NCBI RefSeq assembly: GCF_030269765.1
Contig: NZ_BSTX01000004.1
Location: 62,001 to 126,000 of the forward strand
Length of the DNA: 64,000 nt
Source: Actinorhabdospora filicis
Lineage (GTDB): Bacteria; Actinomycetota; Actinomycetes; Mycobacteriales; Micromonosporaceae
Direction: 5' to 3'
Part shown: positions 1 through 64,000 of the stretch, piece after piece
Layout: each line of letters starts with the position of its first letter
Position numbering within the stretch: the stretch's first letter is position 1
Notes under the pieces: generated by a model
What the model was told of the DNA's origin: nothing
The model's input: only the letters and a program-made list of their open reading frames with translations
Database searches by the model: none
Translations under genes and position numbers: made by a program

Positions 1-1191
1 GATGTCGACACCGCAGACGACGTCGCCGCGACGGTCGCCGCCGTTGCCCTCGGCCCACCGGGTGCAGCCTTCGGGCAGCGACACCGGCTCCACGCCCTTG
101 GGGAGCGTGAACCACAGCGCGGTCAGCGGGCCGCCGCTGCGGCCGTCCCACACGGTGGCGGGACCGTTGTTGGCCACGGTGAGCGTCACCGTGGTGCGCC
201 CGGTCTTGGCGGGAAGCGTCGCGCCACGGGCGACGAAGTTCGCCTTGTTCACGCCGGTGACCTGGAAGAGGTTCCCCTCCCAGAAGGAGCCCTCGCCGTC
301 GAAGACGAGCTGCCCGGGCGCGTCGGCGGGCGCGGAAGCCGCCCCGACGACGCTCAGTTCGGGGCCGGTGCCCGTGGTCGGGAGACCGTAGTCCTCGGTG
401 CTCCAGTGCACCCAGGTGTCGATCCCGCCCGGCGCGAAGACGTCGGCGCTCACCGTGTAGGTGAACGGGGCGGAGAGCCGGTAGGTCTCACCGGGCTTCA
501 GGGCGACCGGAAAGCGGCAGGTCACCGAGTAGGGGCTGACACCGCAGTTGGAGTACCCGCCCTTCGGGGTCAGACCGATGAACCGCAGGTGGAGCACGGG
601 GTTGTAGATGGTGTGCTCGCCGGTGTTGGTGACGGTGACGCCGAAGCTCACCTCGTCGCCGATGGCGACATCACCGCCCGGCGCCTCGCCGATGCCGAAC
701 CGGACCGGCTCGGCGACGGTGAACGAGCGCTCGCCGGAGGCCGCGGTCGCGCCGTCACCGGCGATCGCGACCTTGATCGAGCCCGTGCCGGTCACCCCGT
801 CGAAGGGGGTGAAGCTCAGGTCGGGGTCCCAGTCCCAGGTCAGGGTGCCGTCGGAGTACTTGACGTCACCGATGGCGCAGGTCCACACCGCCCCGGCGGC
901 CTCACAGGCGTCCCGGCCGCTGTCGGTGAGCTTGAACGAGCCGAGATCGGCCAGGCCCGAGGCGTCCACGGTCATCACGACGTCTCCGATGACACCGCTG
1001 CCGGTGGTGTCGGCACTCCAGAAGAAGTCGTCCTCGAAGGTTCCCGAACCGGTCTCGATCCGGATGTCGTCGGTCTGCACGCTCAGGGTGGCCGTGCCGG
1101 CCGCCTGCGCGGGGGAGGCGAACACCGCGAGGGCGGTGACCGTCCCGGCCGCCGTCAGGCACGCGGCACGGCGAAGGGTATCGCGAAGCAA
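1..1191 (-). CDS. Secreted cell-surface protein with DUF11-like repeats (3' part outside window)
   Basis: The frame is open from about 1191 to the window edge, giving about 397 residues without a stop. I chose the TTG at 1189-1191 because a GGAG box lies 7 nt before it; a GTG at 1216-1218 is in frame but has no ribosome site. The N-terminus LLRDTLRRAACLTAAGTV followed by a hydrophobic run and an ASPAQA-A cleavage site is a Sec signal peptide. The rest is Thr/Val/Gly-rich beta-sandwich sequence. Phrases such as VSFGVTVTNTGEHTIYNPVL and TLTVANNGPATVWD are typical of DUF11/CARDB repeats of actinobacterial wall proteins. It carries no catalytic motif I can see. The C-terminus, where a sorting signal would be, is missing, so anchoring cannot be judged. 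Confidence 0.7.
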   Translation of the reverse strand, partial: MLRDTLRRAACLTAAGTVTALAVFASPAQAAGTATLSVQTDDIRIETGSGTFEDDFFWSADTTGSGVIGDVVMTVDASGLADLGSFKLTDSGRDACEAAGAVWTCAIGDVKYSDGTLTWDWDPDLSFTPFDGVTGTGSIKVAIAGDGATAASGERSFTVAEPVRFGIGEAPGGDVAIGDEVSFGVTVTNTGEHTIYNPVLHLRFIGLTPKGGYSNCGVSPYSVTCRFPVALKPGETYRLSAPFTYTVSADVFAPGGIDTWVHWSTEDYGLPTTGTGPELSVVGAASAPADAPGQLVFDGEGSFWEGNLFQVTGVNKANFVARGATLPAKTGRTTVTLTVANNGPATVWDGRSGGPLTALWFTLPKGVEPVSLPEGCTRWAEGNGGDRRGDVVCGVDI

Positions 1192-1306
1192 AGGGGCACT
1201 CCATGGTGAAAGGGCACACCGCGCCGGGCACGGCACGGTACTCGGATCACGCGTGGGGGCCGATCCCGGTTGCGGCCCGGGCGCATCGTGACCGGGCCGT
1301 GATCGG

Positions 1307-1972
1307 CTACTCCGTCAGGTCCTTCTCTGGCATCTCGAAAGCGTGCAGCCGCTCGATCACCCCACCCGCGTCCCCGTCCCACCCCATCCCCAGGAACTGC
1401 GCCCGGCTGCGGCGGCCCATCAGCGCGCGGGCCAGCTCGTACGGGTCGGCGGTCAGGCGCAGGGACGGGGTGCCGGAGCCGATGGTCCAGCTGGCCAGGC
1501 CCGAGTCGAGGACGACGGTGGGCAGCTCGGGTGCCCACTTGTGGTTGAGGTATCCGGCGGTGAGGTCGGCCGACCAGGTGCAGGCTTCGGGGGAGCGGTC
1601 GGCGGGGATCGTGAGGGCCCCGGCGATGTCGTTGCGGTGGGTCCAGGCGTCCTGGGCCATGAGGAGGCCCTTGCCGTCGGCGAGGATCGCGTCGATGGCG
1701 GGGCCGCCGGCGTCCCACTCCGCGCAGATCTCGGCGAGGGTGAGGTCGGCGCGGTCGGCGACCTGGCGGGCGGTCCAGTCGGGGGACGCCTTGCCGCGCA
1801 GGGTCCCGGTGCGGACGTCGGTGCAGATCCCGGCCAGGTGGGCGTAGGTGTCCTTGACGGTCCAGCCGGGCAGGGCGGGGACGGGGGTCAGCTGCGCCCG
1901 GATGTCCAGTGTGGACGCCAGGTCGATGAGGCCGCGGCGGGCGGTGGCGTACATCTCTACGGCAGTCGTCAT
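1307..1972 (-). CDS. Mycothiol-dependent maleylpyruvate isomerase-family protein (DinB fold)
   Basis: About 221 residues from the ATG at 1972; the frame stays open 7 codons further upstream, but MTTAVEMYATARRG is the usual start of this family. The N-terminal helix bundle has PGWTVKDTYAHLAG (His45), and later DAWTHRNDIAGAL, the spaced His and Asp positions that bind a divalent metal in DinB/MDMPI proteins. A C-terminal SCP2-like segment (PSLRLTADPYELARALMGRRS) follows. The family uses mycothiol as cofactor or thiol partner for isomerisation or detoxification. The true substrate is unknown. It stands alone on the minus strand, 33 nt downstream of the reductase-like gene. Confidence 0.8.
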   Translation of the reverse strand: MTTAVEMYATARRGLIDLASTLDIRAQLTPVPALPGWTVKDTYAHLAGICTDVRTGTLRGKASPDWTARQVADRADLTLAEICAEWDAGGPAIDAILADGKGLLMAQDAWTHRNDIAGALTIPADRSPEACTWSADLTAGYLNHKWAPELPTVVLDSGLASWTIGSGTPSLRLTADPYELARALMGRRSRAQFLGMGWDGDAGGVIERLHAFEMPEKDLTE

Positions 1973-2005
1973 AGCGCGTAACTTAACGACCATTAGGTCG
2001 CAATG

Positions 2006-2668
2006 CTATGTGCCGTTCGCCACGGCGTCGACGGCGTCCTGTACCGGCAGGTCACCGGAGGTGAGCTCCAGGGTGAGCCCGGCGGTGGCGGGACTCTCCA
2101 GAATGGACAGCAGGACGGCGGCCACGTCGGCGCGGGGCACCGAGCCGCGCGGGACCGACGGCAGCAAGTGGACGCGCCCGGTCGGGGGGTCGTCGGTGAG
2201 CGCGCCGGGGCGCAGGACCGTCCAGTCCAGGTCGCGGGCGCGCAGGTCGTCCTCGGCGGCGGTCTTGGCGCGCAGGTAGGCGGCGAAGATGTCGTCGGTG
2301 CCGGGCGGCGGTTCGGCACCGGCGCCCATCGAGGAGATCTGCACGAAACGGCGCACTGAAGCCCGGTCGCAGGCCTCGGCCAGCAGCGCCGAGGCGGCGC
2401 GGTCGACGCTGTCCTTGCGCTCGGCGCCCGAACCGGGCCCGGCACCGGCGGCGAAGACCACCGCGTCGGCGCCGGCGAGGAACTCGGCGACGGTCATCGC
2501 GTTCGCCTTCTCCAGGTCGCACAGGACGCCCTTGGCCCCGGCCTCGGCGAGGTCGTCGAGGTGGTCGGGGTCGCGGACGAGCCCGACGGCGACGTGCCCG
2601 TGCTCCGACAGCAGCCGCTCCAGCAGCAGGGCGATCTTCCCGTGGCCTCCGGCGATGACGACGCGCAT
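2006..2668 (-). CDS. NAD(P)-binding SDR-type protein (NmrA/YwnB-like)
   Basis: The ATG at 2668 is preceded by an AAGG-type ribosome site. MRVVIAGGHGKIALLLERLL is the dinucleotide-binding loop of atypical short-chain dehydrogenases (G-x-x-G-x-x motif). The rest keeps the NAD(P)H-binding NmrA pattern: a VVFAAGAGPGSG strand-loop, RRFVQISSMGA, and LDWTVLRPGALTD. About 220 residues, a single Rossmann domain. The classic Y-x-x-x-K catalytic pair is degenerate (YLRAKTAAE), so it may still reduce a quinone or may only sense nucleotide redox state. It lies 18 nt downstream of the TetR gene on the same strand and is probably co-transcribed with it. Confidence 0.8.
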   Translation of the reverse strand: MRVVIAGGHGKIALLLERLLSEHGHVAVGLVRDPDHLDDLAEAGAKGVLCDLEKANAMTVAEFLAGADAVVFAAGAGPGSGAERKDSVDRAASALLAEACDRASVRRFVQISSMGAGAEPPPGTDDIFAAYLRAKTAAEDDLRARDLDWTVLRPGALTDDPPTGRVHLLPSVPRGSVPRADVAAVLLSILESPATAGLTLELTSGDLPVQDAVDAVANGT

Positions 2669-2686
2669 GAGGTCACCTTCGCACAA

Positions 2687-3388
2687 TCAGGCGGCCCGGA
2701 TGAACGATTCCACGCCGTCCAGCAGCAGCGAGAGCCCGAACAGGAACCGCTCCTCGGCGTCGCCGGGCGCGGGCGGGGCGGTGAAGTCGATGGCGTCCAT
2801 GACGGCCATGAGCTGCGGGAAGTCCCCGGCGCGACCGCGCTCGCGGAGCATCTCGGGGGTGAACATCGGCCGCCGGGCCTGGTCCTCCTCCGCGATCTGG
2901 TCGCCGACCACGCCCCGGACCTGCGCGTTGACCACCAGCAGGACCAGGAAGCGCAGCTCGGGCGGCAGGGGCATCGAGGACGCCGCGCTCAGCCCCGCCT
3001 CCAGCCAGCCCAGCTCGCGCGGGCCCATGACGCGCGGCCGCGTGACGACGTCCAGCAGCCACTGGTGGCGGAAGAACGTCCGGTGCAGCGCCAGCGCCCA
3101 CCCCGTGACCGCCTCGCGCCACTCGCCGGGGAACCCGGGCGCGGCGCCGACGGCGGTGTCGATCATGAGCGCGATCAGCTCGTCCTTGCCGGGGACGTAG
3201 CGGTACAGCGACATCGTGCCCGCGCTCAGGCGCTTGGCCAGCGCGGGCATGGTGAGCGCGCCGATGCCCTCGGCGTCGGCGAGGGCGATGGCCTCGGCGG
3301 TGATCTGCTCCAGGCTCAGGCCGGGGCGGGGGCCGCGCGCCGGGGGGCGCGCGCCGTCCCACAGCAGGCCGGTCATGGCGTCGCTCAT
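2687..3388 (-). CDS. TetR-family repressor (TetR_C type)
   Basis: 233 residues. The helix-turn-helix lies at roughly 25-70: ITAEAIALADAEG, then LTMPALAKRLSAGTMSLYRYVPGKDEL, a clear TetR signature. The C-terminal ligand domain is of the TetR/AcrR C-terminal 'TetR_C_1' kind (FRHQWLLDVVTRPRVMGPREL). It is divergent from the membrane protein starting at 3481. Two copies of one 15-bp inverted repeat sit between them, so it very likely represses both directions. The inducer is unknown. Confidence 0.88.
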   Translation of the reverse strand: MSDAMTGLLWDGARPPARGPRPGLSLEQITAEAIALADAEGIGALTMPALAKRLSAGTMSLYRYVPGKDELIALMIDTAVGAAPGFPGEWREAVTGWALALHRTFFRHQWLLDVVTRPRVMGPRELGWLEAGLSAASSMPLPPELRFLVLLVVNAQVRGVVGDQIAEEDQARRPMFTPEMLRERGRAGDFPQLMAVMDAIDFTAPPAPGDAEERFLFGLSLLLDGVESFIRAA

Positions 3389-3418
3389 GCGGGCATCCTA
3401 CGGGCTTGCGGAGTTACT

Positions 3419-3465
3419 GCGTATGACATACGCTGCATCCGTCTAATAGTGCGTATCCAATACGC
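3419..3465. promoter_or_regulatory. Twin TetR operators between divergent genes
   Basis: Two perfect inverted repeats with identical arms, GCGTAT-N3-ATACGC, lie at 3419-3433 (spacer GAC) and 3451-3465 (spacer CCA), 32 bp centre to centre, about three helical turns. They fill the 90-bp gap between the TetR gene and the DUF2306 gene. A TAATAG box (3444-3449) lies between them and could be the -10 of the rightward promoter. Same-face spacing suggests cooperative binding of two dimers. Confidence 0.75.
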
Positions 3466-3480
3466 AATTTGGGGGTCGTG

Positions 3481-4179
3481 ATGACTTTAAGCAAGCGCTG
3501 GTGGCGGCGGCCGTGGGTCGCCCCGATGTTCGTGGTCATGGTGGCGTTCCTGGCGTTCTCACTGCCGCCCTACCTGATGGGCGGCTCGCGGCTGCCCCTG
3601 CGTGAGGGATTCGCCGCGCACAAGATCCTGCTCGACGTCCACATCGGATTCGGCATGATCGCGCTGATCGCCTGCGGATTCCAGGTGTGGCCGTGGTTCC
3701 GGGGCAAGTACCCCAAGGCGCACAAGATCATGGGCCGCGTCTACGTGCTCGGCGGCGTCCTGCCCGCCGGGCTCATGGCGCTGGTGGTCTCGGTGACCGC
3801 GCTGACCGGACCCGTCGGCCGCATCGGCAACGTGATGCTGTCGCTGCTGTGGCTGTTCATGACCTTCCGCGGCTACAAGTCGGCCCGCCGCAGGCAGTTC
3901 GGCGACCACCGCCGGTGGATGATCCGCAGCTTCGCGCTGTGCACGTCCATCGTCCTCAACCGGGTCTGGATCATCCTGCTGCTCATCGGTCTGCAGCCGT
4001 GGCTCGACACTCACTACGGCGGCAGCATGGACGCCCTGATCGGCGACGCCGCCCAGGCCTCGATCTGGCTGTCCTGGACGGTGAACCTAGCGCTGGCCGA
4101 ATGGTGGCTGGACAAGGGGAAGGGCAAGGCCCGCGAGAAGCGCGGCGCGGTCCGCGAGACCGTCGGCGCCGCGAACTGA
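3481..4179 (+). CDS. DUF2306 multi-pass membrane protein
   Basis: The ATG at 3481 follows a GGGGG ribosome site by 5 nt; an upstream in-frame TTG/GTG is less likely. About 232 residues with roughly five to six membrane helices: MFVVMVAFLAFSLPPYL, LDVHIGFGMIALIACGFQV, VYVLGGVLPAGLMALVVSV, VMLSLLWLFMTFRGYKSA, LNRVWIILLLIGLQ and a final Trp-rich helix. The His-x-x-x-G pattern and the FGDHRRWMIRSFAL loop are typical of DUF2306 (YozB-like). Function is unknown. Placement under the twin operators suggests it is the main target of the divergent TetR, perhaps in membrane stress or lipophile resistance. Confidence 0.8.
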   Translation: MTLSKRWWRRPWVAPMFVVMVAFLAFSLPPYLMGGSRLPLREGFAAHKILLDVHIGFGMIALIACGFQVWPWFRGKYPKAHKIMGRVYVLGGVLPAGLMALVVSVTALTGPVGRIGNVMLSLLWLFMTFRGYKSARRRQFGDHRRWMIRSFALCTSIVLNRVWIILLLIGLQPWLDTHYGGSMDALIGDAAQASIWLSWTVNLALAEWWLDKGKGKAREKRGAVRETVGAAN

Positions 4180-4204
4180 AACCGGGTGCCGGGACGGACC
4201 CCGC

Positions 4205-4981
4205 TCAGCGCTTGACGGCCGCCAGCCACCAGCGGCCGGGCTCGCGCAGCGGCAGCGGTCCGTCCCGCTCGATGCGCGCCTGGATCTCCGTCCACGGCCC
4301 GCTCGCCGGATCGAAGCCCGGGAACACCCACCCGGTGAGCCGCACGTACCAGATCAGCGGCGCCACGTCGGCGAACCACGTGGTCACCGTCCCGGCGCCG
4401 CCCTCCACGGTGTACAGCCGCGCCCGCCGCAGCTGCCCTACCGCGAGGTCCCGCTCCCACCCGCTCGGCGCGGGCGGGGTGAGCCCGAGGATCCGCGCCA
4501 TACGGTCGATCCACACGTCGTGCACCTGCTGGGTGACGAACACCCCGCCCGGCTTGAGAACACGGGCCACCTCACCGGCCACATAGGACTCATGGCGCGC
4601 GTTGACCACGTCGAAGGACGCGTCCCGGAACGGCAGGAACGCCGTCGGCGGCTTGTGTTGTTTGACGTTGTCCGGCGCGGCGTCGACCCACACCACCGGC
4701 ACCCCCACCGGCCGCAGCCGCTTTGCCGCCACCGGGACATTCGGCGCCCACCCCTCGGTCGCCACCACCAGCGGCGGACGCGCCGGGGCGAGAAGGCGCG
4801 ACAGCCACTCGCCCCCACCGGTGCCCAGGTCGAGGAGCGAGTCGGCGGTGGAGGCGAGATCGGCGACGATCGCGGGGTAGTCCCACGGGTGCTCGGTGCG
4901 CATGCGATCGCCCCAGCGGGAGAAGTCCCAGCCGGAGATGTCGGCGGTGAGGCCTTCGGTGATGAGGTCGGCGGTGGTCAT
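4205..4981 (-). CDS. Class I SAM-dependent methyltransferase
   Basis: 258 residues. Motif I is SLLDLGTGGGEWLSRLL (residues about 48-64). Motif II acidic is VVATEG, with AFLPFRDASFDVVNARHE as post-motif and EVARVLKPGGVFVTQQV as motif III, all standard for the Methyltransf_11 fold. The SAM-binding GxGxG is intact. The substrate is not predictable; the C-terminal WWLAAVKR ending is common in small-molecule or tRNA-like members. It converges on the DUF2306 gene, with 25 nt between stop codons. Confidence 0.85.
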   Translation of the reverse strand: MTTADLITEGLTADISGWDFSRWGDRMRTEHPWDYPAIVADLASTADSLLDLGTGGGEWLSRLLAPARPPLVVATEGWAPNVPVAAKRLRPVGVPVVWVDAAPDNVKQHKPPTAFLPFRDASFDVVNARHESYVAGEVARVLKPGGVFVTQQVHDVWIDRMARILGLTPPAPSGWERDLAVGQLRRARLYTVEGGAGTVTTWFADVAPLIWYVRLTGWVFPGFDPASGPWTEIQARIERDGPLPLREPGRWWLAAVKR

Positions 4982-5021
4982 GGGCGCAGGCTAGGACGCG
5001 TGCCGGGACACCGCGAGCCGC

Positions 5022-5531
5022 TTACGGGAGCGGGACCCGGCGGTGGTCCTCGCCAGGGGCGGCGAAGGACAACCCGTTCTCGTCGAGCGCATTGAACACC
5101 GTCACCCCGGTGTCGCCGAAGTCGAAGCGCACCGCGACGGTCCCATCGGCCAGGTACCGCCCGCCGGAGTCGAAGACCAGCAGCTCGACCGCACGAAGCA
5201 CACGGCCGACGAGCGCGGTCAGACACGGCTCGGCGTCAGACCGCCACGACAAGCGCGACTCACTCCACCCGATCGGCGCGGAGACGTCGGCGAGGTTCCA
5301 GGTGACGGAGAGCTCGTCGAGCTTGAAGTGGTTCAGCTCGACGCGCTCGCCCTCGAAGTCGAAGATCACCGGGCCGTCGGGGAACCAGGCGTCACGGTCG
5401 GTGTTCCACACCAGCCACGCGGCCGTCAGGCGGCGCCCGGCCAGGGCGGCCAGGCGTTCACCGTGGTCGCGGCGTACCTCGGTGCCGGGCCGCCACACGG
5501 GCTCGTACCCGGCGATGCCGTAGAAGCTCAC
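5022..5531 (-). CDS. Conserved-looking protein of unknown function
   Basis: 169 residues, GTG start whose GTGA overlaps the TGA of the regulator upstream, so translation is probably coupled. It is a single soluble domain rich in beta strands (RLTAAWLVWNTDRDAWFPDGPVI, then RVELNHFKLDELSVTWN). I see no signal peptide, membrane span or catalytic motif. I do not recognise the family. Codon use and the overlap with the regulator support a real gene; a role beside that regulator is only inferred from position. Confidence 0.6.
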   Translation of the reverse strand: MSFYGIAGYEPVWRPGTEVRRDHGERLAALAGRRLTAAWLVWNTDRDAWFPDGPVIFDFEGERVELNHFKLDELSVTWNLADVSAPIGWSESRLSWRSDAEPCLTALVGRVLRAVELLVFDSGGRYLADGTVAVRFDFGDTGVTVFNALDENGLSFAAPGEDHRRVPLP

Positions 5532-8371
5532 TCCACGTCCAGCTCCGCCAGGATCTGCCCGTACCTCCCGCGCGCGTCACTGGCCGCCGCCCGGTTCCCG
5601 CCCCGCTCGCACGACTCGATCAGCAGCCGCCAGCCCTCGTCGTGGTAGCGGTCGACGCTCACGCACCGCTCCGCCGCCACCGCGGCAGCGGCCGCGTCAC
5701 CCGCGGCGAGCTCCATCGACGCCAGTCCGGCGGCGGTGTCGGCGGCCGCGCGGCGCAGGTCCTCCCGCTCACGCACGACCCATTCGGCGGCGCCGTCGCC
5801 GGGCAGGAGCTCGCCGGTGTAGGCGAGCAGGACGGCCCGCAGGCCGCCGGGGGTGCGGGTGCGGCGGGACTCGGTGACCGCGCGGCGGAACTCGACGACG
5901 TCGCAGTAGCCGTCGGCGGGCAGCATCAGGCGGTAGGAGTCGCCTTCGCGGACGACGATGCGGTGCGCCCCCCGGTCCACGCCGGGTTCCAGGAGCCGCC
6001 GCAGCGAGGACACCGCCACGTGCAGGCTGTGCGTCGCCGCGGCCGGGGGCAGCGTCGGCCAGAGCGCGTCGACGAGGACGTCGCGGTGGACGGGGCTGCC
6101 GGCGTGGATGGCCAGCAGGCGCAGGAGGGCGCGGGCGCGGGGTTTGACGGCGGTGAAGTCGAGCGGGACGCCGTCGCGGAACGCCTGGAAGCCGCCCAGG
6201 CACAGGATCGCCAGGGGCGCGCGGTGCACGTGGGACGGGGTGGGCTCGGCGTCGGGGGGCGCGGCGAGCCAGCGGTCGACGAGGACCTGCGGCAGCCCGC
6301 ACTCCACGGCCAGCAGCCGCGCGCGGTCCACGTACTCCACGGCGAGGGGGTCGCAGCGGGCGGCGGCGATGAGGGCGGCGACCTGGGCGCCGGGGGATCC
6401 GGCGGCGCGCGCGGTGGCGATCGCGCGGTGCGCCTCGACGTCGGCGTCGGGCAGGTGCGTGGCGACGGCGGCGAGGGCGTAGAGGGCCTGGGCCCACGAT
6501 TGCAGGACCCCGGCGTCGAGGCGCCCGCAGCGGTCGACGAGCTCGGCGAGGGCGGAGGCGTCGGCGTCGGGCGATCCGGCGCGCATCAGCCAGCCGATGC
6601 CGGTGGCCACGGCCGCGCCCCAGTCGTCGCCGTCGCGCGCGCATTCCTCGCCGACGCCGACGGCGATCTTCGCCGACTGCTCGGTGCCGTCGAAGGCGAC
6701 GGCGGCGCGGGCCATGCGCGCCAGCCACGGGTACTGGGCGCGTTCGGCGTCGGCGGCCAGTTCGGCCAGGCGGGCCGTGCCGGCCTCGGTGTCGGAGGTG
6801 ATCAGCTCGATCGCCTGGCAGATGCGCAGGGCCAGGCCGGTGAGGTCGCCGCCGTCGGGTTCGATGGCCGCCAGGACCAGCGCGGCCTCGCCGAAGCGCC
6901 CGGTGAGGCAGTGGGCGAGGACGCGCACCAGCGGCCCGTAGGGCGCGGGGACGCGCTCGGCCTGCGCGGCCGCCATCGCCGGGTGCCGCTGGGTGGCCGC
7001 GCGCAGGCGGTTCACCCAGTGCCCGCCCTGGGGCGCGGCGGGGCCGGGCATCCACACGCTGACGCGGGAGAGGGCGGCGCGGGAGTGGGCGCGCCCGTCG
7101 TCGTCGCCGAACAGGGCGGCGCCGCGGATGAGGGTGTCGGCGGCGGCAGAGAGCTGGCCGCGGCTGAACAGGTGCTTGCCCTCGGCCAGGCGCAGCCACG
7201 GGTCCTCGGCGACCAGCCACGCGGGCAGCACGTCGCGCCACGGCTCGACGCCGTCGTCGACGATGCCCGAGCCGATGCGCGACAGCAGGCGGCGGACGGT
7301 GGTCCAGTCCTCGGCGCGCGCGTAGGCGCGGGCGGCCTCGGTGAGCGCGCCCTCCTCGACCAGCAGTTGCGCGGCGCGCGAGTGGTGGCGGCGCGCGGCC
7401 TTCTCGCCGATGCCGTCGGAGAGGGACGCGGCCAGGTGCGAGCGCAGGGCCTCGTGGTAGCGGTAGGTGCGTCCCCCGTCGGGACTGGTGGTGAACGCCT
7501 GGAGCCGCTCCAGCTCGGCGAGGTGCCGCGCGGAGTCGTGGCGGCGCAGCAGCTTGTCGCAGCGCGCGGCGGTCAGCACGTCGAAGACGCTGGTGCGGAC
7601 GAGGAAGTCGCGCAGTTTCACGGGCAGCTCGGCCAGCACCGTCCGCGCCAGGTACGCGCGGACGAGCGTGGCGCGCCCGTCGAGGGCGGCCACGGCCTCG
7701 CGGCGCTCGGCGAGGGTGCGTCCCCGCGTCGACAGGTGGAACAGCTGCAACCCGGCGACCCAGCCGCCGATGCGGCGGTCGAGGGCGGCGATGTCGGCCG
7801 GCGGCAGCGGCGCGCGGTAGACGATCCGCAGCAGCTGCTCGGTCTCCCAGCTGCGGAAGCGCAGCTGCTCGGCGTCGAGGATGACCACGTCGGCCAGCTC
7901 GTGGCGGGCGAAGTTCAGCCGCGGCATCCGGCGCGCCGCCAGGATGAGGCGCAGGCGCGGCGGGAGCGTGGCGATCAGCCGGTCCAGGACCTGCTCGGCG
8001 GGTGAGTTGTCCAGGCAGTGGACGTCGTCGAGGACCAGCAGCAGCTGCTCGTCGCCGGTGGCCTCCACGGCGCGGACCAGCTCGTCCACGTCGCTCTCGT
8101 CGCGGGGCGGCGGGAGCTCGCAGGGCAGTGCCCGGCGGATGTCGGCGACCAGGCGCGCGGCGTCGGCGTGCCCCGGGCCCAGGCCCAGCCAGCCGACCGG
8201 ACCACCGGTGTTGGCGCGGAAGTAGTGGGCGTAATGTGTCAGCAACGTCGTCTTGCCGAACCCGGCGGGCGCGGTGACCAGCGCCAGCGGCGCGGTCCGG
8301 ACCGCGTTCAGCTGGCCGAGCAGACGGCCGCGAACCAGCCCGCTGGATTCGCGGTGCATGACGGTGTGCAT
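5528..8371 (-). CDS. MalT-like STAND ATPase regulator with C-terminal BTAD domain
   Basis: The ATG at 8371 has a GGAGG site 5 nt upstream; the open frame extends 18 codons further but without one. About 947 residues. The N-terminal P-loop ATPase has Walker A APAGFGKTTLL (near residue 37) and Walker B LLLVLDDVHCLD. A MalT/STAND-type winged-helix and helical middle follow, then a long TPR-like superhelix (residues about 330-700). The C-terminal OmpR-like winged helix (LGGFQAFRDGVPLDF through SSLRRLLEPG) joins a bacterial transcriptional activation (BTAD) domain. This architecture is typical of large actinobacterial pathway activators. The target is not evident; the neighbours are unrelated enzymes. 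Confidence 0.85.
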   Translation of the reverse strand: MHTVMHRESSGLVRGRLLGQLNAVRTAPLALVTAPAGFGKTTLLTHYAHYFRANTGGPVGWLGLGPGHADAARLVADIRRALPCELPPPRDESDVDELVRAVEATGDEQLLLVLDDVHCLDNSPAEQVLDRLIATLPPRLRLILAARRMPRLNFARHELADVVILDAEQLRFRSWETEQLLRIVYRAPLPPADIAALDRRIGGWVAGLQLFHLSTRGRTLAERREAVAALDGRATLVRAYLARTVLAELPVKLRDFLVRTSVFDVLTAARCDKLLRRHDSARHLAELERLQAFTTSPDGGRTYRYHEALRSHLAASLSDGIGEKAARRHHSRAAQLLVEEGALTEAARAYARAEDWTTVRRLLSRIGSGIVDDGVEPWRDVLPAWLVAEDPWLRLAEGKHLFSRGQLSAAADTLIRGAALFGDDDGRAHSRAALSRVSVWMPGPAAPQGGHWVNRLRAATQRHPAMAAAQAERVPAPYGPLVRVLAHCLTGRFGEAALVLAAIEPDGGDLTGLALRICQAIELITSDTEAGTARLAELAADAERAQYPWLARMARAAVAFDGTEQSAKIAVGVGEECARDGDDWGAAVATGIGWLMRAGSPDADASALAELVDRCGRLDAGVLQSWAQALYALAAVATHLPDADVEAHRAIATARAAGSPGAQVAALIAAARCDPLAVEYVDRARLLAVECGLPQVLVDRWLAAPPDAEPTPSHVHRAPLAILCLGGFQAFRDGVPLDFTAVKPRARALLRLLAIHAGSPVHRDVLVDALWPTLPPAAATHSLHVAVSSLRRLLEPGVDRGAHRIVVREGDSYRLMLPADGYCDVVEFRRAVTESRRTRTPGGLRAVLLAYTGELLPGDGAAEWVVREREDLRRAAADTAAGLASMELAAGDAAAAAVAAERCVSVDRYHDEGWRLLIESCERGGNRAAASDARGRYGQILAELDVE

Positions 8372-8726
8372 CGCCCTCCTCCCTGCGCGGCCGAGCCGCC
8401 GTCCTCCCCGACAGGAATGAAGCAAGGCCGGTGGTCAACGGTCAATGGAGGGCAGCCATTGTGGACCGACCGGTCCGCTCCCGAGAGTAGCGAAATAGAT
8501 ACAAGATCGCCGTACCCGAACGGCCATCCAAAGCTACCGGATCGTACGCCCATCGTGCACTGGTCAATCTCCGTCGCAGTTCACGGATTGCCTGGTCAGA
8601 GACGGTTTCCGCTTACAACTCTAAAGATCCACAAGGGACTTGACAACCGGGTTATCCGTCCGGACGCCCACTTCGGGGTGGCGACAATCCGCCGTGATGT
8701 CGGCGAAACGCCCCTATCATTCGCTC
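8372..8726. other. Intergenic promoter region, less GC-rich than its surroundings
   Basis: 355 bp between divergent genes, visibly richer in A+T than the flanks. A TATCAT box at 8715-8720 ends 6 nt before the ATG at 8727, so the rightward transcript is probably leaderless. A TTGACA hexamer at 8640-8645 is too far from it to pair with that box. No open frame or RNA structure worth calling is visible. Confidence 0.45.
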
Positions 8727-9020
8727 ATGAGTGGTGAACTGGAGACCCTGTCCACCGAAGAGCTGCGCGAACGCGCCTTCAAGCTCGCCCGGCGTCGCCT
8801 CGACCTGGGCTTCTTCTGGGACGTCATCGAGCATCTCCCGCATTCCTTCAACGCCGAGACCGACGGGTCGCCGGGTTCGGTCGGCTCGATCATCGACAAC
8901 ATCGTGGAGAGCTGGCAGGAATTCCACGGCCACGGCAACTACGGCGAGGAGGAACCCCTCGTCCGGGCGGCCTTCATCGACTACATCGAGAAGCACGAGA
9001 AGGACCCGAAACCCATGTGA
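8727..9020 (+). CDS. Small soluble protein of unknown function
   Basis: 97 residues from the ATG at 8727 (MSGELETLSTEELRERA). It is mostly helical and acidic: ELRERAFKLARRRLDLGFFWDVIEHLP, then GSVGSIIDNIVESWQEFHG and AAFIDYIEKHEKDPKPM. It has no Cys pairs, membrane span or known motif. It resembles short conserved hypothetical proteins seen in many actinomycetes, but I cannot name a family. The start is supported by a TATCAT -10 box just upstream, consistent with leaderless translation. Confidence 0.65.
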   Translation: MSGELETLSTEELRERAFKLARRRLDLGFFWDVIEHLPHSFNAETDGSPGSVGSIIDNIVESWQEFHGHGNYGEEEPLVRAAFIDYIEKHEKDPKPM

Positions 9021-9108
9021 GCACCGCGTCCCATGTGATGATCTCCCTATGGCGCCCCCACCCCGGCGCCCACTAGGGTCGAATCGTCGCCGACCCCGGG
9101 AGCGCGCC

Positions 9109-9735
9109 ATGGGCGAGTACGCCGAGATCACCTCCGTCGAGGAGTTCCGCGAGCTGCACGGACTCCCGCAGGGCCGCGCCGTCGCCAAGGAGCACCACCG
9201 CCTCTTCGACGTCGACCGGGAGTGGCTGGCGGCGTCCCCGTTCTGCCTGATCGCCACCAGCGACACCGAGGGCAACTGCGACGTGTCCCCGAAGGGCGAC
9301 CCGGCGGGCTTCGCGCACGTCCTGGACGACAAGACCCTCGTCATCCCCGACCGGCCCGGCAACAAGCGCGGCGACGGGTTCATGAACATCCTCGCCAACC
9401 CGCACGTCGGCCTGATCTTCGTGATCCCCGGGCGCATCGAGACCCTGCGCGTCAACGGACGCGCCCGGCTGCTGCGGGACGCGCCCTTCTTCGACGACAT
9501 GATCGTCAAGGGCAACCGGCCGACCCTGGCCATCCTCGTCGAGGTCGAGTCGGTGTACTTCCACTGCGGCAAGGCGTTCCTGCGCTCGGACATGTGGAAG
9601 CCCGAGACCTGGAACCCCGACGTCCTGGAATCGCACGCCAGGCTCACCAAGCGGGTCATGGACACGCCCGAAACGGTCGAAGAGCTCGAAACCTACTACG
9701 GTGACGTTTACCTGGAGAAGCTGTACAAGGCCTGA
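9109..9735 (+). CDS. Pyridoxamine 5'-phosphate oxidase-family flavoprotein (MSMEG_1061-like)
   Basis: The ATG at 9109 is preceded by GGGAG at 6 nt. 208 residues with the split-barrel FMN fold. Diagnostic segments are FCLIATSDTEGNCDVSPKGD (phosphate and FMN contacts), LVIPDRPGNKRGDGFMNILA, VGLIFVIPGRIETLRVNGRA and YFHCGKAFLRSDMWKP. This set marks the MSMEG_1061 subfamily of PPOX flavoproteins, which act as FMN-dependent reductases or oxidases of small molecules; the physiological substrate is not established. Transcribed alone, downstream of the small hypothetical gene. Confidence 0.85.
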   Translation: MGEYAEITSVEEFRELHGLPQGRAVAKEHHRLFDVDREWLAASPFCLIATSDTEGNCDVSPKGDPAGFAHVLDDKTLVIPDRPGNKRGDGFMNILANPHVGLIFVIPGRIETLRVNGRARLLRDAPFFDDMIVKGNRPTLAILVEVESVYFHCGKAFLRSDMWKPETWNPDVLESHARLTKRVMDTPETVEELETYYGDVYLEKLYKA

Positions 9736-9762
9736 GGTCCTTGAGGTGCTCGTCACCGCCCC

Positions 9763-9791
9763 TTGGCGGAACGCGAAAGTTCCCCTACGCT
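9763..9791 (+). promoter_or_regulatory. Promoter for leader peptide and DAACS transporter
   Basis: TTGGCG (9763-9768) and TACGCT (9786-9791) are separated by exactly 17 bp, a good sigma-70-type pair. The leader GTG at 9800 lies 8 nt past the -10 box, so the message probably begins at or next to the start codon (leaderless), as is usual for these short actinobacterial leader ORFs. Confidence 0.6.
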
Positions 9792-9799
9792 TACCGACC

Positions 9800-9883
9800 G
9801 TGAGGTACACCGTCATTCGTGTCTGGCTGGTGCGCCGCCGACACGTGGACAACTGCCTCGTCACCGGCGTCGCCTGTAGCTGA
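9800..9883 (+). CDS. Putative regulatory leader peptide (RRHVD type, two Cys codons)
   Basis: GTG start, 27 residues, reading MRYTVIRVWL-VRRRHVDNC-LVTGVACS. The core RRHVD followed by cysteines is the pattern of the short 'putative leader peptides' found before sulfur and cysteine genes in actinomycetes; Cys codons fall at residues 19 and 26. Such peptides are thought to regulate the downstream gene by ribosome stalling when charged tRNA-Cys is scarce. It sits between a strong promoter and the DAACS transporter start (9974). Cysteine control here is inference from the pattern. Confidence 0.7.
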   Translation: MRYTVIRVWLVRRRHVDNCLVTGVACS

Positions 9884-9973
9884 TCGCGCCCTTTTCCACC
9901 GCGCTTGATCGCTCGACCACGCCCTTTTTCACTTCGCCGCGCCCTCGCGCGGATCCTCCCTGGAGTCACTTCC

Positions 9974-11293
9974 ATGCGCGCTCTCCTCAAGAGAGTTCCG
10001 TTCTCCGTACAGCTGCTCGTCGGTCTCCTCCTCGGCGCCCTCCTCGGTTTCGTCGCCCGTCAGTACGACGTGTCCTGGCTGGCCACGACGCTGACCGAGA
10101 TCGGCCGCTACTTCGTCGTCCTGCTCAAGCTCGCCGTCCCGCCGCTGGTCTTCACCGCGGTGGTCATCTCCATCGCCAACCTGCGCAAGCTCTCCGGAGC
10201 CGCGCGCCTGGTCGGCAAGACGCTCCTGTGGTTCGGGATCACCTCGCTGCTGGCCGTCGGCGTCGGCATCGGCCTGGGCCTGCTCACCGACCCCGGCAAG
10301 GGCGTGACCCTCGGGACGGCCGCGGCCAAGCCCGAGCACGTCGGTGGCTGGACGGACTTCCTGACCGGCATCATCCCGACCAACATCGTGGAGTCGTTCA
10401 CCGAGGTCAACGTCCTCCAGATCGTCTTCCTCGGCATCGTCGTGGGCGCGGCCACCGTGTCCGTCGGCGACAAGGCCGCCCCGTTCCTGCGCCTCACCGA
10501 GTCGGTGCTGGAACTGGTCCAGAAGGCGCTGTGGTGGGTCATCCGCCTCGCCCCGATCGGCACCCTCGGCCTCATCGGCAAGGCCGTCTCCACCTACGGC
10601 TGGGACCTCCTCAAGCCGCTGGCGACGTTCTCCGCCGACGTCTACATCGGATCGCTCATCGTCCTGCTGGTCATCTACCCGGCCCTGCTGCGGTTCGTGG
10701 GCGGCGTCAACCCGATCACGTTCCTGAAGAAGGCCTGGCCGGCCATCGAGCTCGCCTTCGCCTCCCGCTCCTCGGTCGGCACGATGCCGCTGACGCAGCG
10801 GGTGACCACCGAGCGGCTCGGCGTCCCGCGCGACTACGCGTCCTTCGCGGTGCCCTTCGGCGCCACGACCAAGATGGACGGTTGCGCCGCGGTCTACCCG
10901 GCGCTGGCGGCGATCTTCGTGGCCCAGGTGTTCAACGTCGACCTCGGCGTCACCGACTACCTGCTGATCGCCTTCGTGTCCGTCATCGGCTCGGCCGCCA
11001 CCGCGGGCCTGACCGGCGCGATCGTGATGCTGACCCTCACCCTGTCCACCCTCGGCCTGCCGCTGGAGGGCGTCGGACTGCTGCTGGCGATCGACCCGAT
11101 CCTGGACATGATCCGCACCGCGACCAACGTGACCGGCCAGATGGTCGTGCCGGTGCTGGTGGCGCGCTCGGAGAAGACCCTCGACCTGGCCGCGTTCAAC
11201 GCGCCCAGCCAGGACCTGGACGCCGAGCCGGCCGAGCCCAAGGCGGAGCCGAAGCCCGTCGTCCGGGAGCCGGAACCGGCCTTCGGCAGCTAG
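9974..11293 (+). CDS. Dicarboxylate/amino acid:cation symporter (DAACS/SLC1 family), possible cystine importer
   Basis: The ATG at 9974 has a GGAG 8 nt upstream. 439 residues with 8 helices plus two re-entrant hairpins. The family landmarks are present: hairpin 1 serine-rich SRSSVGTMP, helix 7 TTKMDGCAAVYPA (the usual N-M-D-G here reads K-M-D-G), hairpin 2, and helix 8 DPILDMIRTATNVTGQ with the substrate-binding Asp/Arg/Asn. The C-terminal tail is Pro/Glu/Lys-rich and cytoplasmic. Members import glutamate, aspartate, C4-dicarboxylates or, for TcyP/YdjN types, L-cystine with Na+ or H+. The Cys-containing leader peptide upstream favours cystine, but the substrate is not proven by sequence. Confidence 0.85.
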   Translation: MRALLKRVPFSVQLLVGLLLGALLGFVARQYDVSWLATTLTEIGRYFVVLLKLAVPPLVFTAVVISIANLRKLSGAARLVGKTLLWFGITSLLAVGVGIGLGLLTDPGKGVTLGTAAAKPEHVGGWTDFLTGIIPTNIVESFTEVNVLQIVFLGIVVGAATVSVGDKAAPFLRLTESVLELVQKALWWVIRLAPIGTLGLIGKAVSTYGWDLLKPLATFSADVYIGSLIVLLVIYPALLRFVGGVNPITFLKKAWPAIELAFASRSSVGTMPLTQRVTTERLGVPRDYASFAVPFGATTKMDGCAAVYPALAAIFVAQVFNVDLGVTDYLLIAFVSVIGSAATAGLTGAIVMLTLTLSTLGLPLEGVGLLLAIDPILDMIRTATNVTGQMVVPVLVARSEKTLDLAAFNAPSQDLDAEPAEPKAEPKPVVREPEPAFGS

Positions 11294-11330
11294 CCGCACG
11301 GCCCGGCCACCCCGGTGGCCACGACGAACG

Positions 11331-11365
11331 AAGAGCGGGACGGCCAGGGGCCGTCCCGCTCTTTT
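11331..11365 (+). terminator. Rho-independent terminator of the DAACS gene
   Basis: The stem AGAGCGGGACGGCC (11332-11345) pairs with GGCCGTCCCGCTCT (11349-11362) around a 3-nt loop and runs into TTTT. It lies 38 nt after the transporter stop codon. The same hairpin recurs twice more downstream. Confidence 0.85.
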
Positions 11366-11766
11366 CGTTTCGCGGGAAGGGGGTCTGCGTTCCGAGGGGC
11401 TGGGGGACCGTCGCCCAGACCGCCGTGTACCGCCACACCGCCACCGGGTTCTGCGTTCCGAGGGGCCGGGCAACCGTCGTGCGACCGCTTCGGCGGCGGG
11501 CCCGGATGCCGCGCCCGAGGCGGTCCGGCACCCGAAGCGGGCTTCGAAATCGGGCGCGGGCACGAAAGAGCGGGACGACGGTGCCTTCCCGCTTCTTTCG
11601 TTTCGCGGCAGGGGGTTCTGCGTTCTCAGGGGGCGGGCGACCGTCGTGCGGCCCCTTCGGCATCCGGGCCCGGATGCCGAGCCCAAGGGGGTCCGGGGCG
11701 AAAGTGGGCCTCGAAGCCGGGCGCGGGCGCGAAAGAGCGGGACGACGGTGCCGTCCCGCTCTTTCG
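11331..11766. repeat. Triplicated hairpin-bearing intergenic repeat
   Basis: The 500-bp gap between the transporter and the convergent lyase gene holds three related hairpins: 11331-11365, 11564-11599 (imperfect) and 11731-11766. All have arms based on GAAAGAGCGGGACG and its complement. Between them, a G-rich stretch beginning TTCTGCGTTC and ending ACCGTCG recurs at about 11379-11412, 11448-11480 and 11616-11648. No gene-like frame is convincing. The third hairpin probably terminates both convergent genes. Confidence 0.75.
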
Positions 11767-11798
11767 TTTCGCGCTCGCGTTCCCCGGCGGGCTCGCGC

Positions 11799-12575
11799 CT
11801 AGCGCGCGTTCAGCTCGCCGTAGTTGATCGCGTCGGCGACCGAGTCGTAGGTCCCGGACGCCGCCAGCTCCAGCGCGGCCTTACGCGCCACCGCGTAGGC
11901 GGCCTGCGCGACGCCCGAGCCCAGGCTCACGCGCGCCACACCGACCGAGGCCAGCTCGGCGACCGTCGGCGAGCCAGGCCCGACCAGCACGTTCACCGGC
12001 GCGTCGATGCCCTTCACGAGGGTCTCGATGACCGCCAGGTCACCGGTGCCCGGCACGAAGACGCCGTCGGCGCCCGCCGCGATGTAGGCGGCGGCGCGGG
12101 CGAAGGTGTCGTCCAGGTCGCCGTTGCCGCGCAGGAAGGTGTCCACGCGCGCGTTGATGAACAGCTCCGGCGAGACCGAGCGCGCGGCGGCGATCCGCTC
12201 GGCCATCTCCTCGATGGCCAGCAGCGCGGTGTCACGGCCGTGCCCGGCGTCCTCGATGTTGATCCCGGCCGCGCCCGCGGCCACGACGCCCCGGATGGTC
12301 TCGGCGACGCCCTCGGCGTCGTCCCCGAAACCGCCCTCGATGTCGGCGGTCACCGGCACGTCGACCACGGCCACCACGCGCTCGACCACGGCGATCGCGG
12401 CCGCGCGGCCCAGGTCGTCACCGTCGATGGCGCCCAGGCTCCAGGCCACGCCCGCGCTGGTGGTGGCGATCGCGGGAACACCGGTGGCGGCGACCACGCG
12501 CGCGGAACCGGCGTCCCACGCGTTGGCCAGGAGAAGCGGCGTGCCGGGGACGTGGAGCTCGCGGAAATTCGTCAT
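11799..12575 (-). CDS. Isocitrate lyase/PEP mutase-family protein
   Basis: 258 residues from the ATG at 12575 (MTNFRELHVPGTPLLLANAWD). The TIM-barrel carries the superfamily marks: GVAWSLGAIDGD, Mg-binding VTADIEGGFGDDAEG, GINIEDAGHGRDTA, and FINARVDTFLRGNGD. The catalytic loop Cys of true isocitrate lyase (K-K-C-G-H) is absent, so it is of the PEP mutase/oxaloacetate hydrolase/2-methylisocitrate-lyase-like subgroup (an oxaloacetate decarboxylase-like activity is possible). It is monocistronic, facing the transporter and divergent from the 2H-phosphoesterase gene. Confidence 0.85.
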   Translation of the reverse strand: MTNFRELHVPGTPLLLANAWDAGSARVVAATGVPAIATTSAGVAWSLGAIDGDDLGRAAAIAVVERVVAVVDVPVTADIEGGFGDDAEGVAETIRGVVAAGAAGINIEDAGHGRDTALLAIEEMAERIAAARSVSPELFINARVDTFLRGNGDLDDTFARAAAYIAAGADGVFVPGTGDLAVIETLVKGIDAPVNVLVGPGSPTVAELASVGVARVSLGSGVAQAAYAVARKAALELAASGTYDSVADAINYGELNAR

Positions 12576-12718
12576 GGGCGCAAGTCTCGCCGCCGGGACG
12601 CGGGTGCGCTGGCGAAAATGCGACATCAAGAGTGAGAAAGCGAACACACGTGCGATCGGGGTCGTAGATCTAACGACCGACGGCGCCGCGAGGTGACGGG
12701 GGCGTCTATCGTGCGCGC

Positions 12719-13249
12719 ATGAGCGAAGACCAGCCCGGGTACCGCGCCGGTGACACGGCCCTGCTGATCAGCCTGCCCGAGGCGCACGAGGTGATCGGCC
12801 CGTGGGTCGCCGAGACCGGCTCGGCCGGTGTCGACGCCCACGTGACGGTGCTCGTCCCGTTCCTCGACGCGGGCGAGATCGACGACGGCGTGCTCGCCGA
12901 GCTGCGCGGCCTCTTCGCCGCGCACCCGGCCTTCGAGCTCTCTTTCGCCGGCTTCGGGCGCTTCCCCGGGGTGCTCTACCTGGTCCCGGAGCCCGCCGGG
13001 CCCGTCCACGCGCTCACCACCGCCGTGGTCTCCCGCTGGCCGCAGTGCCCGCCCTACGGCGGGATCTTCGACGAGGTCGTCCCGCACCTGACCGTCGTGC
13101 ACGGCCGGGACGACGCGACCCGCGCCGCCGCCGAGGCCGCCCTCGAAGCCCGCCTGCCCGTCCGCGCCCGCGCCGAGGCGGTGGACCTCCTGGTCTTCGA
13201 CGGCGAGCGCTGGCGCCCGCGCGCCCGCTTCCCTCTCGCCACCGGTTAG
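12719..13249 (+). CDS. 2'-5' RNA ligase/2H phosphoesterase-family protein
   Basis: 176 residues. The two His-x-Thr motifs that define the 2H superfamily are present: DAHVTVLVPFLD (near residue 40) and VVPHLTVVHGRD (near residue 121). The fold usually acts on cyclic phosphodiesters or 2'-5' linkages in RNA or nucleotides. It begins with ATG at 12719. Its stop is 70 nt before the alkA start, so it might share a message with the repair genes, though that gap could also hold a promoter. Confidence 0.8.
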   Translation: MSEDQPGYRAGDTALLISLPEAHEVIGPWVAETGSAGVDAHVTVLVPFLDAGEIDDGVLAELRGLFAAHPAFELSFAGFGRFPGVLYLVPEPAGPVHALTTAVVSRWPQCPPYGGIFDEVVPHLTVVHGRDDATRAAAEAALEARLPVRARAEAVDLLVFDGERWRPRARFPLATG

Positions 13250-13318
13250 CGGAGGGCCCTCCACCGCGGTGTCGCAATCTCGCCAGCCATCGCCCCTGCC
13301 ACGCGCGATGCTTGGCGG

Positions 13319-14803
13319 GTGCCAGACACGAGCGTCCACCAGGACACCGAACGCTGCGTCCGGGCCGTCCAGGCCAAGGACGCCCGCTTCGACGGCTGGT
13401 TCTTCACCGCCGTCACCTCCACCCGCATCTACTGCCGCCCGTCGTGCCCGGCGCGGCCGCCGAAGGTGGAGAACATGCGCTTCTACCCCAGCGCCGCCGC
13501 CGCGCAGCAGGCCGGATTCCGCGCCTGCAAGCGCTGCCGCCCCGACGCCAGTCCCGGCTCGCCGCGCTGGAACGAGCGCGCCGACCTGGTCGCGCGCGCC
13601 ATGCGCCTGATCGCCGACGGCGTCGTCGACCGCGAGGGCGTGCCCGGGCTCGCGCGGCGGCTGGGCTACTCCGTCCGCCAGATCGAGCGCCAGCTCCTCG
13701 CCGAACTCGGCGCCGGTCCGCTCGCCATCGCCCGCGCCCAGCGCGCGCAGACCGCGCGGCTGCTCATCGAGACCAGCGCGCTGCCCTTCGGCGAGGTCGC
13801 CTTCGCGGCCGGCTTCAGCAGCATCCGCACCTTCAACGACACCGTCCGCGAGGTCTTCGCGCTGACCCCCACCGACCTGCGGACGCGCTCCAGCAGCGGC
13901 GCCAAGGGCACCGCCGGGCTCCTCACGCTGCGCCTGCCCTTCCGCGCGCCGCTGACCCCGGACAACCTCTTCGGCCACCTCGCCGCCACCGCCGTCCCCG
14001 GCGTCGAGGAGTGGCGCGACGGCGCCTACCGCCGCACCCTGCGCCTCCCGCACGGGCACGGCATCGCCTCCCTGAAACCCATGCCCGACCACGTCCAGTG
14101 CGTGCTGTCCCTGACCGACCTGCGCGACCTGGCCATCGCCATCAGCCGCTGCCGCTGGCTGCTGGACCTGGACGCCGACCCCGTCGCCGTCGACGAACTC
14201 CTGTCCCGCGACGAGGTCCTCGCGCCCCTGGTCGCCAAGGCCCCCGGACGCCGCGTGCCCCGCACCGTCGACCCGGCCGAGTTCGCCGTCCGCGCCGTCC
14301 TCGGCCAGCAGGTCTCCACCGCCGCCGCCCGCACCCACGCCGCCCGCCTCGTCACCGCCCACGGCGACCCGGTCGACGACCCCCACGGCGGCCTCACCCA
14401 CCTGTTCCCCTCGGTGGCCGCGCTGCGCGAGATCGACCCGGAGTCCCTGGCCATGCCCCGCAGCAGGCGCGCGACCCTCCGCGCCCTCATCGACGCGCTC
14501 GCCGAGGGCGAGGTCGACCTCGACCCCGGCGCCGACTGGTCCATCGCGCGCGCGAGACTGTCGGCGCTGCCCGGATTCGGGCCGTGGACGGTGGAGTCGA
14601 TCGCGATGCGCTCCCTCGGCGACCCCGACGCCTTCATCCCCGGCGACCTGGGCGTCAAGGTCGCCGCCGCCGAGCTGGGCCTGCCGTCCTCGCCCGCCGC
14701 GCTCACCGCCCGCGCCGCCGAGTGGCGACCCTGGCGCGCCTACGCCGTCCAGTACCTGTGGGCCACCCAGGACCACGCGATCAACCACCTCCCGGAGGAC
14801 TGA
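13319..14803 (+). CDS. alkA: Ada-like/AlkA fusion: AraC regulator plus 3-methyladenine DNA glycosylase
   Basis: 494 residues, GTG start at 13319. Domain order: Ada-type zinc/methyl-acceptor module (residues about 5-80, TRIYCRPSCPA then FRACKRCRPD, the four Cys of Ada), AraC HTH pair (about 90-180, VPGLARRLGYSVRQIER), AlkA N-domain (about 195-300) and the HhH-GPD glycosylase (about 310-490: ALPGFGPWTVESIAMR helix-hairpin-helix and FIPGDLGVK with the catalytic Asp). It senses methyl-phosphotriesters, activates the adaptive response, and excises alkylated bases. This fusion is standard in actinomycetes. Two nucleotides separate its stop from ogt. Confidence 0.92.
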   Translation: MPDTSVHQDTERCVRAVQAKDARFDGWFFTAVTSTRIYCRPSCPARPPKVENMRFYPSAAAAQQAGFRACKRCRPDASPGSPRWNERADLVARAMRLIADGVVDREGVPGLARRLGYSVRQIERQLLAELGAGPLAIARAQRAQTARLLIETSALPFGEVAFAAGFSSIRTFNDTVREVFALTPTDLRTRSSSGAKGTAGLLTLRLPFRAPLTPDNLFGHLAATAVPGVEEWRDGAYRRTLRLPHGHGIASLKPMPDHVQCVLSLTDLRDLAIAISRCRWLLDLDADPVAVDELLSRDEVLAPLVAKAPGRRVPRTVDPAEFAVRAVLGQQVSTAAARTHAARLVTAHGDPVDDPHGGLTHLFPSVAALREIDPESLAMPRSRRATLRALIDALAEGEVDLDPGADWSIARARLSALPGFGPWTVESIAMRSLGDPDAFIPGDLGVKVAAAELGLPSSPAALTARAAEWRPWRAYAVQYLWATQDHAINHLPED

Positions 14804-14804
14804 C

Positions 14805-15287
14805 GTGACCAGACACGCCACAGTGGACAGTCCAGTGGGGACGCTCACCATGGTCGCCGACGGCTCCTCGCTGATCGGGCTGTACATGGAGGAGCAGCGC
14901 CACCGGCCCGACCAGTCCGTCTTCGGCCACTACGAGGACGAGGGCTTCGAGGACGTCAAAGAGCAGCTCGCCCAGTACTTCGCCGGCGAGCGGGTGTCCT
15001 TCGACCTCGACCTGGGCCTGCGCGGCACCGAGTTCCAGGTGCGCGTGTGGCACGAGCTGCTGACCATCCCCAGTGGAGCGACGCGGACCTACGGCGAGCT
15101 CGCCGCGGACCTGGGCAACCCCAAGGCGTCCCGCGCGGTCGGGCTCGCCAACGGCAAGAACCCGATCAGCATCATCGTGCCCTGCCACCGGGTCGTGGGT
15201 TCCACCGGCGATCTGACCGGCTACGGCGGCGGGCTGGCGCGCAAGCGCTGGCTACTCGACTTCGAACGCGGGGCCGGGCTGTTCTAG
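14805..15287 (+). CDS. ogt: Methylated-DNA-[protein]-cysteine S-methyltransferase
   Basis: 160 residues, GTG start directly after the alkA stop (TGACGTG), so the two form an operon. The active-site segment IIVPCHRVVGSTGDLTGYGGG contains the Cys methyl acceptor, and the DNA-binding helix-turn-helix TYGELAADLGNPKASRAVG is intact. It takes O6-methyl from guanine in a suicidal transfer. The last 36 nt overlap the 3' end of the convergent pentapeptide-repeat gene. Confidence 0.93.
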   Translation: MTRHATVDSPVGTLTMVADGSSLIGLYMEEQRHRPDQSVFGHYEDEGFEDVKEQLAQYFAGERVSFDLDLGLRGTEFQVRVWHELLTIPSGATRTYGELAADLGNPKASRAVGLANGKNPISIIVPCHRVVGSTGDLTGYGGGLARKRWLLDFERGAGLF

Positions 15288-16187
15288 CGGACTGAAGTAG
15301 CCGTCTTGGACGGTCCAGCCGGTCGCGTGGACCCGGTCGGGCCGCGCGGCCGAGGCGCCGGTGAGCTCGGCGGGGACGGGCAGGTACAGCGAGTCGAGGA
15401 ACCCGGCGGCGGTGAGGTCGAGGACGCCGTCGCCGACGGTGACCTCGTGGAAGGACACCTCGCTCTGGAAGCGCGCCTCGGCCAGGCTCGCGCCGTGCGC
15501 GAAGACGGCCCCGGAGAAGTCGGCGCGTCCTCCGAAGGTCACGCCCTCGAAACCGGCGGCCTCGGCGAAGACCGTCCCCGCGAAGACCGCCGAGGCGATG
15601 GTGGCCTCGCCGAAGTCCACTCCCGGCAGGACGGCGCCGGACAGGTCGACCTCCAGTCCGGGCCAGTCGAGCGCCCGGCGCTGCACGAGCAGCAGGATCG
15701 ACCGGCGCAGGTCGGCTTCGGCGGGATCGACCCGGTCGGCACCCCCGTCGCCGCCGCCGAGCGGTGCGATGACGGACGCGCCGGTCTCCACCGGTGCCGG
15801 TCGCCGCAGGTACGCGCACCACAGGCGCATCGCGTCTCCGCGCATGCGCGGCTCGTCCATGGCCACCCGGTCGACCGCCTGTGCCCCCGCCAGCCGTGTC
15901 ACCGGGTCGGCGGAGCCGAAGAGCTCCACGGCCCGCACCATGTGCGCCTCGGCGTCCCGCCCGGCTCGCGCCGCGCGTGCCCGGCGGGACAGTCCCGCGG
16001 AGGCGATGGCCGCGGTGACGAGGCCGCTGGCGATGGCGATCGCGGAGATGGCGATGGTGGCCCACCCGAGTCCGGGGAGGCCGGCGAGCAGCCATACGAG
16101 GAGCCAGACGAGCACGGCGAGGCACGCGGGGCCGAAGATCACGTTGGTGAAGCCCTCGTCGTCATCGTCGTGGTCGTGGTCGGTCAT
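15252..16187 (-). CDS. Pentapeptide-repeat membrane protein
   Basis: 311 residues from the ATG at 16187 (MTDHDHDDDDEGFTNVIFG); the longer open frame upstream has no ribosome site. The N-terminus is His/Asp-rich, a possible metal-binding tail. Two membrane helices follow at about residues 20-65 (LAVLVWLLVWLLAGLPGLGW and ATIAISAIAIASGLVTAAIA), then a soluble helical part. The C-terminal third has A-(D/N)-L/F-x-x pentapeptide repeats (DLSGAVLPGVDFGEATIASAVFAG, ADFSGAVFAHGASLAEARF) that fold as a right-handed quadrilateral helix. Function unknown. Confidence 0.75.
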   Translation of the reverse strand: MTDHDHDDDDEGFTNVIFGPACLAVLVWLLVWLLAGLPGLGWATIAISAIAIASGLVTAAIASAGLSRRARAARAGRDAEAHMVRAVELFGSADPVTRLAGAQAVDRVAMDEPRMRGDAMRLWCAYLRRPAPVETGASVIAPLGGGDGGADRVDPAEADLRRSILLLVQRRALDWPGLEVDLSGAVLPGVDFGEATIASAVFAGTVFAEAAGFEGVTFGGRADFSGAVFAHGASLAEARFQSEVSFHEVTVGDGVLDLTAAGFLDSLYLPVPAELTGASAARPDRVHATGWTVQDGYFSPLEQPGPAFEVE

Positions 16188-16414
16188 GAGACCAGGGTGC
16201 CATCCGGTGGTGAATGGGATGGGCGCATGCCGCAGACGACCACGGGCCGCGGGCTGAGAAGCGAGGGTGACTCTCCACGCGGGGGAGCGTGAGGGTTTTG
16301 ATCGGGTGGGGAAGCTGGGCGCGCGCGTGCGGCGGCGCAACCAACCCCCAGAGCCACGAATCACCGTGTGCCGAAGAACAAAGCCCGCCTCCGGCTCGCG
16401 AAGAGTGCTTTTGG

Positions 16415-16475
16415 ACCCGGGGTCCAGGGGACGGAGTTCCCTGGTGGGGGTCCAGGGGGCAAAGCCCCTTGGGCG
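16415..16475 (+). repeat. Dispersed GC-rich repeat, copy 1
   Basis: The segment contains GGGGTCCAGGGGACGGAGTT followed by CCCTGGTGGG and AAAGCCCC. The same string in opposite orientation occurs at about 22682-22750. Flanking CGGCTCGCGA and TTTTGG-like elements are also shared. The remainder of the 16188-16522 gap shows no gene. Confidence 0.7.
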
Positions 16476-16522
16476 CCAGGCGGAGCCGCAGGCAGACCAC
16501 GGCCGCAAGCCTCAAACACCCG

Positions 16523-16555
16523 AAAAGGAAACGCCGCCCGGTCTCCCGGGCGGCG
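16523..16555 (-). terminator. Rho-independent terminator for the TolB-like gene
   Basis: On the minus strand CGCCGCCCGG pairs with CCGGGCGGCG (16546-16555 with 16532-16541) over a 4-nt loop and is followed by TTTCCTTTT. It lies 26 nt beyond the stop of the gene ending at 16581. Confidence 0.8.
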
Positions 16556-16580
16556 CTCCCTCACTGGCTCTCAATCCGTG

Positions 16581-19580
16581 TCAGTGCCTGCCGACGAAGT
16601 CGGGCGGCCCCTGCACTCCCGGTACCACCTGGAACGGCGTCTTCACCGGCCCGAAGAGCGGTCCGCCGCCGTGGTTGGCGAGCAGGTCCGGCTTTCCGGC
16701 GCGTTCCCGGTTGAACACCAGGATGCCGGTGGTGAAGGTCCCGTCCTGTTTGACCTGGACGGATTCGAAGGCGCTGTTACCGCTGCTCCAGCGGAAGGTC
16801 ACCGTGGATCCGGCGGGGAAGTCCTTCCCCGTGACGGTGGTGACCCGGCCGGGGCGGCTGAGGGTCGGGTTGAGGTTGATGATCGGCTGGACGATCGACA
16901 CGTGCGCGGTCGACACGTCGTTGACCGGGTTGGGGTCGGTGCCCTCGACCACGTGGATCACACCGATCACGTCGTACGAGGCCGCGGCCGTCGTCCCGAC
17001 GTAGTAGGTGATGGTGATCGACGCGCCCGCGGCCAGGTCGCCGAGGTTGCACGGCGGCAGGTTCGGGGCGCATGGGGCGGGGTCGGAGATGAGCGGCGCC
17101 GGCTGGCTGACCGGGAAGTCGACGTCGAAGCTGACGCCGTAGGCCTTCACGGGGGAGCCGTTGGTGATGGTGAACCGGATCGCCACGGGGCTGCCGCCGA
17201 CGTGTCCGGGCGACGGGCTGACCGTGCTGGTCACCGCGATGTCGGGCGGGGACAGGACGGTAACGGTCGTCGTCGCGGAGTTGTTGGCGGTGTTGGTGTC
17301 GACCATCGGGCTGGACACGACGCCGGTGACCGGCTGGGCCCCGGGCTGGATGCCCTTGACCACGACCGCGATGTTCCACTCGCCCTGCGAGGCCATCGCG
17401 GGCCTGGTGCAGGTGAAGGTGACGGTCTCACAGACACCGCCGCCGTCGGACGAGAAGGACTGCGGTGCGAGACCGGCCGGGAACGTGAGCTTCACGGTCG
17501 GCACCGCGGTGCCGGTGCCCAGGTTGCGGACGACGAACCGGACCGTCGTGGTGCGGTTGAACTCGATGGTCGGGTTGTCGGCGGTGGCCAGGATCTGGAA
17601 GTCGGCGATGTTCTGCCAGCTCGGCTGGGTCGGGTAGTCCCCGGCACCGACGACCTGGACCTGCGCTCCGCCGACCGCGGGAATCGTGTACAGGTAGTTC
17701 GCGCCCGCGCCGGAGCCCTGGTAGGCCAGCCGCAGACCGTCCGGCGACCAGGCCGGGTCCTGTCCCTGGACGGCGGTGCCGCCGACGGAGGTGACCGCGT
17801 GGGTCACCGGGTCGACGTACTGCAGGACGCCGTTGCGGGAGAACGCGATCTGGTTCGGGTTGGTCGGCGACCAGGCCGGCCCGAGGTCGCGGCAGCCGCC
17901 CTCACCGCACGCCGAGTCGTCGGTGAGGACGGTCGGCGGGGTACCGGTGTTGAACGGGAAGACCGAGGACATCAGGTCGTTGTCGTTGCGCGGGTAGTGG
18001 GCCCGCGCGGTGGTGGGCGGAGCCGCGGTCAGGATCGGGCCCTCGCCCGGCCACTGGCGCAGCACGTAGTCGGCAACGAACGCCAGGGCGCCGTTTCCGG
18101 GCGACCAGGTGGGCTCGCCGTAGAAGGTGTAGCTGTACGGGTCGGACGTCACCGGGAGCTCGGTCCGGTTGCCCGTCGCCAGTTCCACCACGGCGATGGT
18201 GCTGACGCGTACGGGAACCTCGTCGTTCTCCAGGTCCTCGGCGTACAGGAACTCCCGCGCGTAGGCCAGGTACTTGCCGTCCGGGGACCAGGACGGGTCC
18301 ACGTACGTCTCGTTCCATGCCGGGCGCGGGCCCGGGACCAGGGTCTCGGTGTTGTTGTCGAGGTTGGTGATGACGATGTCGGCCTTGTACTTGCCGCCCC
18401 GGCTGTAGGCGAGCTTGTGTCCGTCGGGCGAGTAGGACGGGCCGTCCTCCTTGGCGTCCCAGCGGGGCGAGAACTGCCGGTCGTCGGTGACGTCGGTGCG
18501 GACGGTGTGCAGGACGGAGGTCTCCACGCCGACGGTCTCGGTGGTGAAGGCGTTACCGATCTGCTGCCCGGAGAACGGGCGTCGCTCGTTCTCCTTGGGG
18601 TTGTCCGACACCGCCGTGACGGTCGGGATCTCGGCGTCCATCTTGTAGTAGAAGACGGACGTGTTGGCGGTGGTCGTCTGCGCGCCGGGCGCGGTGAACA
18701 GCAGTCCGGTCTCCTGACCGGCCACGTCCACGGCCCATTCGGCCTCGTAGGAGTCCTTCTGCCAGGTCGGGTACATCATCCGGTAGACCGTCGAGTCGCC
18801 TTCGTTGATGTAGGCGATCTCGGTGGTCTGGACGACGGTCCCGGACGCGAGGGTGCGCTGCCAGCGGTTCTTCGCGGTGAACGCGATCGATCCGCTCCAC
18901 TGCCCCCACGCGGGCTGGCCGTCGAAGTACGGTCCGGAGGTCAGCCGGGTCAGCACGCTGCTGGACAGCTGGATCTTCCAGATCTGCGTGCCGGGCGCGG
19001 GGTCGTCCCGGGTGAACGCGAGGGACAGGCCGTCCGGCGACCAGGTGGGCCAGCTCTCGTCGATGGTCGCGGTGTTGGTGACGTTGCGCAGGCCGGTGCC
19101 GTCGACGTTGACGGACCAGATGTCGCGCTTGCCGCCGGGCGCGTCGAGGCGGTCGAAGGCGATGAACCGGCCGTCCTGGGACAGCGCCGGGTCGTCGATC
19201 TTCTGCGTGCCGGTCTCGGTGAGCACCTTGCGGGGCGCGGCCACGCGGTCCCAGACCCACAGCTCCGCCGGTCCCCATTCGGTCGGGCGGTGGATCCAGG
19301 TGATGAGCCCGCCGTGCGAGTCGGCGTTGCTCGTGTCGACCGGCGGCGAGGTGTCGGCGGGCAGGAACGAGGCGGTGCTGGAGCCGTTCCGCTTCGCCAG
19401 GTAGGTGAAGTTGTTGTCCACCGAGCTGTACGCCAGACGTCCGGGCGTCGGTGGATCGAACGCCACCGGCCGTGCGTCGTACGGTTGTGGTGGCGGCTCG
19501 GCGACCACGCCGGGCACGATGATCAAGGCGAGTGCGGTGGTCAAGGCCACGGTGGTCGCCACGTCGAGACGGACGCGCAC
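16581..19580 (-). CDS. Secreted TolB/PD40 beta-propeller protein with DUF11 repeats
   Basis: 999 residues from the GTG at 19580, chosen because GGAGG lies 6 nt upstream; a longer frame exists but lacks one. RVRLDVATTVALTTALAL-IIVPGVVA is a signal peptide. Residues about 50-590 carry at least seven WSPDG-type PD40 blades (SQDGRFIAFDR, WSPDGLSLAFTRD, YSPDGHKLAYSR, WSPDGKYLAYAR, WSPGNGALAFV, WSPTNPNQIAFSR, WSPDGLRLAYQG), a TolB-like propeller. Residues about 600-890 hold DUF11/CARDB beta-sandwiches, and the last 90 an Ig-like module (VTTVTGKDFPAGSTVTFRW). It is exported but lacks a cell-wall sorting motif. It is divergent from the Ig-like membrane gene that starts at 19738; whether it belongs to the injection-system locus is open. 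Confidence 0.85.
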   Translation of the reverse strand: MRVRLDVATTVALTTALALIIVPGVVAEPPPQPYDARPVAFDPPTPGRLAYSSVDNNFTYLAKRNGSSTASFLPADTSPPVDTSNADSHGGLITWIHRPTEWGPAELWVWDRVAAPRKVLTETGTQKIDDPALSQDGRFIAFDRLDAPGGKRDIWSVNVDGTGLRNVTNTATIDESWPTWSPDGLSLAFTRDDPAPGTQIWKIQLSSSVLTRLTSGPYFDGQPAWGQWSGSIAFTAKNRWQRTLASGTVVQTTEIAYINEGDSTVYRMMYPTWQKDSYEAEWAVDVAGQETGLLFTAPGAQTTTANTSVFYYKMDAEIPTVTAVSDNPKENERRPFSGQQIGNAFTTETVGVETSVLHTVRTDVTDDRQFSPRWDAKEDGPSYSPDGHKLAYSRGGKYKADIVITNLDNNTETLVPGPRPAWNETYVDPSWSPDGKYLAYAREFLYAEDLENDEVPVRVSTIAVVELATGNRTELPVTSDPYSYTFYGEPTWSPGNGALAFVADYVLRQWPGEGPILTAAPPTTARAHYPRNDNDLMSSVFPFNTGTPPTVLTDDSACGEGGCRDLGPAWSPTNPNQIAFSRNGVLQYVDPVTHAVTSVGGTAVQGQDPAWSPDGLRLAYQGSGAGANYLYTIPAVGGAQVQVVGAGDYPTQPSWQNIADFQILATADNPTIEFNRTTTVRFVVRNLGTGTAVPTVKLTFPAGLAPQSFSSDGGGVCETVTFTCTRPAMASQGEWNIAVVVKGIQPGAQPVTGVVSSPMVDTNTANNSATTTVTVLSPPDIAVTSTVSPSPGHVGGSPVAIRFTITNGSPVKAYGVSFDVDFPVSQPAPLISDPAPCAPNLPPCNLGDLAAGASITITYYVGTTAAASYDVIGVIHVVEGTDPNPVNDVSTAHVSIVQPIINLNPTLSRPGRVTTVTGKDFPAGSTVTFRWSSGNSAFESVQVKQDGTFTTGILVFNRERAGKPDLLANHGGGPLFGPVKTPFQVVPGVQGPPDFVGRH

Positions 19581-19737
19581 GCCTATCCTCCATTCATGAA
19601 GTGAGCTCACCCGTAGCGTCACCTCAGTCACTCATGGGCAGTAAGCCGTTCGGGCAACCGGAAGGGCAGAACGATCTGCCTGTACGTGTTCCCCTAGGGC
19701 GCGGACGTGTAAGGACCCCCGTCTCTACCGTCGGCCC

Positions 19738-21030
19738 ATGACGACGCAGGCTGCCCTCCTGGCCACCGAGCTCGACGTGACCCCGGGCGAGGCCGCGAGC
19801 CTTACCCTCAAGCTGCGTAACACCGGTACGATCGTCGAGGGATACCGCTTCACCGTCGTCGGTGCCGCTTCCGCGTGGACCCGCGTGGAACCCGCCGAGA
19901 TGACGCTGTATCCCGATACCGAGGGCGAAGCGCGCATCATCTTCGACCCGCCCCGGACGTCCGACGTCCGCGCCGGCGCGGTCGCGTTCGCCGTCCAGGT
20001 CACCCCGCAGGAGCAACCCGAGACCGCCACCGCGCCCGAAGGTGTCGTCACGGTCCTGCCGTTCTCGGAGACCACCGCGGAACTGACGCCGCGCACCGCC
20101 GGGGGGCGGTTGTACGGTCGCACCGAAGTCGCGGTCGACAACCGCGGTAACGTGCCCGTCCGGTTCCACGTCACGGCCAAGGACGCCGACGACAATCTGC
20201 GCTTCGAATCCCGGCCCGACGAGCAACCCGCCACTCCCGGCCAGGCGGTGTTCCACAAACTCTCCATCCGTGCGCGGAAGCCGCGCTGGCGCGGCCCCGC
20301 CCAGACCCTGCCCTACGCCGTCGCGGTCACCACCCTCGACGACAAGGGCGAAGAGACACACCCTCCGGTGGTGCTGGACGGCTCGCTCGTCCAGAACGCG
20401 ATCCTGCCGCGGAACCTGTTCCGCTGGGTCATCGCGCTGATCGCCCTGGCCGCCCTGCTGGGCGCCGGCTGGCTGTTCCTGCTGAAGCCCGCGGTCACCT
20501 CCGCCGCCCAGAACGCGGTGGAGACGCCCGTCGAGCAGCTCAAGCAGGAGGTCGCCAAGGCCAAGGAGAACGCCGACGACGCCAAGAAGGGCGTCGACGA
20601 GATCAAGGCGACCCCGCCCGTGGTGCCCTCGGCTCCCCCCACCAGCAAGCCGCCGGAGACCACCACCGCGCCCTTCTCCGGTCGCGTCGAGGTCGCCGCC
20701 AACGGCAACGCCGCCGCCACCCAGTCCTACACGGTGCCCGAGAAGACCACGTTCACCCTGACCGACCTGCTGATCATGAACCCGCAGGGCGACCAGGGCC
20801 GCGTGGACGTCGAGATCAACGGCGTGGTCGTGCACACCCTGTCCCTGGCGAACTTCCGCGACTGGGACAACCACTACGTCACCGGTCTCCAGGTACCCGA
20901 GAAGAAGTCGATCGTGCTGCGGCTGACCTGCACCACGCCCGGTCCTCGCCTCGCCGGAACCAGCAGTGACCAGTGCCGGACCTTCCTCAGCTTCTCCGGC
21001 ACGACCGTGACCAAGAAGCCGGCGGCGTAG
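19738..21030 (+). CDS. Membrane protein with two Ig-like (COG1470-type) domains, CIS-associated
   Basis: 430 residues. No signal peptide; the N-terminal 220 residues are two Ig-like domains typical of COG1470 proteins (TPGEAASLTLKLRNTGTIVEGY; ELTPRTAGGRLYGRTEVAVDNRGNVPVRF). A single membrane helix follows (RWVIALIALAALLGAGWLFLL, about 225-246), then a short coiled coil (VEQLKQEVAKAKENADDAKKG), a Pro/Thr linker and a C-terminal beta domain. Homologues annotated 'hydrolytic protein' accompany CIS genes in streptomycetes, from memory. No enzyme motif is visible. It starts a two-gene unit with the zinc-ribbon protein. Confidence 0.75.
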   Translation: MTTQAALLATELDVTPGEAASLTLKLRNTGTIVEGYRFTVVGAASAWTRVEPAEMTLYPDTEGEARIIFDPPRTSDVRAGAVAFAVQVTPQEQPETATAPEGVVTVLPFSETTAELTPRTAGGRLYGRTEVAVDNRGNVPVRFHVTAKDADDNLRFESRPDEQPATPGQAVFHKLSIRARKPRWRGPAQTLPYAVAVTTLDDKGEETHPPVVLDGSLVQNAILPRNLFRWVIALIALAALLGAGWLFLLKPAVTSAAQNAVETPVEQLKQEVAKAKENADDAKKGVDEIKATPPVVPSAPPTSKPPETTTAPFSGRVEVAANGNAAATQSYTVPEKTTFTLTDLLIMNPQGDQGRVDVEINGVVVHTLSLANFRDWDNHYVTGLQVPEKKSIVLRLTCTTPGPRLAGTSSDQCRTFLSFSGTTVTKKPAA

Positions 21031-21077
21031 CTCACCGCGCCTCCGGTGATCACGTCCCCACTAGCAACGGAGGCACG

Positions 21078-22337
21078 ATGACCGCCTGTCCCACTTGCGG
21101 CGCCGCGGTTGCCCAGGACGACCAGTTCTGCGGCAACTGCGGCGAGTACCTCGACTGGGGCTCATCCGCGTCCCAGCAGCAGCCCGCCGCGCCGACGCCC
21201 GCCCAGGCCCCCTACCAGGCGCCGACGCAGGCACCCGTCCAGCAGCCGGTGTACCCGCCGCCGCCCGCACAGCAGACCGGGTACGCCCAGCCGCCGGCCC
21301 CGCAGCCCGGGTACCCGACGCCTCCGCCACCCGTGCAGGGCCTGATCCCGCCGGCCGTCGCGTCCAGGGTTCCGGGCGTGCCGCAGCCGCCGTACGGGCC
21401 GCCCCAGGCGCCCTACCAGCCGCCGCAGCCCGTCCAGCCCACCCAGCCCGTCCAGGGCGGGCCCCAGGCGCCGGTGGAGCCACCGCCCGTCCAGCCCGGC
21501 AAGGTCCCGGACACGCCCGTGCGCCGGATCATGCCCGAACGCCGCTCACCCGACGCGCAGCCCTTCGAGCTGCTCTCCGAGGGCGAGGTCCGCTGCGGCC
21601 CCTGCGGTGCCGTCAACCCCGACACCCGCAAGTTCTGCAAACGCTGCGGCGCCGAACTCAAGACCGTCGACACCGTCGTCGAGGAGAAACTCTCCTGGTG
21701 GCGGCGCCTGTTCCGCCGCAAGCGCGACCCCGAGGACCCCCGCAAGTGGCACGCCGCCGGCACCCGCCGCTCGCCCCGCCGGATCCGCATCATGCGCATC
21801 ATCGGCATCATCCTCGTGCTCGGGCTGATCCTGACCGCCGTGGCCCTCTGGCCCGCCCGCTCGGTGGTCGACTCGGTGATCAACACCGTCAAGGACCGCT
21901 TCACCTCGCACGTCCCCGTCGTACCCACCGAGGTGCGGGCGTCGTCCAGCGGCACCAACGCCAAACCCGAGTACGTCATCGACGGCGTCGCCGACCGCTT
22001 CTGGGCACCCTCCGGAGCGGGCGTCGACGAGTGGGTCGAGGTCCAGTTCAAGGAGCCCGTCCGGCTGACCAACATCGTGGTGTCGTCGGGATCCTCGAAG
22101 ACACCCGAGGACTTCCGCGCGCAGGGCAGACCGAACAAGGTGACCTTCACGATCACCTCGAAGGACGGCAAGGTCACCACGGAGGAGAAGGAGATCCAGG
22201 ACCAGCCCGACGCCCAGGACTTCGAGTTCGGGATATCGGACGTGGTGACGATCCGGATGACGATCAACAGCACCTTCGGGTACGAGGCCGGGAAACAGGT
22301 CGCCGTGGCCGAACTGGAGTTCTTCAAACGGAAGTAG
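21078..22337 (+). CDS. Zinc-ribbon membrane protein with C-terminal discoidin-like domain
   Basis: 419 residues; the ATG at 21078 follows GGAGG. Two zinc ribbons: CPTCGAAVAQDDQFCGNCGEY (residues 4-24) and CGPCGAVNPDTRKFCKRCGAE (near 175-195). They flank a 130-residue Pro/Gln-rich linker (YQAPTQAPVQQPVYPPPP). A basic stretch RRLFRRKRDPEDPR leads to one membrane helix (RIIGIILVLGLILTAVALWP). The exterior domain reads like a discoidin/F5-F8 fold: VIDGVADRFWAPSGAG then WVEVQFKEPVRLTNIVVSSG. Probably a cytoplasm-facing adaptor with an external ligand-binding domain, paired with the Ig-like protein upstream. Terminated by the hairpin at 22451. Confidence 0.75.
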   Translation: MTACPTCGAAVAQDDQFCGNCGEYLDWGSSASQQQPAAPTPAQAPYQAPTQAPVQQPVYPPPPAQQTGYAQPPAPQPGYPTPPPPVQGLIPPAVASRVPGVPQPPYGPPQAPYQPPQPVQPTQPVQGGPQAPVEPPPVQPGKVPDTPVRRIMPERRSPDAQPFELLSEGEVRCGPCGAVNPDTRKFCKRCGAELKTVDTVVEEKLSWWRRLFRRKRDPEDPRKWHAAGTRRSPRRIRIMRIIGIILVLGLILTAVALWPARSVVDSVINTVKDRFTSHVPVVPTEVRASSSGTNAKPEYVIDGVADRFWAPSGAGVDEWVEVQFKEPVRLTNIVVSSGSSKTPEDFRAQGRPNKVTFTITSKDGKVTTEEKEIQDQPDAQDFEFGISDVVTIRMTINSTFGYEAGKQVAVAELEFFKRK

Positions 22338-22450
22338 CGCGGCACGAGGACATCGCGCCCCGGGCCGCCGGCCATGAGAACGCCGCGGCCCGGCCGCCGG
22401 GGGGACGGGGACGGGCACGCGGTGGAGTGACGCGATGTGAGCTGAGGGAC

Positions 22451-22485
22451 GAACGGCCCCGCCATCGGCGGGGCCGTTCGTTCTT
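22451..22485 (+). terminator. Rho-independent terminator after the zinc-ribbon gene
   Basis: GAACGGCCCCGCC pairs perfectly with GGCGGGGCCGTTC around ATC (22451-22479), followed by GTTCTT. It closes the 19738-22337 unit. Confidence 0.85.
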
Positions 22486-22681
22486 GGGGGCGCGCCTGGG
22501 TGTGTTTCGGCGGACGGGCCGCGGGGGCGGTGGGGCGATCGCGGCGGCCGCCGGGGCCGGGTCTCGCGACCGTGAGCGTTCCGGCCGCGGGGGCTCGGGC
22601 GCGGGTGTCGGCCGGAGGGGCGGCGGTGGGGATGGCGAGCGCGTGGGGGTGCGGCTCGCAGGCGCTTCGCCCGCACCAGAC

Positions 22682-22750
22682 CAGGGCTTCGCTCTGGACC
22701 CACCAGGGAACTCCGTCCCCTGGATCCATGGACCCCTGGACCCCGGCTCC
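22682..22750 (-). repeat. Dispersed GC-rich repeat, copy 2
   Basis: On the minus strand this reads GGGGTCCAGGGG, then after an insertion containing TCCATGGATCC, ACGGAGTTCCCTGGTGGG and AAGCCC. It matches the copy at 16415-16475 in opposite orientation. No gene overlaps it. Confidence 0.7.
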
Positions 22751-22859
22751 CAAGAGACCTCTCGCGAATCGCCGGTTCCGGCCGCACTCGGCTTGCGAGT
22801 GGAGGGCTTGCGGGTGGAGGGCTCGCGGTGTTCTCGCCCGGGGCCGCCAGGAGATGAGC

Positions 22860-23450
22860 GGCCGGGGTGAGGCCGTTGATGCGGGTGGGTGCGATCGTCA
22901 CAGCCCACCCCACCCCAGCCCACCCCGCCCATCACCTCACCGCGCCCGGCCCCGCCTCCCCGGTGTACTCGCCACCGCGTCCTGGCGCGAGCCGCTGCCG
23001 GGCAGGCGCGCCGGTGGGCTGGTTTGTGGGGGTGAGGCGTTCGTTGCTTCATGCCGCTCTGCACTTCGTGGCGTGTCCGCCGCCGCGTTTCGGTGTGGGC
23101 CGGTGCTGGGCTGGTGTGCGGGTGGGTGGGATCGTCACACCCCACCGCCGCCCGTCACCTCGCCGCGCCCGGTCCCGCCTCACCTCCGCGGTGTGCTTGC
23201 GCCGCGTTTTGGTGTGGGCTGGCGCTGGGCGGGTGTGCCGGGGCTGTTTGTGGGGGGTGGGGTGTTCGTCGCTTCATGCCGCTCCCTTCACCTTCCGGCG
23301 TGTCCGCCGCTGCGTTTCGGTGTGAGCCGGTGCCGGGCGGGTGAGCTGTGGCGGGCCGGTTCGCGCAGGTGGGTGTTCCTCGCTTCATTCCGCCCTTCCC
23401 CGGTGTGCTTGCCGCTGCCCGGCGGGCGTGCCGGTGAGCTGCCGTGAGCC
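22860..23450. repeat. Imperfect long tandem repeats in a 1.4-kb gene-free gap
   Basis: GATCGTCACA-(C/G)-CCCACC recurs at 22893 and 23130 (about 237 bp apart). A longer block starting near CGTTGCTTCATGCCGCTC (23044) recurs from 23266 and, more diverged, from about 23379, with the shared run GCGTGTCCGCCGC-GCGTTTCGGTGTG. The gap from 22338 to 23827 has no frame with plausible codon use, although short frames cross it. The pattern suggests decaying direct repeats, not a coding or CRISPR array. Confidence 0.6.
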
Positions 23451-23827
23451 ACGGTGACACGTCCCGGTGGCGGCCGGGGCGGCCCGTCAGGGGCATCGGG
23501 GCGGCGTGCGGTGACTCCCTCCTCGTGGGCTCATCCCGCCGTGCCTTGCCCGGCCGGTTCACCACCTCCGTGTATCGACGAGCCGCTCCCGGGCGGGTGT
23601 CGCCGGTGGGCCGAGACGGGTACGTCTGCAGGGCGGGATCGTGTCGCCCGACCCGCCCTGCCGTGTGATGGGGTGAGCCGTGAGTGGGCAGCCGCGCCGG
23701 TGGATCCGTGGCGTGCTGCCGGGGTGTGCCACGTCGGCGTTGGCCGGGTGGGCTTCCGAGTTGCGCTGCCCGCCGCGTCGAGCCGGGTTGTGAGGGCAGG
23801 GTCGGGGCGCGGGTCCATCACGCCCCG

Positions 23828-24394
23828 TCAGCTCGCCCGTTCGAGGGCTCGTTTCACCAGGTCCGCCGCGTACTTCTCGTCCACTCCGCCCACGCCGAAG
23901 AGCACGCGGGTGTACATCGGGGCGAGCACGTGGTCGAGGATCTCCACGGTGGTGATCACCGGTTCGCCGCGGTCGTGGGCGCGGGTGAGCATGGTGTTCA
24001 GCTGGTGCGAGCGGGCTTCGACGAAGGCGGCGCGGGCGGTGGTGCCGGCTTCGGAGAGGGCGGCCATGAGGCGGGGGATCGCGGGACCGGCGGGGCCGGT
24101 GATGTCGCGGGCGACCTGGGCGGCGTAGGCGGTGAGGTCGCCGGGCAGGTCGCCGGTGTCGGGGAGCGGTGAGCCGTCGGTGAGGCGGGCGAGGGCGACG
24201 TCGATGAGCAGCGCGTTCAGGTCCCCCCAGCGGCGGTAGATGCTGGTGTCGGCGACTCCGGCGCGGGCGGCGATGTCCTTGACGGTGCAACCGCCGTAGC
24301 CGCGCTCGGCGATCAGCTCGGCGACGGCGGCGTGCACTGCGGCGCGGACGCGGGCGCTGCGGCCACCGGGGCGCCGGGCGGGTTCGTTCGTCAC
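23828..24394 (-). CDS. TetR-family regulator
   Basis: 188 residues. The HTH reads ERGYGGCTVKDIAARAGVADTSIYRRWGDLNALLIDVAL, a clear TetR recognition region (residues about 28-66). The C-terminal domain fits the TetR_C_16/33-like helical type (ITGPAGPAIPRLMAALSEAG, RGEPVITTVEILDHVLAPMYTRVLFG). It is divergent from the DinB-fold gene at 24486 across a 91-bp gap with nested inverted repeats. Likely regulates that neighbour. Confidence 0.88.
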   Translation of the reverse strand: MTNEPARRPGGRSARVRAAVHAAVAELIAERGYGGCTVKDIAARAGVADTSIYRRWGDLNALLIDVALARLTDGSPLPDTGDLPGDLTAYAAQVARDITGPAGPAIPRLMAALSEAGTTARAAFVEARSHQLNTMLTRAHDRGEPVITTVEILDHVLAPMYTRVLFGVGGVDEKYAADLVKRALERAS

Positions 24395-24402
24395 CCCTCC
24401 AG

Positions 24403-24476
24403 CTTAAAGCCGCCCACTCTTGCGTTAAGGCCCGGCGGATTGTACGGTCACTAACGCAGTCTCGGACAGCTTTAAG
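24403..24476. promoter_or_regulatory. Nested inverted repeats between divergent TetR and DinB-fold genes
   Basis: CTTAAAG (24403-24409) is mirrored by CTTTAAG (24470-24476), and inside it TGCGTTA (24421-24427) is mirrored by TAACGCA (24452-24458). The arms are too far apart for one dimer site. They may be half-sites bound at both promoters, or the outer pair may simply include the AAGG ribosome site. Confidence 0.4.
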
Positions 24477-24485
24477 GAGCCCGTC

Positions 24486-25040
24486 GTGATCATCGACCGG
24501 ATCGACCGCGCCCTCGACATGACCTCCGCGATCGTCGCGGGCATCGACGGCGGTCAGTACGCCGACGCGTCCCTCTGCGCGGGCTGGACCGTCCGCGACG
24601 AACTCAACCACCTCGTCGGCGGCATGCGGATCTTCACCGCGCGGCTCACCGGCACCGACCCCGGCGGCGAGCACCACGACGACTGGCTCGGCGACGAGCC
24701 GGCGAACGCGTTCCACCTCGCGGCCGAGGCCGACCGGGCGGCGTGGCGGCGTCCGGACGCGCTGGAGGGCGTGATCGAGCTGGGCTTCGGCGCGGTCCCC
24801 GCGCCGGCGGCGGCCGCGATCCACCACACCGAGGTGCTCGTGCACGGCATCGACCTCGCCCTGGTCACCGGGCAGGAGAAGCTCGTGGACGACCAGGAGT
24901 GCGAGCGGCTGCTCGGCGAGATGCGCGCGATGGACTTCTCCATGTTCCGCAACCCCGGCATGTTCGGGCCCGAGACGGCCGTCGCCGACGACGCCCCCGG
25001 GCACCGGCGGCTCCTGGCGTTCCTCGGCCGCGCGGTCTAG
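24486..25040 (+). CDS. TIGR03086-like metal-binding protein (mycothiol-dependent DinB superfamily)
   Basis: 184 residues, GTG start with AGGAG upstream. The helix bundle has CAGWTVRDELNHLVGGMRIF (His in the first metal position) and AIHHTEVLVHGIDLALVTG (H-x-x-D second site), hallmarks of the DinB/MDMPI superfamily. The TIGR03086 group binds Ni or Zn and may use mycothiol. The divergent TetR probably controls it. No partner enzyme is adjacent. Confidence 0.75.
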   Translation: MIIDRIDRALDMTSAIVAGIDGGQYADASLCAGWTVRDELNHLVGGMRIFTARLTGTDPGGEHHDDWLGDEPANAFHLAAEADRAAWRRPDALEGVIELGFGAVPAPAAAAIHHTEVLVHGIDLALVTGQEKLVDDQECERLLGEMRAMDFSMFRNPGMFGPETAVADDAPGHRRLLAFLGRAV

Positions 25041-25259
25041 CCGGAGACCCGATCCGGCGGCGGACGCGGTCAGCCGCGACGCCACTCGGCCGGGGCTCCG
25101 GCGGGGGACACGGTCCGGCCCGGGACGCCACCCGGCCCGGGATCCGGTCCGGCCGGGACACCGTCACGCCGGGGACCCGGGCGCACGGGGCGTGTCGAAC
25201 CCGCCGCCTCGGCTCCGTCCCACTGATGACACCCTCGCGTCAGTGCGGAAGGAGCCGGC

Positions 25260-25622
25260 ATGAAGTTCGTCGCGATGATCTACGGCAGTCGGGAGAAGTG
25301 GCGGGCGATCCCCGCCGCCGACTGGGCCACCGAGATCGCCAAGCAGGAAGCGTTCAACGCGCGCTACCGCGCCACCGGCGAGCTGATCGCCGCCTACGGC
25401 CTCGCCGACGCCGCGATGGCGAAGCTGGTCCGGCGGGAGAACGGGCTGCCGGTGGTCACCGACGGCCCGTACATCGAGGCCAAGGAGCACATCGCGAGCT
25501 TCTACCTCTTCGACGTCGACTCGCCCGAACGGGCACGAGAGATCGCGGCGGACATGCCCTGGGCGGACGTGGACCCGGTGGAGCTGTGGCCCGTCATGCA
25601 CGGCATGGCCGAGGACGTCTAG
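25260..25622 (+). CDS. YciI-family (DGPF) protein
   Basis: 120 residues; the ATG at 25260 follows AAGGAG by 6 nt. The ferredoxin-like fold signature is complete: MKFVAMIYGSREKW, then VVTDGPYIEAKEHIASFYLFDV, the DGP(F/Y) motif, and EIAADMPWADVDPVELWPVM. Members accompany ECF sigma factors or act as small enzymes. None is adjacent here. Monocistronic. Confidence 0.85.
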   Translation: MKFVAMIYGSREKWRAIPAADWATEIAKQEAFNARYRATGELIAAYGLADAAMAKLVRRENGLPVVTDGPYIEAKEHIASFYLFDVDSPERAREIAADMPWADVDPVELWPVMHGMAEDV

Positions 25623-25983
25623 GGCCGGGAGGACGGGCTGCCGGCACTGAGCACCGCCGCGCTGTCGATCCGCGTGGCGGGCGCGTCGGCGACTCTGAGA
25701 CCCTGGAACTCTGAGACCCTGGACGTGGCCCCCGGGACCGGCCATCTCACGCCGGATCGGTTTCGCGGGAGCCGGGAGGGCTTTCAGTCACCCGCCGCCC
25801 GAGGCGCACGGGCCGAGCCGCTCACGCCGAGCCGAGTCGCACCGGCCGAACCACTCGGGCGCGATCCCTTGGACCGGCCGCGAAAACACCCCACCCTCTA
25901 TCTTGAATGTAACCCCTCCTCTCACGCGCCCGATCCGGGGTACTCCACCCTTCTCACCAGGTGATTCGCCTAGCGTTGCGACC
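25623..25983. other. Gene-free gap with a 16-bp tandem duplication
   Basis: The 361-bp gap between the YciI and aldo-keto reductase genes has one notable element: ACTCTGAGACCCTGGA at 25692-25707, repeated immediately at 25708-25723 with no mismatch. I see no hairpin terminator and no plausible short gene. Confidence 0.5.
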
Positions 25984-26838
25984 ATGACGCACCCCGGACG
26001 ATTCGCGCTCGGCGGCGACCTTGAGGTCTCCCGCATCGGCTACGGCTCCATGAAGCTCACCGGCTGGCCGGACGCCTCTCGCCGTCCCGACCGCGACACC
26101 GCGCACGCGGTGCTGCGGCGGGCGGTCGAGCTGGGCGTCGACCACATCGACACCAGCTTCTACTACGACCACGACGGTTTCCGCGCCACCGACCTGATCC
26201 GCGAGGCGCTGCACCCCTACCCGGCGGGGCTGCGCATCGTCACCAAGGTCGGCCCGATCATGACCGGGCAAGAGGGCGACGCCGACGACGGTCTCGCCCC
26301 CGGCAACCTGCGCAAGGCCGTCGAGTGGAACCTCGCGTCCCTGGGCGTGGACACCCTGGACGCGGTGAACCTGCGCGTCGACGGCGTCAACCCGCTGCCC
26401 GGCGGGACGCTGGAGCGCCCGCTGACCGACCTGCGGGAACTCCAGGAAGAGGGCCTGATCCGGCACGTCGGCATCAGCAACGTGCCCTTCGAGCGCTTCG
26501 AGCAGGCCAGGCAGTTCGCCGACATCGCGTGCGTGCAGAACTTCTACAACCTGGCCGTGCGCAAGAGCGAGAAGATCATCGAGGTGTGTGAGGCCGAGGG
26601 CATCGCGTTCGTCCCGTTCTTCCCCGTCTCCCGTTTCAACGACGAGATCACCGAAAAGGTGACGGCGGTGGCCGCCCGGCACGGCGCCACGATCCAGCAG
26701 ATCGCCCTCGCGTGGCTGCTGCGGCGCTCGCCGAACATCCTCGTCATCCCCGGCACCGGCTCCATCGCGCACCTGGAGGAGAACGTCGCCGCGGGCGACA
26801 TCGAGCTGACTAGCGCCGACCTCGCCGAGCTCGGCTGA
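25984..26838 (+). CDS. Aldo/keto reductase
   Basis: 284 residues from the ATG at 25984. The (beta/alpha)8 barrel keeps the tetrad Asp, Tyr and Lys: HIDTSFYYDHDGF and RIVTKVGPIM. The usual catalytic His strand reads LDAVNLRVDG, so the His is replaced, as in several actinobacterial members. NADPH site: LAWLLRRSPNILVIPGTGSIAHLEENV. Probably an NADPH-dependent carbonyl reductase of unknown substrate. Its 3' end overlaps the convergent small membrane gene by 29 nt. Confidence 0.88.
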   Translation: MTHPGRFALGGDLEVSRIGYGSMKLTGWPDASRRPDRDTAHAVLRRAVELGVDHIDTSFYYDHDGFRATDLIREALHPYPAGLRIVTKVGPIMTGQEGDADDGLAPGNLRKAVEWNLASLGVDTLDAVNLRVDGVNPLPGGTLERPLTDLRELQEEGLIRHVGISNVPFERFEQARQFADIACVQNFYNLAVRKSEKIIEVCEAEGIAFVPFFPVSRFNDEITEKVTAVAARHGATIQQIALAWLLRRSPNILVIPGTGSIAHLEENVAAGDIELTSADLAELG

Positions 26839-27127
26839 TCCGCACCACCCCGGCGTCGAGGTCGATCTCGTCGGCCCCGGCGCCGGACTCCTCGTCCTCG
26901 CGCATCATCGTCATCGACTTGCGCTGCTGGAGCTCCTGCTCCTTCCCGGGGACGATCGCGGCGTGCAACTGGTCGAAACCCGTCGAGGAGATCTGACCGG
27001 CCCGCTTGGAACCGCGCCAGGGAATCCAGCGGGTCTTGCCGGCCTTCACCGCCAGCTGGTCCAGAATCGCCAGCACGGTGAGGAGAAGGACCAGACCCGG
27101 AAGGCTCATCGCGAAGAACGCCGCCAT
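26810..27127 (-). CDS. DUF6191-like small membrane protein
   Basis: About 105 residues from the ATG at 27127; the frame extends 10 codons further. An N-terminal membrane helix (FFAMSLPGLVLLLTVLAIL) is followed by a basic cytoplasmic segment GKTRWIPWRGSKRAGQISSTGFDQLHAAIVPGKEQELQQRKS and an acidic tail. The central WIPWR-x-GQISSTGFDQLHA block matches small proteins called DUF6191 in streptomycetes. Function unknown. It lies next to the CIS-associated gene at 27280 but on the other strand. Confidence 0.7.
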   Translation of the reverse strand: MAAFFAMSLPGLVLLLTVLAILDQLAVKAGKTRWIPWRGSKRAGQISSTGFDQLHAAIVPGKEQELQQRKSMTMMREDEESGAGADEIDLDAGVVRISRARRGRR

Positions 27128-27279
27128 CCATCGAGCGTAGCCTTGACGTGAGGGCAATCACAGGGGCAAACGGTGCTGCCCGATGGGGACGCTCATGGCG
27201 CACCCGAGGTCGCATCATGCGGCCTGACAAGGGCGTACACCCGGAGGGATCCTGCGAGAAAGACCCCCTGGGAGCAGCG

Positions 27280-28818
27280 ATGGCGAATGTCTGCAGGCAG
27301 TGTGGACGGCACAATCCGGACGGGGCGCAGTTCTGCGCGAACAGCGACTGCGGCGCGTTCCTCGGCTGGGAGGCCGACGACGCCACGCCCGGCCCCGTCA
27401 GCGTCAACGCCGAGCCCCTGCGCACCGCCGCCCCGCAGAACGCCGCGGCGGGCATCAACCTCTCCGACACCACGCTCCAGGTAGAGCCCGGCGCCACGGT
27501 GGAGACCACCGCGACCGTCCGCAACGGCGGCAGCCAGGTCGAGGAGTTCGTGCTCATCGTCGTCGGCCCCGCCGCGCCGTGGGCGACGATCGAGCCCGCG
27601 CGGCTCCAGGTCTACCCGGGACAGGCGGCGACCGCGGTCATCCGCCTGGCGCCGCCGCGGCGTCCCGACACCCAGCCGGGGACGGCGTGGTTCACCGTCC
27701 GCGCCGCCTCGACGCTGCACCGGGGCCTGACCGCCGACGCGCAGGGCAGCGTCACCGTCGGCGCCTACCGGGAGCTGAGCGCGACGCTCACCCCGCAGCA
27801 GGCGCGCGGGCGCGGCGCCACCGCCCACACCGTCGAGGTGACCAACACCGGCAACGTCATCGAGCCCGTCCGCCTCGTCGGCTCCGACCCGACCGGCACG
27901 CTCATGTTCGACCTCGGCCCCGACGAGCGGCAGCTCCCGCCCGGCTCCCAGCGGGTCGGCTTCCACGTCCGCCCGCCCGGCAAGTGGCTCGGGCAGTCCA
28001 AGCGCTACCCGTTCAATGTCATCGTCGTGCCGCGCGAGCCCGCGCAGCCGATCCGGCTGGACGGCGACCGCGAGCTCATCCCCCGCATCGCCGGGTGGGT
28101 CCCGAAGGCCGCCGCCGGGCTGGTGGCCATCGCGCTGCTGCTGGGCGCCTACCAGTTCGTGCTCAAGCCGCGCCTGGCCGCCGACCCGACGCCCGGCCCG
28201 AGCGTCTCGACGCCCGCGCCGACGCCGGACGCCTCGAAGGCCCCGTCGGCCTCGCCGAGCGCCTCCCCGTCGCCCTCGGCGAGCAAGTCCCAGGGCCCGC
28301 CCCCGTTCGCCGACCCCAAGGTCACCAACGCGAACTGCTTCAACTACCCCGCCGAGCACCTGACCATCACCGACCAGGGCGCCACGGGGTGGACCCTCGA
28401 CGAGAGCGGCTCGGGCACGCTGCTGACCTTCGACACCCAGGCCGACGCCGAGGCCGGGCTCCAGGTGGCCTCGCGCTACCAGAAGCTGTGCTGGATCGGG
28501 GCGAACAACACCCGTCCCGATCACTCCACATACGTCGTGGAGTACTGGCTCGGCCAGGACCCCAAAGTGCCCTTCCCACCGGAGAACGGCGCGTGCACCG
28601 CCTATGACAAAAAGGCCGTGCACTATCAGGCGGCCGGCGCCAACGGCTTCGCGCTCTTCGCCGGCGAGCAGCAGCTCCTCGGCGGCTTCCTGGACACCGA
28701 GCAGGACGCCAAGGACGCGGTGACCGTGGCCTCCGCATACAGCAAGCTCTGCGCGATCGGCCAGTGGAACGTGCGTCCCGACCACTTCGAGTACGTCACC
28801 TACTACTGGATTCCCTGA
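27280..28818 (+). CDS. Zinc-ribbon/Ig-like membrane protein with duplicated C-terminal domain, CIS-associated
   Basis: 512 residues; GGAG lies 5 nt before the ATG. A zinc-ribbon (CRQCGRHNPDGAQFCANSDCGAF, residues 5-27) is followed by two COG1470 Ig-like domains (LQVEPGATVETTATVRNGGSQVEEF; GRGATAHTVEVTNTGNVIEPV). Then come one membrane helix (AAGLVAIALLLGAYQFVLKP) and a Ser/Pro linker (SASPSASPSPSASKSQGPPP). The exterior ends in two copies of a roughly 70-residue domain: each finishes (R/A)Y-x-KLC-x-IG then RPD(H)-x-x-YV then YYW or EYW. It combines features of the two genes at 19738 and 21078. Position 166 nt before the sheath gene supports a CIS role; nature of that role unknown. Confidence 0.75.
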   Translation: MANVCRQCGRHNPDGAQFCANSDCGAFLGWEADDATPGPVSVNAEPLRTAAPQNAAAGINLSDTTLQVEPGATVETTATVRNGGSQVEEFVLIVVGPAAPWATIEPARLQVYPGQAATAVIRLAPPRRPDTQPGTAWFTVRAASTLHRGLTADAQGSVTVGAYRELSATLTPQQARGRGATAHTVEVTNTGNVIEPVRLVGSDPTGTLMFDLGPDERQLPPGSQRVGFHVRPPGKWLGQSKRYPFNVIVVPREPAQPIRLDGDRELIPRIAGWVPKAAAGLVAIALLLGAYQFVLKPRLAADPTPGPSVSTPAPTPDASKAPSASPSASPSPSASKSQGPPPFADPKVTNANCFNYPAEHLTITDQGATGWTLDESGSGTLLTFDTQADAEAGLQVASRYQKLCWIGANNTRPDHSTYVVEYWLGQDPKVPFPPENGACTAYDKKAVHYQAAGANGFALFAGEQQLLGGFLDTEQDAKDAVTVASAYSKLCAIGQWNVRPDHFEYVTYYWIP

Positions 28819-28911
28819 GCATCCGTTTCATGCCGGAACGCCCGCCCCGGACATTCGGCGGGCGGCCGCTCCAACATGCCCCATTGGGCACAAAAACGTT
28901 CCCGCACACAC

Positions 28912-28951
28912 CGTCCGGTGGCCCCTGACAACAAAGGGGAGTCACCGGACG
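28912..28951 (+). promoter_or_regulatory. Long nested stem-loop upstream of the sheath gene
   Basis: CGTCCGGTG (28912-28920) pairs with CACCGGACG (28943-28951), and inside it CCCCT (28922-28926) pairs with AGGGG (28935-28939). It is followed 33 nt later by the sheath start, with AGGAGG before the ATG. A second small hairpin TGCCC-CATT-GGGCA lies at 28877-28890, and CGCCCGCC/GGCGGGCG at 28838-28863. There is no T-tract after the main stem, so it may be an attenuator, an operator or an RNA-stability element. Confidence 0.5.
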
Positions 28952-28984
28952 ATCAATCCGAGGACACCTAGACCAGGAGGCAGC

Positions 28985-30508
28985 ATGCCTACGTACTTGT
29001 CGCCAGGCGTGTACATCGAGGAGCAGGAGGCCGGGTCGCGCCCGATCGAAGGCGTTGGCACCGCTGTCGCCGCGTTCCTCGGGTTCGCCACGCAGGGCCC
29101 CTTCAATACACCGACCTTGGTGAGCAACTGGACGCAGTACACCCAGATCTTCGGGGACTTCGCTGCGGACTGCTACCTCGGCCAGGCGGTGTACGGCTAC
29201 TTCCTCAACGGCGGCGGCAACGCCTACATCGTCCGGATCGGCGGCAACGGCCAGTCCGACGGCGCCGCGGACGCCTCCGGCCCGCAGGCGGCGCTCGGCA
29301 GCTACCGCGTGCGCGGCAAGGCGCTCCCGCCCGGCACGAACGTCACCGTCGAGATCACCGAGCCCGGCGGCGAGGACAAGCCCGCCGACCGCTTCAACGT
29401 CAAGGTCTCCCGCGACGGCCGTGTCGTCGAGACCTTCGAGAACCTGACCTTCCGCCGCGGCAAGGAGAACGTGGTCAAGGTCATCGCCGAGCAGTCGAAG
29501 ACGATCACCCTGGAGGAGACCGCCACCGTCACCACCGCCCCGGCGGCCGGGACCGTGCAGCTGGTCGAGCCCGCGGCGGCCCCGTCGCTGCCCGCGCAGG
29601 TCGCCACCGACGACTACGTCGGCGACGTGTCGGACCGTTCCGGCGTCGGCGGCCTGGAGTCGATCGAAGAGATCACCATGGTGGCCGTCCCGGACCTCAT
29701 GAGCGCCTACAACCGCGGCGCGGTCGACCTGGAGACGGTCAAGGCCGTCCAGCTCTCCGTCATCGCCCACTGCGAGGCGATGGGCAACCGCGTGGCGATC
29801 CTCGACCCGCCGCCCGGGATGAACGCCCAGCAGATCAAGGACTGGCGCGTCGACTTCGCCGGCTACGACTCGAAGTACGCCACGCTCTACTACCCGTGGA
29901 TCAAGGTCTTCGACCCGGCCAGCGGCAGCAACGAGTTCGTGCCGCCGTCCGGCCACGTCGCCGGCCTGTGGGGACGCACCGACGCCGCCCGCGGCGTCCA
30001 CAAGGCCCCGGCCAACGACGTCGTCCGCGGCGCCGTGACGCTGGAGAACACGCTGACCCGCACCGAGCAGGAGCTGCTCAACCCGCTCGGCATCAACTGC
30101 ATCCGCTCCTTCCCCGGCCGCGGTATCCGGGTATGGGGCGCGCGGACCCTGTCGAGCGACCCGGCGTGGCGCTACCTGAACGTCCGCCGCCTGTTCAACT
30201 ACCTCGAAGACTCGATTCTGCGCGGCACCCAGTGGGTCGTCTTCGAGCCGAACGACGACGCTCTCTGGTCGCGCATCCGCCGCACGATCTCGGCGTTCCT
30301 GGTCGGCGAGTGGCGCAAGGGCGCGCTGTTCGGGCTCACCCCGGACGAGGCGTTCTACGTCAAGTGCGACCGCGAGAACAACACCGCCGAGAGCATCGAC
30401 GCCGGCATGGTCATCTGCGAGATCGGCGTGGCGCCCGTGAAGCCCGCCGAGTTCGTGATCTTCCGCCTGTCGCAGTTCTCCGGCGGCACCAGCGAGGTCA
30501 GCGAGTAA
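28985..30508 (+). CDS. CIS contractile sheath protein
   Basis: 507 residues. The N-terminus MPTYLSPGVYIEEQEAG is the classic start of phage-tail and eCIS sheath proteins (P-G-V-Y-x-E-E). The region 90-225 is a variable insert facing outward. The conserved C-terminal half runs from ITMVAVPDLMSAY through RVAILDPP, PSGHVAGLWGRTDAARGVHKAPAN, INCIRSFPGRGIRVWGARTL and WRYLNVRRLFNYLEDSI to the C-terminal handshake arm VAPVKPAEFVIFRLSQ. It surrounds the tube and shortens on firing. It opens the operon; AGGAGG is at 28976. Only one sheath gene is present, unlike the three of Afp/PVC. Confidence 0.95.
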   Translation: MPTYLSPGVYIEEQEAGSRPIEGVGTAVAAFLGFATQGPFNTPTLVSNWTQYTQIFGDFAADCYLGQAVYGYFLNGGGNAYIVRIGGNGQSDGAADASGPQAALGSYRVRGKALPPGTNVTVEITEPGGEDKPADRFNVKVSRDGRVVETFENLTFRRGKENVVKVIAEQSKTITLEETATVTTAPAAGTVQLVEPAAAPSLPAQVATDDYVGDVSDRSGVGGLESIEEITMVAVPDLMSAYNRGAVDLETVKAVQLSVIAHCEAMGNRVAILDPPPGMNAQQIKDWRVDFAGYDSKYATLYYPWIKVFDPASGSNEFVPPSGHVAGLWGRTDAARGVHKAPANDVVRGAVTLENTLTRTEQELLNPLGINCIRSFPGRGIRVWGARTLSSDPAWRYLNVRRLFNYLEDSILRGTQWVVFEPNDDALWSRIRRTISAFLVGEWRKGALFGLTPDEAFYVKCDRENNTAESIDAGMVICEIGVAPVKPAEFVIFRLSQFSGGTSEVSE

Positions 30509-30536
30509 CCCCCGCGTTTTCGAAAGGTAGGCGAAC

Positions 30537-30983
30537 ATGGCTCTTCCAGACCTTGACTCCTCAGTCGGCCACAGCTTCGGGCTTGAGTTCGACGGCGTCA
30601 TGATCAAGAACATCACCGAGATCAGCGGCCTGAAGATGGAACAGGACGTCATCGATCTCAAGCAGAACACCGCCGACGGCAAGTACGTCATCAAGAAGCT
30701 GCCCGGCCGCCCCAAGGCCGGCGAGGTGACGCTGACGCGCGGTCTGACCGCCGACAACAGCTTCGAGAAGTGGGTCGAGTCGGCGCACTTCGGGAAGATG
30801 GCCGACGCCCGCAAGGGCGGCTCGATCATCGTCTTCGACTACGAGGGCATCGCGATCAAGCGGTACACGCTCACCAACGCGTGGCCGAAGAGCCTGGAAC
30901 TGAACGCCCTCAAGGCGGGCGACACCTCCGTGCTCACCGAGAAGCTCGTCATCACCTACGAAGAGATGAAGCCGGCCGCCTGA
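30537..30983 (+). CDS. CIS inner tube protein (gp19-like, first copy)
   Basis: 148 residues. MALPDLDSSVGHSFGLEFDGVMIKNITEISGLKMEQDVID is the standard start of phage T4 gp19-like tube proteins (Afp1 type), with PGRPKAGEVTLTRGLTADNSFEKWV and LVITYEEMKPA further on. Six subunits form each ring inside the sheath. Its stop TGA overlaps the ATG of the next gene (TGATG). SD sequence AAAGGTAGG lies ahead of the ATG. A second, divergent tube gene lies at 34343. Confidence 0.93.
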   Translation: MALPDLDSSVGHSFGLEFDGVMIKNITEISGLKMEQDVIDLKQNTADGKYVIKKLPGRPKAGEVTLTRGLTADNSFEKWVESAHFGKMADARKGGSIIVFDYEGIAIKRYTLTNAWPKSLELNALKAGDTSVLTEKLVITYEEMKPAA

Positions 30984-31435
30984 TGAAGCGCACGATCACC
31001 GCACCCCAGCAGGCGTTCCAAGGGGACGCCGACACGTCGATGGAGTCCGCGCCGGTCCGTGAGCCGCTGCGCACCGAGTTCGCCTTCACCCTGCCCCGCG
31101 GATACGTGGCCGCCGACGGCACCGTGCACCGGCACGGCGTCATGCGCCTGGCCACCGCCCGCGACGAGCTCGTCCCCCTGCGGGACGACCGGGTCCGGGA
31201 GAACGCGGCCTACCTCACCGTGGTGCTGCTGGCGCGCGTGATCACGTCCATCGGCGACGTCGACGACGTGCACGTGGGGGTCATCGAGAACCTCTTCGCC
31301 GCCGACCTGGCGTTCCTGCAGGACATGTACCGGCAGATCAACAGCGAAGGGCACACACGCGCGGCGGTCCGCTGCCCCGAGTGCGCGCACAACTTCGAGG
31401 TCGACCTGTCGGGCAGCCGCCTGGGGGAATCATGA
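30983..31435 (+). CDS. Tail-assembly/baseplate-type protein of eCIS with a Cys pair
   Basis: 150 residues. The core FAFTLPRGYVAADGTVHRHGVMRLATARDELVPLRDDRV, then VVLLARVITSIGD and VIENLFAADLAFLQDMYRQIN, is the pattern of the phage tail-assembly or T4 baseplate-like proteins found after tube genes in eCIS loci. Unusual for a chaperone-sized protein, it ends with VRCPECAHNFEVDLSG, a single C-x-x-C likely to bind zinc as a dimer or with partner. Translation is coupled on both sides: TGATG with the tube gene and ATGA with the next gene. Exact role uncertain. Confidence 0.75.
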   Translation: MKRTITAPQQAFQGDADTSMESAPVREPLRTEFAFTLPRGYVAADGTVHRHGVMRLATARDELVPLRDDRVRENAAYLTVVLLARVITSIGDVDDVHVGVIENLFAADLAFLQDMYRQINSEGHTRAAVRCPECAHNFEVDLSGSRLGES

Positions 31436-31590
31436 CGTACGCGACCAACCGGCTGCACGCGGAGATCGCGTACGTCGCCTACCACTTCCACTGGGGTCTC
31501 GACGAGATCCTCGACATGGAACACCGCGACCGGCTGGAGTACGTCCGGCAGATCGCGGACCTGAACAACCGGATCAACGGAGGGCGGTGA
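31432..31590 (+). CDS. DUF6760-like small eCIS protein
   Basis: 52 residues: MTYATNRLHAEIAYVAYHFH, then WGLDEILDMEHRDRLEYVRQI and ADLNNRINGGR. It is a single amphipathic helical pair with conserved His and Trp. The ATG overlaps the previous stop as ATGA. Small proteins like this (DUF6760 in my recollection) sit at the same position in other actinobacterial and cyanobacterial eCIS. Too small to be an enzyme; a tail assembly or baseplate connector is likely. Confidence 0.75.
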   Translation: MTYATNRLHAEIAYVAYHFHWGLDEILDMEHRDRLEYVRQIADLNNRINGGR

Positions 31591-31593
31591 ACC

Positions 31594-34329
31594 ATGCGGT
31601 GGCCCTGGTCGAAGAAGGAGCACACGGAGGCTGAGGCGCCGTCGCCGCCCTCCGCGCCTCTCCCCGAGATTCGCGCGCCGCGCGGCGAGTGGCGCTCGCT
31701 GCCCGCCGTCCAGCGCGTCGTGGAGAGTCACCCCACGGTCAACCCGCCGGCCGATTTCGCCGCCGGGCTGACCACGCGCCGCACCACGGCGTTCCTGGGC
31801 AGCCTCGGGCACACCGTGTCCGGCTCGGCGCCCGGGGGAGTGGTGTCGGTGCAGGCCATCCGGACCTCGGACGTGTCGGACCTGCCGGTGCTGCGGGCGC
31901 TGCCCGCCGCCGACGAGTCCCGGCCCGCGCCGATGGTGCAGCGCTCCTTCGCCCCTTCGCCGTCGGCGGTCCTGCCGATCGCGCAGCCGCCGACGGCGGG
32001 CGTGGAGACACCGGCCGCGTGGGAGCTTCCGGTGGTCTCGTCCGGTTCGGACACGGCCGCCGCCACCGACGCCCCGGCATTCGCCGACGAGCCGGTCGCG
32101 CCGACCCTCGGCGGCGACATCTCGTCGTCGGCGCCGGAGCCGTCCACGGACGCGCCGGTCATCACCCACGAGTCCGCGCCGATGCCGGACACCCCCGTGG
32201 TCACCCGTCCCGTCGGCGGGCCCGTCGGGCCGCCCATCGTGCAGCGCAGCACGACCAGCATCGACCTGCCCTCGGCGCCCGCCTCGCGCCGCCGCGGCGG
32301 CCTCGGCCCGCCCATCTCCTCCAGCGTGGACGGCGCGCTCCCCGAGCACGCCGCGCCCTCACCCGAGGTGGCCCCGACACTCGGGACGGCCGACCCTTTG
32401 GGCGGTGAGACGGTGCAGCGCGCGGTGGCCACCCCGGTCACGCCGCCGCCCGTCGACCAGCCCGTCGTGCGCTCCACCCCACCCGTCGCCGAGCCGCCCG
32501 CGGTGCAGCGCCTGGCGCTGCCGGGGACGCCGGTGTCCGCGCCGGAGAGCACCGGCCCGTCCAGCTTCACCGACTTCGTGGCGGCGGCCTCGGCCCCGTC
32601 GGTGTCCACACCGGACACTCCCTCCTCCCCGGCGGCCGAGACCGCGCCTTCGGCGCCCTCCGTGCCGGACACCTCGGCGCCGCTGACCTCGGCGAGTCCG
32701 CTGACGGTGGCGCGGGCCGTGGACACGTCCACTTCTTCGCCTTCGATGTCCGTTTCGCCGGGCTCGGACACGTCCTCGGCCACCGGCGGCCCGGACCTGC
32801 CCGACCTCACCGTCGCCCGCTCGGCCGCACCCGGTACGCCGGCCGACTCGCCCTCGGTGAGCACCTTCGCGCCGCCGCCCGGCGCGCGCACGTCCGTCCC
32901 GGACGCCCCGGCCGTGTCCGGCGAGCCGGAGTTCGGCACCTCCTCGCCCGCGACCGAGACCGCGGCGGAGGCCACCGTGGACGCTCCCACTTCCGAAGGC
33001 CCCGCCTTCTCTGAAGGCTCCGTCTCCGCCGAGAGCCCCGCCGCCGAGAGCACGCCGTCCGCCGGTGAGCCCGAGGTCGTCGCCCAGCTGATCGGCGAGC
33101 GCGGCATCACCCCGCCGTCGGCGGGCGACTCCGCTTCCTCCTCGCCGGTGGGCGAGTCCGCGGTGAGCGCCGACGGGTCCGTGGGCCCGACCGTGCAGCG
33201 CAGCGCCGACACGCAGGCGGCCTCCCCGGCGCCGCTGTCGGCCCGGTCGTTCGCGCAGGACGGCACGTCCTCGCCCGCGAGCCTCCAGCGGCTCACCCCG
33301 CCGAGTGGCCCGGCCGCGTTCGAGGCGTTCGCGCCGGGCGCCGGTCCCGCCACCTCCTCTTCCTCGCCCTCGGCGGTCTCCCCGGCCTCGCCGGTGACCT
33401 CGTCGGCACCCCTGACGGTCGCGCGCTCGGTCGCGTCGCCGTCGGCGGAGCCCGCCTCCGGCGCGGCCTCGTCCGCCTCCTTCGCGCCGCCGGTCGTGGC
33501 GCGGCTGATCGGGGACCGCGGCCTGCCCGCGTCCTCGGCGGTCGCCAACCCGATCTCCTCGGCGGTGCGCCCGAACGACGGGGGCGACGGCGGAAGCGCC
33601 GCGACCGGCGGCTCCCCCGTGGCCGCCACGAGCGACGCGACACCCGTCGTCGTCCCCGTCTCCTACGGCGGCCCGCAGCTGTCGGCGCAGACCTTCACCA
33701 CCGGTGGTTCGAACCCGGGCGGCTCGTTCACCGGTGGCAACTCCACGGCGTCCGGTGTGTTCGGCGCGGCCTCGCCGTCGTCGTCCTCGTCGCCGCAGTA
33801 CGGGCCGGCCTCGGTGCAGACCTTCAGCGGCGGCTGGACCTCGTCCGGCTCGCTCACCCTCGCCGCGGGCAGCGGTGGGGCCACCGGCAACGGCGGCTCG
33901 ATCAGCGTCCTGGGCGCGCCCTCGGCCGGTGCTTTCGGGAGTGGCGCGTTCTCCGGCGGCCCGGCCCCGGCGCCCTCGGGCGGCGCGGGTCCCCTGGTGC
34001 AGCGCGCGGCCTCGGCGCCCCCGGCGATGCCGATGGCCTCGCCCCCGCCGCCTCCTCCGCCGGTGGTGACCGAGGCTTCGCAGCCCTACTACGTCCAGCG
34101 GGCCGACGACGCCGCGCCGCCCCCCGCCGCCGACCCCCCACCGCCCGCCGCCGCCGAGCCCGCGCCCTCGGCGCCCGCCGCCCCCGCCCCCGGTGCCCCC
34201 GGGCAGGCGCAGGGAGAGGCACCCGAGGTGCTGCTCGCCAAGCTGTACGACCCGCTGCTGCGACGTCTGCGCGCCGAACTGCGCCACGACCGCGAGCGGC
34301 GGGGCATCGTGACCGACCTGTGGCACTGA
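31594..34329 (+). CDS. Very long disordered Pro/Ser/Ala-rich eCIS protein with V-Q-R tiles
   Basis: 911 residues; GGAGG precedes the ATG by 10 nt and overlaps the end of the previous gene. The first 55 residues have some order (WPWSKKEHTEAEAPSPPSAP then GEWRSLPAVQRVVESHP). The middle 800 are low-complexity S/P/A/T/V/G. Along it lie at least 8 V-Q-R and 4 V-A-R tiles (MVQRSFAPS, IVQRSTTS, TVQRAVAT, TVQRSADT, TVARSVAS, VARLIGDRG, LVQRAASA, YVQRADDA). The last 36 residues form an ordered helix with LLAKLYDPLLRRLRAELRHD and a final IVTDLWH. No membrane helix. Candidate linker, tape-like or cargo-binding protein; function unknown. Confidence 0.8.
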   Translation: MRWPWSKKEHTEAEAPSPPSAPLPEIRAPRGEWRSLPAVQRVVESHPTVNPPADFAAGLTTRRTTAFLGSLGHTVSGSAPGGVVSVQAIRTSDVSDLPVLRALPAADESRPAPMVQRSFAPSPSAVLPIAQPPTAGVETPAAWELPVVSSGSDTAAATDAPAFADEPVAPTLGGDISSSAPEPSTDAPVITHESAPMPDTPVVTRPVGGPVGPPIVQRSTTSIDLPSAPASRRRGGLGPPISSSVDGALPEHAAPSPEVAPTLGTADPLGGETVQRAVATPVTPPPVDQPVVRSTPPVAEPPAVQRLALPGTPVSAPESTGPSSFTDFVAAASAPSVSTPDTPSSPAAETAPSAPSVPDTSAPLTSASPLTVARAVDTSTSSPSMSVSPGSDTSSATGGPDLPDLTVARSAAPGTPADSPSVSTFAPPPGARTSVPDAPAVSGEPEFGTSSPATETAAEATVDAPTSEGPAFSEGSVSAESPAAESTPSAGEPEVVAQLIGERGITPPSAGDSASSSPVGESAVSADGSVGPTVQRSADTQAASPAPLSARSFAQDGTSSPASLQRLTPPSGPAAFEAFAPGAGPATSSSSPSAVSPASPVTSSAPLTVARSVASPSAEPASGAASSASFAPPVVARLIGDRGLPASSAVANPISSAVRPNDGGDGGSAATGGSPVAATSDATPVVVPVSYGGPQLSAQTFTTGGSNPGGSFTGGNSTASGVFGAASPSSSSSPQYGPASVQTFSGGWTSSGSLTLAAGSGGATGNGGSISVLGAPSAGAFGSGAFSGGPAPAPSGGAGPLVQRAASAPPAMPMASPPPPPPPVVTEASQPYYVQRADDAAPPPAADPPPPAAAEPAPSAPAAPAPGAPGQAQGEAPEVLLAKLYDPLLRRLRAELRHDRERRGIVTDLWH

Positions 34330-34342
34330 AAGGAGCCGTCCC

Positions 34343-34780
34343 ATGGCAGCGGACACCGAAGCGGTAGCGGTGAGCTTCGTCGTCAAGATCGACGACGAGA
34401 ACCTCGGCGCGTTCAACTCATGCGACGGCCTGGGCGTGGAGTTCGTGATGGAGCAGCGCGAGGAGGGCGGCAATAACGGATACGTATGGCAGCTGCCCAC
34501 CCGCATCAAGTACTCCAATGTGAAACTCAGCCGCCCGGTGACCAAGGCCTCGGCCAAGGTCACCAAATGGATCGCCAGCATGGCCAACGGCGTGAAGCGC
34601 AAGACGGCGACCATCGAGGCCCGCACGCTTGAGGGAACCGTCATCTCCACGTGGTCCCTGGTGGACGTGGTCCCGGTGCGCTGGACGGGCCCGCAGCTGT
34701 CGGCGGAGTCGCCGAAGGTCGCCACCGAGACCCTCGAACTGGCCCACCACGGTTTCCTCGCCCCGGGTTCGGGAGGCTGA
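34343..34780 (+). CDS. CIS tube-initiator protein (gp19-like, second copy)
   Basis: 145 residues; AGGAG before the ATG. VAVSFVVKIDDENLGAFNSCDGLGVEFVM is the tube-fold start, shared with Afp5 types. RIKYSNVKLSRPVTKASAKVTKWIASMA and the C-terminal LVDVVPVRWTGPQLSAESPKVATETLELAHHGF match the second tube protein that joins tube and spike. It differs clearly from the main tube (30537) and is next to the LysM hub gene, as expected for a spike-adaptor ring. Confidence 0.92.
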   Translation: MAADTEAVAVSFVVKIDDENLGAFNSCDGLGVEFVMEQREEGGNNGYVWQLPTRIKYSNVKLSRPVTKASAKVTKWIASMANGVKRKTATIEARTLEGTVISTWSLVDVVPVRWTGPQLSAESPKVATETLELAHHGFLAPGSGG

Positions 34781-34781
34781 C

Positions 34782-35537
34782 ATGTCCGGTCCGGTCACAT
34801 TCACGTCCGCGGGAGGCGGCGGCGGAGCGCCGTCCAGCCTCCAGCGCGCCTACCTCGAACTGCGCGAGCCGCCCGCCGACGGCAGCACCGCCCAGCCGGG
34901 CGGGCCCATCGGCCAGATCCACTTCCAGTTCAACCCCAAGGAACTGAGCCTGTCCAAGAACGCGAAGTGGAAGCGCGACGCGCAGCGCAACGCGAAGAAG
35001 TCCGGGCCGCCGGAGTTCACCGGCTCCGACCCGGCGAAACTGACCTTGGAGATGTTCTTCGACGCCACCGACAAGATGGACGACAAGGTGGTGAAGAACG
35101 TCGAGAAGCTGTTCAACTGCTGCGTGCCCACCGACGCCTCGCGCGCGGCCAAGAAGGGCTCCCCGCCGTGGGTGATCTTCCACTGGGGACCCATGACCAG
35201 CTTCCCGTCCTACGTCGCCTCGGTGACCGCGAAGTACACCCTCTTCACCCCCAGCGGCACCCCCGTCCGCGCGGTCTGCACGGTCAACCTGGAGGAGATC
35301 TCCGGCGAGCAGGGCGGACAGAACCCCACCTCGGGTTCCCGCACCGCCCGCCGCGCGCACATCGTCACCGCCGGGGACACCCTCCAGTCCCTGTCCTACC
35401 GGACCTACGGGAACGCGAACCTGTGGCGGGTGATCGCCGAGGCGAACGAGATCACCGACCCCATGCGCATCCCGGTCGGCACGCGGCTCCTGGTGCCCGC
35501 GGCCGACGAGCTCCCGGATGGTGACAATGGCCAATGA
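34782..35537 (+). CDS. CIS LysM-containing hub/baseplate protein (Afp7-like)
   Basis: 251 residues. N-terminal fold IGQIHFQFNPKELSLSKNAKWKRDAQRNAKK and SDPAKLTLEMFFDATDKMDD is the T4 gp53/Afp7 pattern. A LysM domain occupies the C-terminus (about 185-240: AHIVTAGDTLQSLSYRTYGNANLWRVIAEANEI). In eCIS this protein clamps tube and spike. Starts 2 nt after the tube stop and overlaps the spike gene at its 3' end, so it is translationally linked. Confidence 0.92.
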   Translation: MSGPVTFTSAGGGGGAPSSLQRAYLELREPPADGSTAQPGGPIGQIHFQFNPKELSLSKNAKWKRDAQRNAKKSGPPEFTGSDPAKLTLEMFFDATDKMDDKVVKNVEKLFNCCVPTDASRAAKKGSPPWVIFHWGPMTSFPSYVASVTAKYTLFTPSGTPVRAVCTVNLEEISGEQGGQNPTSGSRTARRAHIVTAGDTLQSLSYRTYGNANLWRVIAEANEITDPMRIPVGTRLLVPAADELPDGDNGQ

Positions 35538-37308
35538 GAGCTTCGCGAACACCCTCATCGTCGAGGTCGAAGGGACCGCCCTCCCCGCGGATGTGGCGTC
35601 CCTGCTGACCTGGGCGTGGGTGGACGCGTCACGCAACCTGCCCGACACCTGCGCGCTCCGCTTCCGCGACCCGCAGCGCGTCGCGCTGGAGAAGGGCAAG
35701 TTCAAGGTCGGCGCCAAGATCGCCGTCAAGGTCAACACCGCCGAACCCGGCGGGCCCAAGCCCCTCATGCAGGGCGAGATCACCGCCATCGAGCTCGACC
35801 TGGACGCCCACGGCAGCTTCACCGAGGTCCGCGGCCTCGACCTCGCCCACCGCCTCTACCGCGGCAAGCGCGTCGTCGCCTACCCCGACATGGGGCTCGC
35901 CGACGTCGTCCGGCAGGTGTGCGGCAAGGCCAGCGTGCCCGTGGGCACCATCGACGCCGTCTCCGGCGTCGGCGGCAAACCCAACACCCAGTTCTCCCAG
36001 GACAACGAGTCCGACTGGGAGTTCCTGTCGCGCCTGGCCGACCTGGTCGGCGCGCAGATCTCCTGCAGCGAGGGCAAACTCGACTTCAAGCTGCCCAAGC
36101 CGCCCAGCGAGGCGCCGCCGCAGTCGTCCTCGGCGACCACCGACCCGCTGGTCCTGGAGGCCAGCCGCAACCTGCTGTCCCTGCGCGCGGCCGTCACCGC
36201 CGCCGAGCAGGTCCCCAGCGTCGAGGTGCGCGGCTGGGACTTCGAGCACAAGCAGGAGATCACCGCCACCGAGACCCCGAAACTGGCCGGGACCGAGGCG
36301 TCCGGCGTGGACCCGACCGGCTGGGCCGGCAAGTTCAAGGCCCCGCCCTACCTGTCCACCTCCGCCGCCTACCACAGCCAGGGCGAGGTCAAGGCCGCCG
36401 CGAAGGCGCTCGCCGACCAGCTCGCCACCGCCGCCGCCGAACTCGACGGTGTCGCCAAGGGCAACCCGAAGCTGCGGCCCGGGCAGGCGGTCAGCCTCGC
36501 CGGCGTCGGCGATCCCTTTGTCGGCAAGTACACCCTGACCAGCACCCGCCACCTGTTCACCGAGTCCGCCGGGTACACCACGGCGTTCACCGTGTCGCAC
36601 CGGCAGGAGCGCTCGTTGTACGGCGTCATCCAGGGCGGCAAGGCGCCCGGCGGGGCCGCGACCGGGCTGATGCCCGCGATCGTGTCCGACGTCCGGGACC
36701 CCCTCAAGCTCGGCCGGGTCAAGCTGACGTTCCCGTGGCTGTCGAAGGACTTCACCTCCGGCTGGTGCCGGACGGTGCAGCTGTCGGCGGGCAAGGACCG
36801 GGGTTCGTGGCTGCTGCCCGAGGTCGGCGACGAGGTCCTGGTCGGCCGCTGCGACGGCGACATGGACACCCTGTACGTCCTGGGCGGCCTCCACAACGGC
36901 AAGGACGTCGTCCCGAAGCTGTCGGCGCCCGGCATCGACGACGGCAGCGGCGAGATCAACGTGCGCGCCCTGGTGTCCCGCAAGGGGCACCGCATCGAGC
37001 TGGTCGACGGCAAGCAGGGCGAGGGCATCCTGCTGTCCACCGGGGACAAGAAGATCTTCCTGAAGTTCGACGTGTCCGGCAAGAAGATCGAGATCGAGAG
37101 CCCCGGCGAGATCAGCGTCAAGGGCGTCGGCATCAAGATCGACGCGCAGAGCGGCAACCTGGAGATGAAGGGCGCTCAAGTCAAGATCACCGGCCAGCAG
37201 TCGGCGGAGATGACCGCCACGCAGGTCAAGGTGAACGGTTCCGGGCAGGCGGAGTTCTCCGCGGGCGGCCCGGTCACCGTCAAGGGCGCGATCGTCCGCA
37301 TCAACTAG
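35527..37308 (+). CDS. CIS VgrG-like spike protein (Afp8-like)
   Basis: 593 residues from the ATG at 35527 (MANESFANTLIVEVEG); an in-frame ATG at 35518 gives three more residues and cannot be excluded. The gp27-like hub is residues 1-370 (RNLPDTCALRFRDPQRV, GLDLAHRLYRGKRV, QDNESDWEFLSRLADLVGAQI). A gp5-type OB domain follows (AIVSDVRDPLKLGRVKLTFPWLS, SWLLPEVGDEVLVG). The C-terminal part is a beta-helix with KKIEIESPGEISVKGVGIKI repeats. It forms the trimeric spike under the tube. Overlaps the LysM gene by 11 nt. Confidence 0.93.
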   Translation: MANESFANTLIVEVEGTALPADVASLLTWAWVDASRNLPDTCALRFRDPQRVALEKGKFKVGAKIAVKVNTAEPGGPKPLMQGEITAIELDLDAHGSFTEVRGLDLAHRLYRGKRVVAYPDMGLADVVRQVCGKASVPVGTIDAVSGVGGKPNTQFSQDNESDWEFLSRLADLVGAQISCSEGKLDFKLPKPPSEAPPQSSSATTDPLVLEASRNLLSLRAAVTAAEQVPSVEVRGWDFEHKQEITATETPKLAGTEASGVDPTGWAGKFKAPPYLSTSAAYHSQGEVKAAAKALADQLATAAAELDGVAKGNPKLRPGQAVSLAGVGDPFVGKYTLTSTRHLFTESAGYTTAFTVSHRQERSLYGVIQGGKAPGGAATGLMPAIVSDVRDPLKLGRVKLTFPWLSKDFTSGWCRTVQLSAGKDRGSWLLPEVGDEVLVGRCDGDMDTLYVLGGLHNGKDVVPKLSAPGIDDGSGEINVRALVSRKGHRIELVDGKQGEGILLSTGDKKIFLKFDVSGKKIEIESPGEISVKGVGIKIDAQSGNLEMKGAQVKITGQQSAEMTATQVKVNGSGQAEFSAGGPVTVKGAIVRIN

Positions 37309-37333
37309 TCCCGGCATAGAGAGGAGTACGGCG

Positions 37334-37618
37334 ATGCCCATGGCGGCCCGCGTCGGGGACCCCACCGGTCACCCCGGCGTCATCACCGGACCCGGCGTAC
37401 CAACCGTGCTCATCGGCGGCAAACCGGCGGCCGTGGTCGGCGACCTGCACACCTGCTCGTTCCCGCCCCCGCCGCCGCACCCCCCGACGCCCATCATCCC
37501 GCCGGGCTGCCCGACGGTCCTGATCGGCGGCAAGCCCGCCGCGCGCGTCGGCGACATGTCGGCGTGCGGAGCGCCGATCCTGCCGCCGGGCTGCCCGACC
37601 GTCATGATCGGGGGCTGA
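37334..37618 (+). CDS. PAAR-like spike tip (Afp10-like)
   Basis: 94 residues. MAARVGDPTGHPGVITGPG is the PAAR start. Two copies of PTVLIGGKPAA-x-VGD and a third PTVMIGG give the cone of short strands; the Cys and His residues (GDLHTCSFPP, DMSACGAP) are zinc ligands. It caps the VgrG spike and might carry cargo. No C-terminal toxin extension. Next start is 1 nt after its stop. Confidence 0.93.
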   Translation: MPMAARVGDPTGHPGVITGPGVPTVLIGGKPAAVVGDLHTCSFPPPPPHPPTPIIPPGCPTVLIGGKPAARVGDMSACGAPILPPGCPTVMIGG

Positions 37619-37619
37619 G

Positions 37620-38051
37620 ATGGCCGAGGAGTTCATCGGCGCGGGATGGGCCTTCCCGCTACGGACCGATGCCACCGGCTCGATGGCCCTGGTCAGCGGC
37701 GACCGGGAACTGGTGGAGGCCATCCACCTGATCCTGGCCACCGCGCCGGGCGAGCGGCCCATGCGGCCGGAGTTCGGCTGCGCCATCCACGATCTCGCCT
37801 TCGCCCCGGCGGACGCGGCCACCGCCGGGCGCATCGCCTACGAGGTGCGCATCGCGCTGGAGCGGTGGGAGCCGCGCGTGACCCTGGAGGACGTCGTCAT
37901 CGACTTCGACGAGGTCGACCAGGGACGGCTCCTCATCGAGATCATCTACTCGGTTCGCGGCAGCAACGACCCGCGCAACCTGGTGTTCCCCTTCTACATG
38001 ATCCCCTCGGAGGAGACCGCGGAGATGCCCGCACAGGACGGTGAGCGATGA
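37620..38051 (+). CDS. CIS gp25/GPW-like baseplate protein (Afp9-like)
   Basis: 143 residues. FIGAGWAFPLRTDATGSMALVSGDRELVEAIHLILATAPGERPMRPEFGCAIHDLAF is the GPW/gp25 family signature, with ALERWEPRVTLEDV in the middle. This subunit nucleates sheath on the baseplate. Its final ATGA overlaps the baseplate J start (38048). Confidence 0.93.
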   Translation: MAEEFIGAGWAFPLRTDATGSMALVSGDRELVEAIHLILATAPGERPMRPEFGCAIHDLAFAPADAATAGRIAYEVRIALERWEPRVTLEDVVIDFDEVDQGRLLIEIIYSVRGSNDPRNLVFPFYMIPSEETAEMPAQDGER

Positions 38052-39985
38052 GTCTGCCCGTACCCAACCTCGACGACCGCAGGTTCCAGGACCTCGTGGA
38101 CGAGGCGAAGCGGATGGTGCAGCAGCGCTGCCCGGAGTGGACCGACCATAACGTGTCCGACCCCGGAGTCACGCTCATCGAGACCTTCGCGATGATGGTC
38201 GACCAGCTGCTCTACCGCGTCAACCAGGTCCCCAGCCTGCACTACCTGAAGTTCCTCGACCTGATCGGCGTGAAACTGTTCCCGCCGACCGCCGCGCGCG
38301 GCGACGTCACCTACTGGCTGTCGGCGGCGCAGGAGACGGTGGTCCAGGTGCCCGCCGACTCGCAGGTGTCGACGCCGTTCACCGAGACCGAGCAGCCGGT
38401 GGTGTTCCGGACGGTCAAGGAGCTCGACATCGTCCCGTGCAGCCTGGCGCACATCCTCACCCAGTCCAATGGCGCGCGGCCGGTGGAACGCACCGGCGAC
38501 CTGCTCGCCGGGACCGGCCTGTCGTGCTTCCAGACGCAGCCGACCGTCGGCGACGCGGTGATCTTCGGGCTGTCCGACGCGGTGCCGAACTGCGCGGTCC
38601 TGCTGCGCATCGAATGCAACGTCGAAGGCGTCGGCGTCGACCCGCGCGACCCGCCCCTGGCGTGGGAGGCGTGGAACGGGCACGGGTGGTCGGCCTGCGA
38701 GGTCGACCGCGACACCACCGGCGGTTTCAACAAGGCCGGTGACGTGGTCCTGCACGTGCCCGAGACGCACGCGCCCTCCGTCGTGGACAACCGCCGCGCC
38801 GGCTGGATCCGCTGCCGCCTCGTCGCGCCCGCCGAGGGACAGCCGTTCTACCAGCAGCCCCCGCGCCTGACCTCGGCCACCGCCAGCACCATCGGCGGGA
38901 CCGTCACCGCGATCCACGCCCAGGTCGTCCGCAACGAGATCACCGGCATGTCCGAGGGCGTTCCCGGGCAGCGGTTCCCGCTCGCGCACAGCCCCGTGGT
39001 CGCCTCCGAGCAGCCGTTCAACGTGGACGTGTCCGGTGTGGACGGCTGGCAGGAGTGGACCGAGGTCACCTCCTTCGCGCGCTCCGGGCCCGCCGACAAG
39101 CACTTCACCGTCGACCGCACCTCCGGCCAGCTGCACTTCGGGCCCGCCGTCCGCGAACCCGACGGGAGCTTCCGCCACTACGGCGCCGTGCCCGCCAAGG
39201 GCACCGCGATCCGCGTCCAGGAGTACCGCACCGGCGGCGGCCGCGCCGGCAACGTCGCCCGCGGGATGCTGCGCGTGCAGCGCGACCCCGTCCCGTTCGT
39301 GTCGACGGTGACCAACCGCCGTCCCGCGACCGGCGGCGTCGACGGCGAATCGGTCGAGGACGCCTCGATCCGCGGCCCGCTGCTCCTGCGCACCCGCGAA
39401 CGCGCCGTCACCGTCGACGACTACGAGCAGCTCGCCGCCGAGGCCGCCCCCGACCTCGCGCGCGTGCGCTGCGTCCCCGTCGCCGAGGACCCCGGCGCCG
39501 TCCGCCTGCTGGTCGTGCCCTCGGTCTCCGACCCCGGCGACCTCCAGCTCAACCAGCTCGACCCCGCCGAGGACACCCTGGCGCGCATCGCGTCCTTCCT
39601 CGACGAGCGGCGCTGCCTCGGCTCGCGCATCTCCGTCGAACCCCCCTACTACCAGGGCGTCACCGTCGTCGCGCAGATGCGCGCCAAGCGCCGCAGCTCG
39701 CCCGAGGCCCTGCAGACCCGCGCCATCCGCGCGCTCTACAAGTACCTCAACCCCATCGTCGGCGGCGCCGACGGCCGCGGCTGGCCCTTCGGGCGGCCCG
39801 TGCAGTCCGGAGAGATCTTCTCGGTCCTCCAGCAGCTGCCCGGCGTCGAACTCGTCGAGGACGTCCGCCTCTTCGGCGCCGACCCCGCCACCGGCAAGCG
39901 CGGCTCCGCCGTCCAGCGCCTCGACCTGACCCCGCACGCCCTGGTGTTCTCCTACGGGCACCAGGTCCGGGTAACGGAGGAGTGA
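38048..39985 (+). CDS. CIS baseplate J-like protein (Afp11-like)
   Basis: 645 residues. MSLPVPNLDDRRFQDLVDEA then CPEWTDHNVSDPGVTLIETFA is the hallmark start of the 'putative baseplate assembly protein' family. A gp6-like core sits in the C-terminal half (AVTVDDYEQLAAEAAPDLARVRCVPV, VVPSVSDPGDLQLNQLDPAEDTLARI, SRISVEPPYYQGVTVVAQM). It forms the wedge with the tail protein I gene that starts 1 nt after its stop. About 640 residues is ordinary for eCIS; the larger two-gene wedge of Afp is represented by this one and the next. Confidence 0.92.
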   Translation: MSLPVPNLDDRRFQDLVDEAKRMVQQRCPEWTDHNVSDPGVTLIETFAMMVDQLLYRVNQVPSLHYLKFLDLIGVKLFPPTAARGDVTYWLSAAQETVVQVPADSQVSTPFTETEQPVVFRTVKELDIVPCSLAHILTQSNGARPVERTGDLLAGTGLSCFQTQPTVGDAVIFGLSDAVPNCAVLLRIECNVEGVGVDPRDPPLAWEAWNGHGWSACEVDRDTTGGFNKAGDVVLHVPETHAPSVVDNRRAGWIRCRLVAPAEGQPFYQQPPRLTSATASTIGGTVTAIHAQVVRNEITGMSEGVPGQRFPLAHSPVVASEQPFNVDVSGVDGWQEWTEVTSFARSGPADKHFTVDRTSGQLHFGPAVREPDGSFRHYGAVPAKGTAIRVQEYRTGGGRAGNVARGMLRVQRDPVPFVSTVTNRRPATGGVDGESVEDASIRGPLLLRTRERAVTVDDYEQLAAEAAPDLARVRCVPVAEDPGAVRLLVVPSVSDPGDLQLNQLDPAEDTLARIASFLDERRCLGSRISVEPPYYQGVTVVAQMRAKRRSSPEALQTRAIRALYKYLNPIVGGADGRGWPFGRPVQSGEIFSVLQQLPGVELVEDVRLFGADPATGKRGSAVQRLDLTPHALVFSYGHQVRVTEE

Positions 39986-39986
39986 C

Positions 39987-40547
39987 ATGAGAGCCGGAAT
40001 CCCGGGCCTGACGACTCCCCACCCCATCGGGGAGTCGCTGCCCGCCGTCTACGCCGAGGACGAGTTCGCCCAGCGCTTCACCGCCGCGCTCGACGACGTC
40101 CTCGCGCCCGTCTTCGCCGTCCTCGACAACTGGCCGTCCTACCTGGACCCCGCCATCGCGCCCGAGGACATCGTCGACTGGCTGGCGACCTGGGTCGCGC
40201 TGCCCATCGACGACAGCTGGAGCATGGAACGCCGCCGCGAACTGGTCGCCTCGGCCGTCGAGCTGCACCGCTGGAGCGGCACGAAGAAGGGCCTCGCCGA
40301 ACACGTCCGCCTGCTCACCGGCGGCGACGTGGAGATCACCGACAACGGCGGCTGCGTCTACTCCCGCACCGCCAACGGGCCCCTCCCCGGCACCGCCACC
40401 CCCGGCATCGAAGTCCTCGTCCGCGTCACCACCACCGCCGCCGTCGACGTCGCCCGCCTCTCGGCCACCGTCGCCGACGCCGTCCCCGCCCACGTGCCCA
40501 CCAGCATCCGCGTCGTACCCACCGGGAGGGCCTCGGTCCCCGGGTAG
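39987..40547 (+). CDS. CIS tail protein I/gp7-type wedge protein
   Basis: 186 residues, ATG at 39987. IGESLPAVYAEDEFAQRFTAALDDVLAPVFAVLDNWPSYLDPAIAPEDIVDWLATWVAL is the 'phage tail protein' (TIGR02242/P2 gpI-like) motif. ELHRWSGTKKGLAEHVRLLTGGDVEI and VTTTAAVDVARLSATVADAVPAHVP complete it. It is the last gene of the first CIS block. No fibre or tape-measure gene follows; 10 nt later a glyoxalase-fold gene begins. Confidence 0.9.
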   Translation: MRAGIPGLTTPHPIGESLPAVYAEDEFAQRFTAALDDVLAPVFAVLDNWPSYLDPAIAPEDIVDWLATWVALPIDDSWSMERRRELVASAVELHRWSGTKKGLAEHVRLLTGGDVEITDNGGCVYSRTANGPLPGTATPGIEVLVRVTTTAAVDVARLSATVADAVPAHVPTSIRVVPTGRASVPG

Positions 40548-40557
40548 CGTCGGGGAC

Positions 40558-40944
40558 ATGCGCGTATCGGACATCGTGATCGACTGCCCCGACCCGGCCG
40601 CGCTCGCGCGGTTCTACTCGGGACTCCTGAGCGGGCCCACCACCGGCGGAATCGCCGGTGAGATCGTCCGCGAAGAGGACGACTGGGTCACCGTCGACCT
40701 CGGCGGCGGCCCCCGCCTGGCCTTCCAGCTCGCCCCCGGCCACGTCCCACCCGCCTGGCCCGACCCGTCCCGGCCCCAGCAGTTCCACCTCGACCTGGAG
40801 GTGGACGACATCGACGAAGCGCGCGCCCTGGCGGAAACCCTGGGCGCGCGCTTTGTAGAGGAGCACGTGGGGGAGCGGGGGTACGGGTTCGTGGTGATGA
40901 TCGACCCGGCGGGGCACCCGTTTTGTTTGTGCAGGACGGAGTAG
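40558..40944 (+). CDS. VOC/glyoxalase-like protein
   Basis: 128 residues. MRVSDIVIDCPDPAALARFYSGLLSG, then FHLDLEVDDIDEARALAETLGARF and GFVVMIDPAGHPFCLCRTE fit one vicinal-oxygen-chelate (Glyoxalase_6) unit. Metal ligand candidates are His in FHLDLEV and in the C-terminal GHPFC. Function unknown; many relatives bind small drugs or act as lyases. It is 10 nt past the CIS stop and could be read through, but is not known to be a CIS part. Confidence 0.85.
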   Translation: MRVSDIVIDCPDPAALARFYSGLLSGPTTGGIAGEIVREEDDWVTVDLGGGPRLAFQLAPGHVPPAWPDPSRPQQFHLDLEVDDIDEARALAETLGARFVEEHVGERGYGFVVMIDPAGHPFCLCRTE

Positions 40945-41216
40945 GGCGGGGCGGTCCGTCCCACCCCGGCCCTCGCCTCGCGAGTGCGCGGCGTCCGTCC
41001 GGCGCGCCATCCCACACCCTCCTGCGGCCCGGCCCGTCCGTCCACTCACGACGAACGGCAGCTGAACCATCCTCAAGCGCCGTACGAAATGCGGCTTATT
41101 GACGAGATCGGCCGGATCTGTCAGGATGTCGGAGAAGCCCCGCTCATTGGCGCACCGCCGTATCTCGCGCGGACACGCATCACCGGGAGTCCCTTCACCC
41201 TGGCATTGGAGCGCTC

Positions 41217-42617
41217 ATGCTCGCGCCGCTCTTTCCCGCCGCCGTCTCCCTGCCCGATCTGCTCTCGCGCATCTCCGGCGTCCGCCGCGAGGAGGGCTCG
41301 ATCCTCGCCGCGCTCTCCGTCGTCCACCGCCGTGGTGATCTCGCCGCCGAGGGTTTCCCGTCGCTGTCCACCTGGCTCATGGTCCACGCCGGACTGTCCA
41401 GCGCCAGGGCCCGCTCCTGGCAGCGCGCCGCGACCGAGATGCCCTTCCTCCCCGCCCTCGCCGAGGCCCTCTCCCGCGGCGAGATCTCCATCGAGCACGC
41501 CCTGCCCGTCTTCCACGCCACCGCGCGCGGCCACCGCGAGACCTTCACCCGCGAACTCGCCGAGCCCGTCCCCTCCGACTACGTCCCAGGCCATCGCCTC
41601 CACACCCTCGACGAGGTCTTCGCCGACATCGCCCGCCACGAACTCCCCGGCACCGTCGCCGCCGCCGTCAAGGAACTCCTGTCCCGCATCGACGAGGAAC
41701 GCCAGGCCCGCGAGTTCACCGCCCGCCTCGACCGCCGCCACGTCAGCCTCACTCCCACCCTCGACGGTTCCTGGCACCTCGCCGGGCACCTGGACGACCT
41801 CGCGGGCGCCACCGTGTCCGCCGCCCTCGACTCCCTCACCCGCCCCGACGGCGAAGGCGACCGCCGCACCGCCGGCCAGCGCCGTGCCGACGCCCTCCGC
41901 GAACTCGCCGAGAACCCGCCGCCCGACCTCACCGGACCCCGCCTCACCCCACCCACCGTCGTGGTCACCATCGACCACGAAGCCCTCGTCACCAAGGTCT
42001 CCGCCCTCCCCGACGCCGGACTCCACGACCGCGCCCTCACCAACCCCTGGGCCGACCTCGACGGCACCCCCATCCCGCCCGCCATCGCCCGCCGCTTCGC
42101 CTGCGACGCCCGCGTCCTCCCCGCCGTCCTGAACGGCGACGGACGCGTGCTCGACCTCGCCCGCACCCGCCGCCTCGTCTCCATCGCCCAGCGCCGGGCC
42201 CTGTCCATCGAGCAACCCACCTGCGCCTTCCCGCACTGCACGGTGTCCTGGCGCCGCTGCGAGGCCCACCACATCCATCCCTGGAGCGAAGGAGGCCCCA
42301 CCACCCTCGACAATCTCGCCCACCTCTGCCCCAACCACCACGGCACCGCGCACGGCGAGGCCTGGACCTTCACCCGCATCACCGCCCCCGACCCCGAACG
42401 CGGCCACACCCCCGGCGATCTCCTGTGGACGGAGACGACCAGCGGCCGCGAGTTCACCGTCGCCCCCCGCCGCCACAAACGCCGAAAACCCACGGCACCC
42501 CCGAACCGCAGCGCGGCGACCCGGCCGAGCCCGCGCTCGATGGGAGGCGCGAGACCACCACGGGAGCGGCCACAAGAGACGGTCGCGGAGGGGCGGAAGG
42601 AGTCTGCGAAGTCATGA
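41217..42617 (+). CDS. DUF222/HNH endonuclease protein
   Basis: 466 residues, ATG at 41217. The helical DUF222 region spans about 20-320 (EGFPSLSTWLMVHAGLSSARA, LAEALSRGEISIEHA). The HNH nuclease is at about 335-385: CAFPHCTVSWRRCEAHHIHPWSEGG then LAHLCPNHHGTAHGEAW, with paired Cys and catalytic His. The basic, Pro-rich C-tail (PRRHKRRKPTAPPNRSAA) is typical. This family is abundant, multi-copy and often mobile in actinomycetes. The target DNA is unknown. Its location interrupts the CIS locus. Confidence 0.9.
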   Translation: MLAPLFPAAVSLPDLLSRISGVRREEGSILAALSVVHRRGDLAAEGFPSLSTWLMVHAGLSSARARSWQRAATEMPFLPALAEALSRGEISIEHALPVFHATARGHRETFTRELAEPVPSDYVPGHRLHTLDEVFADIARHELPGTVAAAVKELLSRIDEERQAREFTARLDRRHVSLTPTLDGSWHLAGHLDDLAGATVSAALDSLTRPDGEGDRRTAGQRRADALRELAENPPPDLTGPRLTPPTVVVTIDHEALVTKVSALPDAGLHDRALTNPWADLDGTPIPPAIARRFACDARVLPAVLNGDGRVLDLARTRRLVSIAQRRALSIEQPTCAFPHCTVSWRRCEAHHIHPWSEGGPTTLDNLAHLCPNHHGTAHGEAWTFTRITAPDPERGHTPGDLLWTETTSGREFTVAPRRHKRRKPTAPPNRSAATRPSPRSMGGARPPRERPQETVAEGRKESAKS

Positions 42618-43585
42618 GGAGCTTGGAAACCCGCCACCCGAGCCACGCACGCACCCGCACCCGCCGCCAGCCACCAGCCGGACGACCCGCCCCGCCCGCC
42701 CACCCGAGTACCCGGCCGCCCGGCAACTCACCCACGCGTCCGGCTCCGCCCGCCTGCTCGCTCGACCGAGGCCCACCACCGGCCAGCCCACCCGCCCGAT
42801 TCCCGCCCACCCGATCCCGCTCGCTCGACCGCTTCCCTGCCCACCCGCCGACCCCGGCAACCTGCCCACCCGGTTCCCACCAGCCACTCGCCCGGGGCCG
42901 ACCGCCTCCCTTCCCATCCGCCCAGTCCCGCCAACCCAACCGCCTGATCCCCGCTCGCCCGGCGGAGACCGACTGCTTCCTTTCCCAACCGCCCGATCCC
43001 CGCCAACCCGCGCCCGGCCGAGGCCGACCCGGTGCCGTCATGTCGCCGGGGCGGTGAGGGCGTTCGAGCCGCGCACTCGCCCGCGTATCCGGGCACCCGG
43101 CATGCACTCGTTCGCGCACGGGATCCTGCGGCCCGCGTCTCGTGGTCGTGGCCTCGACACGAGCACGGGGTGGACCGAGAGGGGTTACCCGCAAGCCGAT
43201 CCTGTCGGGCACGAAGCCCGAGCAGCTTCCCCATCCGCCCAAGCCCATCTCACCCAAGCCCGCCCCGCCCAAGCCCGGCTCGGCTCGGCTCGGCTCGGTT
43301 CGGCTCGGCTCGGCTCGGCTCGGCCGAGCATCGTCCGGCACTGGCACTGGCACTGGCACTGGCACCCGCACCGGCACCGATTCCGCCGCAGCGGCCATCG
43401 GGGCAACCCGCTCCGCGCCGCGGTTCCTCTGCCGGAGGCCCGTCGCGTCGGCCGTGTCCATTGTGTCCATAGCGGCCGCCGTGACCCGCACCGCTGTTCG
43501 CCCGGTCACATTCCCTCGCTCCGGCCGGTCATCCCGGTGGCCGCCCGTTCGGGCCGGTCTCGTCTCAGCGACCGGAGATCACCGC
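42618..43585. other. Gene-free GC-rich gap with simple repeats
   Basis: Nearly 1 kb without a credible gene. Frames crossing it read as Arg/Pro-rich nonsense. The first 400 bp are pyrimidine-rich on the plus strand with many CCCGCC/CGCTCG words. The second half has the microsatellites listed separately. No terminator hairpin with T-tract was found. Confidence 0.5.
43276..43366. repeat. Pentanucleotide and hexanucleotide microsatellites
   Basis: CGGCT is repeated in tandem from 43276 to 43325 (10 units, one reading CGGTT and the last CGGCC). After 11 nt, GGCACT is repeated 4 times from 43337 to 43360 and decays into GGCACC and CGCACC units. Long pure microsatellites are unusual in actinomycete DNA and can slip in replication. 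Confidence 0.85.
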
Positions 43586-44020
43586 ATGACATCCCGTCCC
43601 TTGGTCCGCCGACTCGTCACCGTCTTCTACTGGATCATCGCCCTGGAGTTCCTCGTCGGGGCCGTCACCAAGTACTGGCCCGGCACGGGGCCGCTCGGGT
43701 CCGATTACGCCGCCAAGTTCACCGGGTGGGGATATCCGGCGTGGGTGCGCTTCCTCGTCGGATCGATCGAGCTGGTGTGCGCGGTCCTGCTGGTGATCCC
43801 GAACCGGCGGGCGAGGTTCCTCGGCGCGGGTTCGCTGGTGCTGCTGCTCGTCGGGGCCGTGACGACCCACATCGTCAACCACGACCCGGTCTCGGAGAGC
43901 ACCGCCGCTCCGCTGCACCTGGTCATCACCGCTGTCTTCGCGCTGGTCAACTGGCCCGCGCACTGGACCGACCTGCTCCCCGGGCGGCGCGGACGGGTGG
44001 GCGCCGCGACCGGCGGCTGA
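43586..44020 (+). CDS. DoxX-family membrane protein
   Basis: 144 residues from ATG at 43586; a longer frame runs back through the microsatellite but has no ribosome site, so I reject it. Four membrane helices: VTVFYWIIALEFLVGAV, PAWVRFLVGSIELVCAVLLV, LGAGSLVLLLVGAVTTHIV and HLVITAVFALVNWPAH. KYWPGTGPLGSDYAAKFTGWGYP is the DoxX-like loop. Members are linked to thiosulfate/redox stress in other actinobacteria; role here unknown. Confidence 0.8.
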   Translation: MTSRPLVRRLVTVFYWIIALEFLVGAVTKYWPGTGPLGSDYAAKFTGWGYPAWVRFLVGSIELVCAVLLVIPNRRARFLGAGSLVLLLVGAVTTHIVNHDPVSESTAAPLHLVITAVFALVNWPAHWTDLLPGRRGRVGAATGG

Positions 44021-44297
44021 CACCGGAGCCTGGCCGGGTGGACGGCGCCGGGTCCGCGAACGCACCCGCGCCGGGCCGTGGGGACGCACGCGGCCGCGCG
44101 CCGCCGAACGCGGCAATCGCCGTGGCCCCTCTCGCGACGACACTCTGATGGGCGAGATGGAGGTGGGTGTCCCGAGCCGTGTCACCACGGCGTGAGCCGC
44201 CCACCCACCCCGGCCGTTTCCCGACATCACCCTCCCCGCCCACTCCCTCGTCGCATCCCCGCCAGCCGTCACCCTCCACCCCGGCTTCCCTTGCGGT

Positions 44298-45470
44298 ATG
44301 CCGAAACCACGGATCACCGTCGCCGCGCTCGCCGCCGGGATCTTCACGATCGTCACCGTGGAGATCCTGCCGATCGGGCTGCTCCCGTCGATCGCCGCCG
44401 ATTTCGGCGTCGGGGAGGGCACGGCGGGCCTCGCCATGACCATGCCGGGGCTCGTCGCGGCGGTCGCGGCGCCGGTGGTCACCGTCGCCACGCGGCGGTT
44501 CGAGCGGCGGGCGATGCTGGTGGCGTTGTTGTCGCTGCTGGGGGTGGCGTGCGGGGTGGCGGTGGTGGCGACGTCCTTCTGGGCGCTGCTGGGCTCGCGG
44601 CTGCTGGTGGGGGTCACGATCGGGGGCTTCTGGTCGATCGGGACGGGGCTGGCCCCTCGCCTGGTGCGGGACGGGGGCCGCGCGACGGCGGTGATCTTCG
44701 CGGGCGTCCCGGCGGGCTCGGTGCTGGGCGTGCCGCTGGCGACGATGCTCGGCGAGGCCGCGGGATGGCGGACGTCCGTCGCGCTGCTGGGGGCGTTGAG
44801 CGGGGCCGTCGCGGTGGTCATCGCGCTCGCCTCGCCGCGGCTGCCCGCGGAGACGCCGACGAGCGCCGCCGTCCTCGTGCGGGCACTGCGGAGGAGCCCG
44901 GTGCCGCTGGCGGTGACGGTCCTGGTGGTCCTCGCGCATTTCGGCGCCTACACGTATGTGACGCCGTTGCTGAAGGCCGAGGGGGCCGCGGCCGGTCCGC
45001 TGCTGCTCGTCTACGGCGCCGCGGGGATCGCCGGGAACTTCGCCGCCGGGGCGCTGGGGCACCGCCCGGGGGTGTTCGCGGGGGCGGCGGCGTCGATCGG
45101 GTTGGCGGCGTTGGCGTTGCCGCACGTGCCGCCGGTGGCCGCGCTGGTGGTGTGGGGGTTCGCCTACGGGGCCGTGCCCGCCTGTTCGCAGCACCTGTTC
45201 GCGGCGCGGGCGCCGGGAGAGGCGGCGACCGTTCTGTTCACCGCTTCCTTCCAGGCGACGATGGGGGCCGCCGCGGCGCTGGGCGGTCTGCTCGTGGACG
45301 CCGCGGGCCCGGCGGCCGTCATGACCGCCGCCGCGCCCCTCGCGCTGGCCGCCGCGATGCTCGCCGGGCGCGCCGGGTTGGGGCCGCGCGGGCAGAGCGG
45401 GGGTGTACCCCTCGTCCGAACGGTCAAACGCGAGCCGCCCGTTAAGGCAGTCAAGGCTACTGGCGGGTAG
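44298..45470 (+). CDS. Major facilitator superfamily efflux transporter (DHA1 type)
   Basis: 390 residues with 12 predicted helices. The start MPKPRITVAALAAGIFTIVTVEILPIGLLPSIAADFGVGEG is typical of drug:H+ antiporter-1 proteins of the YdhP/AraJ kind. Motif A-like loop: TRRFERRAMLVAL; RLLVGVTIGGFWSIGTGLAPR is the helix 4 region. Substrate unknown. It is upstream of the CIS regulator by about 190 nt and ends with a short basic tail (VRTVKREPPVKAVKA). Confidence 0.88.
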   Translation: MPKPRITVAALAAGIFTIVTVEILPIGLLPSIAADFGVGEGTAGLAMTMPGLVAAVAAPVVTVATRRFERRAMLVALLSLLGVACGVAVVATSFWALLGSRLLVGVTIGGFWSIGTGLAPRLVRDGGRATAVIFAGVPAGSVLGVPLATMLGEAAGWRTSVALLGALSGAVAVVIALASPRLPAETPTSAAVLVRALRRSPVPLAVTVLVVLAHFGAYTYVTPLLKAEGAAAGPLLLVYGAAGIAGNFAAGALGHRPGVFAGAAASIGLAALALPHVPPVAALVVWGFAYGAVPACSQHLFAARAPGEAATVLFTASFQATMGAAAALGGLLVDAAGPAAVMTAAAPLALAAAMLAGRAGLGPRGQSGGVPLVRTVKREPPVKAVKATGG

Positions 45471-45591
45471 CTCACACCGGCCTCACGCCACCCGACGAAA
45501 CCGGGACGAAAAATCACCCGATCGGCTGTATCTGGCGCGATTCCTGCCCGAAAGTGCCGCCCGATGGGGCCCGGAGAGTCCGCGTTGAGTG

Positions 45592-45606
45592 CACGGATAG
45601 TCCGTG
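45592..45606. promoter_or_regulatory. Inverted repeat before the CIS LuxR-type regulator
   Basis: CACGGA-TAG-TCCGTG (45592-45606) is a perfect 6-bp inverted repeat, 53 nt upstream of the regulator ATG. It may be an operator. A TATGTATG stretch at 45629-45636 could be a -10 element. Confidence 0.45.
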
Positions 45607-45658
45607 AGGGCATTCTGACTCCCTGGCTATGTATGAACGATCTGCCGGGGAGGCGAAC

Positions 45659-46282
45659 ATGAGCCGGGTTTCGGTCTACCTACAGGCGAACGACCCGATC
45701 TGCCGGGCGGGGCTGGCGAGCCAGCTGCGCCCGCGACCTGAGGTCCTCGTTCTCGATGAAGAAGAGTCGGCGCGCGCGGAAGTCGGCGTCGTAGTGAGCG
45801 ACACCGTGGACGCCGAGGCGCTGCGGTCGATGCGCGCGCTGCGGTGCCTGGGGATCCCGCGGCTCGTCGTGGTGGCGGGGCGCATCGACGAGGCGGACCT
45901 CGTCAATGTCATGGAAGTGGGTGTCGCGGGGGTCGTGCGGCGGGCGGAGGCCACCGCCGACCGTCTCGTCTCGGTGATCACCTCGGCGGCCGTGGGCGAG
46001 GGCGCGGTCCCGCCGGACCTGCTCGGCCGGCTGCTGACCCAGGTCGGCCGCCTCCAGCGGCAGGTCCTCGGTCCGCGCGGGCTGGCCTTCTCCGGCCTCG
46101 CCGACCGGGAGATCGAGGTGCTCCGTCTCGTGGCCGAGGGTCTGGACACCGCCGAGATCGCCCGCAAGCTCGCCTACTCCGAGCGCACCATCAAGAACGT
46201 CCTGCACGACGTCACCAGCCGGCTCCAGCTGCGCAACCGGGCACACGCGGTCGCTTACGCGCTGCGGAACGGACTCATCTGA
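45659..46282 (+). CDS. LuxR/NarL-type response regulator-like protein of the CIS locus
   Basis: 207 residues; the ATG at 45659 follows GGGGAGG by 7 nt (an in-frame ATG at 45629 is less favoured). The receiver-like N-domain (SVYLQANDPICRAGLASQL) lacks the clear phospho-acceptor Asp pattern, ending VSDTVDAEALRSM, so it may be an orphan. The C-terminal HTH is standard: SGLADREIEVLRLVAEGLDTAEIARKLAYSERTIKNVLHDVTSRL. The next gene, DUF4255, starts on its stop (TGATG). It likely controls CIS genes. Equivalent genes flank the DUF4255/AAA pair in streptomycete CIS loci. Confidence 0.85.
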   Translation: MSRVSVYLQANDPICRAGLASQLRPRPEVLVLDEEESARAEVGVVVSDTVDAEALRSMRALRCLGIPRLVVVAGRIDEADLVNVMEVGVAGVVRRAEATADRLVSVITSAAVGEGAVPPDLLGRLLTQVGRLQRQVLGPRGLAFSGLADREIEVLRLVAEGLDTAEIARKLAYSERTIKNVLHDVTSRLQLRNRAHAVAYALRNGLI

Positions 46283-46935
46283 TGATCCACGAGGTCGACG
46301 AGGCGTTGCGAACGCTCATCCGGGACGAAGCGCTGCGGGGAACCGACATCGAGGTGGCCTTCGAAGCGCCCACGAAGGACTGGGCGGCCCGGCGCAACGC
46401 GCCGACCGTGAACCTGTACCTCTACGACATCCGCGAGGACCTGCGACGCAAGTCGCGCGGCATGGTCAACGAATACAACACCGACGGGACGGTCGCCGCC
46501 CGGCACCTCCCGCCGCGATACGTCAAGCTCTCGTACCTCCTGACCGCCTGGACGCAGCGGCCCGAGGACGAGCACCGCCTGCTGTCGCTGCTCCTGCTGG
46601 GCTTCATCAAGTACGAGGCGATGCCCAAGCACGTGATGGGCGGCAGCATCGCCGAACTGGGCATGCCCGTGCCCATGACCGTCGCCCTGCCCCCGCCCGA
46701 GGACCGCGCGTTCGCCGACGTGTGGACCGCCCTCGGCGGCGAGCTGAAGCCCTCGCTGGACCTGGTCGTCAGCACGCCCGTCACCGGCGTCCGGTTCCCC
46801 GCCGCGGGTCCCGCCAAGGCCGGTGTCAGCCTGCACGCCGACGGCGACGAGCCCGTCCACCACTCACCCGTCGTGGGCACCGAAGAAGAAGAGGAACCAC
46901 GCGTGGCGATGCGCCGGGAACGGCGGGTCCCGTGA
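46282..46935 (+). CDS. DUF4255 (Afp16-like) CIS tail terminator/cap protein
   Basis: 217 residues. IHEVDEALRTLIRDEALRGTDIEVAFEAPTKDWAARRNAPTVNLYLYDIREDLRR is the DUF4255 signature; VKLSYLLTAWTQRPEDEHRLLSLLLLGFI follows. In Afp/PVC this protein caps tube and sheath and fixes length. Its stop (TGA) overlaps the GTG start of the ATPase (46932). C-terminal 30 residues are acidic/basic and variable. Confidence 0.93.
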   Translation: MIHEVDEALRTLIRDEALRGTDIEVAFEAPTKDWAARRNAPTVNLYLYDIREDLRRKSRGMVNEYNTDGTVAARHLPPRYVKLSYLLTAWTQRPEDEHRLLSLLLLGFIKYEAMPKHVMGGSIAELGMPVPMTVALPPPEDRAFADVWTALGGELKPSLDLVVSTPVTGVRFPAAGPAKAGVSLHADGDEPVHHSPVVGTEEEEEPRVAMRRERRVP

Positions 46936-48947
46936 CCGTAGCCGGACGCGCGCTGCTCCAGCGCCTCATCGCGCTGGAGCAGCGCATTCGCGCCGCGGTG
47001 GCCGCCCGGCGCGCCACCGACCCCAACCCGGACGACCCGTTCCGGGGCCTGTACCTGTCCGACGCGGCCGTCGACGAGCTCCTGGAGACCCCGCGCGACC
47101 CCTACCAGGGCGGCGACCCCGACGACACCGGCGACCCGGCCTCGCGCCTGGCGCTGCTGGCCAAGGGCGCCGGGCTGTCGGCGCTGGACGTCGACCTGCT
47201 GCTGGTCGCGCTCGCCCCCGACGTCGACAGCCGCTTCGAGCAGTTCTACGGCTACCTGAACGACGACGTCACGCGCCGCCGCGCCACGGCGGGCCTGGCG
47301 CTGCGGCTGTGTGGGTACACCGAGGCGGACGCCACGGGCCGCGCGCGGCTCGACGCGGGCGCGCCGCTGGTCCGCACCGGCCTGCTCAATGTCGACGAGC
47401 CGGACCGGCCGTTCCTGTCGCGGACCCTGCGCGTGCCCGACCGCACCGTCGCGCACCTGCTCGGCGACGACCGGGCCGATCCCGACCTCGCCGGGGTCCT
47501 CGCCGGGGACGACCTGACGCGCCTGCCGTCCACGCCCGACTCCGAGCGCCTGGCGCGCGCGGTGGCCACCGGGGTGAACCTGGTGTACCTGCGCGAACGC
47601 ACCGGCGCCAGCGGCCTGGCGTGCGCGGCGGCGGCCTTCGAGGCCAACGGCCTGAGCGTCCTGGGCGTGGACGCCGAACGGCTCGCCACGCTCTCCGAGG
47701 CGCCCCAGCTGATCCGCGCCGTCGTCCGCGAGGCCGTGCTGCGCGGCGCGGGCGTGGCCTGCGGCCCGGTCGACGGGCTCGTCCCGACGAGCATCCTGGA
47801 GGCCTTCGCGGGCGTCCCGGTGCCGCTGGTCCTCTACGGCACCAGCGGCTGGGACCCGCGCTGGAGCCAGCGCCCGCCGCTGCAGTCCGACGCGATGCCG
47901 CTCACCGCCGTTCAGCGCGCCGACATGTGGCGCGACGCCCTCCACGGACGCACCGCACCGCACGTGGACGCCGCGGCGGCCACCGCGCACTTCGTCCTGG
48001 GCGCCCTGGCGGTGCGCCGCGCGGCCGATGCCGCCGACATCGCCGCCCGCGTCGAGGACACCACCGTCGACATCGACCACCTGCGCTACGGCGCGCGCGG
48101 CCAGAACGCCGCCGGGCTCGAACGTCTCGCCCGGCGCATCGAACCCACCGTCGACTGGGCCGACCTGGTCCTGCCCGAGAACGTGCTGGCCGGCCTGAAG
48201 GAACTCGCCGCCCGCGCCCGGCACCGCGACACGGTGCTCGGCGAGTGGCGGATGCGTCCCGGCGGCGGTCGCGGTCGCGGCGTCACCGGCCTGTTCGCCG
48301 GCGACTCCGGGACCGGCAAGACGATGTCGGCCGAGGTCATCGCCACCGGGCTGGGCCTCGACCTGTACACCGTCAACCTCGCCACCGTGGTCGACAAGTA
48401 CATCGGCGAGACCGAGAAGAACCTGGAGCGCATCTTCACCGAGGCCGCCGGCGTCAACGGCGTCCTGCTCTTCGACGAGGCCGACGCGATCTTCGGCAAG
48501 CGCTCCGAGGTGCGCGACGCCCACGACCGCTACGCCAACGTGGAGAGCGCCTACCTGCTCCAGCGGATGGAGACCTTCGACGGGCTGGCGATCCTCGCCA
48601 CGAACCTCCGCGCGAACCTCGACGAGGCCTTCACGCGGCGGCTCGACGTGGTGGTCGACTTCCCCGTCCCGGACGAGAGCCTGCGCCAGCGCCTGTGGGA
48701 GACCTGCCTCGGGCCGCGCGTGCCGCGCGCGTCCGACGTCGACCTGGGTTTCCTGGCGAACAACTTCGAGCTCGCCGGCGGGCACATCAGGTCGGCGGCG
48801 GTGACCTCCGCCTACCTCGCGGCGGAGGCGGCCAGGCCCGTGGGCATGGCCGACGTCATCGGCGCCGTCGCCCGCGAGTACCGCAAGCTGGGCCGCATGT
48901 GCCTGGAACGCGAGTTCGGCCCGTACATGGAGTACGCCGCCGTCTAG
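46932..48947 (+). CDS. CIS AAA+ ATPase (Afp15-like)
   Basis: 671 residues from GTG at 46932 (GTGA overlap with DUF4255). N-terminal half is a winged-helix/helical region with a degenerate AAA-like part. The active AAA+ module is at about 430-640: Walker A LFAGDSGTGKTMSAEVIA (near 456), the pore/sensor TVVDKYIGETEKNLERIF, Walker B GVLLFDEADAIFGKR (near 512), sensor 1 GLAILATNLR and Arg finger region NLDEAFTRRLDVVVDFP. The second-half motor is typical of eCIS. It probably assists assembly or disassembly of the particle. It ends the second CIS operon. Confidence 0.93.
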   Translation: MTVAGRALLQRLIALEQRIRAAVAARRATDPNPDDPFRGLYLSDAAVDELLETPRDPYQGGDPDDTGDPASRLALLAKGAGLSALDVDLLLVALAPDVDSRFEQFYGYLNDDVTRRRATAGLALRLCGYTEADATGRARLDAGAPLVRTGLLNVDEPDRPFLSRTLRVPDRTVAHLLGDDRADPDLAGVLAGDDLTRLPSTPDSERLARAVATGVNLVYLRERTGASGLACAAAAFEANGLSVLGVDAERLATLSEAPQLIRAVVREAVLRGAGVACGPVDGLVPTSILEAFAGVPVPLVLYGTSGWDPRWSQRPPLQSDAMPLTAVQRADMWRDALHGRTAPHVDAAAATAHFVLGALAVRRAADAADIAARVEDTTVDIDHLRYGARGQNAAGLERLARRIEPTVDWADLVLPENVLAGLKELAARARHRDTVLGEWRMRPGGGRGRGVTGLFAGDSGTGKTMSAEVIATGLGLDLYTVNLATVVDKYIGETEKNLERIFTEAAGVNGVLLFDEADAIFGKRSEVRDAHDRYANVESAYLLQRMETFDGLAILATNLRANLDEAFTRRLDVVVDFPVPDESLRQRLWETCLGPRVPRASDVDLGFLANNFELAGGHIRSAAVTSAYLAAEAARPVGMADVIGAVAREYRKLGRMCLEREFGPYMEYAAV

Positions 48948-48969
48948 CTGCCCTTTCGTGCAGTGCCTT

Positions 48970-49001
48970 CGGCTCCGGTGCCCCTTGCGTCACCGGAGCC
49001 G
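48970..49001 (+). promoter_or_regulatory. Perfect stem-loop between the ATPase and DUF4157 genes
   Basis: CGGCTCCGGTG (48970-48980) pairs with CACCGGAGCCG (48991-49001). There is no T-run after it, so it is either a rho-assisted terminator or a processing/attenuation element in a single message for ATPase and DUF4157. Confidence 0.5.
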
Positions 49002-49048
49002 CGGGGCCACCCTGGAAGGTGGAGACACGCGAGGACAGGGGCTTCACG

Positions 49049-49852
49049 ATGCGTGGCAGCGAACACGGACACGACCACGGCTTCGAGACCGAGCACAGTT
49101 CCCGCCCCAAGGGCGACCACCTCGAAGCCACTCCCGACACCGAACTCCTCGGCCAGGCCGCCGCGGCCGGGCGCCGTGACGTCCTCGGCCCGCCCGGAAT
49201 TCTCGGCCTGCAGCGCCTGGCGGGCAACGCCGCCACCTCGGCGGTCATGGAAGAGGAACGCTCTCCCGTGCACGACGTGGTCAACTCCGGCGGCGGCAGC
49301 TCGCTGGACAACGAGACCCGCTCGGACATGGAGGGACGCTTCGGCACGTCCTTCTCCGACGTCAAGGTGCACACCGACGGCGCCGCGCACGCCTCGGCGA
49401 AGTCGGTCAACGCGCAGGCCTACACCGTGGGCAACAACATCGTCTTCCAGAGCGGCAACTACAACCCGGGCAGCGACGCCGGACGCCACATGCTCGCCCA
49501 CGAGCTCACCCACGTCGTCCAGCAGCGCAGCGGGCCCGTCGACGGCAGCGACGCCGGCGGCGGCGTGAAGGTCTCCGACCCCGGCGACCGCTTCGAGCGC
49601 GAGGCCAGCGACAACGCCGACAAGATGATGGCCGAGCCCTCGGTCCAGCGTTGCGGCGACGGCTGCGGCCACGACCACGGCGGCGGCGAGAGCGTGCAGA
49701 CCTACGTCCCCTCGGCCACGGTGCAGCGCGAGGGCGGCGAGGAAGAGGAAGAGACCGCCCAGACCTACGTGCAGCGCGAGGAAGAGGAAGAAGAGACCGC
49801 GCAGACGTACGTCCAGCGTGAGGAAGAGGAAGAGGCGCCCGAGCAGGCGTGA
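49049..49852 (+). CDS. DUF4157 eCIS core-domain protein with metallopeptidase-like HELTH and Glu-rich V-Q-R repeats
   Basis: 267 residues, ATG at 49049. The N-terminus is His-rich (EHGHDHGFETEHSS). PPGILGLQRLAGNAATSAV is the leader tile of eCIS core-domain proteins. The DUF4157 domain covers about 70-165: SSLDNETRSDMEGRFGTSFSDVKVHTD, AQAYTVGNNIVFQSGNYNP and GRHMLAHELTHVVQQRSG, with H-E-x-x-H at about 151-155. The C-tail has CGDGCGHDHGGG, then TAQTYVQREEEEE repeated twice and V-Q-R tiles like those of the 911-residue protein. DUF4157 is the most conserved eCIS-associated domain and is often fused to effectors; here no toxin domain follows. Confidence 0.9.
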   Translation: MRGSEHGHDHGFETEHSSRPKGDHLEATPDTELLGQAAAAGRRDVLGPPGILGLQRLAGNAATSAVMEEERSPVHDVVNSGGGSSLDNETRSDMEGRFGTSFSDVKVHTDGAAHASAKSVNAQAYTVGNNIVFQSGNYNPGSDAGRHMLAHELTHVVQQRSGPVDGSDAGGGVKVSDPGDRFEREASDNADKMMAEPSVQRCGDGCGHDHGGGESVQTYVPSATVQREGGEEEEETAQTYVQREEEEEETAQTYVQREEEEEAPEQA

Positions 49853-50018
49853 CGACCGTCCACCGGCCGCGCGGACGCCCGCGCGGCCCCGTGCCGTGCG
49901 CTCGCCCGTCCGGGCGGCCCGGACGGTCCCCAATCGCTGCCCTCGGCGGCCTACCCGCGCTTGCGTCCCGTGCCCACAATGGATGACCACGAGACCCGCA
50001 CCCCGCGAGGAGGAGCAC

Positions 50019-50390
50019 GTGGCACCCAAGCCGATTCGCCGTGAGAGCGCCGATGCCGTCAAGATCCCGGCGAACCGCTGGCACCGGGTGGAGTGGGGTG
50101 GCGACGCGGTGAACGGCCCCGCGCTCTACCACGCCCTGTTCGCCGCGACCCTCCAGGACGTGACGCCCGGCTCGCAGATCCAGATCCGGACCTTCCACAC
50201 CGCCGACGGGGGCAAGAGCGACCGCACCACCGTCGAGCGCATCGCCACCGACGGCGCCACGTTCATCGACATGTCCGCCGCCGAGGAGCTGCCCGAGGGG
50301 GCCGCGCTCGGGTTCGAGCTGCTCGTGGTCGACGCGGCGCACTCAACGGTGACGCTGGAGCGGGTCGCGCTGACCGGTTACCACTGGTAG
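50019..50390 (+). CDS. Small protein of unknown function next to the CIS locus
   Basis: 123 residues; I chose the GTG at 50019, which follows a GAGGAGGAG run by 3 nt (an upstream in-frame ATG at 49983 would add 12 residues). It is a predicted all-beta domain: KIPANRWHRVEWGGDAVNGPALYHALFAATLQDVTPGSQIQIRTFHTADGG, then LGFELLVVDAAHSTVTLERVALTGYHW. Similar to no family I know. The position 167 nt behind DUF4157 and before a terminator pair suggests a CIS component or small cargo. Confidence 0.6.
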   Translation: MAPKPIRRESADAVKIPANRWHRVEWGGDAVNGPALYHALFAATLQDVTPGSQIQIRTFHTADGGKSDRTTVERIATDGATFIDMSAAEELPEGAALGFELLVVDAAHSTVTLERVALTGYHW

Positions 50391-50399
50391 AGCACACGT

Positions 50400-50509
50400 A
50401 GAAGGGCCGCCCTCGTCGCACTCCCATCTCAAGGGCGTGAGGACGGCCCTGCCCATCTTGTCGATGGGCACGAGAAGGGCCGCCCTCGTCGCACTCCGAG
50501 GGCGGCCCT
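50400..50509. terminator. Duplicated terminator hairpins between convergent genes
   Basis: AGGGCCGCCCTCG pairs with CGAGGGCGGCCCT (50476-50509) as a perfect stem. The left arm plus following bases, AAGGGCCGCCCTCGTCGCAC, recurs at 50402 and 50475. A weaker hairpin made of AGGGCCG/CGGCCCT-like arms occupies 50403-50450. They end the small-protein gene from the left and the dioxygenase-like gene from the right. Confidence 0.7.
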
Positions 50510-50517
50510 GACCACCC

Positions 50518-51396
50518 CTAAACGCGCCGCCACAGCGCGGGGGTCGAGGGAGGCTCCCAGCCGACGATCGCGGTGTGCGCGATCTGGCACACGTAGGACG
50601 CGCCGCCGTAGGTGACCGTGTCGCCCACCCGGTACGAGGTTCCGGCCTGCCAGGTACCACCGGGAGCCGTCGTGGGGCCCGTGGTGGGGCCGGTCGTGGG
50701 CCCGGTGGTCGGCCCGGTGGTCGGACCGGTGGTGGGCCCGTTGACGCTCAGCACGAAGTCGAAGGCGCCGGTCTTGCCCGGGTTGCCCGGCTGCACGTTC
50801 ATCAGCAGCCGCGAGTCGAAGATGGTGTCGGTGGCGTTGCGGGGCTCACCGGGGAAGTACAGCTGCGTGGTGAGGATCGGGCCGCCGGGCGCCTGGACCT
50901 TCACGTGCACGTGCCGCGTCCGGCCGGGGTAGAGGCCGGGGATGATCGTGGTGAGCTCGTAGCGTCCGTCCGGGCCGGAGAACATGTGACCGCGGAACCG
51001 GTAGGTCACGTTGTCGTAGTTCCCCGCGTTGTCGGCCTGCCAGAAGTCCAGCAGCGCGCCGGAGATGCGCTGGCAGTTGCGCCCGAAGACGTACCCGCTG
51101 ATCACCAGCTTCGTGCCCTGCCCGTCGGTGATGTTGGACCGCAGGGGCGAGTTCGGCTTGAAGTAGGGGCCTTCGGTCTGCGAGATGGTCCGGTCGCCGT
51201 CCTGGCACAGCGGTGTCGGGTCCAGGGTCTGCCCGTTCGGGGTCTTCTCGCCGGAGAAGGCCGGCGCGGCGGCCATCACGATGGGCGCGGGCAGCGCGAC
51301 CATGGCGGCCTTCAGCAGCGTCTTGCGGCTCATGCCCGAGCGGGGCTCGGCCGCCGATTCCTCCGCCTGGGCGGGCGTCTGCGAATCGTCCATCAC
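50518..51396 (-). CDS. Secreted intradiol ring-cleavage dioxygenase-like protein with C-terminal carbohydrate-binding-type module
   Basis: 292 residues. SRKTLLKAAMVALPAPIVMAAAP is a signal segment preceded by an Arg-containing head that could be Tat-type. The catalytic domain is residues about 55-215: QTEGPYFKPNSPLRSNITDGQG, FWQADNAGNYDNVTYRFRG and LYPGRTRHVHVKVQAPGG, giving the two Tyr and two His iron ligands. A linker of six T-T-G-P tiles (219-243) leads to WQAGTSYRVGDTVTYGGASYVCQIAHTAIVGWEPPSTPALW, a CBM5/12-type chitin-binding fold. It probably cleaves catechol-like compounds outside the cell while attached to polysaccharide. Ends at a strong hairpin. Confidence 0.85.
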   Translation of the reverse strand: MMDDSQTPAQAEESAAEPRSGMSRKTLLKAAMVALPAPIVMAAAPAFSGEKTPNGQTLDPTPLCQDGDRTISQTEGPYFKPNSPLRSNITDGQGTKLVISGYVFGRNCQRISGALLDFWQADNAGNYDNVTYRFRGHMFSGPDGRYELTTIIPGLYPGRTRHVHVKVQAPGGPILTTQLYFPGEPRNATDTIFDSRLLMNVQPGNPGKTGAFDFVLSVNGPTTGPTTGPTTGPTTGPTTGPTTAPGGTWQAGTSYRVGDTVTYGGASYVCQIAHTAIVGWEPPSTPALWRRV

Positions 51397-51455
51397 GTGT
51401 CTCCTTGCCGGGGGATATCGGGCGGGTCGCCGGGGGATATCAGGCGTGATGAACG

Positions 51456-52325
51456 CTATTCGACGCTCTCGTCCGGGTCGATGGACTCAATCCGGGGAAC
51501 GTGGTGATTTCCGATGGTCTGCCGACGGTAGTCGCCGGGGCTGACACCGGTCTCGCGCCGGAAGAAGCGGCAGAAGTAGGCCGGATCGGTGAACCCGAGG
51601 CTGCGCGAGACCTGCCCGACCGACATCTCGGTCCCCCCGAGCAGGCGGCGCGCCTCCAGGACCCGCTCCTCGCGGATCAGCTGCCCCGGCGTGCGCCCGG
51701 TGACGGTCTTGACGACCTCGGTCAGGTAGCCCACCGAGACGCCCAGCCGCGCCGCGTACGCGCCCACCGACGTCGCCGTCCCGAGGATGCGCGTGAACTC
51801 GCGGACCACGACCGTCGCCCGGTCGGCCTTCCCCGGCACGCACGCCTTGCCGGGCACCCGTCCGGCGCGCACGAGGAAGACGTGCAGGTACGCCTGGAGC
51901 ACGGAGAGGAAGTCGGCCTCCCGCCGCCGGTGCTCCTCCTCCATCTGCGTCATGATCGCGGCGAACTCGCCCGCCTCGCCCGCCGACAACCGCAGCCACG
52001 GCGACAGGCCCTGCCACAGGTCCCGGTCGGCGGGATGGTCGATGAGGAAGGCGTCGGTGAACAGCAGGACCCGCCCGTCCAGCCCCGAGGCCTGCCAGTG
52101 ATGCACCTGCCCCGGCGTGATGAACCCCAGGTGCGGCGGCCGCAGCCGGTGCCCGGCGAAGTCGATGACGTGCGCGCCCTCGCCGCCGGTGACCAGCATG
52201 ACCTCGTAGAAGGTGTGCCGGTGGGGGTAGTCGGCGCGCGATAACGGCCCGATGGTGTCGAAGGTGCCCACCGCGACCGGTACGTCGATGTCGGGGACGC
52301 AAAGGCGGTGCAGGGGGAGGTTCAT
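51456..52325 (-). CDS. AraC-family regulator with cupin sensor domain
   Basis: 289 residues. N-terminal cupin: PHRHTFYEVMLVTGGEGAHVIDFAGHRLRPPHLGFITPGQVHHW. The C-terminal HTH pair (about 185-285) is VGAYAARLGVSVGYLTEVVK then QVSRSLGFTDPAYFCRFFRRETGVSPGDYRRQ. Sits 60 nt upstream, same strand, of the dioxygenase-like gene, so it may control it in response to an aromatic or sugar. Start ATG at 52325. Confidence 0.88.
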   Translation of the reverse strand: MNLPLHRLCVPDIDVPVAVGTFDTIGPLSRADYPHRHTFYEVMLVTGGEGAHVIDFAGHRLRPPHLGFITPGQVHHWQASGLDGRVLLFTDAFLIDHPADRDLWQGLSPWLRLSAGEAGEFAAIMTQMEEEHRRREADFLSVLQAYLHVFLVRAGRVPGKACVPGKADRATVVVREFTRILGTATSVGAYAARLGVSVGYLTEVVKTVTGRTPGQLIREERVLEARRLLGGTEMSVGQVSRSLGFTDPAYFCRFFRRETGVSPGDYRRQTIGNHHVPRIESIDPDESVE

Positions 52326-52577
52326 GCCGGGGACCTCGGAATCGACGGACGCCTTTGGCTGATGGGGACGGGGTCGGAGTGACGGGGGACCGGGTTGCGA
52401 AAGATTCTGTCAACGAGGTTCAAGGAAGAGGTGGACGGGCGCAAGAGGGGTGGATCACCGAATGTCCCGGCCCCGGCGCGCACACCACCGTGCCGCCCGG
52501 GTGGACGTGGCGCGTAGGTTGGCGGCGACGCGAGCCCACGCGTGCCCTCGATCGCCCCGTCGGAGGAGTGCCCACCC

Positions 52578-53180
52578 GTGCCCTCGGTACATCCCCGCTC
52601 GCCCGGTTCCACGATGCTCACCGTCGCCGGGTGCCTCAGCGTGCTCACGGCGGTGCCCGCCTTCATCGCCCTCGCCGGGGTGTGGGGATCGGTGCCCGTC
52701 GCCGACTCGCCGATCCTCCAGGTGCTCTTCGCCGCGCACCTCCTGGTGAACCTGCTCCCGCCGGTGGCCGGGATCGTCACCATCGCGCTGGCTCGATCGT
52801 TGAACCGGGTGCGGTACCTGATCCTGGCCATCACCCTGACCGCCGCGTCCCTGCTCGCCACCGTGATCCCGACTCCGATGGCATCCGGGCTTCCGCCGGC
52901 CGGTTGCGCATCGCTCATCGTCTCGGTCATCGCGCTCGCCCTGACCGGGCGGTTGACCGAGCGCGCCGCCCCGGCCGTCGGGCCGTACGGGGGTGAGTTC
53001 ACCGTGCCCGCCGTGGCCCCTCCGGCCATCTCCGGCCCTGCCCACGCGCCCGAGCCCACGGCCGCGCCGCGGCCCGGAGCGAGCCGTGTTGGCATGGGCG
53101 CCGTCCCCGGCCCCCTCGACCCGGCCGCGCCCATCCGCCTGCGCCCGGCGTCCCCACCGTCCCCGCGCGACCGCGCCTGA
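52578..53180 (+). CDS. Small membrane protein with disordered C-tail
   Basis: 200 residues from GTG at 52578, which has GGAGGAG 9 nt upstream; the frame is open back to 52542. Three to four helices (LTVAGCLSVLTAVPAFIALAGV, ILQVLFAAHLLVNLLPPVAGIVTIAL, YLILAITLTAASLLATVI, CASLIVSVIALALTG) and a Pro/Ala-rich cytoplasmic tail. No family recognised. Probably a single-gene transcript ending before the tRNA terminator. Confidence 0.6.
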   Translation: MPSVHPRSPGSTMLTVAGCLSVLTAVPAFIALAGVWGSVPVADSPILQVLFAAHLLVNLLPPVAGIVTIALARSLNRVRYLILAITLTAASLLATVIPTPMASGLPPAGCASLIVSVIALALTGRLTERAAPAVGPYGGEFTVPAVAPPAISGPAHAPEPTAAPRPGASRVGMGAVPGPLDPAAPIRLRPASPPSPRDRA

Positions 53181-53210
53181 GCCCCGCCCACCCGTCCCCG
53201 GGCAAGCGAA

Positions 53211-53237
53211 AAGGCCAGGTCATCTGACCTGGCCCTT
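53211..53237 (-). terminator. Terminator of tRNA-Pro
   Basis: On the minus strand, GGCCAGGTCA pairs with TGACCTGGCC over a short loop and runs into TTTT toward 53208. It lies directly downstream of the tRNA and may also stop the convergent membrane-protein gene. Confidence 0.85.
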
Positions 53238-53249
53238 CATTCCTTACAG

Positions 53250-53326
53250 TGGTCGGGATGGCGGGATTTGAACCCACGACCCCCTCGTCCCGAACGAGGT
53301 ACGCTACCAAGCTGCGCCACATCCCG
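53250..53326 (-). tRNA. tRNA-Pro (anticodon CGG)
   Basis: 77 nt with encoded CCA. The acceptor stem pairs CGGGATG with CATCCCG. The D arm, anticodon arm CCTCG-TTCGGGA-CGAGG (anticodon CGG at loop positions 34-36) and T arm GTGGGTTCAAATCCCGC are intact. It reads CCG proline codons, which are common in this GC-rich genome. Confidence 0.95.
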
Positions 53327-53399
53327 GTATTGCCGACAGCACCGATTTCATGCTGCCGGGCAATAGTAGCGGACGCCCGAAGGCCCCCGCCAACCGGTA

Positions 53400-54290
53400 T
53401 CACCCACGTGGAACCAGTGTGAGCACGCTCGCCTCGGGCGGGCACGCGAAGCGCACGGGCGCCGTCGGGCTCGTCCCCATTCCGGCCGAAACGTGCAGGT
53501 ACGACTCGCCGTGGCGGTGCAGGCCCTTGACGCGCGCGCGGTCCAGGTCGCAGTTGGTGACCAGGGCGCCGTAGAACGGGACGCACACCTGGCCGCCGTG
53601 GGTGTGCCCGGCGGTGATGAGGTCGAAGCCGTCGGCCTCGAAGGCGTCGAGGATGCGCAGGACCGGCGCGTGCGTCACGCCGATGCGCACGTCGGCGTCG
53701 GGGGACGCGGGACCGGCCACGGCGTCGTAGTCGTCGAGCTCGATGTGCGGGTCGTCGACGCCGGACAGCTCCACCGAGCGGCCACCGGCCTTGACGGTGG
53801 TGCGGGCGTTGTTCAGGTCGACCCAGCCGCCGCCGGTGAGCAGCGCGCGCAGGTCCTCGGTGGGCAGGGCCGTGCCGGGGCGGTTCACCTTGTGCTTGTT
53901 GAAGTAGCCGAAGGGGTTCTTCAGCACCGGCCCGAAGTAGTCGTTGGAACCGAACACGAAGGCGCCCGGGTAGTCGAACAGCGGCTCCAGCGCGCGCGCC
54001 ACGCCCGGGACGGCGTCCGGGTGGGCGAGGTTGTCGCCGGTCAGCAGCACCAGGTCCGGGTCCAGCGCCGCCAGGGACGCCGTCCAGTCCTGCTTGAGGC
54101 GCTGGTTGGGCGTCATGTGCAGGTCGCTGATCTGCAGGACGCGCAAGGGCTCGGCGTCCGGTGCCAGGACCGGCACGTCGAAGCGCCGGAGGGTGAACTT
54201 GAGCCGCTCGTACAGCGACGCGTAGGCGAGCGTGGCGGCCCCGGCCGCGGCGAGAACCGTCGCGGCGGCGATAACCCTGCGCTTTCTCAT
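53400..54290 (-). CDS. Membrane-anchored metallophosphoesterase (YaeI-like)
   Basis: 296 residues. N-terminal helix RVIAAATVLAAAGAATLAYASLY. Calcineurin-like motifs in order: LQISDLHMTPNQ (D-x-H), LLTGDNLA (G-D-N), FGSNDYFG (G-N-D/E), GVTHAPV and AGHTHGGQVCVPFYG (G-H-x-H). Two-metal phosphoesterase of the YaeI/YkuE group, thought to act on lipid-linked phosphates or UDP-sugars. The start is ATG at 54290, divergent from YqeY by 25 nt. Confidence 0.88.
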   Translation of the reverse strand: MRKRRVIAAATVLAAAGAATLAYASLYERLKFTLRRFDVPVLAPDAEPLRVLQISDLHMTPNQRLKQDWTASLAALDPDLVLLTGDNLAHPDAVPGVARALEPLFDYPGAFVFGSNDYFGPVLKNPFGYFNKHKVNRPGTALPTEDLRALLTGGGWVDLNNARTTVKAGGRSVELSGVDDPHIELDDYDAVAGPASPDADVRIGVTHAPVLRILDAFEADGFDLITAGHTHGGQVCVPFYGALVTNCDLDRARVKGLHRHGESYLHVSAGMGTSPTAPVRFACPPEASVLTLVPRG

Positions 54291-54315
54291 GGCTTACAGG
54301 GTAGTTTCGTCACTC

Positions 54316-54774
54316 ATGAGCACGAGCAAGGGGCAGCTGGAGACCGATCTGCACACGGCCATGAAGGCCCGCGACGAGCTGACCACGTCGACCCTGCGCA
54401 TGGCCCTCACCGCCATCCGCGTCGCCGAGGTCGCCGGTAAGACCGCGCGGGAACTCTCCGACGACGAGATCCGCCAGGTCCTGCTGAAGGAGGCCAAGAA
54501 GCGCCGCGAGGCCGCCGAGGCCTTCGCCGACGCCGGCCGCACCGAGAAGGCCGAGCTGGAGCTGGCCGAAGAGGGCGTCCTGCTGCGCTACCTGCCGGCC
54601 CCGCTGACCGAGGACGAACTCGCCGCGCTCGTCGCGACGACCATCGCCGAGGGCGGCTTCACGGGCATGGGCTCGATGGGCCAGGCGATGAAGGCCGTCC
54701 AGGCCGCCGTCGCCGGACGCGCCGACGGCAAGGCCGTCTCGGCGCTGGTCCGCGCGAAGCTCCAAGAAGGCTGA
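54316..54774 (+). CDS. GatB/YqeY domain protein
   Basis: 152 residues, ATG at 54316. LETDLHTAMKARDELTTSTLRMALTAI, then VLLKEAKKRREAAEAFADAGR and LRYLPAPLTEDELAALVATTI; C-terminal MGSMGQAMKAVQAAVAGRADGKAVSALVRAKL is the GatB/Yqey tRNA-binding tail. May aid amide-tRNA formation; a stand-alone role is unproven. The short 5' gap suggests leaderless or near-leaderless transcription. A terminator follows at 54852. Confidence 0.88.
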   Translation: MSTSKGQLETDLHTAMKARDELTTSTLRMALTAIRVAEVAGKTARELSDDEIRQVLLKEAKKRREAAEAFADAGRTEKAELELAEEGVLLRYLPAPLTEDELAALVATTIAEGGFTGMGSMGQAMKAVQAAVAGRADGKAVSALVRAKLQEG

Positions 54775-54851
54775 CCCCGCGGGCTGACTCCGCGGGCTGA
54801 CCCCGCACACCACGGTGCCGCATGAAGCGGCACCGCACGAACACGCCTGAC

Positions 54852-54875
54852 GGCCCCGGTCACCCGACCGGGGCC
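54852..54875 (+). terminator. Hairpin after YqeY
   Basis: GGCCCCGGTC (54852-54861) pairs with GACCGGGGCC (54866-54875) over a 4-nt loop. A near-identical hairpin occurs at 55468-55499 for the opposite direction. Confidence 0.6.
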
Positions 54876-55069
54876 GCTCGCTGTCGCCGGACTTCCGGTG
54901 TGCGCGCCGAAGACCGCGCCGGACGCGGGTGCCGCTGTGACGCCCGCCTTCGAGCGGGGGAACGCCCGGCGGCGGAATCGGTGCGATCGAGGGAGTCCCG
55001 CCCCCCATCGCGCCGGTGCCGCGGCGACCGCGCGCGCGGCACACCGGGACGCGGCGAGAGCGCACCGGC

Positions 55070-55361
55070 CCGGATCACCCGGTCCGCCGGTCGTCCCCGA
55101 CGATCGCCTTGCCCGGGCACGACGCGTCACGCTGGCCGCGCCCGTTGGTGCGCGAGGCTCGCGGCACCGCGAGCCGGTGCCCGGCGGGACCCGCCCGCAC
55201 ACCACCGCATCGTGGCCGGATCACCCGGTCCGCCGGTCGTCCCCGGCGATCGCCTCACCCGGGCACGACGCGTCACGCTGGCCGCGCCCGTTGGCGCGCG
55301 AGGCTCGCGGCACCGCGAGCCGGTGCCCGGCGGGACCCGCCCGCACACCACCGCATCGAGG
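55070..55361. repeat. 146-bp tandem direct repeat, two near-identical copies
   Basis: A unit beginning CCGGATCACCCGGTCCGCC occurs at 55070-55215 and again at 55216-55361 with only a handful of substitutions; a third unit starts CCGGATCGTCC at 55362 but quickly diverges. Each unit contains GGCTCGCGG-CA-CCGCGAGCC, a perfect palindrome, and GCACGACGCGTCACGCTGGC. It is within the 750-bp gap between YqeY and ponA2 that has no gene with sensible codon use. Confidence 0.85.
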
Positions 55362-55467
55362 CCGGATCGTCCACCCCACCGCGCGTCCCGCCCACCGGCC
55401 CCACCGGCGATGCCGCCAGGAGCGCGGCCCTCACCCGCCCTCCATGCGCAAGGGGCTCCCACCCACG

Positions 55468-55499
55468 CGACGGCCCCGGTCCGAAGACCGGGGCCGTCG
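55468..55499 (-). terminator. Terminator of ponA2
   Basis: CGACGGCCCCGGTC (55468-55481) pairs with GACCGGGGCCGTCG (55486-55499), a 14-bp perfect stem with CGAA loop, 28 nt after the ponA2 stop. Confidence 0.75.
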
Positions 55500-55526
55500 C
55501 GTCGTTCTCAGCCCGAGCGAGCCGTC

Positions 55527-58082
55527 CTACCCGTGCCCATGCCCGTTGCCGGGACCGTTGTTGTCGTTCGGCGGCGGGCAGAACCAGGTTCCGCAGTCCG
55601 GTAAGTTCGGCCCGTCGTCATCGTCGTCGCCGGGATTGTCCGGATCGCCTGACGCGGGCGGGTTCTTCGGGCGCTCGCCGGAGCTCTTGAGGAGCTGGAT
55701 CGTCGAGCCCTTCGGCGCGCGGTCGCCGGGAGAAGCGGCGTAGATGGTGCCGGTTGGGCAGTTCGACAGGTCGCCGTTGACGACCTCGACCTTGAAGCCC
55801 CGGTTGGTCATCTTGGCCGTGGCGTCCTCGACGGAGTCGCAGTTGACGCTCGGGACGTCGGTGGGGTCCTTGCCGACGATCATCTGCTCCGAGGGCGTCT
55901 TGAACTTCGCCTCGGGCAGGTCCTTCACCGCGGCCGACAGGATCTTCTCCGACACGTCGTAGTGCGGCGCCGTGGGGACGTAGAACTCCTTCGGCACGTA
56001 GTCGGGGTCGGTGTGGAAGGTGGCCAGGGCGGCGTTCGGGGTGAAGCCGGCGAACCAGAGGGACCCGTTGTCGGTGGTTCCGGTCTTGCCGGCCACGTCG
56101 CGGTTGCCCGGCAGGGACAGGGGCCCGCTGAAGGTGCCGCCGTTGCACTTGGAGGTCGAGGAGTTGCTCATGACCGGGCAGCGGGCCGCGTCGGTGGTCG
56201 CGCGGGCCACGTCCTGCGAGATCACCTGCTGGCACTCGGGGTCACCGGCGGCGACCTTGTTGCCGTCGCGGTCGTAGAGCTCCTGGATCGGGGTGGGCTT
56301 GCAGTACTTGCCCTCCGCGCCCAGGGTGGCGTAGGCGTTGGCGACCTCCATGGGGGTCGTCGCGGCGGTGCCGAGGGTGATCGAGCCCCAGGTGCCCGGC
56401 TCCTGGCACTGGAGGGTGTTGCCCTCGAAGTCCTTCAGGTTCTGGCAACCGGGCGTCGCGTGTTCCTTGTCGACGTTGTTGTGCCAGGTGATGCCCATCT
56501 TCTCCCACGTGCGGATGACCTTCTCGGCGCCGAGGCGGTCGATGAGCTGGGCGAAGTAGGTGTTGATGGACCGGCCGAAGCCCTGCCACATGTTGGCGCG
56601 GATGTCCATCCACTTGGGGTTGTCGTTCTTCGGGCACCACTTGTACTCGCCGCTGGGCAGCTTCTGGCCGCAGGTGCCGCTGCCCTTCGGGTCGTATCCG
56701 GCGCCGTACTTGAAGGACGCGTACGGCGACTTGTTGTTGAAGGTGGTGTTCAGCGGCATGCCCTGTTCCAGGGCGGTGACCATGGTGAACATCTTCGCCG
56801 TGGAGCCGATCTGGTAACCGCCGACGCCGTCGTCGTTGCTGGTGAACAGCGGGACGGTGGTGTTGGGGTAGGTGCCCTTGAAGCCCTTCGCGGCCAGCCG
56901 GGGATCGGAGTGCGGCCCGTTCTTGGAGGTGTCCAGGCTGTAGGTCCGGTTGACCGCCATCGACCGCACGCGGCCGGTGCCGGGCTCGATCACGACGGTG
57001 CCCAGGACGCGGTGGTTGCTCTTGTCCTCGTCGCGGAGGATGGCCTTCATCGCGGTGGCCTGGAGGTCGGGGTCGAGCGAGGTGACGATCTTGTAGCCGC
57101 CCTGCTTCAGCCGCGCCAGGCGCTCGGTCTCACTGGAACCGAAGGCCGGGTTCTTCTTCCACCAGTCCTTGAGGAAGTCACAGAAGAAGCCCCAGTCGTT
57201 GTATTTCTGCGGGACCTCGACGCACTCCGAGGGCGGCGGGTTCAGCTTGAACTCCAAGGGGGTGTTGCGGGCCTCGTCGGCCTGCTCCTTGGTGATCTTC
57301 TTGGTCTCCACCATGCGATCCAGCACGTGGTCGCGGCGGGTCAGCGCCTCGGTCTTGTCCTCTTTGGACGGATCGTAGGCGCCGGGCGCCTGCACCAGAC
57401 CGGCGATCAGCGCGGCCTCGCCGATGGTCAGATCCTTGGGGTCCTTGGAGAAGTAGGCGCGGGCGGCGGCGTGAATGCCGTAGGCGCGGTTGCCGAAGAA
57501 CGCGATGTTCAGGTACCGGCTGAGGATCTCGTCCTTGCTCAGTTCCTTCTCGATCGCCATCGCGTAGCGCATCTCGCGGATCTTGCGGGCCGGAGTGTCC
57601 TCTGTGGCCTCGAAGATCTCCTCGTCGGTCTTGGCGTTGTATTTCAAGACATTCCGCACATATTGCATGGTCAAAGTGGACGCGCCCTCTTGAACTTGGC
57701 CTCCGGCGCTATTTGCCAGCAACGCGCGCACAACCCCATGGGGGTCTACTCCGTTGTGCTGATAGAAGCGGCTGTCCTCGACGGCGATGATCGCGTCCTT
57801 CATGACCTGAGGGACGTCCTCAGAGTTCACGTTGACACGACTCTCGTCGTAGAAGGAGGTGATGAGCGTCTTGCCGTCATTGGCCAGCACCTCCGTCAGG
57901 AGGGGGATCGGCTCCACCTTCAGCTCGTCGGGCAGGTCGTCAAAGGATTCGGCGCCTGCCTTGGCCGCCAGGCCGGAAACGGCCACGGCGGGAAACGCCG
58001 CCGCCGCAACGACCAGGCCGGCCAGCAGTCCGCACACCAAAAGTGATGTGACGTTGTTGAGCAGGCTGCGGTCCCGGGGCAT
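55527..58082 (-). CDS. ponA2: Class A penicillin-binding protein with PASTA domain (PonA2-like)
   Basis: About 851 residues from the ATG at 58082 (MPRDRSLLNNVTSLL); in-frame GTGs at 58115 and 58091 are alternatives. Order: short cytoplasmic head, membrane helix (VCGLLAGLVVAAAAFPAVAV), GT51 glycosyltransferase (AIIAVEDSRFYQHNGVDPHGVVRA, residues about 100-280), transpeptidase with GSTAKMF (S-x-x-K), GRSINTYF (S-x-N) and KTGTT, then one PASTA domain (GKDPTDVPSVNCDSVEDATA) and an acidic Pro/Asn-rich tail ending HGHG. It polymerises and cross-links peptidoglycan. Divergent from whiB4, as in mycobacteria. Confidence 0.92.
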   Translation of the reverse strand: MPRDRSLLNNVTSLLVCGLLAGLVVAAAAFPAVAVSGLAAKAGAESFDDLPDELKVEPIPLLTEVLANDGKTLITSFYDESRVNVNSEDVPQVMKDAIIAVEDSRFYQHNGVDPHGVVRALLANSAGGQVQEGASTLTMQYVRNVLKYNAKTDEEIFEATEDTPARKIREMRYAMAIEKELSKDEILSRYLNIAFFGNRAYGIHAAARAYFSKDPKDLTIGEAALIAGLVQAPGAYDPSKEDKTEALTRRDHVLDRMVETKKITKEQADEARNTPLEFKLNPPPSECVEVPQKYNDWGFFCDFLKDWWKKNPAFGSSETERLARLKQGGYKIVTSLDPDLQATAMKAILRDEDKSNHRVLGTVVIEPGTGRVRSMAVNRTYSLDTSKNGPHSDPRLAAKGFKGTYPNTTVPLFTSNDDGVGGYQIGSTAKMFTMVTALEQGMPLNTTFNNKSPYASFKYGAGYDPKGSGTCGQKLPSGEYKWCPKNDNPKWMDIRANMWQGFGRSINTYFAQLIDRLGAEKVIRTWEKMGITWHNNVDKEHATPGCQNLKDFEGNTLQCQEPGTWGSITLGTAATTPMEVANAYATLGAEGKYCKPTPIQELYDRDGNKVAAGDPECQQVISQDVARATTDAARCPVMSNSSTSKCNGGTFSGPLSLPGNRDVAGKTGTTDNGSLWFAGFTPNAALATFHTDPDYVPKEFYVPTAPHYDVSEKILSAAVKDLPEAKFKTPSEQMIVGKDPTDVPSVNCDSVEDATAKMTNRGFKVEVVNGDLSNCPTGTIYAASPGDRAPKGSTIQLLKSSGERPKNPPASGDPDNPGDDDDDGPNLPDCGTWFCPPPNDNNGPGNGHGHG

Positions 58083-58287
58083 CCACTTCACCGCCTCAGA
58101 GTACGTGACCCGCACCCGGCCTCTGCCGGGCCGCGGGAGGGGTCCACAAGGGCCCATGACAGTGACGCACAGGCCCTCACCGGGGGTTGTGCCTTCAGGG
58201 TAGCCGTAACCGCATCGTGATCATATTGCCGCCAAGGGGTAGCCATATCCGCGCAGAGCGGGTACTGTCCGAATCCGACAGCAACAG

Positions 58288-58309
58288 TGTGTAACTGATC
58301 GACTACACA
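58288..58309. promoter_or_regulatory. Inverted repeat between ponA2 and whiB4
   Basis: TGTGTA (58288-58293) and TACACA (58304-58309) form a perfect inverted repeat with a 10-bp spacer in the divergent promoter region, 87 bp before the whiB4 start. It does not match the CRP consensus spacing. It may bind a regulator of whiB4 or ponA2. Confidence 0.4.
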
Positions 58310-58395
58310 TCCGTTCGGGGTGGGAAAGCCGAAGGGTGTTTACGTCATCAGACCTGGGGGCAAGAGGTACGAAACAAGAAGGTGGGGATGTGCCG

Positions 58396-58710
58396 ATGGA
58401 GTTGTTGGTCGACTGGGCGAGTCAGGCCGCGTGCCGGGAAGGCGATCCGGACGCGCTCTTCGTGCAGGGAGCTGAACAGAACGCGGCCAAGAAGGTCTGC
58501 CGCGCCTGCCCTGTGCGGATGGAGTGCCTGGCGGACGCTCTGGACAACCGCATCGAGTTCGGGGTCTGGGGTGGCATGACCGAGCGTGAACGCCGCGCTC
58601 TATTGCGCAAGCACACCGATGTCCGCAGTTGGCGTCGCGTCTTCGAGAAGGCGCTGACCGAGGAGGCCACAAAGAAGGGTGGCCGCTCCCTCACGCCGAG
58701 CGGTTTCTAG
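58396..58710 (+). CDS. whiB4: WhiB-family Fe-S regulator (WhiB4/WblA type)
   Basis: 104 residues from ATG at 58396; GGGG lies 8 nt upstream, and GTG at 58390 is an alternative. The four Fe-S cysteines are Cys13, Cys35, Cys38 and Cys44 (KKVCRACPVRMEC). FGVWGGMTERERRALLRK is the G-V-W-G-G turn plus basic helix. FVQGAEQNAAKKVC and ECLADALDNRIEFGVWGG are diagnostic of WhiB4/WblA. It senses oxygen or NO through a 4Fe-4S cluster; WblA represses antioxidant and antibiotic genes and controls sporulation. Neighbours match Rv3681c. Confidence 0.92.
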   Translation: MELLVDWASQAACREGDPDALFVQGAEQNAAKKVCRACPVRMECLADALDNRIEFGVWGGMTERERRALLRKHTDVRSWRRVFEKALTEEATKKGGRSLTPSGF

Positions 58711-58868
58711 TTTTCGTACACCGGTTCCAAATCACGACCACGCCGCTCGACTCGGGTACCCGGCATTCCGAGTCGGGCGGCTTTCTGCATCCACGCGCAT
58801 TCTTCCCGTGCAATTCTCATCGCGCGAATTGCGTGGGAAAACCCGACTAGCACGATTCCGGGACCGGG

Positions 58869-59981
58869 TCAACCGGCGGCGAGCAGGTCCCCGATGTCGC
58901 GCAGGGCCGCCAGATCGTGGACGTCGCCGGCCTGCGCCTCCACCCGCGTCACCGGGATCTCCGGATGCGCGGCGGTGAAGCGGGCGGCCACCCGGGCCTC
59001 GCGGTCCACCTGCGCCACCAGGTCGGCGTGGATGCGCAGGACCCCCGACGTCACCGGCGACAGCTCCGCCTCCTCCAGCCCCTCGGCCGCGCCGAGGCTG
59101 CGCTGCACCGACAGCTCCGGCACCGCGGTGGTGTGCACGCGGTTGAGGACGAGCCCCGCCAGCGGCATCCGCTCCTCGGTGAGCCGTCCCGCGAAGTACG
59201 CGGCCTCCCGCACGGCGTCCGGCTCGGGCGTGGCCACCACGAGGAACGCCGTCTCCCGGTCCTGGAGGACCTTGTAGGTCTGGTCGGCGCGGCGGCGGAA
59301 ACCGCCGAAGGTCGAGTCCAGCGAGGACACGAACGTGCCGATGTCGGTGAGCAGCCGCGCGCCCAGGATCTTGGCGATCGTGCCGGTGAAGAACGACGTC
59401 GCCGCCGTCATCACCGAGAACACGCTGCGCCCGCCCTTGGCCGGGGCCAGCAGCAGCCGCAGCATCTTGCCGTCCAGGAACCGGGCCAGGCGCTGCGGCG
59501 CGTCCAGGAAGTCCAGTGCGGACCGTGACGGCGGGGTGTCGACGACGATGAGGTCCCAGCGGTCGGCGGCCCGCAGCTGCGCCAGCTTCTCCATCGCCAT
59601 GTACTCCTGCGTCCCGGAGAACGTCGAGCTCATCGCCTGGTAGAAGGGGTTGGCGAAGATCTCCTGCGCCTTCTCCTTGCTGGTGTGGGACAGCACCACC
59701 TCGTCGAAGGTGCGCTTCATGTCCAGCATCATTGCGTCGAGCCGCCCGCCGGTCGTGCGGTCCACCGTGCGGGGCGTGTTCGACAGCTCGGTCAGCCCCA
59801 GGGACTGCGCCAGCCGCCGCGCCGGGTCGATGGTCAGCACCACCGCCTCCCGCCCGTGCTTCTCGGCGGCCCGCAGCGCCAGCGCGGCCGCGGTCGTGGT
59901 CTTGCCCACACCACCGGACCCGCAGCACACGATGATGCGGACGCTCCCGTCGCCCAGCAGCGCGTCGATGTCCAGGCTCAC
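58869..59981 (-). CDS. ArsA/Get3-like ATPase, partner 2 (Rv3680-like)
   Basis: 370 residues, GTG start overlapping the upstream stop (GTGA). Deviant Walker A: CCGSGGVGKTTTAAALAL. Switch I region: LTIDPARRLAQSLGL. A2 motif VVDTPPSRSALDFLDAPQRL. It lacks a membrane domain. In mycobacteria the pair Rv3679/Rv3680 forms a Get3-like complex important under glycerol/redox stress, with no arsenite pump nearby here either. The two genes are translationally coupled. Confidence 0.88.
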   Translation of the reverse strand: MSLDIDALLGDGSVRIIVCCGSGGVGKTTTAAALALRAAEKHGREAVVLTIDPARRLAQSLGLTELSNTPRTVDRTTGGRLDAMMLDMKRTFDEVVLSHTSKEKAQEIFANPFYQAMSSTFSGTQEYMAMEKLAQLRAADRWDLIVVDTPPSRSALDFLDAPQRLARFLDGKMLRLLLAPAKGGRSVFSVMTAATSFFTGTIAKILGARLLTDIGTFVSSLDSTFGGFRRRADQTYKVLQDRETAFLVVATPEPDAVREAAYFAGRLTEERMPLAGLVLNRVHTTAVPELSVQRSLGAAEGLEEAELSPVTSGVLRIHADLVAQVDREARVAARFTAAHPEIPVTRVEAQAGDVHDLAALRDIGDLLAAG

Positions 59982-60952
59982 CCCTGGCTCCCCTCGTCGG
60001 CCGTCATGAGGATGCGCGCGAGCTGGTAGAGGCCCGACAGGTCGATGCCCTCGGCCAGCAGCGGCAGTTCCACCAGCGGATACGGCTCGCCCGACAGCTC
60101 CGAACGCAGCCCCGCCTCCAGCTCCAGGCGCGTCTTGTGCGCCCGGACCTCGTCCAGCAGGCCCGTGACCACCGCCTTGTCGGCGGGCAGCCCGGCGGCG
60201 GCCAGCCCGCGTTTCAGCTCCGCCTGGGTGACCTTGGCGCCCTCCAGCGGATCGGTGCGCACCCCGTTCAGGATGATCGAGCCGACCGGCATGCCGTGCG
60301 CGGTCAGCTCGGTGATCGCGTCGGCGGTCTCCTGGACGGGCATGTCCTCCAGCAGCGTCACCACGTGCACCGCTGTCGTGGCCTTCGCGCGCAGGATCGC
60401 GGCCACGCCCTCGCTGTGGGTCTTGATGGGACCGACCTTGGCCAGCTTCGCCGCCTCCGCCGTCACGTTCAGGAACCGCGTCACCCGGCCCGTCGGCGGC
60501 GCGTCCAGCACCACCGCGTCATAGGCGCGGCGGCCGTTGACCATGCGCGTCGTGGCCTCCTTGACCTTCCCGGTCAGCAGGATGTCCCGCAGGCCCGGCG
60601 CGATCGTGGTGGCGAAGTCGATGGCGCCCAGCTTCTTCAGCGCCCGCCCGGCCCGGCCCAGCTTGTAGAACATCGCCAGGTAGTCCAGCAGCGCCTCCTC
60701 GGCGTCCACCGCCAGCGCGTACACCTGCCCGCCGTCCGGGCCGCGCGCGATCAGCCGCTCCTCATAGGGCAGCGGGGGGACGTCGAAGAGCTGCGCGATG
60801 CCCTGCCGCCCCTCGACCTCGACCAGCAGCGTCCGCCTGCCCCCCGAGGCCAGCGCCAGCGCCAGGGCCGCGGCGACCGTCGTCTTGCCGGTACCGCCCT
60901 TGCCGGTCACGATGTGCAATCGCCGGGACGGGAAGGACGCGGCTGGGGTCAC
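59978..60952 (-). CDS. ArsA/Get3-like ATPase, partner 1 (Rv3679-like)
   Basis: 324 residues. HIVTGKGGTGKTTVAAALALALASGGRRTLLVEVEG carries the deviant Walker A with the Lys of MinD/ArsA types. VVLDAPPTGRVTRFLN is the switch II. Shorter than partner 2. Both are expected to heterodimerise and bind a helical client. It is first in the operon; the stop TGA lies within the next GTG. Start ATG at 60952. Confidence 0.88.
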   Translation of the reverse strand: MTPAASFPSRRLHIVTGKGGTGKTTVAAALALALASGGRRTLLVEVEGRQGIAQLFDVPPLPYEERLIARGPDGGQVYALAVDAEEALLDYLAMFYKLGRAGRALKKLGAIDFATTIAPGLRDILLTGKVKEATTRMVNGRRAYDAVVLDAPPTGRVTRFLNVTAEAAKLAKVGPIKTHSEGVAAILRAKATTAVHVVTLLEDMPVQETADAITELTAHGMPVGSIILNGVRTDPLEGAKVTQAELKRGLAAAGLPADKAVVTGLLDEVRAHKTRLELEAGLRSELSGEPYPLVELPLLAEGIDLSGLYQLARILMTADEGSQG

Positions 60953-61027
60953 CTGCGGTCTCCGTCGTAACTCGGGCGGACGGCTGATGCGACCGCGTGG
61001 ACATCAGGCCCAAGGCTACGACGCGGA

Positions 61028-61480
61028 TCAGCCCGGCGTCGCGAACCCGCACACGTACCAGCGGGGGGCCTTGATCACAGTGAAGGTCCACGTGCTCGCC
61101 TCCGTGCCCGCCGACGTGGCGCTCGACACGTCGGCGGTGACGGTGGCGTTGCCGCCGCGCTCGCCGGTCGTGAGCACCTTGTCCCAGGTGATCGCGATCT
61201 TCTCGCCGGTCTTCTGCTCCTCGGCGGTGATCGCCTCAAGGTTGGCGGTGAAGTCGGAGTCGCGGATGTCGGGGCACACGTACCGGCGCGCGGCCTGCGG
61301 GTCCCGGTCGGCCAGCAGCGCGGTGAGGAAGCCGTCCACGGCGTCCTTCGGGCTGGCCGGGCCCCGGTCGGCGAGATTGTCGATCAAGAGGTAGCCGCCC
61401 ACCGCGGCGAGCGCGCAGAACGCCAAAAGCGCCGCGAGTATCGCGTAGACCCCGCCTTTCGGCTTCGTGCCGGGCTTCAT
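61028..61480 (-). CDS. Small membrane-anchored protein with NTF2/DUF4878-like exterior domain
   Basis: 150 residues. An N-terminal helix GGVYAILAALLAFCALAAVGGYLLI anchors it. The outside domain reads ASPKDAVDGFLTALLADRDPQAARRYVCPD, DSDFTANLEAI, then TVTADVSSATSAGTEASTWTFTVIKAPRWYVCGF, an NTF2-like cone with two Cys that could form a disulfide. I cannot name a specific family. It is 75 nt upstream of and on the same strand as the ArsA-like pair, in a separate transcript or shared with them. Confidence 0.7.
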   Translation of the reverse strand: MKPGTKPKGGVYAILAALLAFCALAAVGGYLLIDNLADRGPASPKDAVDGFLTALLADRDPQAARRYVCPDIRDSDFTANLEAITAEEQKTGEKIAITWDKVLTTGERGGNATVTADVSSATSAGTEASTWTFTVIKAPRWYVCGFATPG

Positions 61481-61578
61481 CTGGTCCTCCCGAGGGCAGC
61501 CTAACGCTCTGCCGGGTTTAACGCGTCAGCCTCCGGGAACGTGACGGGCTGCAAGAACGCTTCGGTATCGTTCGCCGC

Positions 61579-61746
61579 ATGCAGAAATGGGAGTACTTCA
61601 CCGCGCCAGTGCTGGTGCACTCGACGAAGATGATCCTGGACAACTTCGGCGAGGAGGGCTGGGAGCTGGTCCAGATCGTCCCCGGGATGAACCCCGAGAA
61701 CCTCGTGGCCTACTTCAAGCGCCCCAAGGGTGAGGAGAGCAAGTGA
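61579..61746 (+). CDS. DUF4177-like small protein (Rv3678A-like)
   Basis: 55 residues: MQKWEYFTAPVLVHSTKMIL, then DNFGEEGWELVQIVPGMNPENLVAYFKRPKG. W-E-Y-F ... G-E-E-G-W-E-L is the DUF4177 signature. It is shorter than usual gene calls. Its stop (TGA at 61744-61746) overlaps the RidA GTG at 61743, so the two are coupled. Function unknown; conserved in mycobacteria at the same place. Confidence 0.85.
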   Translation: MQKWEYFTAPVLVHSTKMILDNFGEEGWELVQIVPGMNPENLVAYFKRPKGEESK

Positions 61747-62198
61747 GCGTCCGCGACAAGCTCGCCGAACTCGGCCTGGAACTCCCCAAGGTCGCCGCGC
61801 CCGTGGCCGCCTACGTGCCCGCGGTCCGCACCGGCGACTACGTGTACACCTCCGGCCAGCTGCCCTTCCGTGACGGTGAGCTCCTGCGCACCGGCTACGT
61901 GGGTGGCGACGTGTCCCCCGAGGACGCCAAGGAGCTGGCCGCGGTGTGCGCGCTGAACGCGCTCGCCGCCGTCGACTCGATCGTCGGTGTGGACAACATC
62001 GTGCGCATCGTCAAGGTCGTCGGCTTCGTGGCCTCCGCGCAGGGCTTCACCGGTCAGCCGGGTGTCATCAACGGCGCCTCGGAGCTGCTCGGCAAGGTCC
62101 TCGGCGAGGCGGGCGTGCACGCCCGCAGCGCGGTCGGCGTGGCGGAGCTGCCGCTCGGCACGCCGGTGGAGCTGGAGATCGTCGCCGAGGTGCGCTAG
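61743..62198 (+). CDS. RidA-family protein (Rv3678c-like)
   Basis: 151 residues, GTG start overlapping the DUF4177 stop. VRTGDYVYTSGQLPFRDGELLRTGYVGGDV, CALNALAAVDSIVGVDNIVRIVKVVGFVAS and GEAGVHARSAVGVAELPLGTPVELEIVAEV match the YjgF/RidA fold. The catalytic Arg of true enamine deaminases (usually VRxTV or CVEVARLP) reads SAVGVAELPLG, without the Arg, so it belongs to the longer non-canonical subgroup. It is trailed by a strong terminator. Confidence 0.88.
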   Translation: MSVRDKLAELGLELPKVAAPVAAYVPAVRTGDYVYTSGQLPFRDGELLRTGYVGGDVSPEDAKELAAVCALNALAAVDSIVGVDNIVRIVKVVGFVASAQGFTGQPGVINGASELLGKVLGEAGVHARSAVGVAELPLGTPVELEIVAEVR

Positions 62199-62210
62199 CC
62201 CTCGGCCATG

Positions 62211-62242
62211 GGCCCCGGCCGCGATGGCGGCCGGGGCCTTTT
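62211..62242 (+). terminator. Rho-independent terminator after the RidA-family gene
   Basis: GGCCCCGGCC (62211-62220) pairs with GGCCGGGGCC (62229-62238), followed by TTTT. It sits against the stop of the convergent oxidoreductase gene. Confidence 0.85.
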
Positions 62243-63105
62243 CACGCTCGCTGACCGGCGTCCAGCAGCCACGTGTTGATCGCGATCGCCGCCGCGGACC
62301 CCTGCCCGGCGGCGGTGATGACCTGCGCGCGGGGGTCGATCACGTTGCCCGCCGCCCACACGCCCGGGACGCTGGTGCGCCCGGCGGCGTCGGCGGTCCC
62401 GTCCCAGCCGAGCGCGACGAGCACCTCGTCACGTGGGACCACACGCGGCGGCACGAACAGCGCGGCGCGTGGCACGACGCGCCCGGCGACGCCGACGCCG
62501 GTGAGGGTGCCGTCCTCGACGACGACGCCGTCCACAGGCCCGTCCACAACCGTCACACCCCGCCCGGCCAGCCGCGCGCGGGCCTCGCCGGGCAGCTCGG
62601 CGTCCCCGGCGAAGAGCATCACGTCGCTCGACCACTGGGTCAGCAGCAGCGCCTGGTGCGCGGGATCGGCTCCGCCGGCCAGCACGCCGATCGGGCGGTC
62701 GCGCACCTCGTAGCCGTGGCAGTAGGGGCAGTGCAGGACGTCGGTGCCCCACCGCTCGCGCAGCCCCGGGACGTCCGGCAGCTCGTCCTTCGCGCCGGTG
62801 GCGACCAGGACGCTGCGGGCGCGCAGCACGCGCGCGTCGCCCAGGACGAGCGCGAAGCCCGGCTCGGCGGCCGTGACGTGCCCGTCGATGATCTCGGCGC
62901 CGTAGCCGAGGACCTCCCGGCGGCCGATCCGCAGCAGCTCCGCCGGCGACTCGCCGTCCCGCGAGAGGAAGCCCTGCATGTGCGCGGCGGGCGCGTTGCG
63001 GGGCTTGCCCCCGTCCACCACCGCGACGCGGCGGCGGGCGCGGGACAGGACGAGCGCGGCCGAGAGTCCGGCGGCCCCGCCGCCGATGATCACTGTGTCG
63101 TACAT
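62242..63105 (-). CDS. Thioredoxin reductase-like NAD(P)/FAD-dependent oxidoreductase
   Basis: 287 residues from ATG at 63105 (MYDTVIIGGGAAGLSAALVL); the open frame continues but this start has the FAD motif at its front, as normal. GGGAAG binds FAD; the redox pair is in DVLHCPYCHGYEV (C-P-Y-C). The NADP site GVLAGGADPAHQALLLTQW departs from the canonical G-x-G-x-x-A. C-terminal WAAGNVIDPRAQVITAAGQGSAAA is intact. A thioredoxin-reductase-like enzyme without an adjacent thioredoxin; probably serves another thiol or flavin pathway. Divergent from a cupin regulator. Confidence 0.88.
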   Translation of the reverse strand: MYDTVIIGGGAAGLSAALVLSRARRRVAVVDGGKPRNAPAAHMQGFLSRDGESPAELLRIGRREVLGYGAEIIDGHVTAAEPGFALVLGDARVLRARSVLVATGAKDELPDVPGLRERWGTDVLHCPYCHGYEVRDRPIGVLAGGADPAHQALLLTQWSSDVMLFAGDAELPGEARARLAGRGVTVVDGPVDGVVVEDGTLTGVGVAGRVVPRAALFVPPRVVPRDEVLVALGWDGTADAAGRTSVPGVWAAGNVIDPRAQVITAAGQGSAAAIAINTWLLDAGQRA

Positions 63106-63132
63106 GCGGCGAGCCTGCGCCGCTCCGAAAAG

Positions 63133-63148
63133 AACGGCAAATGCCGTT
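63133..63148. promoter_or_regulatory. Palindromic operator between oxidoreductase and cupin-regulator genes
   Basis: AACGGCA (63133-63139), AA, TGCCGTT (63142-63148) form a perfect 7-bp inverted repeat about 24 bp from the regulator start and 28 bp from the oxidoreductase start. Likely the binding site of the divergent HTH-cupin protein. Confidence 0.6.
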
Positions 63149-63171
63149 GCCGAAAGCGGGATGATGGGCGC

Positions 63172-63738
63172 ATGGACTTCGCCGAGACCCTCGCCGCCGT
63201 CGGGCCCCGCCTCAAGGCCCTGCGGACCAAACGCAACGTCACCCTCGACGACCTCTCCCGCACCACCGGCATCTCTCGCAGCACCCTCTCCCGCCTGGAG
63301 AACGGCCGGCGCCGCCCCAGCCTGGAGCTGCTCCTGCCGATCGCCCGCGCCCACCGCGTCCCCCTCGACGAGCTCGTCGGCGCACCCGAGACCGGCGACC
63401 CCCGCGTCCGCCTCGCCGCCCGCGAGGTCGGCGGACGCGCCGTCATCCCCCTGACCCGCGCGCCCGGCGCGCCGAAGGTGTGGAAGTCGGTGATCCCCGC
63501 CGGGCAGACCGTCCCCGACCCCCGCGCCCACGAGGGCTACGAGTGGCTGTACGTGCTGTCCGGACGGCTGCGGCTCGTCCTCGGGCGGCACGACCTCGTC
63601 CTCACCCCCGGCGAGGTCGCCGAGTTCGACACGCGCATGCCCCACTGGTTCGGCAGCACCGGCGAGGGCCCCGTGGAGGTCCTGAACGTCTTCGGCGCCC
63701 AGGGCGAACGCATGCACGTGCGCGCCCGGTCGACCTGA
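63172..63738 (+). CDS. HTH (XRE)-cupin transcriptional regulator
   Basis: 188 residues. XRE HTH: RLKALRTKRNVTLDDLSRTTGISRSTLSRLENGRRRPSLELLLPIA. C-terminal cupin: HEGYEWLYVLSGRLRLVLGRHDLVLTPGEVAEFDTRMPHWFGSTG. The family binds a small ligand in the cupin and represses adjacent oxidoreductases. Start ATG at 63172 with a GCGGGATGATGGGCG context but no strong SD. Confidence 0.9.
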   Translation: MDFAETLAAVGPRLKALRTKRNVTLDDLSRTTGISRSTLSRLENGRRRPSLELLLPIARAHRVPLDELVGAPETGDPRVRLAAREVGGRAVIPLTRAPGAPKVWKSVIPAGQTVPDPRAHEGYEWLYVLSGRLRLVLGRHDLVLTPGEVAEFDTRMPHWFGSTGEGPVEVLNVFGAQGERMHVRARST

Positions 63739-63769
63739 CCGTGTCGGTGCGGGGCCTTAGGCTGGCGCC

Positions 63770-64000
63770 ATGGCGAAGCGGTTCGAGAAAGAGACGCGGC
63801 TCGGCCGCGTGCGGAGGGCGCGCCGCATCAACCGCGTCCTGACCGATACGCACCCCGACGCCCACTGCGAACTCGATTTCACCACCCCGCTGGAACTGGC
63901 GGTGGCCACGATCCTGTCGGCGCAGACCACCGACGTCCGCGTCAACCTCACCACACCCACCCTCTTCGCGAAGTACAAGACCGCCGCCGACTACGCCGGC
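63770..64000 (+). CDS. nth: Endonuclease III, N-terminal part (gene runs off the window)
   Basis: ATG at 63770; 77 residues visible: [24 protein letters not shown] then [45 protein letters not shown]-x-x-VN is the diagnostic endonuclease III N-domain. The HhH and 4Fe-4S parts lie beyond 64000. The gene order RidA-...-nth agrees with the mycobacterial Rv3678c-Rv3674c region. Confidence 0.92.

Follow-up and report, generated by a model that had tools for sequence, protein, structure and literature searches.

In a passage of PMC12237407, the CISSc particles of S. coelicolor are described as identical in length, with 60 tube layers, and the tape-measure gene is called absent; it is likewise called absent from Streptomyces contractile injection systems (CIS) in a part of PMC10066040 and from S. 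lividans in a part of PMC10286715, statements that together cover S. coelicolor, S. venezuelae and S. lividans. The window, the whole 64,000-nucleotide stretch of DNA that was analysed, contains a related locus in which a 911-residue protein is encoded directly upstream of the tube initiator gene (Table 1), and the question is whether this protein is the missing ruler. The sequence data suggested, with a probability of roughly 0.7, that it is the tape-measure protein of a CISSc-type (IId) CIS, in an unusual, intrinsically disordered form.

Table 1. Features of the CIS locus, in positions of the window
Feature	Coordinates	Strand
Sheath; best PDB match S. coelicolor CIS sheath 8bky, E 5e-206	28985..30508	+
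Tube protein 1 (Cis1a type)	30537..30983	+
Tail assembly chaperone, G-type; PHROG_508, weak Mu gp41 match	30983..31435	+
GGGGGAA, putative -1 programmed frameshift heptamer	31423..31429	+
DUF6760; -1-frame T-type extension of chaperone, or separate gene from ATG at 31432	31432..31590	+
Disordered protein, 911 aa, tape-measure candidate (IDP)	31594..34329	+
Conserved N-terminal module, about residues 1-90 (W..LPP-QR..HPLVNP..LT-WQ-P--LAPLGH...EPSGV)	31594..31863	+
Disordered S/P/A/T/V/G-rich region, 12/13 tiles	31864..34221	+
C-terminal helix, residues 877-910, kept in orthologues	34222..34323	+
Tube 2 / tube initiator (Cis1b type); best PDB match 9gtp chain a, E 6e-47	34343..34780	+
LysM CIS_tube protein (Cis7 type, weak P2 GpU match)	34782..35537	+
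VgrG-like spike	35518..37308	+
PAAR tip	37334..37618	+
gp25-like baseplate	37620..38051	+
Baseplate J (TIGR02243)	38048..39985	+
Tail protein I (baseplate)	39987..40547	+
Tail terminator match Pvc16_N (PF14065); open frame 45760-46935	46291..46785	+
AAA ATPase of CIS; first possible start given	46722..48947	+
eCIS_core (DUF4157) protein, 267 aa, 4 VQR tiles; gene separate from 911-aa protein	49049..49852	+

By sequence the locus is a CISSc-type contractile injection system (IId is the subtype name given in a passage of PMC12237407). The sheath and the tube initiator were closest to CISSc, and the gene order was that of the CISSc-type loci L174 and L175, except that a PAAR gene was not among the genes listed for those two. 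No phage relatives of tube 2 were found at E 0.01, and the true start of the AAA ATPase is probably later than the one tabulated, since the terminator frame overlaps it. All of the remaining genes in the sheath-to-gpI block could be assigned, so that no other tape-measure candidate is present there.

The gene itself has the features of a real one. The ATG at 31594 is preceded by GGAGGG, and the DUF6760 stop lies 3 nt upstream, so that the length, coordinates, strand and tight spacing between the DUF6760 and tube 2 genes were exactly as first described. Although long antisense frames are also present, the codon-position GC of 0.71/0.70/0.94 indicated that the plus-strand frame is the coding one. 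The product is the largest of the block (gpJ has 645 and VgrG 596 residues), and the residues S, P, A, T and V make up 64% of it, confirming the compositional bias reported earlier. No family match was found in Pfam or in NCBIfam, the latter searched to E 1, and no PDB chain by sequence; in particular, the Pfam and NCBIfam searches gave no eCIS_core (DUF4157), nuclease or other domain.

Upstream lie two genes that resemble a tail-assembly-chaperone pair with a putative -1 frameshift. The PHROG_508 family, "tail assembly chaperone", matched the first of them in all 36 members scanned (E 6.6e-6 for the copy in the window), while Pfam Gp41_Mu gave one match in the 36, below the cut-off, and a search for phage relatives a single chance match. 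The AlphaFold2 model of this protein, with a mean pLDDT of 53.8, was too poor for fold comparison. The DUF6760 frame overlaps the chaperone gene in the -1 frame behind the heptamer. Among 74 distinct junctions the heptamer reads GGGGGAA in 73, the exception being one GGGGGGA. GGGGGAATC(A/G)TGAC was invariant in 31 of 31 rows, one from the window and 30 from the 71 loci described below, and the invariance extended to the wobble positions of the chaperone frame. About a thousand phage chaperone genes of the SEA-PHAGES set carry GGGGGAA, which a passage of PMC10274946 calls the "fivetwo" motif. Near the junction of loci L120, L121 and L122 there was no start codon for DUF6760. In lambda-type phages a chaperone pair of this type serves the tape-measure protein, and the 911-aa gene adjoins the pair on its downstream side, as expected of a tape-measure gene.

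The same arrangement was found throughout the family. Among the best 80 of 479 named loci selected by tube 2, 71 covered the slot between DUF6760 and tube 2, Streptomyces included, and an orthologue was present in every one; the other nine had no DUF6760 before the contig ended. The slot ORF was first chosen by a score that favours tiles, but in all 71 it is also the longest plus-strand frame of the slot and ends in the helix pattern, with D in place of E in 14. In Streptomyces, such an ORF ended directly ahead of tube 2 in 19 of 20 loci, chosen by hand from 198 genomes with a tube 2 match, and the C-terminal model matched all 20. By position, SCO4249 of S. coelicolor is the orthologue and SCO4251/SCO4250 the chaperone pair. 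A whole-protein search for related loci found nothing, because the middle diverges too fast, so that the conserved ends are needed as queries; the L045 locus that this search returned has no CIS and is a decoy. Loci L026-L044 are in part duplicates of L054-L133 (L026 and L054, for example) and were selected by the C-terminus itself, and they were therefore not counted as independent support. In L202, a distant Streptomyces plasmid CIS, the slot lacked such a protein; L180 had the protein, but the stretch examined upstream of it gave no match to a sheath, tube 1, chaperone or DUF6760. The slot is the one that a tape-measure gene occupies in phages, and relatives stand at the same place in many members of a soil-bacterial lineage described as free of tape measures, which makes the protein a strong ruler candidate.

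Structure prediction agreed with the disorder first proposed. AlphaFold2, with an alignment of 37 sequences, gave pLDDT below 50 for 627 of the 911 residues and a single confident helix, residues 877-910; neither a long helix nor a coiled coil was predicted. The earlier statement that only the last 36 residues look folded was therefore nearly right about the helix and overlooked the conserved N-terminal module. Both ends are the conserved parts of the family, and the middle is fast-evolving and predicted to be disordered. Net charge was rejected as a family trait, since its sign differs (-34 for the 911-aa protein, +50 and +45 for CISSc-type orthologues). In Deinococcus taeanensis a long P/A-rich region, an eCIS_core domain and a related C-terminal helix are fused in a single frame; a first C-terminal model detected no Deinococcus or Paenibacillus helix at E<1, and the Deinococcus helix was matched with E 0.0016 by a broader model and 7.6e-5 in a single-sequence search, both against a small database. 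For the Paenibacillus helix (E 7.8 in the broader model) kinship is not claimed.

The protein is studded with short tiles, of which eight VQR, four VAR and one LQR were counted, consistent with the minimum of eight V-Q-R and the four V-A-R first noted. VQR was the most over-represented tripeptide among those occurring at least three times (8 vs 0.08 expected), a count reached in none of 300 shuffles of the protein, and VAR was also in excess (4 vs 0.5 expected in shuffles, p 0.007). Across 83 family members VQR was about 46-fold above shuffles of the same proteins, a control in which relatedness was uncorrected. The family-wide figures were obtained after six of 91 proteins had been dropped, namely L176, whose frame is apparently shifted part-way, L130-L133, whose start is uncertain, and L180, whose start is uncertain and which has no upstream DUF6760; 83 of the remaining 85 are non-redundant. 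L179, with an extra tube 2-like copy ahead of tube 2 and a broken protein frame, was left out. The one tile outside the disordered middle is the first VQR (residue 39), within the N-terminal module. The eCIS_core protein of the window also carries VQR in excess (4 vs 0.06 expected), and that of the CISSc-type locus has two.

Several simple explanations of the tiles were discarded. Periodic tiles matching the ring spacing were rejected, since the spacing across the family has no fixed period and, with a CV of 1.00, is no more regular than that of tiles placed at random; apparent period peaks at 36-40 were put down to the exponential distribution of the spacings. A DNA repeat as their source is spoken against by the 40 codon variants that encode VQR across the family. 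Tile number was weakly correlated with protein length (Spearman 0.37), and [VIL]QR falls to two or three copies in some members.

In tape-measure proteins the number of residues is proportional to tube length, at about 0.15 nm per residue. For the CISSc-type protein (1357-1378 residues), 60 layers of 3.85 nm correspond to 0.168-0.170 nm per residue, the one data point at hand; the ratio given for corynephage phi16 in a part of PMC5506516 is 0.156 nm. Particle lengths in the published passages vary by method (233, 268 and 295 nm). At 0.170 nm per residue, the tube of the window is predicted to be about 155 nm long, or 40 rings.

The protein thus resembles phage tape measures (lambda gpH, P2 gpT, Mu gp42) in several respects, 1) its gene follows directly on a chaperone pair with a -1 frameshift signature and precedes GpU/hub-type genes, 2) it is the largest gene of the block, 3) the product has a C-terminal helix, and 4) the single measurable case gives about 0.17 nm per residue. 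Unlike these phage proteins, the 911-aa protein has no sequence homology that was found, is predicted to be disordered rather than a helical coiled coil, and carries VQR tiles. The C-terminal helices of phage tape measures provide anchoring at the tip, and the helix of the 911-aa protein may similarly anchor it to the hub or tube initiator (Cis1b/Cis7). The VQR/VAR tiles would hold the chain to copies of the G-type chaperone or to the tube rings, the -1 fusion (G-T type) would recruit tube subunits, and the N-terminal module would mark the distal end, at which growth is halted by the terminator. A broader proposal, more tentative and somewhat less likely to be right than wrong, is that of a new ruler architecture throughout the largest actinobacterial CIS lineage, a disordered "tile tape" of about 560-1370 residues in which VQR/VAR tiles, not a coiled coil, dock the frameshift-encoded chaperone and/or the tube rings, the length of an expandable low-complexity gene sets that of the nanosyringe (about 95 to 235 nm), and the eCIS_core cargo adaptor is marked for loading by this same tile.

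Afp14/Pvc14-type eCIS tape measures, which share the proposed function, are encoded elsewhere within their own clusters. They are named as absent from Streptomyces clusters in a passage of PMC10066040. Sle1, the tape-measure-related SLP cargo of S. lividans, belongs to the same CIS lineage but differs from the 911-aa protein in being a predicted coiled coil encoded by its own gene, which lies upstream of the sheath. A role in length control is unlikely, since particles without Sle1/2 had no apparent structural defect according to a part of PMC13277306.

The preliminary description had left three readings side by side, a ruler, a lumen-filling scaffold and a cargo tether. The first has gained positional support from the chaperone pair, the slot occupied in 71 of 71 loci and the fit to 0.17 nm per residue. 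The tether is an unlikely reading. In it the protein would play no part in setting length; its C-terminal helix would attach to the tube initiator, and cargo would be pulled into the lumen through binding of the VQR tiles to the eCIS_core protein or to effectors. The recurrence of VQR in the eCIS_core proteins and the Deinococcus fusion, which shares the C-terminal helix, speak for it, as does the co-elution described in part of PMC13277306, by which the S. lividans eCIS_core protein Sle2 potentially interacts with the tube initiator SlpT2 and the cargo Sle1; however, the tether leaves both the chaperone/frameshift pair and the uniform length of CISSc particles unexplained. It is improbable that the protein is an injected effector of the Tme type, ejected to act on a target with disorder permitting passage through the tube. 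It does share long disorder and a similar neighbourhood, directly upstream of baseplate genes, with Tme, the largely disordered, tapemeasure-related nuclease effector of S. davawensis described in a passage of PMC11126660, but unlike Tme and eCIS_core effectors it has no recognizable domain, its conservation is confined to the two ends, and separate effectors are reported for the CISSc lineage.

It is very improbable that the protein is a scaffold that fills the lumen while the tube forms, does not act as a ruler, and is afterwards expelled or degraded. Bulk disorder with conserved ends would suit such a scaffold, and removal would fit the S. coelicolor atomic model, from which SCO4251-4249, the trio located between the two tube genes, are missing. 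The scaffold reading was weakened by published tomograms, in which density in the lumen depends on the effectors SCO4256-4258 and little is seen in most lumens when the effectors are deleted and this gene is kept; the same tomograms count against the ruler reading, in which a packaged tape would need to be thin or invisible. Finally, a spurious or decaying frame, suggested by the low-complexity composition and by the fact that annotation can miss the gene (just a 71-aa C-terminal piece is listed in S. clavuligerus L198), is refuted by conservation, namely the synteny and conserved ends, together with the codon-position GC and the many codon variants of one tile.

Two further observations on S. 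coelicolor count against the ruler reading, the absence of SCO4251-4249 from the atomic model and the text of PMC10020575, which names only SCO4242, SCO4256 and SCO4251 as mass spectrometry unknowns. A want of tryptic peptides was ruled out as the reason for missing the CISSc-type protein, for which 28-34 peptides of 7-25 residues are expected; such a shortage may apply in part to the 911-aa protein, for which 13 peptides would give 20% coverage.

One syntenic gene, a chaperone pair and a slippery site have been pinpointed where three papers state that a tape measure is absent, and since their S. coelicolor counterparts are named, the ruler question is open to testing in that organism. If the ruler reading is true, a ruler need not be a helix, it would be clear how CIS length can change rapidly in evolution, and there would be a route to tuning the length of injection devices. 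The lack of a family match, the low complexity and possible annotation mis-calls suggest why the gene was overlooked. As a separate observation, the same genome has a second, different CIS, in which a 2336-aa ORF (no Pfam match) lies between the tube and CIS_tube-like genes.

The 911-residue disordered protein (IDP) of the contractile injection system (CIS) probably works as a tape measure, a reading to which we assign a probability of about 0.7. On sequence evidence, the gene is real, is present in all covered slots of 71 loci, the slot being the interval between DUF6760 and tube 2, and lies in the tape-measure slot. The preliminary description of the gene held up well. The open reading frame and its tight spacing were as claimed, the ATG, preceded by GGAGGG, lying 3 nt past the DUF6760 stop, and the GC content by codon position was 0.71/0.70/0.94. 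The S/P/A/T/V-rich composition was borne out (64% for the five residues together), and the short tripeptides, or tiles, claimed as at least 8 VQR and 4 VAR, were counted as 8 VQR, 4 VAR and 1 LQR. VQR was the most over-represented tripeptide (8 vs 0.08 expected) and its count was reached in 0 of 300 shuffles of the protein. The structure prediction that had been proposed (AlphaFold2, 37-sequence alignment) placed 627 of 911 residues below pLDDT 50, with a mean of 48.5, and gave a single confident helix at the C-terminus. The protein had no sequence match in Pfam, NCBIfam or PDB. A longer tile, VVARLIGDR, recurs in IDP and in the related locus L036, with a variant, VVAQLIGER.

Coordinates of the features discussed (G000, the genome of the window; other prefixes, related loci)
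Feature	Location	Remark
IDP gene	window 31594-34329, plus strand	911 aa
Confident helix of IDP	IDP residues 877-910	
Tile VVARLIGDR	IDP residues 634-645	
eCIS_core protein of the window	window 49049-49852	
Second eCIS_core protein (L047)	G000:C1:1420797	
Zinc-ribbon / Ig-like / F5-8C proteins	window 19738-22337 and 27280-28818	
Second, different CIS (L194)	G000:C6:74000-93900	sheath, tube, Pvc16
Deinococcus locus	L200:9339-13946	
Paenibacillus locus	L201:10340-11938	
Slot of plasmid CIS, Streptomyces sp. YIM 121038	L202:7693-8949	no IDP-type ORF
1383-aa frame, S. clavuligerus NZ_CP065235	L198:3753-7904	

The gene order in the window was sheath, tube 1, a 150-residue protein, DUF6760, IDP, tube 2, LysM/CIS_tube, VgrG, PAAR, gp25, baseplate J (a TIGR02243 match) and protein I, with the terminator Pvc16, an AAA ATPase and an eCIS_core protein about 6 kb beyond protein I. 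The LysM/CIS_tube protein also weakly matched P2 GpU. The closest PDB entries for the sheath and tube 2 were 8bky (E 5e-206) and 9gtp (E 6e-47), both of which data-availability statements identify as entries of the S. coelicolor CIS (CISSc), described by its authors as the first structure of subtype IId (PMC12237407). By tblastn, the Zinc-ribbon / Ig-like / F5-8C proteins resemble genes directly after baseplate protein I in many relatives, which is the CisA position of CISSc. In the second CIS of the genome, a 2336-residue ORF that matches nothing in Pfam separates the tube gene from the CIS_tube-like gene, and an eCIS_core frame follows it.

The C-terminal 49 residues of IDP had matches in 21 of 151 genomes, including its own; the match at L045, a locus without a CIS, was a decoy. 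A search with tube 2, blind to IDP, gave 479 relatives, and among the best 80 named loci of these the slot was covered in 71, the other 9 being cut by contig ends. In all 71 the longest plus-strand frame of the slot ended in an IDP-type helix. The genera included Phytomonospora, Stackebrandtia, Glycomyces, Actinokineospora, Amycolatopsis, Saccharothrix, Lentzea, Micromonospora, Nocardia, Planotetraspora and Streptomyces. A query with the S. coelicolor tube initiator, Cis1b, matched 198 of 392 Streptomyces genomes, and in 19 of 20 loci of our own choice among them an IDP-type ORF ended directly before tube 2. One of the 19, L176, appeared to be frameshifted part-way, and another, L180, lacked matches to sheath, tube 1, chaperone and DUF6760 upstream within the 7-kb stretch covered; the twentieth, L179, had an extra tube 2-like copy and a broken frame. 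The C-terminal profile matched all 20. The conserved parts were an N-terminal module of about 90 residues and the C-terminal helix, and family length was 557-1373 residues (median 876; 83 non-redundant members). The plasmid CIS lacking an IDP-type ORF in its slot, which counts against the tape-measure reading, has two sheath genes and transposase genes beside it and is perhaps decaying. The listed annotation omits the S. clavuligerus frame except for its last 71 residues, entered as WP_157849255.1; because pseudogenes are left out of the PLSDB gene table, the original record could read otherwise.

For the 150-residue protein, all 36 aligned members matched PHROG_508, 'tail assembly chaperone' (E 6.6e-6 for the window, 7.5e-7 for the best member), and 1 of the 36 matched the Pfam Mu gp41 model, below its cut-off. 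DUF6760 overlaps this chaperone gene in the -1 frame, and 6 of 28 members weakly matched P2 GpE. The order in phage P2 is sheath-tube-E-E'-T-U-D, which presumably puts IDP at the tape-measure gene T. In 31 rows (the window and 30 of the 71 loci) GGGGGAATC(A/G)TGAC was invariant, chaperone-frame wobble bases included; CGCCT upstream of it was nearly invariant and wobble bases farther upstream varied. GGGGGAA occurred in 73 of 74 distinct junctions (108 loci), and GGGGGGA in the other one, L082. The G-run might be conserved as a strong Shine-Dalgarno sequence, but in three loci, L120, L121 and L122, DUF6760 has no start codon from 13 codons upstream to 9 downstream of the junction, and the chaperone stop (TAG or TAA) directly follows GGGGGAA. 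Since a start codon is lacking there, a putative -1 frameshift best accounts for DUF6760 in these loci, which could serve as naturally occurring cases in which to test -1 frameshifting outside phages. Known as the 'fivetwo' motif, GGGGGAA occurs in about 1000 phage chaperone genes in the SEA-PHAGES set (PMC10274946) and has been reported for corynephage phi16 (PMC5506516).

Tiles were counted in the middle regions of 83 members, excluding the first 110 and last 50 residues, against shuffles of the same proteins, kinship among members being ignored. VQR occurred 632 times vs 13.7 in shuffles (at most 25 in any of 100), VAR 184 vs 64 and VSR 172 vs 34, while VTR, VGR, VPR and VER were not enriched. 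VQR was encoded by 40 codon variants across the family, which fits selection on the protein. Tile spacing was irregular (median 47 residues, CV 1.00), tile number correlated weakly with length (Spearman 0.37), and 5 of 91 members, including the broken L176, had merely 2-3 [VIL]QR.

The eCIS_core protein of the window bears 4 VQR vs 0.06 expected. A paralogue elsewhere in the genome likewise bears 4, the CISSc-type eCIS_core protein has 2, and the other eCIS_core frames of the genome contained no more than one each over the stretch that was read. An acidic VQR-repeat C-terminal tail of the TAQTYVQREEEE type is common to the two small eCIS_core proteins of the window and L047. The lambda G-type chaperone binds many tape sites. 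In S. lividans, co-elution indicated a potential interaction of Sle2, the counterpart of the eCIS_core protein of the window, with the tube initiator SlpT2 and another with the cargo Sle1 (PMC13277306). Candidate tile partners are thus the G-type chaperone or a tube-fold protein.

CISSc particles have 60 tube and 61 sheath layers, and all those analysed had the same length, although a tape-measure gene was noted to be absent (PMC12237407), as also reported for S. coelicolor and S. venezuelae (Casu et al. 2023, PMC10066040) and S. lividans (Nagakubo et al. 2023, PMC10286715). The atomic models span SCO4243-4248, SCO4252-4253 and SCO4260, and SCO4248 is the tube-initiator homologue; therefore tube 1 and tube 2 are separated by three genes, SCO4251-4249, which fall outside the structure and by position would be the chaperone, DUF6760 and the IDP orthologue. 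Two Streptomyces genomes whose Cis1b matches that of S. coelicolor at 100% identity over 135 residues encode IDP orthologues of 1357 and 1378 residues with 20 and 21 VQR. One of these loci has, ahead of the sheath, an AAA ATPase, two ricin-lectin proteins, a 243-residue eCIS_core protein and a 956-residue protein without a Pfam match, an arrangement similar to those published for SCO4242-4260 and Sle1/Sle2. At a tube rise of 38.50 Å (PMC10066040), a stack of 60 rings comes to 231 nm, which corresponds to 0.168-0.170 nm per residue; this single data point, which might be chance, is near the 0.156 nm quoted as reasonable for phi16 (PMC5506516). Whole particles have been published as 233 nm long in situ, 268 nm in the model and 295 nm in negative stain.

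Several observations weigh against the tape-measure reading. The phage tape measures whose structures have been resolved form trimeric coiled coils (PMC10713586), yet IDP is not predicted to be helical. Placement in a known tape-measure sequence family was rejected because tests for a sequence match and for extended helical structure found neither. The unknown proteins that Vladimirov et al. named in purified particles were SCO4242, SCO4256 and SCO4251, SCO4249 not being named in their text (PMC10020575), though 28-34 usable tryptic peptides are expected from the CISSc-type orthologue. Low copy number could account for this, since another structural protein, BW3, likewise escaped detection. 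About 97% of wild-type particles had filled lumens, whereas in an effector mutant whose particles still assembled most lumens (about 85%) were empty (PMC10066040); the lumen-filling scaffold of the preliminary description is therefore unlikely as a bulk filler, and IDP may instead occupy the lumen as a thin chain. Within the CC-licensed PubMed Central literature, as far as it was accessible, no paper was found that identifies the IDP gene as a tape measure or names DUF6760, and the SCO4249 tag appeared in one paper, where it was used for PhoP.

In Deinococcus taeanensis, one 1535-residue frame joins a long P/A-rich part, an eCIS_core domain (E 8e-14) and an IDP-related C-terminal helix (E 7.6e-5). 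Tme of S. davawensis, which is encoded in a similar neighbourhood, has DUF4157 together with disorder and homology to tape measures (PMC11126660). It is reasonable to suppose that an ancestral tape-plus-core protein was split in the IId lineage. The Deinococcus and Paenibacillus loci each have two small genes that resemble the chaperone pair by eye, with tube 2 directly after them and then a long frame, which in Deinococcus bears the eCIS_core domain.
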